From: a virus | Strand: one strand, 5' to 3' | Virus record (IMG/VR): IMGVR_UViG_3300010885_077209 | Coordinates: 1 to 26,259 of that record | Length of the DNA: 26,259 nt | Part shown: one piece after another, positions 1 to 26,259 of the stretch | Position numbering within the stretch: position 1 is the first letter of the stretch | How the letters are laid out: each line of letters begins with the position of its first letter | The notes under the pieces: model-generated | What the model saw: only the letters and a program-made list of their open reading frames with translations | Database searches by the model: none | What the model was told of the DNA's origin: nothing | Translations under genes and position numbers: made by a program

Positions 1-205
1 CTGCTGAGTTGGCAGACATGCACACCTCATGGCAGGGGTGGACCGGTCCTGGTCACCGCTACTATTGCAACCCGGAGGCAGGGCGCCGGTCGTTCCCTGC
101 CTGAGGTCACCCGCCGCCCCTCACGAATATGCGTGGGGGGCAGTCGTTCGTGATTGGCAGTCTCATGGGGGGCGCCCCCGTCGCCGTCGCGCCCCGTATA
201 TAAAA
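1..205. other. GC-rich island with inverted repeats; possible 3' end of a truncated gene
   Basis: Positions 1-200 contain 134 G or C bases (67%), while the structural genes to the right are near 30%; composition changes abruptly at about 200. The segment contains a 10-nt palindrome (40-49), an 8-bp inverted repeat AGGCAGGG/CCCTGCCT (76-83 and 95-102), a 7-bp inverted repeat TCACGAA/TTCGTGA (121-127 and 147-153) and a 12-nt palindrome GGGGGCGCCCCC (168-179). Reading from base 3, a frame of 33 codons runs open to a TGA at 102-104, with a Trp/Tyr/Gly-rich sequence (WQGWTGPGHRYY) that could be the tail of a protein entering from outside the window. I do not recognise it. Possible origins are recent transfer from a higher-GC host, a structured non-coding RNA, or a chimeric assembly edge; the sequence alone does not decide. 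Confidence 0.5.
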
Positions 206-318
206 ACGCACCACTACCCTAAGCTATAAACGACCCAAATCGACTTGTATATATCTCTCTAGTTAAAAAAATTCCTGATGCTATATAACTTTGAAAAAGG
301 TTAATTATAATACAAAAA
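206..318. other. AT-rich intergenic stretch
   Basis: No ORF is supported here. A TATAAT hexamer sits at 306-311, only 7 nt before the ATG at 319, but no -35 element is visible at 16-18 nt spacing (283-288 reads ATATAA). A real start there would give a leaderless or nearly leaderless transcript. Confidence 0.4.
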
Positions 319-489
319 ATGCAAAAAAATTCCGAGGAAATTTTTGAACACGTACAGGTCGATCCAATTACAGGGAAGTACTTTATTTTTCTTCCAGAGC
401 AAATTATGAATGAATTTGAGTGGTATGAAGATACGGAAATCCGAATGTCTATGGATGGAGAGGACCTGATTCTTTCAGAAAGAGACTGA
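319..489 (+). CDS. 56-aa AbrB/SpoVT-like small protein
   Basis: An ATG at 319 opens a 56-codon frame ending at TGA 487-489. The protein has the layout of a swapped-hairpin AbrB/MazE-type domain: a first strand (HVQVDPITGK, residues 11-20), a strand plus Pro turn (YFIFLPEQIM, 21-30), a short helix, and a final pair of strands (EIRMSMDGEDLILSERD, 40-56). Proteins of this kind bind DNA as dimers, as transition-state regulators or antitoxins, but no toxin partner is seen nearby, and in a phage it could be a transcriptional regulator or a structural adaptor. I recall similar short proteins in cyanophages, usually left as hypothetical. There is no clear Shine-Dalgarno: the nearest AAGG is about 19 nt upstream. 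Coding is supported by amino-acid composition and by its placement before a strong promoter. The AbrB assignment is inference from pattern. Confidence 0.7.
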   Translation: MQKNSEEIFEHVQVDPITGKYFIFLPEQIMNEFEWYEDTEIRMSMDGEDLILSERD

Positions 490-518
490 TTGACAGATGC
501 TACATAATGGTGTATGAT
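490..518 (+). promoter_or_regulatory. sigma-70-type early promoter
   Basis: TTGACA (490-495) and TATGAT (513-518) are separated by exactly 17 nt. The -35 is perfect and the -10 differs from TATAAT at one base. Transcription would start around 525 and read into the glycosyltransferase gene at 542, giving a leader of only about 17 nt. It lies immediately after the stop codon of the preceding small gene. Cyanomyovirus early genes are transcribed by host sigma-70-type polymerase, so this marks the downstream cassette as early. Confidence 0.7.
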
Positions 519-541
519 ATGAAAGTAAACAACTTATCTTT

Positions 542-1294
542 ATGGCTAAAGGATTTACAGTAAAAGCAAAGGCGCCCGTAGCGTCATCACAACAACAAGA
601 ATGGGATTATGATCTAGCAAAAGAGATGGTACGAGGCAAATCAATTGTCTTTTGTCTTCCTGGTCGCGGAGTTTCATATACCTACCTAAAGAGTTTTGTA
701 CAACTCTGTTTTGATTTGGTACAGGCAGGAGCAAGTATTCAAATCTCACAAGACTATTCATCGATGGTCAATTTTGCACGATGCAAGTGTTTAGGTGCAA
801 ATGTACTTCGTGGACCAAAGCAAGTTCCTTGGGATGGTAAACTTCCATACGATTGGCAACTTTGGATTGACTCTGACATTGTATTCAATACTGAAAAGTT
901 TTGGCAACTTATTCTAATCGATAAGGATATTGCTGCTGGTTGGTATGCAACTGAAGATGGGCACACTACATCAGTTGCTCACTGGTTGGAAGAGGATGAT
1001 TTCCGCAATAATGGTGGAGTCATGAATCATGAAACTGTTGAAAGTATTTCCAAGCGTCGCAAACCTTTCACAGTAGACTATACTGGTTTTGGGTGGGTTT
1101 TGATTAAGAAGGGAGTCTTTGAGAATCTTGAATATCCTTGGTTTGCTCCTAAGATGCAAGTCTTTGAATCTGGTGAGGTTCAGGATATGTGTGGAGAAGA
1201 TGTATCCTTCTGTTTGGATGCAAAGGAAGCAGGATTCGAAATTTGGTGCGACCCTCGTATCAGAGTTGGTCACGAAAAGACACGAGTAATCTGA
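542..1294 (+). CDS. GT-A-type glycosyltransferase-like protein
   Basis: The 250-aa product shows a GT-A layout. A first Rossmann-like strand (SIVFCLPGRGVSY, 34-46) is followed by a region reading SSMVNFARCKCL (73-84), as in phage and bacterial glycosyltransferases that scan a nucleotide-sugar site. A DxD-type motif lies in WQLWIDSDIVF (D110-S-D112), which binds the divalent metal and sugar nucleotide in this fold. The C-terminal part contains GFGWVLIKK (182-190), an acidic GEDVSFC segment (218-224) with the position of the catalytic acid, and a late GH (243-244) that often completes the metal site. The donor and acceptor cannot be read from sequence; virion or host surface glycans are possible targets. 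The start is ATG 542; an upstream ATG at 520 is out of frame. Ribosome binding is weak, and the probable transcript start is only about 17 nt upstream. One line of the gene counts 43% GC, clearly higher than the structural genes. Confidence 0.8.
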   Translation: MAKGFTVKAKAPVASSQQQEWDYDLAKEMVRGKSIVFCLPGRGVSYTYLKSFVQLCFDLVQAGASIQISQDYSSMVNFARCKCLGANVLRGPKQVPWDGKLPYDWQLWIDSDIVFNTEKFWQLILIDKDIAAGWYATEDGHTTSVAHWLEEDDFRNNGGVMNHETVESISKRRKPFTVDYTGFGWVLIKKGVFENLEYPWFAPKMQVFESGEVQDMCGEDVSFCLDAKEAGFEIWCDPRIRVGHEKTRVI

Positions 1295-1299
1295 TTTGA

Positions 1300-1461
1300 A
1301 TGTCTAACGAATTATACAATATTCTCTGTAAGGGACGTAAGATTTACTCGAATCTTACAGAGACTGAATACTTCAATACTATGGAGGATCTGGCAGATGA
1401 ATTTTATCAGACAGGTTCTCCAAGTCCAAATGAAATTGAAACTGAAATTATAGGAGAATAA
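1300..1461 (+). CDS. Conserved 53-aa cyanophage-type protein
   Basis: ATG 1300 opens a 53-codon frame ending at TAA 1459-1461. The product begins MSNELYNILCKGRKIYSN and ends in an acidic tail (NEIETEIIGE). It is probably a small globular or helical protein with a segment EYFNTMEDLADEFYQTGSP (24-42) typical of an amphipathic helix followed by a turn. It starts 5 nt after the preceding stop, so translation is likely coupled to the glycosyltransferase gene. I recognise it as the kind of short conserved hypothetical seen in T4-like cyanophages, but its function is unknown and no catalytic motif is visible. Confidence 0.75.
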   Translation: MSNELYNILCKGRKIYSNLTETEYFNTMEDLADEFYQTGSPSPNEIETEIIGE

Positions 1462-1463
1462 TT

Positions 1464-1607
1464 ATGGCTAAGCGCCCCTCATTAACTAGCAACGCTACTA
1501 TTGCATCAAAACCAAAGAATACTCGCCAAGGTGATGGATCTAATACTAAGTATGCCGCTACTTCTCGTAACTCGGCTCGCAAGAAGTATAGGGGTCAAGG
1601 TAGGTAA
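1464..1607 (+). CDS. 47-aa basic protein, unknown function
   Basis: ATG 1464 follows a good Shine-Dalgarno (AGGAG, 1452-1456) with 7-nt spacing. The 47-residue product is strongly basic and low in hydrophobics (MAKRPSLTSNATIASKPKN, then a C-terminus ARKKYRGQGR), so it is probably disordered or nucleic-acid binding. The TAA stop (1605-1607) overlaps the ATG of the next gene (1607-1609) in the arrangement TAATG, showing translational coupling. Similar short Arg/Lys-rich proteins are widespread in cyanomyoviruses, and I know of no assigned function. RNA or DNA binding is a guess from charge alone. Confidence 0.75.
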   Translation: MAKRPSLTSNATIASKPKNTRQGDGSNTKYAATSRNSARKKYRGQGR

Positions 1608-2206
1608 TGTATCATTTAGATGGTAAAGATGAATGGAATCATATTCATCAAGACGATCTATGGATTTATAATAAACTCTTTCTAAGTCGGGTTTTAGGAT
1701 ATAACTGTGGTCCTGTTGGGACTCCAGTTCCTAAACCTGACTTTTATATTGTTCGCCCCTCTTTTAATTTACTTGGTATGAGTCGTTTTGCTCGTCTTGA
1801 GTTTGTTTATAAATGGACAGATAGATTTCATCCATCAGAATTTTGGTGTGAAGTTTTTGATGGAGAGCACTTAAGCGTTGATTTTAAAAATGGTCAGGCA
1901 GAATTAGTAGTAAGAGGAGAAAAAGAAAGTGATGATCTTCTTTACAAATGGAGAAAATGGGAAAAAATAGAACAAAAAGTTGAGTTTCCTTCAGTTCTAT
2001 CAAAATTAAAAGGAAATTATGAATGGATTAACTGTGAATTTATTGATGGAAATCTAATTGAAGTTCATTTTCGCCAAAATCCTAACTTTAGATATAATAA
2101 TACTGTAGCAATACCAGTATGGAATGATGATAAAATTGAAAATATGAAAGATTATACCTTTATAGATGATAAAGAATATCATCGTAAGGGTTTTTATGTA
2201 AAATAA
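1607..2206 (+). CDS. 199-aa conserved phage protein, unknown function
   Basis: The frame begins at ATG 1607, overlapping the preceding stop, and ends at TAA 2204-2206. No signal peptide or membrane segment is visible. Conserved-looking pieces are GPVGTPVPKPDFYIVRPSFN (residues 35-54), a strand-rich middle (EFWCEVFDGEHLSVDF) and a C-terminal IEVHFRQNPNFRYN. The PDFYIVRPSFN and IEVHFRQNP segments recall parts of ATP-grasp-type ligases, where a Lys/Arg strand contacts ATP and a late E-x-N/H region binds metal, but I cannot place the full set of ligands, so I do not assign that function. It is rich in Trp, Tyr and acidic residues. The last codons are directly overlapped by a late-type promoter motif. 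Confidence 0.8.
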   Translation: MYHLDGKDEWNHIHQDDLWIYNKLFLSRVLGYNCGPVGTPVPKPDFYIVRPSFNLLGMSRFARLEFVYKWTDRFHPSEFWCEVFDGEHLSVDFKNGQAELVVRGEKESDDLLYKWRKWEKIEQKVEFPSVLSKLKGNYEWINCEFIDGNLIEVHFRQNPNFRYNNTVAIPVWNDDKIENMKDYTFIDDKEYHRKGFYVK

Positions 2207-2209
2207 ATA
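2202..2209 (+). promoter_or_regulatory. Late-type promoter motif upstream of speD
   Basis: AATAAATA matches the cyanomyovirus late motif NATAAATA and the T4 late consensus TATAAATA at 7 of 8 positions. It overlaps the stop codon of the preceding gene and lies 38 nt before the preferred speD ATG, a sensible distance. The AT-rich background makes chance matches fairly common, so position is the main support. Confidence 0.45.
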
Positions 2210-2247
2210 TTTTTAATACTATTCTTACCGAATTGGAAAGTTTTTCA

Positions 2248-2574
2248 ATGGGCAGGCACCTATTATTAGAGGTGTATGATGTTAAATACGATCTCATTAA
2301 TGATGCAGTTGCCCTTGAAGAGGTAATGGTTAAAGGAATTGAACGTGCTGGAATGACGATTCTAAACGTCTTTCAGCACTGTTTTATACCTCAGGGATGT
2401 ACAATAGTCATTGCACTCTCTGAGAGTCATGTATCATGTCATACGTGGCCAGAAGAAGGATGTTTAGCAATTGATGTTTATACTTGTGGTGAAGGAAACC
2501 CAAAATTAATTGCTTTAGAATTGTTAAAATATTTGAATTCCGATAATTATAATATCAGAGAAATAGATCGTTAA
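2248..2574 (+). CDS. speD: S-adenosylmethionine decarboxylase proenzyme (pyruvoyl type)
   Basis: This enzyme decarboxylates S-adenosylmethionine to the aminopropyl donor used in spermidine synthesis. The product is 108 aa from ATG 2248, close to the small Thermotoga/Bacillus-type (class 1B) enzyme. Counting from that Met, the self-processing site is the ESH of SESHVSCHTWPEEG: cleavage between Glu59 and Ser60 would turn Ser60 into the pyruvoyl cofactor. The other catalytic residues of the family are present: His65 (CHTWPE) and Cys80 (DVYTCG). The N-terminal GRHLLLEVYD matches the family start. The frame also opens at TTG 2233, but ATG 2248 has a GGAAAG ribosome site (2235-2240) at 7-nt spacing and fits the family N-terminus better. 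speD is a known cyanophage auxiliary metabolic gene. No speE is seen here, so host aminopropyltransferase is presumably used. Confidence 0.95.
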   Translation: MGRHLLLEVYDVKYDLINDAVALEEVMVKGIERAGMTILNVFQHCFIPQGCTIVIALSESHVSCHTWPEEGCLAIDVYTCGEGNPKLIALELLKYLNSDNYNIREIDR

Positions 2575-2583
2575 ATAGGTAAT

Positions 2584-2636
2584 AGGAGATAGCAACCTCC
2601 TTCATAAAAGTTCTGTTTTATTCATTAAAACAGGAG
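2584..2636 (+). promoter_or_regulatory. Leader with two hairpins that could control the Shine-Dalgarno of the next gene
   Basis: The spacer after speD contains AGGAG (2584-2588), CTCCT (2597-2601), and a perfect 8-bp stem CTGTTTTA/TAAAACAG (2613-2620 and 2626-2633) with a 5-nt loop. The second arm runs into the Shine-Dalgarno AGGAG (2632-2636) of the gene at 2643. CTCCT can pair equally with the first AGGAG or with the real Shine-Dalgarno, so two mutually exclusive folds are possible. No T-run follows the stem, so it does not look like an intrinsic terminator. Confidence 0.35.
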
Positions 2637-2642
2637 CTAAAA

Positions 2643-2819
2643 ATGTTAATTGAATCTGGAGATTCTCAAAAAAGATTAATTCAAGAGGTTATGCACGATT
2701 ATGCACCAAAACATAATCTCAAAAAACAAACTGAATTGCATGAAAAAATTAGAAATGATGAAGATTATGATGATTGGTCCTATGGAACTGAACCAGTCTA
2801 TGGATCTTCATGGAAATGA
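2643..2819 (+). CDS. 58-aa acidic/aromatic small protein, unknown
   Basis: ATG 2643 has a good Shine-Dalgarno (AGGAG, 2632-2636, 6-nt spacing) and the frame ends at TGA 2817-2819. The N-terminal two-thirds look helical (QKRLIQEVMHDYAPKH, residues 9-24, then KKQTELHEKIRNDEDYDD). The C-terminus is short, aromatic and probably extended (WSYGTEPVYGSSWK, 45-58). No known domain is recognised. It lies between speD and the baseplate block, separated from gp25 by a late promoter motif, so it may belong with speD in one transcript. Coding is supported by the ribosome site and a plausible composition; function cannot be stated. Confidence 0.7.
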   Translation: MLIESGDSQKRLIQEVMHDYAPKHNLKKQTELHEKIRNDEDYDDWSYGTEPVYGSSWK

Positions 2820-2820
2820 G

Positions 2821-2828
2821 CATAAATA
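2821..2828 (+). promoter_or_regulatory. Late promoter motif before the baseplate gene block
   Basis: CATAAATA fits the cyanophage late motif NATAAATA (T4: TATAAATA) and lies 21 nt before the gp25 ATG at 2850, just after the preceding stop. It is the natural start of the gp25-gp6-giant gene transcript, which has no other gap until 17131. Confidence 0.6.
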
Positions 2829-2849
2829 ATTTAAGAAATTTTATGTCCG

Positions 2850-3251
2850 ATGGCAATTACTAGGATATCTAGATCGTTTAAAGATATTAGTTTATCCTTT
2901 GATCCACACCCTGTGACTAAGGATTTACCAATTCTTAAAAATCAAAGTGCAATTATACGATCTGTTCGAAATATAGTTGAAACAATTCCAACTGAAAGAT
3001 TTTTTAATTCTACAATTGGTTCAAACGTTCGTTCTAGTTTATTTGAATTTGTAGATTTTGGTACTGCTTCGGTTATCCGAGATCAAATTCTTGTCGCAGT
3101 TTCAAATTACGAACCAAGAGTTACAAATGTAAATGTTGAAGTAAATCCTCAACCAGACATTAATAATTTTGAAGTTACCATTAATTTTGATATTATTGGG
3201 CAAGAAATTCCAACACAACAGTTTTCATTCATATTAGAGGCAACAGGATAA
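2850..3251 (+). CDS. 25: Baseplate wedge subunit gp25
   Basis: The 133-aa product matches the GPW/gp25 family (T4 gp25 is 132 aa), the baseplate wedge protein that contacts the gp6-gp7 core bundle and helps start sheath assembly. The family pattern is clear: an N-terminal extended segment, then KNQSAIIRSVRNIVET (30-45), the loop IPTERFFNSTIGSNVRSSLFE (46-66, equivalent to the GERxFxPxFGxxxxxLLFE motif), a helix VIRDQILVAVSNYEPRV (75-91) holding the hallmark EPRV, and three C-terminal beta strands. The start is ATG 2850; the ATG at 2843 is out of frame and hits a stop after six codons. It is 1 nt from gp6, as in a single operon. Confidence 0.93.
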   Translation: MAITRISRSFKDISLSFDPHPVTKDLPILKNQSAIIRSVRNIVETIPTERFFNSTIGSNVRSSLFEFVDFGTASVIRDQILVAVSNYEPRVTNVNVEVNPQPDINNFEVTINFDIIGQEIPTQQFSFILEATG

Positions 3252-3252
3252 A

Positions 3253-5178
3253 ATGCCTTTTACAAAGTTTGCTAATCTAGATTTTGATCAAATCAAGACC
3301 TCTATCAAAGATTATCTCCGTGCAAATTCCAATTTTACGGATTTTGACTTTGAGGGGTCTAATTTTTCTGTATTAATTGATACTTTAGCGTATAACACAT
3401 ATATTACTGCGTTTAACTCTAATATGGTTGTAAATGAATCCTTTCTGGATTCTGCAACACTAAGAGAAAATGTGGTCTCTCTTGCAAGAAATATTGGTTA
3501 CGTGCCGCGCTCCAGAAGCGCCTCAAAGGCAGTTGTTTCTTTTAGTGTATCAACTGCAGTAAATACTCCAACACTCACCTTACAGGCAGGATTAGTGTGC
3601 GTTGGGGCATCAGATGGAACTTCATATGTCTTCTCTGTTCCTTCTGATATTACTCGAAATGTGGTTAATGGTGTCGCTAGTTTCAGTGAGATTGAAATTA
3701 GTGAAGGAACATTTCTCAAAAAACAATTTACAGTAGATGGGTCACTAGATCAAAAATTTATTTTAAATAACTCATATATAGATACTTCCACGATTGTTGC
3801 GTATGTAAAATCACCAAGTGATACTGGACTAGGAAGGAAATATTCACTTATAGAAAATATTTTTAAAATTGATTCTGTATCAGAAACTTATTTACTTCAA
3901 GAAATTAAAGATGAAAAATATGAGATTTTCTTTGGAGATGGATATTTTGGCAAGAAGTTAGAAAATAATTCGGTTATTACAGTTACATATATTGTAACTG
4001 ATGGAAAAGATGGTAATGGTGCAGATGTATTTTCCTTTGCAGGAACTTTTAAGGATGCAAGTAATAATACAATTATTCCAACAAATACAATTACAGTAAC
4101 TACAAATCAAAAATCCCAAAATGGCGATGAGATTGAAGGAATAGATTCAATTAAATATTTTGCTCCAAGACTTTATTCCTCTCAATATAGGGCAGTCACT
4201 GCAAAAGACTATGAAGCAATTCTCAAAGATAAGATATATCCAGATACTGAATCTGTATCCGTAGTTGGTGGAGAAGAAATGAATCCCCCACAATATGGTA
4301 AAGTTTTGATTAGTATTAAACCAAAGAATGGAACTTATGTTTCAGACTTTAATAAAATGCAAATTCAAAATAAATTAAAACAATATACTGTTGCTGGAAT
4401 CAATCCAGAAATAATTGATTTAAAAATTTTATACGTTGAGATTGATTCTTCAATTTATTACAATAATTCTAGTATTGGTAGCGTAGAAGATTTAAAAACA
4501 AAAGTAAAGAATTCTCTCATATCATATTCAAAATCTACTAATTTGGGATCTTTTGGGGGAAGATTCAAATATAGTAAAGTCCTGCAGGTTATCGATAATA
4601 CTGATAGTGCAATTACTTCTAATATTACAAAAGTAAGAATTAGAAGAGATATGAAAGCATTTATCGGTAGACCTACTCAATATGAAATTTGTTACGGTAA
4701 CAAATTTCATGCAAATCCTGCAGGAAAGAACATCAAATCTACTGGATTTAAAATTGCTGGGGAAGCAGATACTGTTTATTTTACGGATGTTCCAAATTCA
4801 GATTTAAAAACTGGAATTATATCAGTTGTAAAAAAATCACCAATTACAGTTTCCGTTGGGTCTACTCAAGAATTAAAAACCATGGTCGTGGTTAAATCTG
4901 CAGGAACTGTTAATTATGAAACTGGTGAAATTTTACTTGGATCTTTAAATATTACATCAACATCATTAGATGCAGATATTATTGAAATTCAAGCATATCC
5001 AGAATCAAATGATATTATTGCTTTGACGGATTTGTATATCTCATTTGATGTTTCAAAAAGTTCAATAAATATGATTAAAGATGTTATTGCATCTGGTGAT
5101 GATATATCTGGAGTTATATTTTCAACAGAAGATTATTACAGATCAAGCTATTCGAACGGAGAATTAACGAGGGCGTAA
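3253..5178 (+). CDS. 6: Baseplate wedge subunit gp6
   Basis: The 641-aa product is close in length to T4 gp6 (660 aa), which dimerises with gp7 and gp25 to make the core of each baseplate wedge and the inner ring. The N-terminus (FANLDFDQIKTSIKDYLR, then FEGSNFSVLIDTLAYNTYI and SFLDSATLRENVVSLARNIG, about residues 6-82) is the helical part typical of gp6/baseplate J proteins. A beta-rich domain follows, and then the J-like signature RAVTAKDYEAILKDKIYP with GGEEMNPPQYGKVLISIKP (about 312-355). The C-terminal 150 residues are beta-rich, ending in a polar tail. It lies 1 nt after gp25 and 1 nt before the giant gene, with GAGGG (5169-5173) serving as ribosome site for the latter. Confidence 0.93.
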   Translation: MPFTKFANLDFDQIKTSIKDYLRANSNFTDFDFEGSNFSVLIDTLAYNTYITAFNSNMVVNESFLDSATLRENVVSLARNIGYVPRSRSASKAVVSFSVSTAVNTPTLTLQAGLVCVGASDGTSYVFSVPSDITRNVVNGVASFSEIEISEGTFLKKQFTVDGSLDQKFILNNSYIDTSTIVAYVKSPSDTGLGRKYSLIENIFKIDSVSETYLLQEIKDEKYEIFFGDGYFGKKLENNSVITVTYIVTDGKDGNGADVFSFAGTFKDASNNTIIPTNTITVTTNQKSQNGDEIEGIDSIKYFAPRLYSSQYRAVTAKDYEAILKDKIYPDTESVSVVGGEEMNPPQYGKVLISIKPKNGTYVSDFNKMQIQNKLKQYTVAGINPEIIDLKILYVEIDSSIYYNNSSIGSVEDLKTKVKNSLISYSKSTNLGSFGGRFKYSKVLQVIDNTDSAITSNITKVRIRRDMKAFIGRPTQYEICYGNKFHANPAGKNIKSTGFKIAGEADTVYFTDVPNSDLKTGIISVVKKSPITVSVGSTQELKTMVVVKSAGTVNYETGEILLGSLNITSTSLDADIIEIQAYPESNDIIALTDLYISFDVSKSSINMIKDVIASGDDISGVIFSTEDYYRSSYSNGELTRA

Positions 5179-5179
5179 T

Positions 5180-8100
5180 ATGATACAAACTGGTTTTGAA
5201 TCAAGGATAAAGGTACAGCAAATAATTGAAAATCAATTACCAGGATTTATCCTAGATGAAAGTCCAAAAACTGCTGAATTTTTAAAGCAATATTATATTT
5301 CCCAAGAATATCAGGGAGGACCGGTAGATATTGCTGAAAATTTAGACCAGTATTTGAATCTTGACAATTTAATTCCGGAAGTTATTGTAGGTAATATTGG
5401 CCTTAGTACCAATATTACATCTACTGTTGGAGTCATTACAGTAACAAGTACCAAAGGATTTCCATCAACATATGGTCTTTTAAAGATTGATGATGAGATT
5501 ATCACATATACTGGAATTACAACAAATACATTTACTGGTTGTATTCGTGGATTTAGTGGAATTACTAGTTATCATCAAGATTTAAATAGTGAAGAATTAG
5601 TTTTTTCAGAATCAAAATCAGCATCTCATGTTAAGAACTCTAAAGTAATAAACTTAAGCTCACAATTTTTACAAGAATTTTATAAAAAATTAAAATATAC
5701 TCTTACACCAGGTCTTGAACATGTAAATTTTGTTTCAGATTTGCATGTAGGAAACTTTATAAGGGAATCAAAAACTTTATATCAAACCAAAGGAACTGAT
5801 GAATCATTCAGAATATTATTTAATATTTTGTATGGCGAAACACCAAAAGTAATTGATTTAGAGAAGTTTTTAATTAAACCATCAGCAGCAAAATATATTC
5901 GAAGGGAGGTGATGGTTGCCGAAAGAATTTCTGGAGATCCTTCTCTATTAGTTGGGCAGACAATTAGAAAATCTACAGATGAAAATACTACTGCATCCGT
6001 ATCTGAAGTAGAAATTATAAAGAGAGGAGTAAAAAATTATTACAAGTTGCTTATTTTTATTGGGTATGATGATACGTTCCCAACTGTTACTGGAACGTTC
6101 AACATTACTGGAAGTACTAGGGTTTTGGAAGATGTAGAACCTAATGCAAATATTATTACTGTAGACTCCACAATTGGGTTTGGGCAAACAGGAACAATCT
6201 ATATTGGAAACAATATAGCAACGTATACTAGTAAAAGTATAAATCAATTTTTTGGATGTACTGGAATCGAAACAACTGTAAAGGCAACCAGTATTGTTCG
6301 TTCCGATGAGACATATTATGGATATGAAAATGGTGATTTTAGTAAGAAAGTAGAATTGAGATTGACAGGGGTAGTATCAAAATTTTTACCCACACTACAA
6401 TTAGGTACAGTTGATGAAAATGAACAAATAGGCGTAAAATATTTGGGAGAAATTATTACAAATCCCACAGAAAATGCATCGAAAGAAGAAATTTTTGCAA
6501 ATAGTTGGATTTATAATACAAGTTCAAGATATCAAATAGAAAGTTTTAATTCTGGATCTATATCCCAAGTGGTATTGAGCGGAACTATTGACAAATCCAG
6601 CTTAAAGGTTGGAGATAGGATTAATATTTTAGAAAGAGATAGTGAAATTTTAGCAGTTAGTAATTTAACTATATTAGAAATAACTAATAATCAAATATCA
6701 ATTTCAAACAATTTTACTTTAAATCAAAACAAAGATTATGATATTAGAAGAATAATCAATTCATCTTCTGTAACTGAAAATTCTACTTCATTAGAATACA
6801 ATTCTTTATTTGCAGATATTCAAAATGTTTATATCGATAATAATTATGGATACATGTATGTTGCATCAAATTCTTTACCATCATATGAAATAGATAAAAA
6901 GACTTTTTCATATATTGCATCATCTCTTTCAGATCAAGATATTGAAACTGGATTATATTCAACAATTAATTTTGAAGAAAAGGTTTCATTTTTAACTGGT
7001 TTTCAAATTTTTTATCAACCAGAAATATCCCCAATTTCAGGACTGGCAAAGGGAATTTATTATGTAGAAGTTTTAAGCAATAAATCTCAAATCAGATTAT
7101 ACACATCCAAGACATTTATTGGATCTGAAAATTATATTCAATTTGGAGAATTAGTGCCAGGAAATCATTTATTCATTTTGAACAGTCAGAGTAATAATAT
7201 TATTTCTGCTCAAAAAATTCTAAGAAAATTTCCAATTAATACAAATATTGCAGATGGTTCGTCAGATTTAACAGATCCTGGTTCAGTTGGAATGTTGATA
7301 AATGGTGTTGAAGCAACAAGTTATAAATCAAATGAAAAAATTTATTATGGACCGATAGAAAGAGTAGATGTATTGAATGGTGGGAAAAATTATGATGTAA
7401 TTAATCCTCCAATACTACAAATATCTTCAGGAATAGCATCAATTCAACCAATTGTTAGAGGATCAATTGAGAGAATATTTGTAGACCCCCAAGATTTTAA
7501 TATTGATACGCTGGTATCAATTGCAGTCACAGGTGGTAATGGTAGAGGGGCATCATTTGAACCATTTATAGAGATCCAGAGAAGAGAAATCGAATTTGAT
7601 TCCAGACAAACCATCTATGGGGGAGGAGTTGATATATATTCAGAAACTATTACATTTTTATCACCACACTATCTTTCCAATGGGCAACCAATTTATTATA
7701 GTCCAAGAAATAATAATCCATTAGGTATTGGAAATTTTAATGCAAGTAATGTTTACCAAAATAAAACATTGAATGATGGCGGAATATATTATACTAAGGT
7801 TATTAACAACACTACAATTCAACTATATGAAAGAATATCTGATTATAGAATTGGAATTAATACAGTTGGTTTTACAGAATCTCAAACTTCTGGAATTCAT
7901 ATTTTTAAAACAGAACCAAAAAAAGTTTTAACGGATATTAAAGTTATAAATCGTGGAAGTGGATATGAAAATAGAAAATTAAGAGTTAATAGTTCAGGAA
8001 TATCCACAATTAATAATACAATTACTTTTAAAAATCATGGATTTAATCATGGCGAATTGATTGTATATAATTGTGAAACAACTGCAATTAGTGGATTATC

Positions 8101-11100
8101 TTCATCAAAACAATATTATATTTTAAAAATTGATGATAATAAATTTAGATTATCAGATGCCGGTATTGGTGGGACAAGTATATTAGATTATCAGAGAGAA
8201 AAATATGTGAAATTTGGAACAACTGGTTCTGGATACCAAATATTCAATTATCCTCCAATTAGTGTTAAAGTAGAATATACTACTTCTGGAATAGGCAGCA
8301 CATCTATTCGAGGAACAATTATTGCAAATCCAAGTGTTAAAGGTGAAATAGTGGGGGCATATCTTTATAATGCTGGTAGTAATTATGGTTCAACAATTAT
8401 AAATTTACATAAAAAACCAACAATATCAATTAAAAATGGAAAAAATGCCGAAGTAAGTCCTGTAATTGTTAATGGCAGAATAATCGACACAAATTTGCAG
8501 TATGGAGGAATTGAGTACTATTCGACACCAGATTTAAAAGTTATTGGATCTGGAAGTGGATGTATTCTAAGACCAGTGATTCAGAATAATAAATTAGTAG
8601 ATGTCATTGTTGTAACTTCTGGATCTGGATATGGGGAGAATACAAGGATAATAGTAGAATCTTCTGGAAAAAATGCAATATTTGATGCAAAAATTAGACC
8701 ACTTGAAATAAACAATAATTTTTTCTATGCAACTGAAGATTTACTCAGTAATTTTAGAAAAACATCAAATGAATTGTTGATTAATTCAAGAAATAATCTG
8801 CAGTATTTTATTTCTGGATACTCACAATTTATACAGAATCAATTTAATGATATTGGATTGAATCATTCTCCGATTATTGGATGGGCATATGACGGAAATC
8901 CAATATATGGATCTTATGGATATACAGACCCCAATGATAAAAATTCCCCCATTAAACGTTTGTCTTCTGGGTATACTACAAATGCTTCAAATATTGAAAA
9001 TAGACCGGCAGATTTTTATCTTGGATTTTTTGCTGATGATTATAAATTTACATCTTCTGGAGATTTGGATGCATCTAACGGAAGATTCTGCATAACACCA
9101 GAATTTCCAAATGGTGTTTATGCATACTTTGCAACATCTGAGTCAGACATATATGGAAATATAGTTGGACAATTCCCATATTTTATTGGAAATTATTATA
9201 GGTCTAAATTTGTCTCAGATAACAGGAAATTGGACCAGTCATTTGATTTCAATAATTCCAAATTAATCAGAAATACATTTCCATATAAAATTAATGACGA
9301 ATATGGTGGAAATGATTTTATTATTGAATCAAATGAAATTATTAATCAAAAAACTAATGTAGAATCTGTAACATCTGGAAGTGTTTCCAATTTTAATATT
9401 GTAGAGCCCGGTAATGATTATAAAATTGGAGACAATTTAAATTTTAATGCAATAGAAATAAGCGAAGATAATGGTGGAATAATAGCGCAGGTTTCCAAAC
9501 TAAAAGGAAAAGATATTGTAAATTTACAAACCACTTTAACCTCATATTATGATGCTATTTTTACCTGGAAAAATGGAAACCAAGTGGAAGTTTCAATTTT
9601 ACCTTACCATAGCATAGAAAATCTCGACACCGTAACAATCTCCGGATTCTCAACATCATTGAGTGATTTAAATGATTCATATCAGGTTGGAGTAACATCA
9701 TACACTTCAATACTAATTAGTGATATGCCAGCATTTTCTATGCCGCCATATTATATGCCAACAGCAGGTATTGTAACTGATATATATGTTTCAAGAATAC
9801 CAGACAATATTTCTATTGGAAGTAGTATTGGTATTGGAACAGAAACATTGTCAGTTATAAACATTTTTAATGATTTAAGTGTTTTAAGAGCAGTTAGGCA
9901 GCAACCAACTGGATCAGCTCATACTTCAACTACAATAGTTAATTTTATTCCAAATTCATTTACAATAGAACATAAAACAAATTATTTTGATTCCAAATTA
10001 AATAAAGAATTTTATTTTAATCCAAAACAATCTGTTGGAATTGGAACAACTGCTGGAGCAGGAACTTCACTAACATATACTGTTGGAAATAAAGATTATC
10101 AGATTTCAGTACCTACGCAATCGATTTTTCTACCAGATCATCCATTCGAAACAAATCAAGAGGTAATATTTAAAAAATTATCATCTTCAGATCCATTATA
10201 TGTTTCAAATACTCAAACGAGTGATTTATATACTCTTCCTACGAGTGGAAATCAACAAATAGTTTATATCATTAAAAAATCTAAAGATTATATTGGAATT
10301 GTAACTCAAGTTGGATTGACAACAACAACTAACGGATTGTTTTTTCAAAATAATGGGACAGATGATTATCGATATTCTATAAAATCTACATATTCCCAAG
10401 TAACTGGTAATGTTGATAAAATTAAAACATTAGTTTCAGTATCAACCTCACATAATCTTTCTAATGGAGATACTATTAATTTGAATTTAATTCCCAATCT
10501 TTCTGTGGGAATTGGAACTTCAACTTCAATTTCTGTCAAGTATGATACTTCGACGGAGAGATTATTAATTAATCCTATAGGATTTAGTACATCAGGAATT
10601 AATACTTCAACAAATACTATTACTCTCAGATCACATAATTTGAATACTGGGAATAAGATATTATATTCATCTAATGGATCTGTTGCTCAAGGACTGTCTA
10701 CTGGATTTTATTTTGTATATAAAGTTGACAATGATAAAATAAAACTATGCGAAACTTATATAGATTCTGTAACAATTCCGCCGACTGTTGTAGATATTGT
10801 AGGTATTGGAACTACAACTCAAACAATTTCACCGATTAATCCCAAAATTGATGTTATTAGAAACAATAATTTAATATTTAATCTTTCAGATACTTCCTTA
10901 TTGGGATATAATTTTAAAATTTATTATGATCAAGATTTTGCTGACGAGTTTGTATCTACAGGTTCTGCAAGTACATTTTCAATATCCGGATTTGGAACTG
11001 TTGGAGTATCCACTAATGCATCATTGGCATTAAATTATAGTGAAGGGTTGCCAACAAAATTATATTATAGTTTAGAAAAATCGGGATATATTAGTACTGC

Positions 11101-14100
11101 AGATAAAGAAGTTAAAAATTATTCTCAAATTAATTATGTAAATTCAACTTATAATGAAAATTACATCGTTTCTGGATTGGGTACAACAACTTTTAATATT
11201 GTATTGACTAATATTCCCGAAAAATTGTCATATAATCAATCAGAATGCTCTACATTAGAGTATAGTACAAATTCTTTATCTTCCTCCGGAGGAATCAAAA
11301 ATATTAGAATAATTTCTGGAGGAAATGGATTTAAAAAATTACCAGTTTTTGCTGGAAGTAATTCTACAAATGGTAATGGAGCATATATTATTTGTGAGTC
11401 AGATTCAATTGGTAGGATTAATCAAACAAAAATTTTAAATGAGGGATTTGAATACTCATCAGATAAAACTCTTAAACCAAAGGCAGATATTCCTTCAATA
11501 ATCAATTTATCATCTTCAAGTACTATTTCAAATATTTCTGTTTTAGACAGTGGTAAAAATTATACATATGCTCCAACTTTAATTGTAGTTAATTCTGATA
11601 CTGGAGAAAAAATTGATTCTGGATTTTTATCCCCAAAATTAGTTGGAAGTGGAATTGCTTCAGTAGATATTGTTAATGAACCAAAAGGATTGCCATCATC
11701 AATAGTAACAATTAAAAGCATTAATAATACCAATGGTGTTGGTATTCAATCAATGTCAACAAATAGTAATAGTGGCGTTGCAACTTGCACTTTAATCACA
11801 CCATTAAGTGGATTTAATATAGAACCATTTGCTGTTGGTGATAAAATTTTTGTTGAGGGTGTGCAACAATATAGTTCTAATGGAAATGGATTTAACTCGG
11901 AAAATTGTGGGTATGAATTTTTTACAGTAATAGGATACACAAATGCTGGAACATATGAACCTAGACGATTAACATTTAGTGTGGCAGAATTCACAACAAA
12001 TTCAGGAATTGCAAAAACTATACAAAATTCATATGGATTTATTGTAAATTATAAAAATTATCCAAAATTTGAAGTAACTCAAAAACTTTCCACATTTATT
12101 ATTGGGGAATATTTATCAGTACTGGTTAGTGGAAAGTTTGTAAAAATTGATTTAAAAATAACTCAGTATAATAATGATAGTATTAAGGTTCAAGGAAACT
12201 ATGATTTATCTGTTAATGATCTTATTCGAGGAGTTCAGTCGGGAAGTATTGCAACAATTAATTCGATAATAAAAAATTATGGCGAATTTGATGTCAGTTA
12301 TAGTTGTAAGCAAAATTTAGGTTGGTCGGATAATATAGGTAATTTAGATGAAGATGTGCAAGTAATTTCTGATAATGATTATTATCAAAATCTTTCATAT
12401 TCATTAAAAAGTTCTCAAACATGGGAGAATATTGTTACTCCAGTTAATAATATTCTACACCCGACTGGTCTTAAAAATTTTGCAGATACTGAAATTATTT
12501 CTAATACAGGATTTGCATCTACCAATACGTTTGAATATACATCTATTCTGTATGATATTTTTAACGAAAATAGAGTCGATACTATTAATAATTTTGATTT
12601 ATCTTTAGATGTTGATCTATCTGCAGATGGTTCATCTAAGTTTTTAAAATTTAAAAATAAAAGATTAGCAGATTATATTGAATGTAGGACTAATAGGGCT
12701 CTTATAGTAGATGATATTAGCGCAGAATTTTCAAGTTCGGAACTCGATTCGGGAACATATTCAAATATTTCCAATATTATAACATCTAAAAAATATGGAA
12801 GATTTTTAGTTCAAATTTCTGATATTAAAAATACTAAATTTCAATTTTCAGAAATTATAACAATTAATGATAATAATGACATATTTACTTTGGAAAAAGG
12901 TAGTATTGGAAATACAAATACCCGTTTAGCAGATATTTATGGATATGTTGATGAGGTTAAAAATTTCTATTTAAAATTTGTACCAGAAGATGTATATAAT
13001 ACCGATTACAATATTAAAGTTTTATCAAATACCTTTGATAATTATTTAACTGGGATTGGCACTTATCCAGTTGGTTTCGTTAATCTTGTGAGTTCAAATT
13101 CAGTTGTTGGTGTAGGAAGTACGGTTACTATTATTTCAGCACCAATTAGTAATTTGAATTCATTATTCTCAAATATTCATATTCTCAATAATAATGCATC
13201 TTATGAGATGAATTATGTAGAGTTGTATGTTGATCATGATGGAACAAATACCAATATTAGTGAATATTATTTTGATTCTCAAATACAGTCTAGTGGTAAT
13301 TTTATTGGATCGTTTGCTGCATCAATTTCCAATAATACAATAAAACTTAATTATACAAACACATCAAATAATCCCGTTACTTTACGCTCCAAGAATGTGG
13401 GATTTGGAACAACTTCTATTGGAGGTTCTACATATAGATTCCAATCAATAGGTCAACCAGATGGTAGTGAAAGGACGGTAAATTATATTTCAAATTATAG
13501 TAAAGTATCTGCAGCATCAACTATCGTATCTTTAAATAAAAACGATTTCATCTCATTAAAGTCAACTATAAAAGTAAGTATTGGAAATACTAGCGCATTA
13601 CATCAAGTTATGATGATTCATGATGGTAATGATGTATATACAACACAATATCCATTTTTATCGATTGGAAGTACTAGCGGAATTGGTACTTTTGGTGGAG
13701 AGTATTTTGGAAGTTATGTAAATCTTAAATTTTATCCAGATCCAACAATTTCTGGGACGTTTACAGTTTTAACTTTTAATGAATGTTTTTATAAAGAATT
13801 AGACCTGATTAATATTCCAATAAAATTGACATATAAAAATATTACAGAATCTGTAAATAGTCAGAGATATATTTCTATTAATAGTAACTATAAAAATAAA
13901 TTAGATTTTGATTTAAAATATCGTGGATATCCAATTTTTGAAAAAATATTTGACCCAGCAAATACCACTACTTTAGATTATAGTGAAGGAGAATTTAGTA
14001 TACCAGATCATTTCTTCAGCACTGGTGAAGAATTAATTTATACACCAGGTTCCAGCTTCATTGGAATTGCTGAAACATCGGTCAGTATAGGTTCCACTTT

Positions 14101-17100
14101 AAATTCTAGTGGAATTGTCACGGATAGGTTACCAAGTAAAGTATTTGCAATTAAAATTACTAATGATAAATTTAAATTATCAACAAGGAAAGATTATGCT
14201 CAAGCAGGAATTTATGTTACATTTACATCTGTAGGTTCTGGAAATTATCATAAACTTGAGATGTTTAAGAAAAATGAAAAATCAATTATTACTATTAATA
14301 GTATGATTCAACATCCACTTAATTATTCTTTGGTAAGCCATACCATAAACAATGGTGGTCAAATTGGAACAGCATCTACTATATTTGTTTTAAGTGGCAT
14401 TTCATCAATTTCTCCTGGAAATATTCTTAAAATTGAAGATGAATATATGAAAGTCAGTAATGTTGGACTAGCAACTACTTCTTCTGGTCCTATTACATTT
14501 AGTGGAAATGTCCCACTAGTTCAAGTTGTAAGAGGATTTGCTGGAACATCAAATTCTACACATAATAATGGAACTGCTGTTAAGGTATATACTGGTTCAT
14601 TTAATATTGTGGGTAGCAAAATTTACTTTACGGAAGCACCTAGAGGAAAATTGATAGATGATAATGATTTGGATAACCTACCAAATGCAAAAGCAACATT
14701 TGATGCAAGAGTTTTCTTAAGAAATGATTATTCGAATAATCAAATTTATGATGATATATCAAATACATTTACTGGTATTGCACAAACATATCCATTAACG
14801 TCCCAAGGAATTGCCACAGTAGGTCTTAGTAGTATCGGTGGAAATGGTATTGTCGTGATTAATGGCATGTTCCAAACTCCAACTACGAAGAATAATTCCA
14901 ATAATAACTACATTATTGCTGAAAATAGTGTTTCTGGTATCAGCAGCGTCGTATTTTCTGGAATTACATCTAGTAATGGGTCAATTGTCATTTCAGATTA
15001 TGATATTAATAGAAACCAACTTCCTAGAGGTGGGCTGATTGTTTCTCTTGGTTCAACACCAGGACTTGGTTTTGCACCTCTTGTAGGCGCTTCTGTCACT
15101 GCTACAGTTTCTTCTGGATCTATTATTTCTGTTGGTATTGGAACTAGTGGTAATTTTGGTTCTGGATATAGAAATCCAGTTTCAATTGCAGTAACTGATA
15201 GTAGTCACACAGGAACGGCAGCAACAATTACAGCAACCGTTGGTGCTGGAGGAACGTTATCATTCAATATTATTGGTGGTGGAACTGGATATGTAAATCC
15301 AAAAATTAATATCTCTTCACCAAGTTATGAGAATCTGCCCGTAATTGGAGTTTCTAGACTTGGAATTGGAACTACTACAGAAACTGGAGTTGGATTATTA
15401 CTGAATGTAGAGGTTGGCGCTAGTTCAACGGTTGGCGTTGGATCAACTTTATTTCAAGTAACATCCTTCAAAATAACCAGACCAGGATATGCATTTAAAA
15501 GAGGAGATGTTTTAAGACCTGTTGGATTAGTCACTGCTAAAGGATTGTCATCTCCACTTAGTGATTTCACTCTCACAGTTTTGGATACATTTACAGATTC
15601 GTTCGCAGCTTGGAAATTTGGAGAACTTGACTATATTGATTCTATTAAAACACTTCAAAATGGTACTAGGCTGAGATATCCATTATATTATAATGAGCAA
15701 TTACTTAGTTTTGAAAAAGATTCTAAGAATTCAGATTCTCAAGCAATTGATTTTGATTCTTTACTTATTATTTTTATTAATGGAATTTTACAACAACCAG
15801 GAGTTGCATACCAATTTAGTGGTGGAACCTCATTTACATTTACCACTCCACCAAAACAAAATGATAATGTTGCAATTTTCTTCTATAGGGGAAGTAATTT
15901 AGACAGTACTTCAGTAGATGTAAATGAAACCGTGAAAGAAGGTGATGAATTACAAATTTTCAATAATGATACCTTATTGGGAATTACTACAACACAAAAT
16001 CCAAGAGTAATATCTGGAATAAAAACCTCGGATACAATAGAAACAAATGCCTATAGATTACAAGGTATAGATATTATCAATTTTAAACCAACTAGTTGGG
16101 TAAAACAAAAGGTTGATAGATTTATAGACGGATCAATTATTTCCAAATCTAGAGATTCTTTAGAACCTCAAATATATCCAACTGCAAAAATTATTAGAAA
16201 TTTTGAATCTACTGATACTGGAGTATTTGTCGATGATTCAGAATTTTTCAATTATGAGAATGAAGTGTCAATTGATTTTGATGCATTTATTGTTAGTGGG
16301 AAATCAAACCCAGTTTCCGCTGCTGTTACTGCAATAGTTTCTGCTGCAGGAACAATCCAATCACTTTCTATTACCAATGCTGGAAGTGGATATGAAGGTC
16401 CATCAGTTACTGTTAAAATTGCCTCTCCACTAACCATCGGCATTTCAACTTCATTACCGATGGGAGTTGGAATTGGTATTGGAACTACTGCAACAGCAAC
16501 CATTGCTGTTTCTGCTCAAGGAACTCTAACAACCCCTATTACGATTACAAATCCAGGATTGGGATATAGTATTGGAATGGAACCACAAGTTATTACTCCT
16601 CTCCCCAATCCAATATACGAAAATATTACTAATATTACAAATATTCAAGGATTTTCTGGAAATATTGTTGGTATTGGGACTACAGTAGGTATCGGAACTA
16701 ATTTGGCAATAAAATTTACTTTAGATCCAACCCTTTCACCATTTACTGGATTACAAGTTGGATATCCGATTTATATTTTCAATAGTAAAGTTGGAAATGG
16801 AGTAACATCAATTATTAATACTAATTCTTCTATTGTGGGTGTTGGAACAACATTCTTGGACAATATCTACTATATAAATGCTTTCAGTTCATTGACGGGA
16901 ATTATTACCTGCAATGTAATATCGACAACATCTGTAGTTGGTATTGCTACAACGGGTTCAAGAGTTGCACAATTTTCTTGGGGAAGAATATTTGGATTTA
17001 CTAGATCATCTTCACCAATTTCAATCGCAGTTTCTTCCTATACCGTAGATGCTGGGTTATCAACATTTCCAACAATTCAACGAAGAGGTTATGGGTTAAG

Positions 17101-17131
17101 AACCAATGGTGCTTTGAAAAAGATTTTATAA
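5180..17131 (+). CDS. Giant 3983-aa baseplate/tail protein in the gp7 position
   Basis: It lies between gp6 and gp8, the gp7 slot of T4. Residues ~30-300 resemble the C-terminal core of T4 gp7: a helical start (EFLKQYYISQEY, 33-44), LSSQFLQEFYKKL (159-171), YQTKGTDESFRILFNILYGE (201-220) and LVGQTI (257-262) with a following beta meander. The rest is a chain of beta-rich modules: four copies of a module with a G-x-I-x-x-E-x-I-x-Y core and, in most, a trailing RG; about six copies of an H-x-hydrophobic-x-x-G receptor-like module; many GxGY turns; V-G-I-G-T strings; a YHYH-type domain (~1223-1345); an INGILQQPG segment (~3533); and a conserved cyanophage C-terminus (FPTIQRRGYGLR). No signal peptide or membrane segment is seen. 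T4 gp7 is 1032 aa, so this is almost four times longer. It probably forms the wedge core plus peripheral decoration or receptor-contact arms. There is no internal stop or frameshift over 11.9 kb. Confidence 0.85.
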   Translation: MIQTGFESRIKVQQIIENQLPGFILDESPKTAEFLKQYYISQEYQGGPVDIAENLDQYLNLDNLIPEVIVGNIGLSTNITSTVGVITVTSTKGFPSTYGLLKIDDEIITYTGITTNTFTGCIRGFSGITSYHQDLNSEELVFSESKSASHVKNSKVINLSSQFLQEFYKKLKYTLTPGLEHVNFVSDLHVGNFIRESKTLYQTKGTDESFRILFNILYGETPKVIDLEKFLIKPSAAKYIRREVMVAERISGDPSLLVGQTIRKSTDENTTASVSEVEIIKRGVKNYYKLLIFIGYDDTFPTVTGTFNITGSTRVLEDVEPNANIITVDSTIGFGQTGTIYIGNNIATYTSKSINQFFGCTGIETTVKATSIVRSDETYYGYENGDFSKKVELRLTGVVSKFLPTLQLGTVDENEQIGVKYLGEIITNPTENASKEEIFANSWIYNTSSRYQIESFNSGSISQVVLSGTIDKSSLKVGDRINILERDSEILAVSNLTILEITNNQISISNNFTLNQNKDYDIRRIINSSSVTENSTSLEYNSLFADIQNVYIDNNYGYMYVASNSLPSYEIDKKTFSYIASSLSDQDIETGLYSTINFEEKVSFLTGFQIFYQPEISPISGLAKGIYYVEVLSNKSQIRLYTSKTFIGSENYIQFGELVPGNHLFILNSQSNNIISAQKILRKFPINTNIADGSSDLTDPGSVGMLINGVEATSYKSNEKIYYGPIERVDVLNGGKNYDVINPPILQISSGIASIQPIVRGSIERIFVDPQDFNIDTLVSIAVTGGNGRGASFEPFIEIQRREIEFDSRQTIYGGGVDIYSETITFLSPHYLSNGQPIYYSPRNNNPLGIGNFNASNVYQNKTLNDGGIYYTKVINNTTIQLYERISDYRIGINTVGFTESQTSGIHIFKTEPKKVLTDIKVINRGSGYENRKLRVNSSGISTINNTITFKNHGFNHGELIVYNCETTAISGLSSSKQYYILKIDDNKFRLSDAGIGGTSILDYQREKYVKFGTTGSGYQIFNYPPISVKVEYTTSGIGSTSIRGTIIANPSVKGEIVGAYLYNAGSNYGSTIINLHKKPTISIKNGKNAEVSPVIVNGRIIDTNLQYGGIEYYSTPDLKVIGSGSGCILRPVIQNNKLVDVIVVTSGSGYGENTRIIVESSGKNAIFDAKIRPLEINNNFFYATEDLLSNFRKTSNELLINSRNNLQYFISGYSQFIQNQFNDIGLNHSPIIGWAYDGNPIYGSYGYTDPNDKNSPIKRLSSGYTTNASNIENRPADFYLGFFADDYKFTSSGDLDASNGRFCITPEFPNGVYAYFATSESDIYGNIVGQFPYFIGNYYRSKFVSDNRKLDQSFDFNNSKLIRNTFPYKINDEYGGNDFIIESNEIINQKTNVESVTSGSVSNFNIVEPGNDYKIGDNLNFNAIEISEDNGGIIAQVSKLKGKDIVNLQTTLTSYYDAIFTWKNGNQVEVSILPYHSIENLDTVTISGFSTSLSDLNDSYQVGVTSYTSILISDMPAFSMPPYYMPTAGIVTDIYVSRIPDNISIGSSIGIGTETLSVINIFNDLSVLRAVRQQPTGSAHTSTTIVNFIPNSFTIEHKTNYFDSKLNKEFYFNPKQSVGIGTTAGAGTSLTYTVGNKDYQISVPTQSIFLPDHPFETNQEVIFKKLSSSDPLYVSNTQTSDLYTLPTSGNQQIVYIIKKSKDYIGIVTQVGLTTTTNGLFFQNNGTDDYRYSIKSTYSQVTGNVDKIKTLVSVSTSHNLSNGDTINLNLIPNLSVGIGTSTSISVKYDTSTERLLINPIGFSTSGINTSTNTITLRSHNLNTGNKILYSSNGSVAQGLSTGFYFVYKVDNDKIKLCETYIDSVTIPPTVVDIVGIGTTTQTISPINPKIDVIRNNNLIFNLSDTSLLGYNFKIYYDQDFADEFVSTGSASTFSISGFGTVGVSTNASLALNYSEGLPTKLYYSLEKSGYISTADKEVKNYSQINYVNSTYNENYIVSGLGTTTFNIVLTNIPEKLSYNQSECSTLEYSTNSLSSSGGIKNIRIISGGNGFKKLPVFAGSNSTNGNGAYIICESDSIGRINQTKILNEGFEYSSDKTLKPKADIPSIINLSSSSTISNISVLDSGKNYTYAPTLIVVNSDTGEKIDSGFLSPKLVGSGIASVDIVNEPKGLPSSIVTIKSINNTNGVGIQSMSTNSNSGVATCTLITPLSGFNIEPFAVGDKIFVEGVQQYSSNGNGFNSENCGYEFFTVIGYTNAGTYEPRRLTFSVAEFTTNSGIAKTIQNSYGFIVNYKNYPKFEVTQKLSTFIIGEYLSVLVSGKFVKIDLKITQYNNDSIKVQGNYDLSVNDLIRGVQSGSIATINSIIKNYGEFDVSYSCKQNLGWSDNIGNLDEDVQVISDNDYYQNLSYSLKSSQTWENIVTPVNNILHPTGLKNFADTEIISNTGFASTNTFEYTSILYDIFNENRVDTINNFDLSLDVDLSADGSSKFLKFKNKRLADYIECRTNRALIVDDISAEFSSSELDSGTYSNISNIITSKKYGRFLVQISDIKNTKFQFSEIITINDNNDIFTLEKGSIGNTNTRLADIYGYVDEVKNFYLKFVPEDVYNTDYNIKVLSNTFDNYLTGIGTYPVGFVNLVSSNSVVGVGSTVTIISAPISNLNSLFSNIHILNNNASYEMNYVELYVDHDGTNTNISEYYFDSQIQSSGNFIGSFAASISNNTIKLNYTNTSNNPVTLRSKNVGFGTTSIGGSTYRFQSIGQPDGSERTVNYISNYSKVSAASTIVSLNKNDFISLKSTIKVSIGNTSALHQVMMIHDGNDVYTTQYPFLSIGSTSGIGTFGGEYFGSYVNLKFYPDPTISGTFTVLTFNECFYKELDLINIPIKLTYKNITESVNSQRYISINSNYKNKLDFDLKYRGYPIFEKIFDPANTTTLDYSEGEFSIPDHFFSTGEELIYTPGSSFIGIAETSVSIGSTLNSSGIVTDRLPSKVFAIKITNDKFKLSTRKDYAQAGIYVTFTSVGSGNYHKLEMFKKNEKSIITINSMIQHPLNYSLVSHTINNGGQIGTASTIFVLSGISSISPGNILKIEDEYMKVSNVGLATTSSGPITFSGNVPLVQVVRGFAGTSNSTHNNGTAVKVYTGSFNIVGSKIYFTEAPRGKLIDDNDLDNLPNAKATFDARVFLRNDYSNNQIYDDISNTFTGIAQTYPLTSQGIATVGLSSIGGNGIVVINGMFQTPTTKNNSNNNYIIAENSVSGISSVVFSGITSSNGSIVISDYDINRNQLPRGGLIVSLGSTPGLGFAPLVGASVTATVSSGSIISVGIGTSGNFGSGYRNPVSIAVTDSSHTGTAATITATVGAGGTLSFNIIGGGTGYVNPKINISSPSYENLPVIGVSRLGIGTTTETGVGLLLNVEVGASSTVGVGSTLFQVTSFKITRPGYAFKRGDVLRPVGLVTAKGLSSPLSDFTLTVLDTFTDSFAAWKFGELDYIDSIKTLQNGTRLRYPLYYNEQLLSFEKDSKNSDSQAIDFDSLLIIFINGILQQPGVAYQFSGGTSFTFTTPPKQNDNVAIFFYRGSNLDSTSVDVNETVKEGDELQIFNNDTLLGITTTQNPRVISGIKTSDTIETNAYRLQGIDIINFKPTSWVKQKVDRFIDGSIISKSRDSLEPQIYPTAKIIRNFESTDTGVFVDDSEFFNYENEVSIDFDAFIVSGKSNPVSAAVTAIVSAAGTIQSLSITNAGSGYEGPSVTVKIASPLTIGISTSLPMGVGIGIGTTATATIAVSAQGTLTTPITITNPGLGYSIGMEPQVITPLPNPIYENITNITNIQGFSGNIVGIGTTVGIGTNLAIKFTLDPTLSPFTGLQVGYPIYIFNSKVGNGVTSIINTNSSIVGVGTTFLDNIYYINAFSSLTGIITCNVISTTSVVGIATTGSRVAQFSWGRIFGFTRSSSPISIAVSSYTVDAGLSTFPTIQRRGYGLRTNGALKKIL
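5410..5605 (+). repeat. RG module copy 1 (giant protein, ~78-142)
   Basis: Protein-level repeat: a strand ending in ST-x-x-F, then YGLLKIDDEIITYTG, then CIRGFSG. It is inserted inside the gp7-like core. Confidence 0.6.
6150..6300 (+). repeat. RG module copy 2 (giant protein, ~324-374)
   Basis: Divergent copy: NIITVDSTIGF, TGTIYIGNNIATYTS, then FFGCTGI in place of the RG element. Confidence 0.5.
8846..9214 (+). other. YHYH-type domain inside the giant protein
   Basis: Residues ~1223-1345 carry the YHYH-family plan: HSPIIGWAYDGNPIYGSYGY (from 1229), a SGY strand, R-x-x-D-F-Y, a hallmark GDLDASNGRF (1294-1303), TPEFPNGVYAYFAT (ending 1319) and FPYFIGNYY (1332-1340). At the position of the name-giving YHYH, this copy reads YAYF (1314-1317), so both histidines are missing. 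The domain's function is not established. Confidence 0.75.
9790..9950 (+). repeat. RG module copy 3 (giant protein, ~1537-1591)
   Basis: Copy with IGSSIGIGTETLSVINIF, then SVLRAVRQQPTGSAHTSTTI: the R-x-x-R element and the gtaHs tail are kept. Confidence 0.5.
14370..14610 (+). repeat. RG module copy 4 (giant protein, ~3064-3144)
   Basis: Well-kept copy: TIFVLSGISSISPG, NILKIEDEYMKVSNVG, then VVRGFAGTSNSTHNNGTAV. Confidence 0.6.
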
Positions 17132-17136
17132 CCCTT

Positions 17137-17144
17137 TATAAATA
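17137..17144 (+). promoter_or_regulatory. Perfect T4-type late promoter before gp8
   Basis: TATAAATA, an exact match to the T4 late consensus, lies in the only real gap of the structural block (17132-17163), 19 nt before the gp8 ATG. It gives gp8 and the DUF4815 gene their own late transcript in addition to readthrough. Confidence 0.75.
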
Positions 17145-17163
17145 GATAAAAAACTATATTAAA

Positions 17164-18726
17164 ATGTCGGCACTTGTAACAGATCAATTTAGAATATTAA
17201 ATACTAAGAATTTTATAGATTCTGTTCAGAATTCTTCGAATTCATATTATGTTTTTGTTGGGCTGTCAAATCCAACAGCTATGGTTGGTTTTGGTCGTTC
17301 TTCAACATGGAATACAACTCCACCCAATCCAACTGACAATTTGGATTATTTAAATCATTATGAATCAACTCTTCTTTTTGGAAAAAAAATTACAAGTGCA
17401 AATATTAGAAGAGCAGTTAGGAGGATTAATTGGTCTAGAGGAACAAGATATGAAATGTATAGGCAAGACTATAGTGCCATTACTCCATCACCAATAACTG
17501 GATCGATGAGATTATATGATGCAAATTATTATGTTGTAAATAGTGAATATAAAGTTTATATATGTATTGATAACGGATCATCTGGAATTAATACAACAGG
17601 AAATGCATCGCAAGATGAACCTGCATTTATTGATTTAGAACCATCTAAAGCTGGTGAAAGTGGTGATGGTTATTTGTGGAAGTATCTCTATACAATTTCA
17701 CCAAATGATATTATCAAGTTTGATTCTATTGAATATATTACAGTTCCAAATAATTGGGAATCTTCTACAGATTCCCAAATCAGTGCTATAAGGCAAAATG
17801 GAGATTCCACATTAAATGACAATCAAATAAAAAAAGTTTATATTGCAAATACTGGGGAAGGATATGGGATTGTAGATGGACAATCTTGTAATATTGTTGG
17901 TGATGGGACTGGTGCAAAAGTTGTAGTTAATGTAGATAGCTCTGGAAGAATTACTGATACTACAGTAACATCTGGAGGAAAAAATTATACTTATGCTCTT
18001 GTAGATTTAGGAACAAATCTAAGTCCAACAACATATTCAGAATTAATCCCAATTATTCCACCATCAAAGGGACATGGATTTGACATTTATAACGAATTAG
18101 GAACAGATAAAGTTTTAATATATGCTAGATTTGACGATTCAACAAAAAATTTTCCAATAGATGCAAAATTTGCTCAAGTTGGAATTATAAAAAATCCAAC
18201 TAGATACGATTCTTCAGGAATTACTACCACAATATATACTGAAAATGAATTTTCTGGTTTATTTGCAATTAAATTAAGTGGTACTCCAACTGGTACAATT
18301 TCCGTTGGAGATAAAATTAAACAATCAGTTACTGATGGAATTGCGGTTGGATATGTTGCTTCATATGATAAAGATATAAATGTTATAAAATATTATCAAG
18401 ATAGATCACTGTATTTTAATTATGCTTCCAGTGATCATACTGATTATATTGGATTATCAACGACAGGAAAAGTTTTGCAATTTAATTCTACCAATCAAAT
18501 CAGTAAAGTTGGTGGAGAATTTATTGCAAACGTTGCTGCAGGTTTTAGTGGCAGTAAAGTTACTATTGGAAATAAAATTGTTAATCTAGGAGTTGAATTT
18601 ACAGATGGTCTTTCAAATCCCGAGATAAATAAAAAGTCGGGAGAAATAATATACATCGACAATAGACCTACTGTAACAAGGAATTCTAGACAAAAAGAAG
18701 ACGTTAAAATTATCCTGGAATTTTAA
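17164..18726 (+). CDS. 8: Baseplate wedge subunit gp8
   Basis: gp8 dimers bridge gp6-gp7 and gp10 in the T4 wedge. The N-terminal ~215 residues carry the gp8 pattern: QFRILNTKNFIDSV (8-21), GFGRSSTWNTTPPNPTD (40-56), RRAVRRINWSRGTRYEMYRQ (81-100, matching the RRDW-x-x-TRY segment of T4 gp8) and GDGYLWKYLYTISPNDIIK with EYITVPNNW. The extreme C-terminus SGEIIYIDNRPTVTR...KIILEF (492-520) matches the SGEMIYMENRP...ILFTF end of T4 gp8. At 520 aa it is much longer than T4 gp8 (334 aa). The extra length includes a GxGY-type insertion (about 226-283: NTGEGYG, GDGTGAKVVVNV, TSGGKNYTYA) like the modules in the giant protein. The ribosome site is weak; ATG 17164 follows a perfect late promoter. Confidence 0.93.
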   Translation: MSALVTDQFRILNTKNFIDSVQNSSNSYYVFVGLSNPTAMVGFGRSSTWNTTPPNPTDNLDYLNHYESTLLFGKKITSANIRRAVRRINWSRGTRYEMYRQDYSAITPSPITGSMRLYDANYYVVNSEYKVYICIDNGSSGINTTGNASQDEPAFIDLEPSKAGESGDGYLWKYLYTISPNDIIKFDSIEYITVPNNWESSTDSQISAIRQNGDSTLNDNQIKKVYIANTGEGYGIVDGQSCNIVGDGTGAKVVVNVDSSGRITDTTVTSGGKNYTYALVDLGTNLSPTTYSELIPIIPPSKGHGFDIYNELGTDKVLIYARFDDSTKNFPIDAKFAQVGIIKNPTRYDSSGITTTIYTENEFSGLFAIKLSGTPTGTISVGDKIKQSVTDGIAVGYVASYDKDINVIKYYQDRSLYFNYASSDHTDYIGLSTTGKVLQFNSTNQISKVGGEFIANVAAGFSGSKVTIGNKIVNLGVEFTDGLSNPEINKKSGEIIYIDNRPTVTRNSRQKEDVKIILEF

Positions 18727-18729
18727 GAA

Positions 18730-21700
18730 ATGGCTCAAAAAACAAATCTCAATGTAAGTCCTTATTATGATGACTTTAATGAACCCACTATAGGGGCTAG
18801 AGATAAAAACTATCATAAGATTCTTTTTAATCCAGGGAGACCTGTGCAGGCAAGAGAATTAAATACCTTACAATCAATTTTACAAAATCAAGTAGAATCA
18901 TTTGGAAGTCATCTTTTTAAAGAAGGTTCTTTAGTAATTCCTGGAAATATTGCTCTTGATATTGAATTCTATTCAGTAAAATTAAATCCAACAACATTTG
19001 GTGTTGATATTACCTCGTATATTGAAAATTTTGTTGGTCAAAAAATTACCGGACAATCTTCAGGAACTACAGCAATTATTCAGAAAGTTGTTTTACCAAA
19101 TTCTGAAATTGAATATGTAACTCTATATGTAAAATATCTAGATTCTGATAATAATTTTATCTTTAATCCATTTAAAGATGATGAAGGTTTAGTTGCCAAC
19201 GAAAATATTACTTATGGCAACACAACTATTGCTGCGGGAACAACTTTTGCATCCACAATTTCCAATAATTCAACATCTACAGGATCTTCAGCATCTATTG
19301 CTGATGGAATATATTTTATTAGGGGAACTTTTGTAAAAGTACATAAACAAAATATAATTCTAGATTATTATACAAATAAACCATCTTATAGAGTTGGTTT
19401 AAAAATAAACGAAAATATTATCAATTCAAAAGATGATGCTACACTATATGATAATGCAAAGGGTTTTACAAATTATGCTGCTCCTGGGGCAGATAGATTT
19501 CAGATTGAATTAATATTAACCAAAAAACCCATAACAGAAATTGATAACGATACAGATTTTGTTGAGATATTGAGAGTTAAAGATGGTGCAATTAAAAAGA
19601 TTGACGTAAAATCAAATTATAATGTTATTAAAGATTACCTAGCTCAAAGAACTTATGATGAATCTGGAGATTATTCGGTAATTCCATTTCAAATATCAGT
19701 AAATAATTCCCTAAATGATAGAATTGGAAATGATGGATTATTTTTTGATAACGAAAAAACCGATCAAGGAAATATTCCCTCTAATGATTTGATGGGAATT
19801 AAATTATCTCCCGGTAAAGCATATGTTAGGGGATATGATATTGAAAAGACTGGTGTTGAAATTTTAGATGTAGAAAAACCAAGAACAACTGAGACGGTAA
19901 GTAATATCAATATTCCTTTTGAAATGGGGAATTTACTTAGAGTTAATAATGTTTCTGGATCTGTAAAACAAAAATTATCCGTTGGATTATATAATAGAAG
20001 AAAAGACTCAGATTCAACTCCAAATGGAACAAAAATTGGAGATGCTAGGGTATATACAATCAATTTAACTGATGCTGCATATGCTAATAATGCAACAAGT
20101 TGGGATTTGTATTTGTATGATGTACAAACGTATACTGAATTAACTCTAAATCAGTCATTATCATCATCAGAACTTCCAATATCATCTTTTATTAAAGGAA
20201 AGAGTAGTGGTGCCAGTGGATATGCAGTGGCAGCTGGGTCCGGAAGTTCTATAATCAATGTAATTCAAACTTCTGGAAATTTTTCTAGGGGAGAAACAAT
20301 CTTAATTAATGGGATAGAAATTTATCCGAGGTCTATTAAATCAATTAAAGTATATGGAATTGATGATATTAAATCAATTTACCAATCAACTGCCACCTCT
20401 GGATTTTCAAAAGCATTTTTGGCAGATACTCAATTGGATAGTGTCCTTGCAAAGGGATTTAGTACATTAGATTCAATTACTATTGAAACAAATGGGGCAG
20501 TAAGTGGATCTGGAAAAGCATTTACTGGGATTAAGACTGATACGATCATTAGATATCAAAGACCTGGACTTTCTGTAGAAACCTATAATAGGGTTGTTTC
20601 AATTAATCCCGATGGTTTTGGAATGGTCGTTGCTGGGCTGACAAGTTCGGTAACTGGTGTTTGTGATAAAGATTTACCATCATCTCAATTAGTAACAAAT
20701 TTTTCCTTAGGCGTTCCAAAAATTAAAAATAGCAGTAATGGATACCTATACGCAAAAATACCAAGTTCAAATGTAGCATCCACAAATTTAGCAAATTCAA
20801 ACATAGTATTTACTGCACAGTCAAATGCAACATTTACTCCATCTTCCAACACTTTAACAGTTAATACTAGCAATTTTGCTGTAGGAGTTAATACTTCTTT
20901 AGTTAATTTTGAATCATTTGATGAGGAAAGATATTCTATTTTTTACACTAATGGAACAATTGAGAGGTTAACTTCTGACAAATTTACTTTATCCGGAAAC
21001 CAAGTTACATTTTCAAACATTGCTAATAGTGAGATTTCATTAATTAATGCAACTTTTGTCAAAAGCAGTATTCAAAGCAAATCTAAATTGTACACTCGCA
21101 GTCAAACTATTTCTGTTAATCTATCAAAATATTCCCAATCTGGAACAGGAATTAATACATCAACTAATGATGGATTGGCATATAATCAATATTATGGATT
21201 GAGAGTTCAGGATGAAGAAATTTGTTTGAGATATCCAGATGTTGCAAAGGTTTTGGCAGTATATGAATCATTGGACACATCCACACCTTCATTGGATGTA
21301 CTAAATTTCAATATACTTTCTAATGTCGATTCTAATGCAATTATTGGTGAAAATATAATTGGAACCAGTAGTAAAGCAATTGCTAGGGTTGTGAGTAAGC
21401 CATCTTCAGGAAAGATAGGTATTGTTTATTTGAACGATAATAAATTTTTAGATGGAGAAAGTGTGAGATTCAACGAATCTAATGTTTCCACAGAAATTAA
21501 TTCAGTAACAAATGGAATATATAAAAATATAACAAATAAATTCATATTAGATAAAGGGCAAAACGAACAATATTATGATTATTCAAAAATTGTTAGAAAA
21601 AATGGTGAGCAAGAACCAACAAAACAATTATTAATTGTATTCGATTATTATCTTCTTCCTACCAGTGATACTGGGGATGTATTTACTGCCGATAGTTATG

Positions 21701-24700
21701 TTGAAGAGAGATTTACTAATGATATTCCAACTATTGGAATTGATAATATAAGAGCATCAGATACTTTAGATTTTAGACCAAGAGTTTCCATATTTACTGG
21801 ACAATCCTCTTCACCATTTACTTTTTCGTCTAGAAATTTTGGATCAGAACCAAAATTAATTCTTTCACCCAATGAAAGTTCTTTAATTGGATATGACTTC
21901 TATCTTGGTAGAATTGATAAATTATATCTTGATACCTTTGGTAAGTTCATTCTCTTAAAAGGAACTGCATCGACAAATCCAAAACCACCATCAAAACCAG
22001 ATCAAGTAATGGAGCTTGCTACCATTACCCTACCACCATACTTATATAATCCAAAAGATGCTTCTATATCTCTTGTGGACAATAGAAGATATACTATGAG
22101 AGATATTGGTAAAATTGAAAATAGACTTACGAATTTGGAAAGAGTAACATCTTTAACATTACTTGAAATTAATACACAAACACTTCAAGTTACAGATGCT
22201 CAGGGAATTAACAGATTCAAAACCGGTTTTTTTGTTGATGATTTCAAAAATTCAAATTTGATTAGTCCGAACTCTTCTGTCGATATTGACCCAGAACAGC
22301 AGTATCTAACTTCAAAGATTAGCAAAAATAGTCTTGGTTTAAAACCAGTACCTGCAGAAAATATAACAGATGAGAATATCGATTTAAGTACGAATTTTAA
22401 TTTATTTGACTCTAATGTTCAAAAAACAGGAGAAGTTATTACTTTAAAATATGATTCTGTTGGATGGATTGAACAACCACTTGCAACAAGAGTTGAAAAT
22501 GTAAATCCATTCCATGTGGTTGCATATAATGGAACAGTTAAATTAAATCCATCGAGTGATAGTTGGGTTAGAACAATTCAATTAGAAGATGTCAATAGTA
22601 ACATTAATGTTGCAGTATCAGAAAATATATCTTTAAATGGTGGATGGGGAGCATTTGTAGGTTCAACAACAACTAGTGAAATTACTAACGTAAATCAAGA
22701 AGATAATATTGTTGCAAGTGAATCAGAATTGTACATGAGATCTCGTAATACGGGATTTTTTGCAATAAATCTTAAACCACTCACCCAATATTACCAATTC
22801 CTAGATAGTAATAGTGGTGTAGACTTTATTCCCAAGTTAGTCGAAATTTCCCCAAATTCCAATTTAAATGACTATGGAGCATCTGGAGCATTTACTGTCG
22901 GTGAAACTGTAATTGGAACATTTAACGGTCAAAATTTAATTAAATTCAGAGTTGCTCAGGCAAATCATAAAGAAGGTGCGTACAATTCTCCAACAAGTAA
23001 GTACAATATTAATCCATATGTTAAAATTGAAAATCTAACAGATTTTTATAGTGCATCTTCTAAAACTTTAAATATTGACATTAATGGTCTTTGTGAAGAA
23101 GCTCAAGGATTATATTCAGGATATTTGATGATTGGTATGAAATTAATTGGACAACAAAGTGGAACTGTAGCATATGTGAAAGACTTACGTTTAATATCTG
23201 ATAACTATGGAGATTTGAACGGGGCATTTTTCTTAAAAGATCCAAATGGAAATCCACCACCTTCTGTAAAAATTACTACTGGTTCTAAAACTTTTAAATT
23301 AACTTCCAGTTCAACAAATGCTGCTCCATTACCAGGAAGTAAATCAATTTCATCAGGAGAAACAATTTATACTTCACAGGGAACATTTGTACAAAAACAA
23401 AAAACAATTACAACAACTACAACTACAACAACTATCAACACTTATGTTGATCCTCTTGCCCAAACATTTATTGTTGGTGGAAATGTTGAGAGTTTAAACG
23501 GAAATCTACCAAATGATGAGGCAAATGGAGCATATTTGAGCGAATTAGATCTTTTCTTTGCAAGTAAAGATTCTGGAAATTCACCCGTAACTGTAGAAAT
23601 TAGAACTGTTGAACTTGGAACTCCTACCAGAAAAATAGTTGGGACGCCTGCTACACTAAAACCCAATCAAATTAATATCTCAACTGATGGAACTGTTGCA
23701 ACGAGAGTAAAATTTGATTATCCAATTTATCTAGAACCAAATCAAGAATATGCTATTGTAATACAAGCAGGTCAAAGTGATCAATTTGAGCTTTGGATTG
23801 CTCAGATGGGAGAAAAAACCGTCAATACATCAACTTTACCCAATGCAGAAAGTGTTGTTTATACAAGACAGTTTGCAATGGGAAGTCTATTTAAATCCCA
23901 AAATGGGTCAATATGGACTGCAGATCAATATCAAGATCTTAAATTTAAACTTTATAAGTGCAATTTTACATCTACTTCCGGAAGTGCATTTTTCCAAAAT
24001 CCATCATTAGATGAAAGTAATGGATATGTTAAAAAATTACGTTCAAATTCACTGACATCTTTACCAAGAAAAATTGCCGTAGGAATTATAACTACTTCAA
24101 ATGCTGTCACAATTGGAGTTTTAAATACTGGTAGAAAAGTTACTGCAGAAACTCAAACTTATACTTATGGAAATATTTCTCAAACTGGGGGTCCATCTGC
24201 TTCAGTAGGTATTACTACCGGTGGATACAATTACACAACTACGAGTAATGTAGCAACTTATGCACTAAGTGGTAATGGTAAAAATTTAAGACTCGATATT
24301 ACAGCAAATGCAAGTGGTACAATTACCAACGTTTCAATAAATGGAAATAATAATGGAAATGGATATACTAAAGGCGATACCGTGGGAATTGTTACGTCTA
24401 ACGTTGTTCCAGTTGCTGGAAACGGTGCAATTATTACCATCACAAACGTTACCTCATTAGATACACTTTATCTAACCAATGTTCAAGGAGAATCATTTCC
24501 AACTGTAGGTCTTAACACACTTTCATATTATAATGATGCTGGAGCAAGAGTTTCATTGTCTGGAACAAGTATATTATCTTCAACTCCAATTGGTGGAGTT
24601 TACAATGGAAACTTTATGAAGGTCAATCATTTCAATCACGGAATGTATGATAATACGAATAAACTGATAATTAAAAACGCAAAATCTTCTATCCCCCCAA

Positions 24701-25965
24701 CAACATTATCTAACAAATTACTTTCTACAGATACTATAATTAGTGTTGCATCTACTGTTAATTTTGCAACTTTTGAAGGAGTTGCTGTTAGTGGTTCAAA
24801 TCCAGGATATGCAATTATTGAAAATGAAATTATTAAATATACATCTATAGGTCCTGGATCTCTAACTTCATTGACAAGAGGATTGGATTCAACAAAGGCA
24901 TTGGATTATGATGTTAATAGTGAAGTTTATAAGTATGAATTTAATGGCATATCATTAAGAAGAATCAATAAAACTCACGATATTAGTGATACTGGCATCG
25001 ATATTGATGATTATTATATTGAAATTGATAGAACAAACTTCGATTCAAATGTGGTAAATAGGAGTGCTGATGGTTCTTTACCAAATACATCCCAACTTTC
25101 GTTCAGTTCCGAATTTTCTGGAGGTGAAAATAATACTCTTGCTACACAAAACATACAATATGATTCAATTTTTCCACAAGTTACAGCTCTTGTTCCTGGG
25201 TCAACTACTTCATTAACAGGTCAAATTAGAACCATAAGTGGAACTAGTGCTAGTGGAACAGAGATGTCTTTTATCGACCAGGGATATGAAGATGTTCAGA
25301 TTGTTGGTCAAAATAAATTAACCTCTACTAGAATTATCTGTTCAAATATTAATGAGCAGACTTATCTCACCGATTCCAATTTATTAAGAAATAAATCATT
25401 TACATTAAAACTAAATCTTTCTACATCTGATAAAAATCTATCTCCGATGATTTTCTGGAGACAATCTGCAATTCAATTGAATAGCAATAGATTAAATAGT
25501 CCAATTTCAGATTATGCAAGTGATAATAGAGTTAATAATTTGTTTGGAAATCCTCATGCAGCATTTTATATTTCAAATACTGTGATGTTATCACAACCTG
25601 CAACTTCAATTAAAGTTATTCTTTCTGCATATAGGCATTTTTCTTCTGATTTTAGAGTTCTTTATAGTTTAATTAGACCAGATTCCAGTGAGGTTAGGCA
25701 ATCATTCGAATTATTCCCAGGATATAAGAATCTAACGATAGATAATAATGGAGATGGATACCCAGATGTCATAGATCCTACAAAAAATAATGGACTTCCA
25801 GATGTATTTGTCCCTGCAAGTTTAGATGATCAATTTATGGAATATGAATTTACCGCGCATAATCTTGGAGATTTTATTGGATATATAATTAAAATTGATG
25901 TATCAGGAACAAATCAGGCATATGCACCAAAGATAAAAGATTTAAGGAGTATCGCATTAGCATGA
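18730..25965 (+). CDS. 2411-aa virion structural protein with DUF4815 region
   Basis: The N-terminus is the DUF4815 type common in cyanomyovirus tail proteins: NYHKILFNPGRPVQARELNT and LQSILQNQVESFGSHLFKEG (about 28-65), then YLAQRTYDESGDY and KLSPGKAYVRGYDIEKTGVE further on. A run of eight Thr (1561-1568) leads into DPLAQTFIVGG (from 1574), GAYLSELDLFFASKDSGNSP and ATRVKFDYPIYLEPNQEYA, a domain typical of these proteins. Later come a GxGY stretch (near 1830-1900), one RG module (~1997-2072) and a conserved cyanophage C-terminus with MIFWRQSAIQL and LDDQFMEYEFTAHN. Its position after gp8 is where T4 has gp9 and gp10, but I see no convincing match to T4 gp10, so I leave the symbol empty. It most likely builds peripheral baseplate or fibre-attachment structure. 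It starts 4 nt after gp8; its stop overlaps the next start. Confidence 0.85.
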   Translation: MAQKTNLNVSPYYDDFNEPTIGARDKNYHKILFNPGRPVQARELNTLQSILQNQVESFGSHLFKEGSLVIPGNIALDIEFYSVKLNPTTFGVDITSYIENFVGQKITGQSSGTTAIIQKVVLPNSEIEYVTLYVKYLDSDNNFIFNPFKDDEGLVANENITYGNTTIAAGTTFASTISNNSTSTGSSASIADGIYFIRGTFVKVHKQNIILDYYTNKPSYRVGLKINENIINSKDDATLYDNAKGFTNYAAPGADRFQIELILTKKPITEIDNDTDFVEILRVKDGAIKKIDVKSNYNVIKDYLAQRTYDESGDYSVIPFQISVNNSLNDRIGNDGLFFDNEKTDQGNIPSNDLMGIKLSPGKAYVRGYDIEKTGVEILDVEKPRTTETVSNINIPFEMGNLLRVNNVSGSVKQKLSVGLYNRRKDSDSTPNGTKIGDARVYTINLTDAAYANNATSWDLYLYDVQTYTELTLNQSLSSSELPISSFIKGKSSGASGYAVAAGSGSSIINVIQTSGNFSRGETILINGIEIYPRSIKSIKVYGIDDIKSIYQSTATSGFSKAFLADTQLDSVLAKGFSTLDSITIETNGAVSGSGKAFTGIKTDTIIRYQRPGLSVETYNRVVSINPDGFGMVVAGLTSSVTGVCDKDLPSSQLVTNFSLGVPKIKNSSNGYLYAKIPSSNVASTNLANSNIVFTAQSNATFTPSSNTLTVNTSNFAVGVNTSLVNFESFDEERYSIFYTNGTIERLTSDKFTLSGNQVTFSNIANSEISLINATFVKSSIQSKSKLYTRSQTISVNLSKYSQSGTGINTSTNDGLAYNQYYGLRVQDEEICLRYPDVAKVLAVYESLDTSTPSLDVLNFNILSNVDSNAIIGENIIGTSSKAIARVVSKPSSGKIGIVYLNDNKFLDGESVRFNESNVSTEINSVTNGIYKNITNKFILDKGQNEQYYDYSKIVRKNGEQEPTKQLLIVFDYYLLPTSDTGDVFTADSYVEERFTNDIPTIGIDNIRASDTLDFRPRVSIFTGQSSSPFTFSSRNFGSEPKLILSPNESSLIGYDFYLGRIDKLYLDTFGKFILLKGTASTNPKPPSKPDQVMELATITLPPYLYNPKDASISLVDNRRYTMRDIGKIENRLTNLERVTSLTLLEINTQTLQVTDAQGINRFKTGFFVDDFKNSNLISPNSSVDIDPEQQYLTSKISKNSLGLKPVPAENITDENIDLSTNFNLFDSNVQKTGEVITLKYDSVGWIEQPLATRVENVNPFHVVAYNGTVKLNPSSDSWVRTIQLEDVNSNINVAVSENISLNGGWGAFVGSTTTSEITNVNQEDNIVASESELYMRSRNTGFFAINLKPLTQYYQFLDSNSGVDFIPKLVEISPNSNLNDYGASGAFTVGETVIGTFNGQNLIKFRVAQANHKEGAYNSPTSKYNINPYVKIENLTDFYSASSKTLNIDINGLCEEAQGLYSGYLMIGMKLIGQQSGTVAYVKDLRLISDNYGDLNGAFFLKDPNGNPPPSVKITTGSKTFKLTSSSTNAAPLPGSKSISSGETIYTSQGTFVQKQKTITTTTTTTTINTYVDPLAQTFIVGGNVESLNGNLPNDEANGAYLSELDLFFASKDSGNSPVTVEIRTVELGTPTRKIVGTPATLKPNQINISTDGTVATRVKFDYPIYLEPNQEYAIVIQAGQSDQFELWIAQMGEKTVNTSTLPNAESVVYTRQFAMGSLFKSQNGSIWTADQYQDLKFKLYKCNFTSTSGSAFFQNPSLDESNGYVKKLRSNSLTSLPRKIAVGIITTSNAVTIGVLNTGRKVTAETQTYTYGNISQTGGPSASVGITTGGYNYTTTSNVATYALSGNGKNLRLDITANASGTITNVSINGNNNGNGYTKGDTVGIVTSNVVPVAGNGAIITITNVTSLDTLYLTNVQGESFPTVGLNTLSYYNDAGARVSLSGTSILSSTPIGGVYNGNFMKVNHFNHGMYDNTNKLIIKNAKSSIPPTTLSNKLLSTDTIISVASTVNFATFEGVAVSGSNPGYAIIENEIIKYTSIGPGSLTSLTRGLDSTKALDYDVNSEVYKYEFNGISLRRINKTHDISDTGIDIDDYYIEIDRTNFDSNVVNRSADGSLPNTSQLSFSSEFSGGENNTLATQNIQYDSIFPQVTALVPGSTTSLTGQIRTISGTSASGTEMSFIDQGYEDVQIVGQNKLTSTRIICSNINEQTYLTDSNLLRNKSFTLKLNLSTSDKNLSPMIFWRQSAIQLNSNRLNSPISDYASDNRVNNLFGNPHAAFYISNTVMLSQPATSIKVILSAYRHFSSDFRVLYSLIRPDSSEVRQSFELFPGYKNLTIDNNGDGYPDVIDPTKNNGLPDVFVPASLDDQFMEYEFTAHNLGDFIGYIIKIDVSGTNQAYAPKIKDLRSIALA
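24720..24945 (+). repeat. RG module copy 5 (in the DUF4815 protein, ~1997-2072)
   Basis: Same plan in a different gene: TIISVASTVNF, GYAIIENEIIKYTSIG, then SLTRGLDSTKA. Confidence 0.6.
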
Positions 25966-26165
25966 TGATTCCAGTAAAAGGGCATCCAAATTTGTATCGT
26001 GATGAGCAAAGTGGTGCTATAATTAATTGCGACAATAATTCTTATATACAGTACAAAAATAGTTTACAAAATCGTGAATTGCAAAAAAATGAGATAGATA
26101 CTATGAAAAAAGATATTGATGAAATTAAATCTTTACTAAAGGAGTTGATTAATGGATCCAAATGA
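25962..26165 (+). CDS. 67-aa coiled-coil-like phage protein
   Basis: ATG 25962 overlaps the preceding stop in the arrangement ATGA; an in-frame ATG follows directly at 25965. AAGGAG (25944-25949) supplies a ribosome site, with rather long spacing. The N-terminus (IPVKGHPNLYRDEQSGAII, 3-21) looks folded. The C-terminal half (NRELQKNEIDTMKKDIDEIK, 37-56, then SLLKELINGSK) has heptad-like hydrophobic spacing and is probably a coiled coil. I recall this as a conserved short protein next to structural genes in T4-like cyanophages. A small virion or assembly factor is possible, but no function can be assigned from sequence. Confidence 0.8.
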   Translation: MMIPVKGHPNLYRDEQSGAIINCDNNSYIQYKNSLQNRELQKNEIDTMKKDIDEIKSLLKELINGSK

Positions 26166-26259
26166 TATTTCATTAGAATCAATTGATAAATTATTTGAAT
26201 ATGAAAAACATGCTAGGATTATTGATCAATTGGATTTTGAGGAATTAAAAATTTTTTCA
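26152..26259 (+). CDS. Small conserved phage protein, cut by window edge
   Basis: ATG 26152 has a strong ribosome site (AAAGGAG, 26138-26144, 7-nt spacing) and overlaps the end of the previous gene by 14 nt. Thirty-six codons run open to the window edge without a stop. The visible part is acidic and helical (DPNDISLESIDKLFEYEKHA, then RIIDQLDFEELKIF). It resembles the N-terminus of a short conserved cyanophage protein of unknown function. Overlap with its neighbour suggests translational coupling. Confidence 0.7.
   Translation, partial: MDPNDISLESIDKLFEYEKHARIIDQLDFEELKIFS

Follow-up and report, generated by a model that had tools for sequence, protein, structure and literature searches.

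A giant cyanophage wedge protein as a gp7 with its core in three pieces and arms proposed for the outer baseplate

The gene at 5180-17131 of the window (the whole stretch of DNA analysed, 26,259 nucleotides) is identified by sequence comparison as the gp7 of a T4-like cyanophage, and this identity was confirmed. We consider it likely that the product is a wedge gp7 with its core in three pieces, carrying arms that we propose to be outer baseplate, and that it is an outgrowth of a gp7 of ~280 residues. Profile comparisons show the gp7 core to be preserved in three colinear pieces, at residues 1-66, 146-310 and 2351-2441. Because the third segment lies at 2351-2441, ~2,040 residues stand inside the core and ~1,540 residues after it.

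A giant gp7 is in itself nothing new, since a phrog_2885 gene in the same slot is annotated gp7 in P-SSM2 and relatives occur in 461 records. A description of the split core was found neither in the open-licence literature nor in the cyanophage gp7 annotations examined. T4-like cyanophages are common marine phages, and the giant is one of their largest virion proteins, under a name that is only borrowed. In the literature a tail structure was found for the Anabaena myophage A-1(L), and none for a T4-like marine cyanophage. A gp7 core that is retained but split would anchor the first arm at both ends and put both arms on the wedge. It supplies exact boundaries with which a compact gp6-gp7 core could be made. 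It also offers a testable account of the growth of a single wedge protein, which in T4 would have gained residues ahead of the core and in the cyanophages within and after it.

Gene, neighbourhood and family

The reading frame (plus strand) begins with ATG one base after the stop of the gp6-like gene and runs for 3,983 aa without internal stops. It is preceded by genes for a gp25-like baseplate wedge subunit (2850-3251, plus strand; phrog_261, E 2.9e-50) and a gp6-like wedge protein (3253-5178, plus strand; phrog_219, E 6.6e-204) and is itself assigned to phrog_2885 'baseplate wedge subunit' with 3,684 bits (E 0). Behind it lie the genes for a gp8-like wedge protein (17164-18726, plus strand; phrog_438, E 1.6e-153; PF09215) and for a second giant of 2,411 aa (18730-25965; phrog_358, function unknown; DUF4815 at residues 1052-1282). 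The gp6-like protein, matched in 2,430 phage records by tblastn, carries PF21379 (Gp6-like_1st) at residues 11-83 (E 4.4e-18). Judged by this domain match the core-bundle helical domain is kept, and the protein is the expected partner of gp7.

The order of these five genes resembles that of P-SSM2, P-HM1, ACG-2014e and S-SRM01, and in these four named cyanophages the giant likewise stands directly after gp6 and before gp8. S-RIM2 differs in having a gp9/gp10-type connector gene immediately after its giant. The original prediction had placed the frame in the gp7 slot, and its position between gp6 and gp8, its assignment to phrog_2885 and the gp7 annotation of the P-SSM2 homologue (PSSM2_111, 5,195 aa) bear this out. 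Upstream of gp25, a probable S-adenosylmethionine decarboxylase gene (phrog_3125) was seen at 2233-2574, with an S-SRM01 counterpart in the same region. The 2,411-aa protein carries one IRG module at residues 1997-2058, and its relatives at the same position are annotated VrlC-like.

The first 320 residues of the giant match 461 phage records with names that start with Synechococcus, Cyanophage, Prochlorococcus or Marine. Nearest among the named phages compared is S-SRM01 (QPX48159), which came from a reservoir and has 54% identity over the full length, while the P-SSM2 giant shows 42% identity and is colinear except for an additional block of ~1,090 residues. In cyanophage gp7, also annotated 'baseplate wedge initiator' (phrog_2885), slot, family and split core are all as in the window, and the proteins of P-SSM2 and S-SRM01 differ from it in length and arm details only. 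The 240 metagenome contigs included stem from best-80 lists, and counts over them are no census. In the accessible part of Sullivan et al. 2010 (PMC3037559), large structural proteins such as gp7 are described as falling into as many as nine clusters in the T4-like phages other than cyanophages.

Two proteins from published peptide analyses can be likened to the giant. S-SZBM1_208, a 'Baseplate wedge initiator' of 6,619 aa compared by its label only, is represented by 71 peptides in virions according to the available part of the report (PMC9146016), and S-CREM2 ORF122, which lies between two other wedge genes and is compared by its slot only, by 91 unique peptides in the corresponding part of another (PMC10665884). 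For the S-SZBM1 protein the peptide coverage in the same excerpt is partial, 13.5%, which would fit a giant that is cleaved after translation, with the arms as separate virion proteins. Such cleavage is very unlikely in our view, since the window and the five named cyanophages that were translated all have the gene as one reading frame, and a cut within the first arm would sever core piece 3. The 'Gp7b' entry of Aeromonas phage 65 was also considered as a natural split of gp7 and was rejected, as the record (NC_015251, 86748-90263, minus strand) holds one T4-type gp7 frame with one in-frame TAG.

The core pieces of gp7

Core piece 2 (residues 146-310; 5615-6109, plus strand; hhalign) comprises the KGT helices and a domain like domain V of T4 gp7. 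Using hhalign, 35 cyanophage sequences were compared with six T4-type gp7s, and residues 190-309 of the window protein aligned with T4 gp7 724-822 (E 4e-7 to 7e-7, score 61-63). The highest score in 59 column shuffles was 23.7 and the reversed alignment scored 18.0, while a broader profile of 52 sequences gave E 6e-7 and 1e-6 against T4-type gp7. By these comparisons the similarity between the giant and T4 gp7 exceeds chance, and the relation of the N-terminal region to T4 gp7 that had been predicted is upheld by the profile match. The T4 strings given in that prediction are exact, with STKGIEASYKFLFKVLYNE (KG at 738) and LVGQTIYTATG (at 781) both present in T4 gp7, and the strings quoted from the window, including LVGQTI, were located inside residues 159-262. 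The T4 region had been called C-terminal; it does belong to the last third of T4 gp7 (1,032 residues), though not to its very end.

In a profile search T4 gp7 matched phrog_2885 (E 1.3e-4) and also phrog_26741 and phrog_17744. Both of these bridging families are matched by the giants of ACG-2014e and S-RIM2, and the first of them, phrog_26741, by the window giant. The reverse search, with the T4 gp7 family against five complete cyanophage genomes, gave matches in three (E 3e-5, 8e-5 and 0.006), only within the giant and around the KGT helix, and none in the other two; one of 14 control genomes was matched as well. A separate gp7 gene was not found by this family search in the five complete cyanophage genomes. 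The original prediction had held the outer part of T4 gp7 to be absent from the giant, and residues 1-620 of T4 gp7 indeed have no detectable counterpart there. When 26 windows along the giant were used in 78 window-by-segment tests, only two windows over residues 190-292 matched, and these only to the T4 core.

In four phages the slot after gp6 holds a much smaller protein, here called minimal gp7: Salmonella phage Mutine (284 aa), Pseudomonas phage Cygsa01 (291 aa), Vibrio phage K447 (335 aa) and Klebsiella phage cp21 (283 aa). These proteins have a helix-turn-helix-like start, a KGT-type helix and an end segment with HPAG or HPSG, and the three that were scanned (Mutine, Cygsa01 and K447, with cp21 left out) belong to PF23786 'Phage baseplate wedge subunit'. 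The window giant reaches 14.1 bits against PF23786, which is under the Pfam curated cut-off of 27 bits, and 24 of 25 close relatives match the family weakly (best E 2.1e-5). Core piece 1 (residues 1-66; 5180-5377, plus strand; hhalign) is a helix-turn-helix and is matched best at residues 16-40, which align with the minimal gp7 N-terminus (E 2.6e-7; none of 200 shuffles was as good). Compared with T4 alone, core piece 1 is not significant (E 0.014, equalled by 5 of 200 shuffles). The KGT region of core piece 2 matches minimal gp7 with E 4.2e-4 and a score of 34, where 60 shuffles gave at most 27. Minimal gp7 set directly against T4 gp7 does not reach significance (E 0.16), so that the two are linked via the giants and the bridging families.

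P2 gpI (Tail_P2_I, PF09684) was considered as an ancestral form and set aside as suggestive only. Residues 187-218 of the giant align with gpI 64-95 without reaching significance (E 0.007, probability 5%), and the KGT helix has a similar look; a match to core piece 3 is absent from gpI.

Core piece 3 is the last segment of the core (residues 2351-2441, HP at 2427; 12230-12502, plus strand; HMM and hhalign). The first sign of it was a match of the last segment of K447 to the ACG-2014e-type giant family (profile positions 1827-1885, E 8e-5). An HMM made from giants only found the piece as a single copy in each of 121 ORFs, in none twice, and in 113 of the 113 core-bearing ORFs of sufficient length. 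The HMM also recognises all four minimal gp7s at their C-terminus (E 2e-8 to 1e-4) and six of six T4-type gp7s at the HPVG or HPIG site (E 0.0023 to 0.063), E-values that refer to a 21-protein set and are expected to be larger in a full database. Nothing below E 2 was found in six gpI-type proteins or in gp25, gp6 and gp8 of the window, and no match was listed for the 2,411-aa protein. In profile comparisons piece 3 matches the minimal gp7 C-terminus with E 8e-8 (0 of 100 shuffles) and full-length T4 gp7 more weakly, with E 1.2e-3 and a probability of 19% (0 of 100 shuffles). The T4 counterpart was missed in a shallow alignment of close relatives only and in a scan with 300-residue windows. 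Comparison of 99 windows of the giant with each of three parts of minimal gp7 placed the best matches at residues 16-40, 186-224 and 2389-2439, in the correct order.

The last segment is of the type YSYxxK...HPxG. The HP pair is retained in only 86 of the 121 ORFs, and therefore the profile and not the motif defines core piece 3; among 41 long close relatives the strict HPxG pattern occurs in 10 and the profile in all 41. One could argue that piece 3 is a mobile module common to several tail proteins and not the end of the gp7 fold, as other modules are shared (IRG with the 2,411-aa protein, GGY with gp8) and the match of piece 3 to T4 is weak. However, a mobile module would hardly occur exactly once per ORF, stay out of the neighbouring wedge and gpI-type proteins as well as the matches listed for the 2,411-aa protein, and keep its order in four of four minimal gp7s, and we regard this explanation as unlikely. 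With piece 3 read as the end of the gp7 fold, KG and HP are separated by 2,223 residues in the window, 2,301 in P-SSM2, 2,419 in P-HM1, 1,634 in ACG-2014e and 2,789 in S-RIM2. In Mutine the two sites are 77 residues apart, and in T4 146. Over the giants such distances could be taken from 76 of the 121 ORFs, those with both sites by simple pattern. At the same site phrog_17744 (765 positions) seems to have an insertion of intermediate length, because the T4 core (at 12-121) and the last segment of K447 (at 682-722) lie far apart there.

The order of the parts also bears on the original prediction of a permuted gp7, with one core block at the N-terminus, ~3,700 appended residues and thus a purely C-terminal arm. 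Most of the core does lie in residues 1-310, where the strongest T4 similarity is found, and later 300-residue windows are without T4 similarity. But the third core segment follows some 2,200 residues downstream, and instead of forming a single block the core is broken by a beta insert of 79 residues and by ~2,040 residues. Nor does permutation agree with the minimal gp7s, which are core-first and have the same order: helix-turn-helix, KGT helices and last segment follow each other identically in these proteins of 283-335 aa, in the giant and, where alignable, in T4 gp7. Since the minimal gp7s start with the core and the giant matches their parts, core-first is a natural order, and we judge a permutation to be quite improbable. 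Mutine (PF23786) shares with the giant the helix-turn-helix in front, the KGT helix, the last segment and their order; it lacks the arms, so that KG and HP are 77 residues apart and not 2,223. The additional mass stands before the core in T4 (~620 residues), and inside and after the core in the cyanophages.

Residues 1-322 were modelled for structure comparisons, and the model is weak (mean pLDDT 54). Among 350,542 chains compared by Foldseek, the two ranked first have 1,031 and 1,004 residues and come from two T4-type baseplate entries (E 8e-4 and 1.4e-3; next chain 0.16), and they were taken as gp7 because they have gp7 length and both entries contain gp7. With the same weak model, four of the best 50 matches in a viral structure library are T4-type wedge proteins (E 2.6e-4 to 6.4e-4). 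The best 50 matches of a VIA structure search concern mainly the beta insert and include no gp7 chain. No gp7 came up when the PDB was searched by sequence with the giant and with 25 close relatives.

Inserts, arms and their proposed place in the baseplate

Between core pieces 1 and 2 a beta module of the IRG type is inserted (residues 67-145, 79 residues; 5378-5614, plus strand; HMM match 79-131). Residues 70-163 of the model superimpose on the JBD30 baseplate chain 8rk3_b with Z 8.7 and rmsd 2.1 over 75 aligned residues. Less specifically, this beta insert (70-163; 5387-5668) resembles the N-terminal beta-barrels of ATP synthase chains.

Arm A (residues 311-2350, ~2,040 residues; 6110-12229, plus strand) lies within the core and contains IRG, HLG and GGY modules and a YHYH-family domain. 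Arm B (residues 2442-3983, ~1,540 residues; 12503-17128, plus strand) lies past the last core segment, contains HLG and GGY modules and can be aligned with S-SRM01 along its full length. The IRG module occurs in the giant at 79-131 and 319-369, with the 2,411-aa protein as second carrier, the HLG module in six copies below E 1e-3, and the GGY module in seven copies below E 1e-3 and also in gp8, where it occupies residues 221-302. These three repeated modules explain part of the arms. In blastp comparisons of P-HM1, ACG-2014e and S-RIM2 with the window only some blocks match, in the same order (the N-terminal core, ~678-747, ~1053-1450 and parts of 1888-2432), so that the arm keeps to fixed stations rather than being a random mosaic.

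The YHYH-family domain of arm A (residues 1226-1326; 8855-9157, plus strand; PF14240, E 5.8e-28) lies within the best conserved arm block, ~1053-1450, which is shared with P-HM1, ACG-2014e and S-RIM2. Its name-giving stretch reads YAYF in the window, with YAY invariant in 49 aligned relatives, and YCYF in S-RIM2, so that the histidines expected from the family name are missing. A model of the YHYH block (421 aa, mean pLDDT 61.5) had no PDB match at E <= 0.001, and the function of the arms is therefore something that we infer.

We think that the arms may be the outer, fibre-bearing part of the wedge, because the inserts are placed as in the XM1 homologue and because gp11 and the gp9/gp10 N-domain were mostly not found. 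In the five cyanophages gp11 was found in none and the gp9/gp10 N-domain was not found in four, S-RIM2 having a gp9/gp10-type gene. The available part of the XM1 description (PMC10457771) gives the gp7 homologue gp17 as a protein of 242 aa with N-terminal helices in the core bundle and a loop and C-terminus that hold the tail spikes, and in the gp7-like part of AlgoCIS Alg12, as far as its published description was available, extra parts hold spikes or fibres. The inserts of the giant stand at comparable places to those of XM1: one follows the first helices, one precedes the last core segment and one is C-terminal. As likened by these published descriptions, XM1 gp17 resembles the giant in having core-bundle helices in front and extra parts holding spikes or fibres, although it is far smaller.

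T4 gp7 is a monomer present six times per tail and forms with gp8 a platform for gp6, and its domain B contacts gp10, which carries gp11 and gp12, according to the accessible part of PMC3004832. The giant shares with T4 gp7 (1,032 aa) the KGT helices, the start of domain V (E 4e-7), the slot and the partners gp6 and gp8, whereas its arms have no T4 counterpart and T4 1-620 none in the giant. In the proposed architecture the three core pieces would lie together in three dimensions and, paired with two gp6 chains, belong to the core bundle and trifurcation unit. Arm A would be a long loop that exits and re-enters the wedge, and arm B a tail that exits it. Six giant chains would then build the outer baseplate and bear fibre or receptor-binding surfaces, for which T4 uses the N-terminal half of gp7 together with gp10 and gp11. 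T4 gp7 and the giant would thus be outgrowths at different sites of a ~280-residue gp7, which makes a permutation unnecessary.

More tentatively, and with somewhat less than even confidence, we suggest that the centre of the wedge tolerates an insert of ~2,000 residues and that six covalent loops replace a multi-protein pin assembly in cyanophage baseplates. A single chain that exits and re-enters the core would in this case take over the outer baseplate, to which gp10 and gp11 contribute in T4 alongside the outer half of gp7.

Selection and variation along the gene

Compared with three contigs, gene-wide dN/dS was 0.13, 0.21 and 0.19, and because of these values the whole giant gene looks to be under purifying selection. 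For core pieces 1 and 2 dN/dS was 0.02 to 0.09, and around piece 3 it was 0.09 to 0.12. In the S-RIM2 giant (L094, 18135-37271; 6,378 aa) the stretch from the helix-turn-helix to KGT is ~500 residues longer, with KG at 701, and the first insertion site is therefore also a growth point. A close relative of the giant in L074, at 3721, stops after 885 residues.
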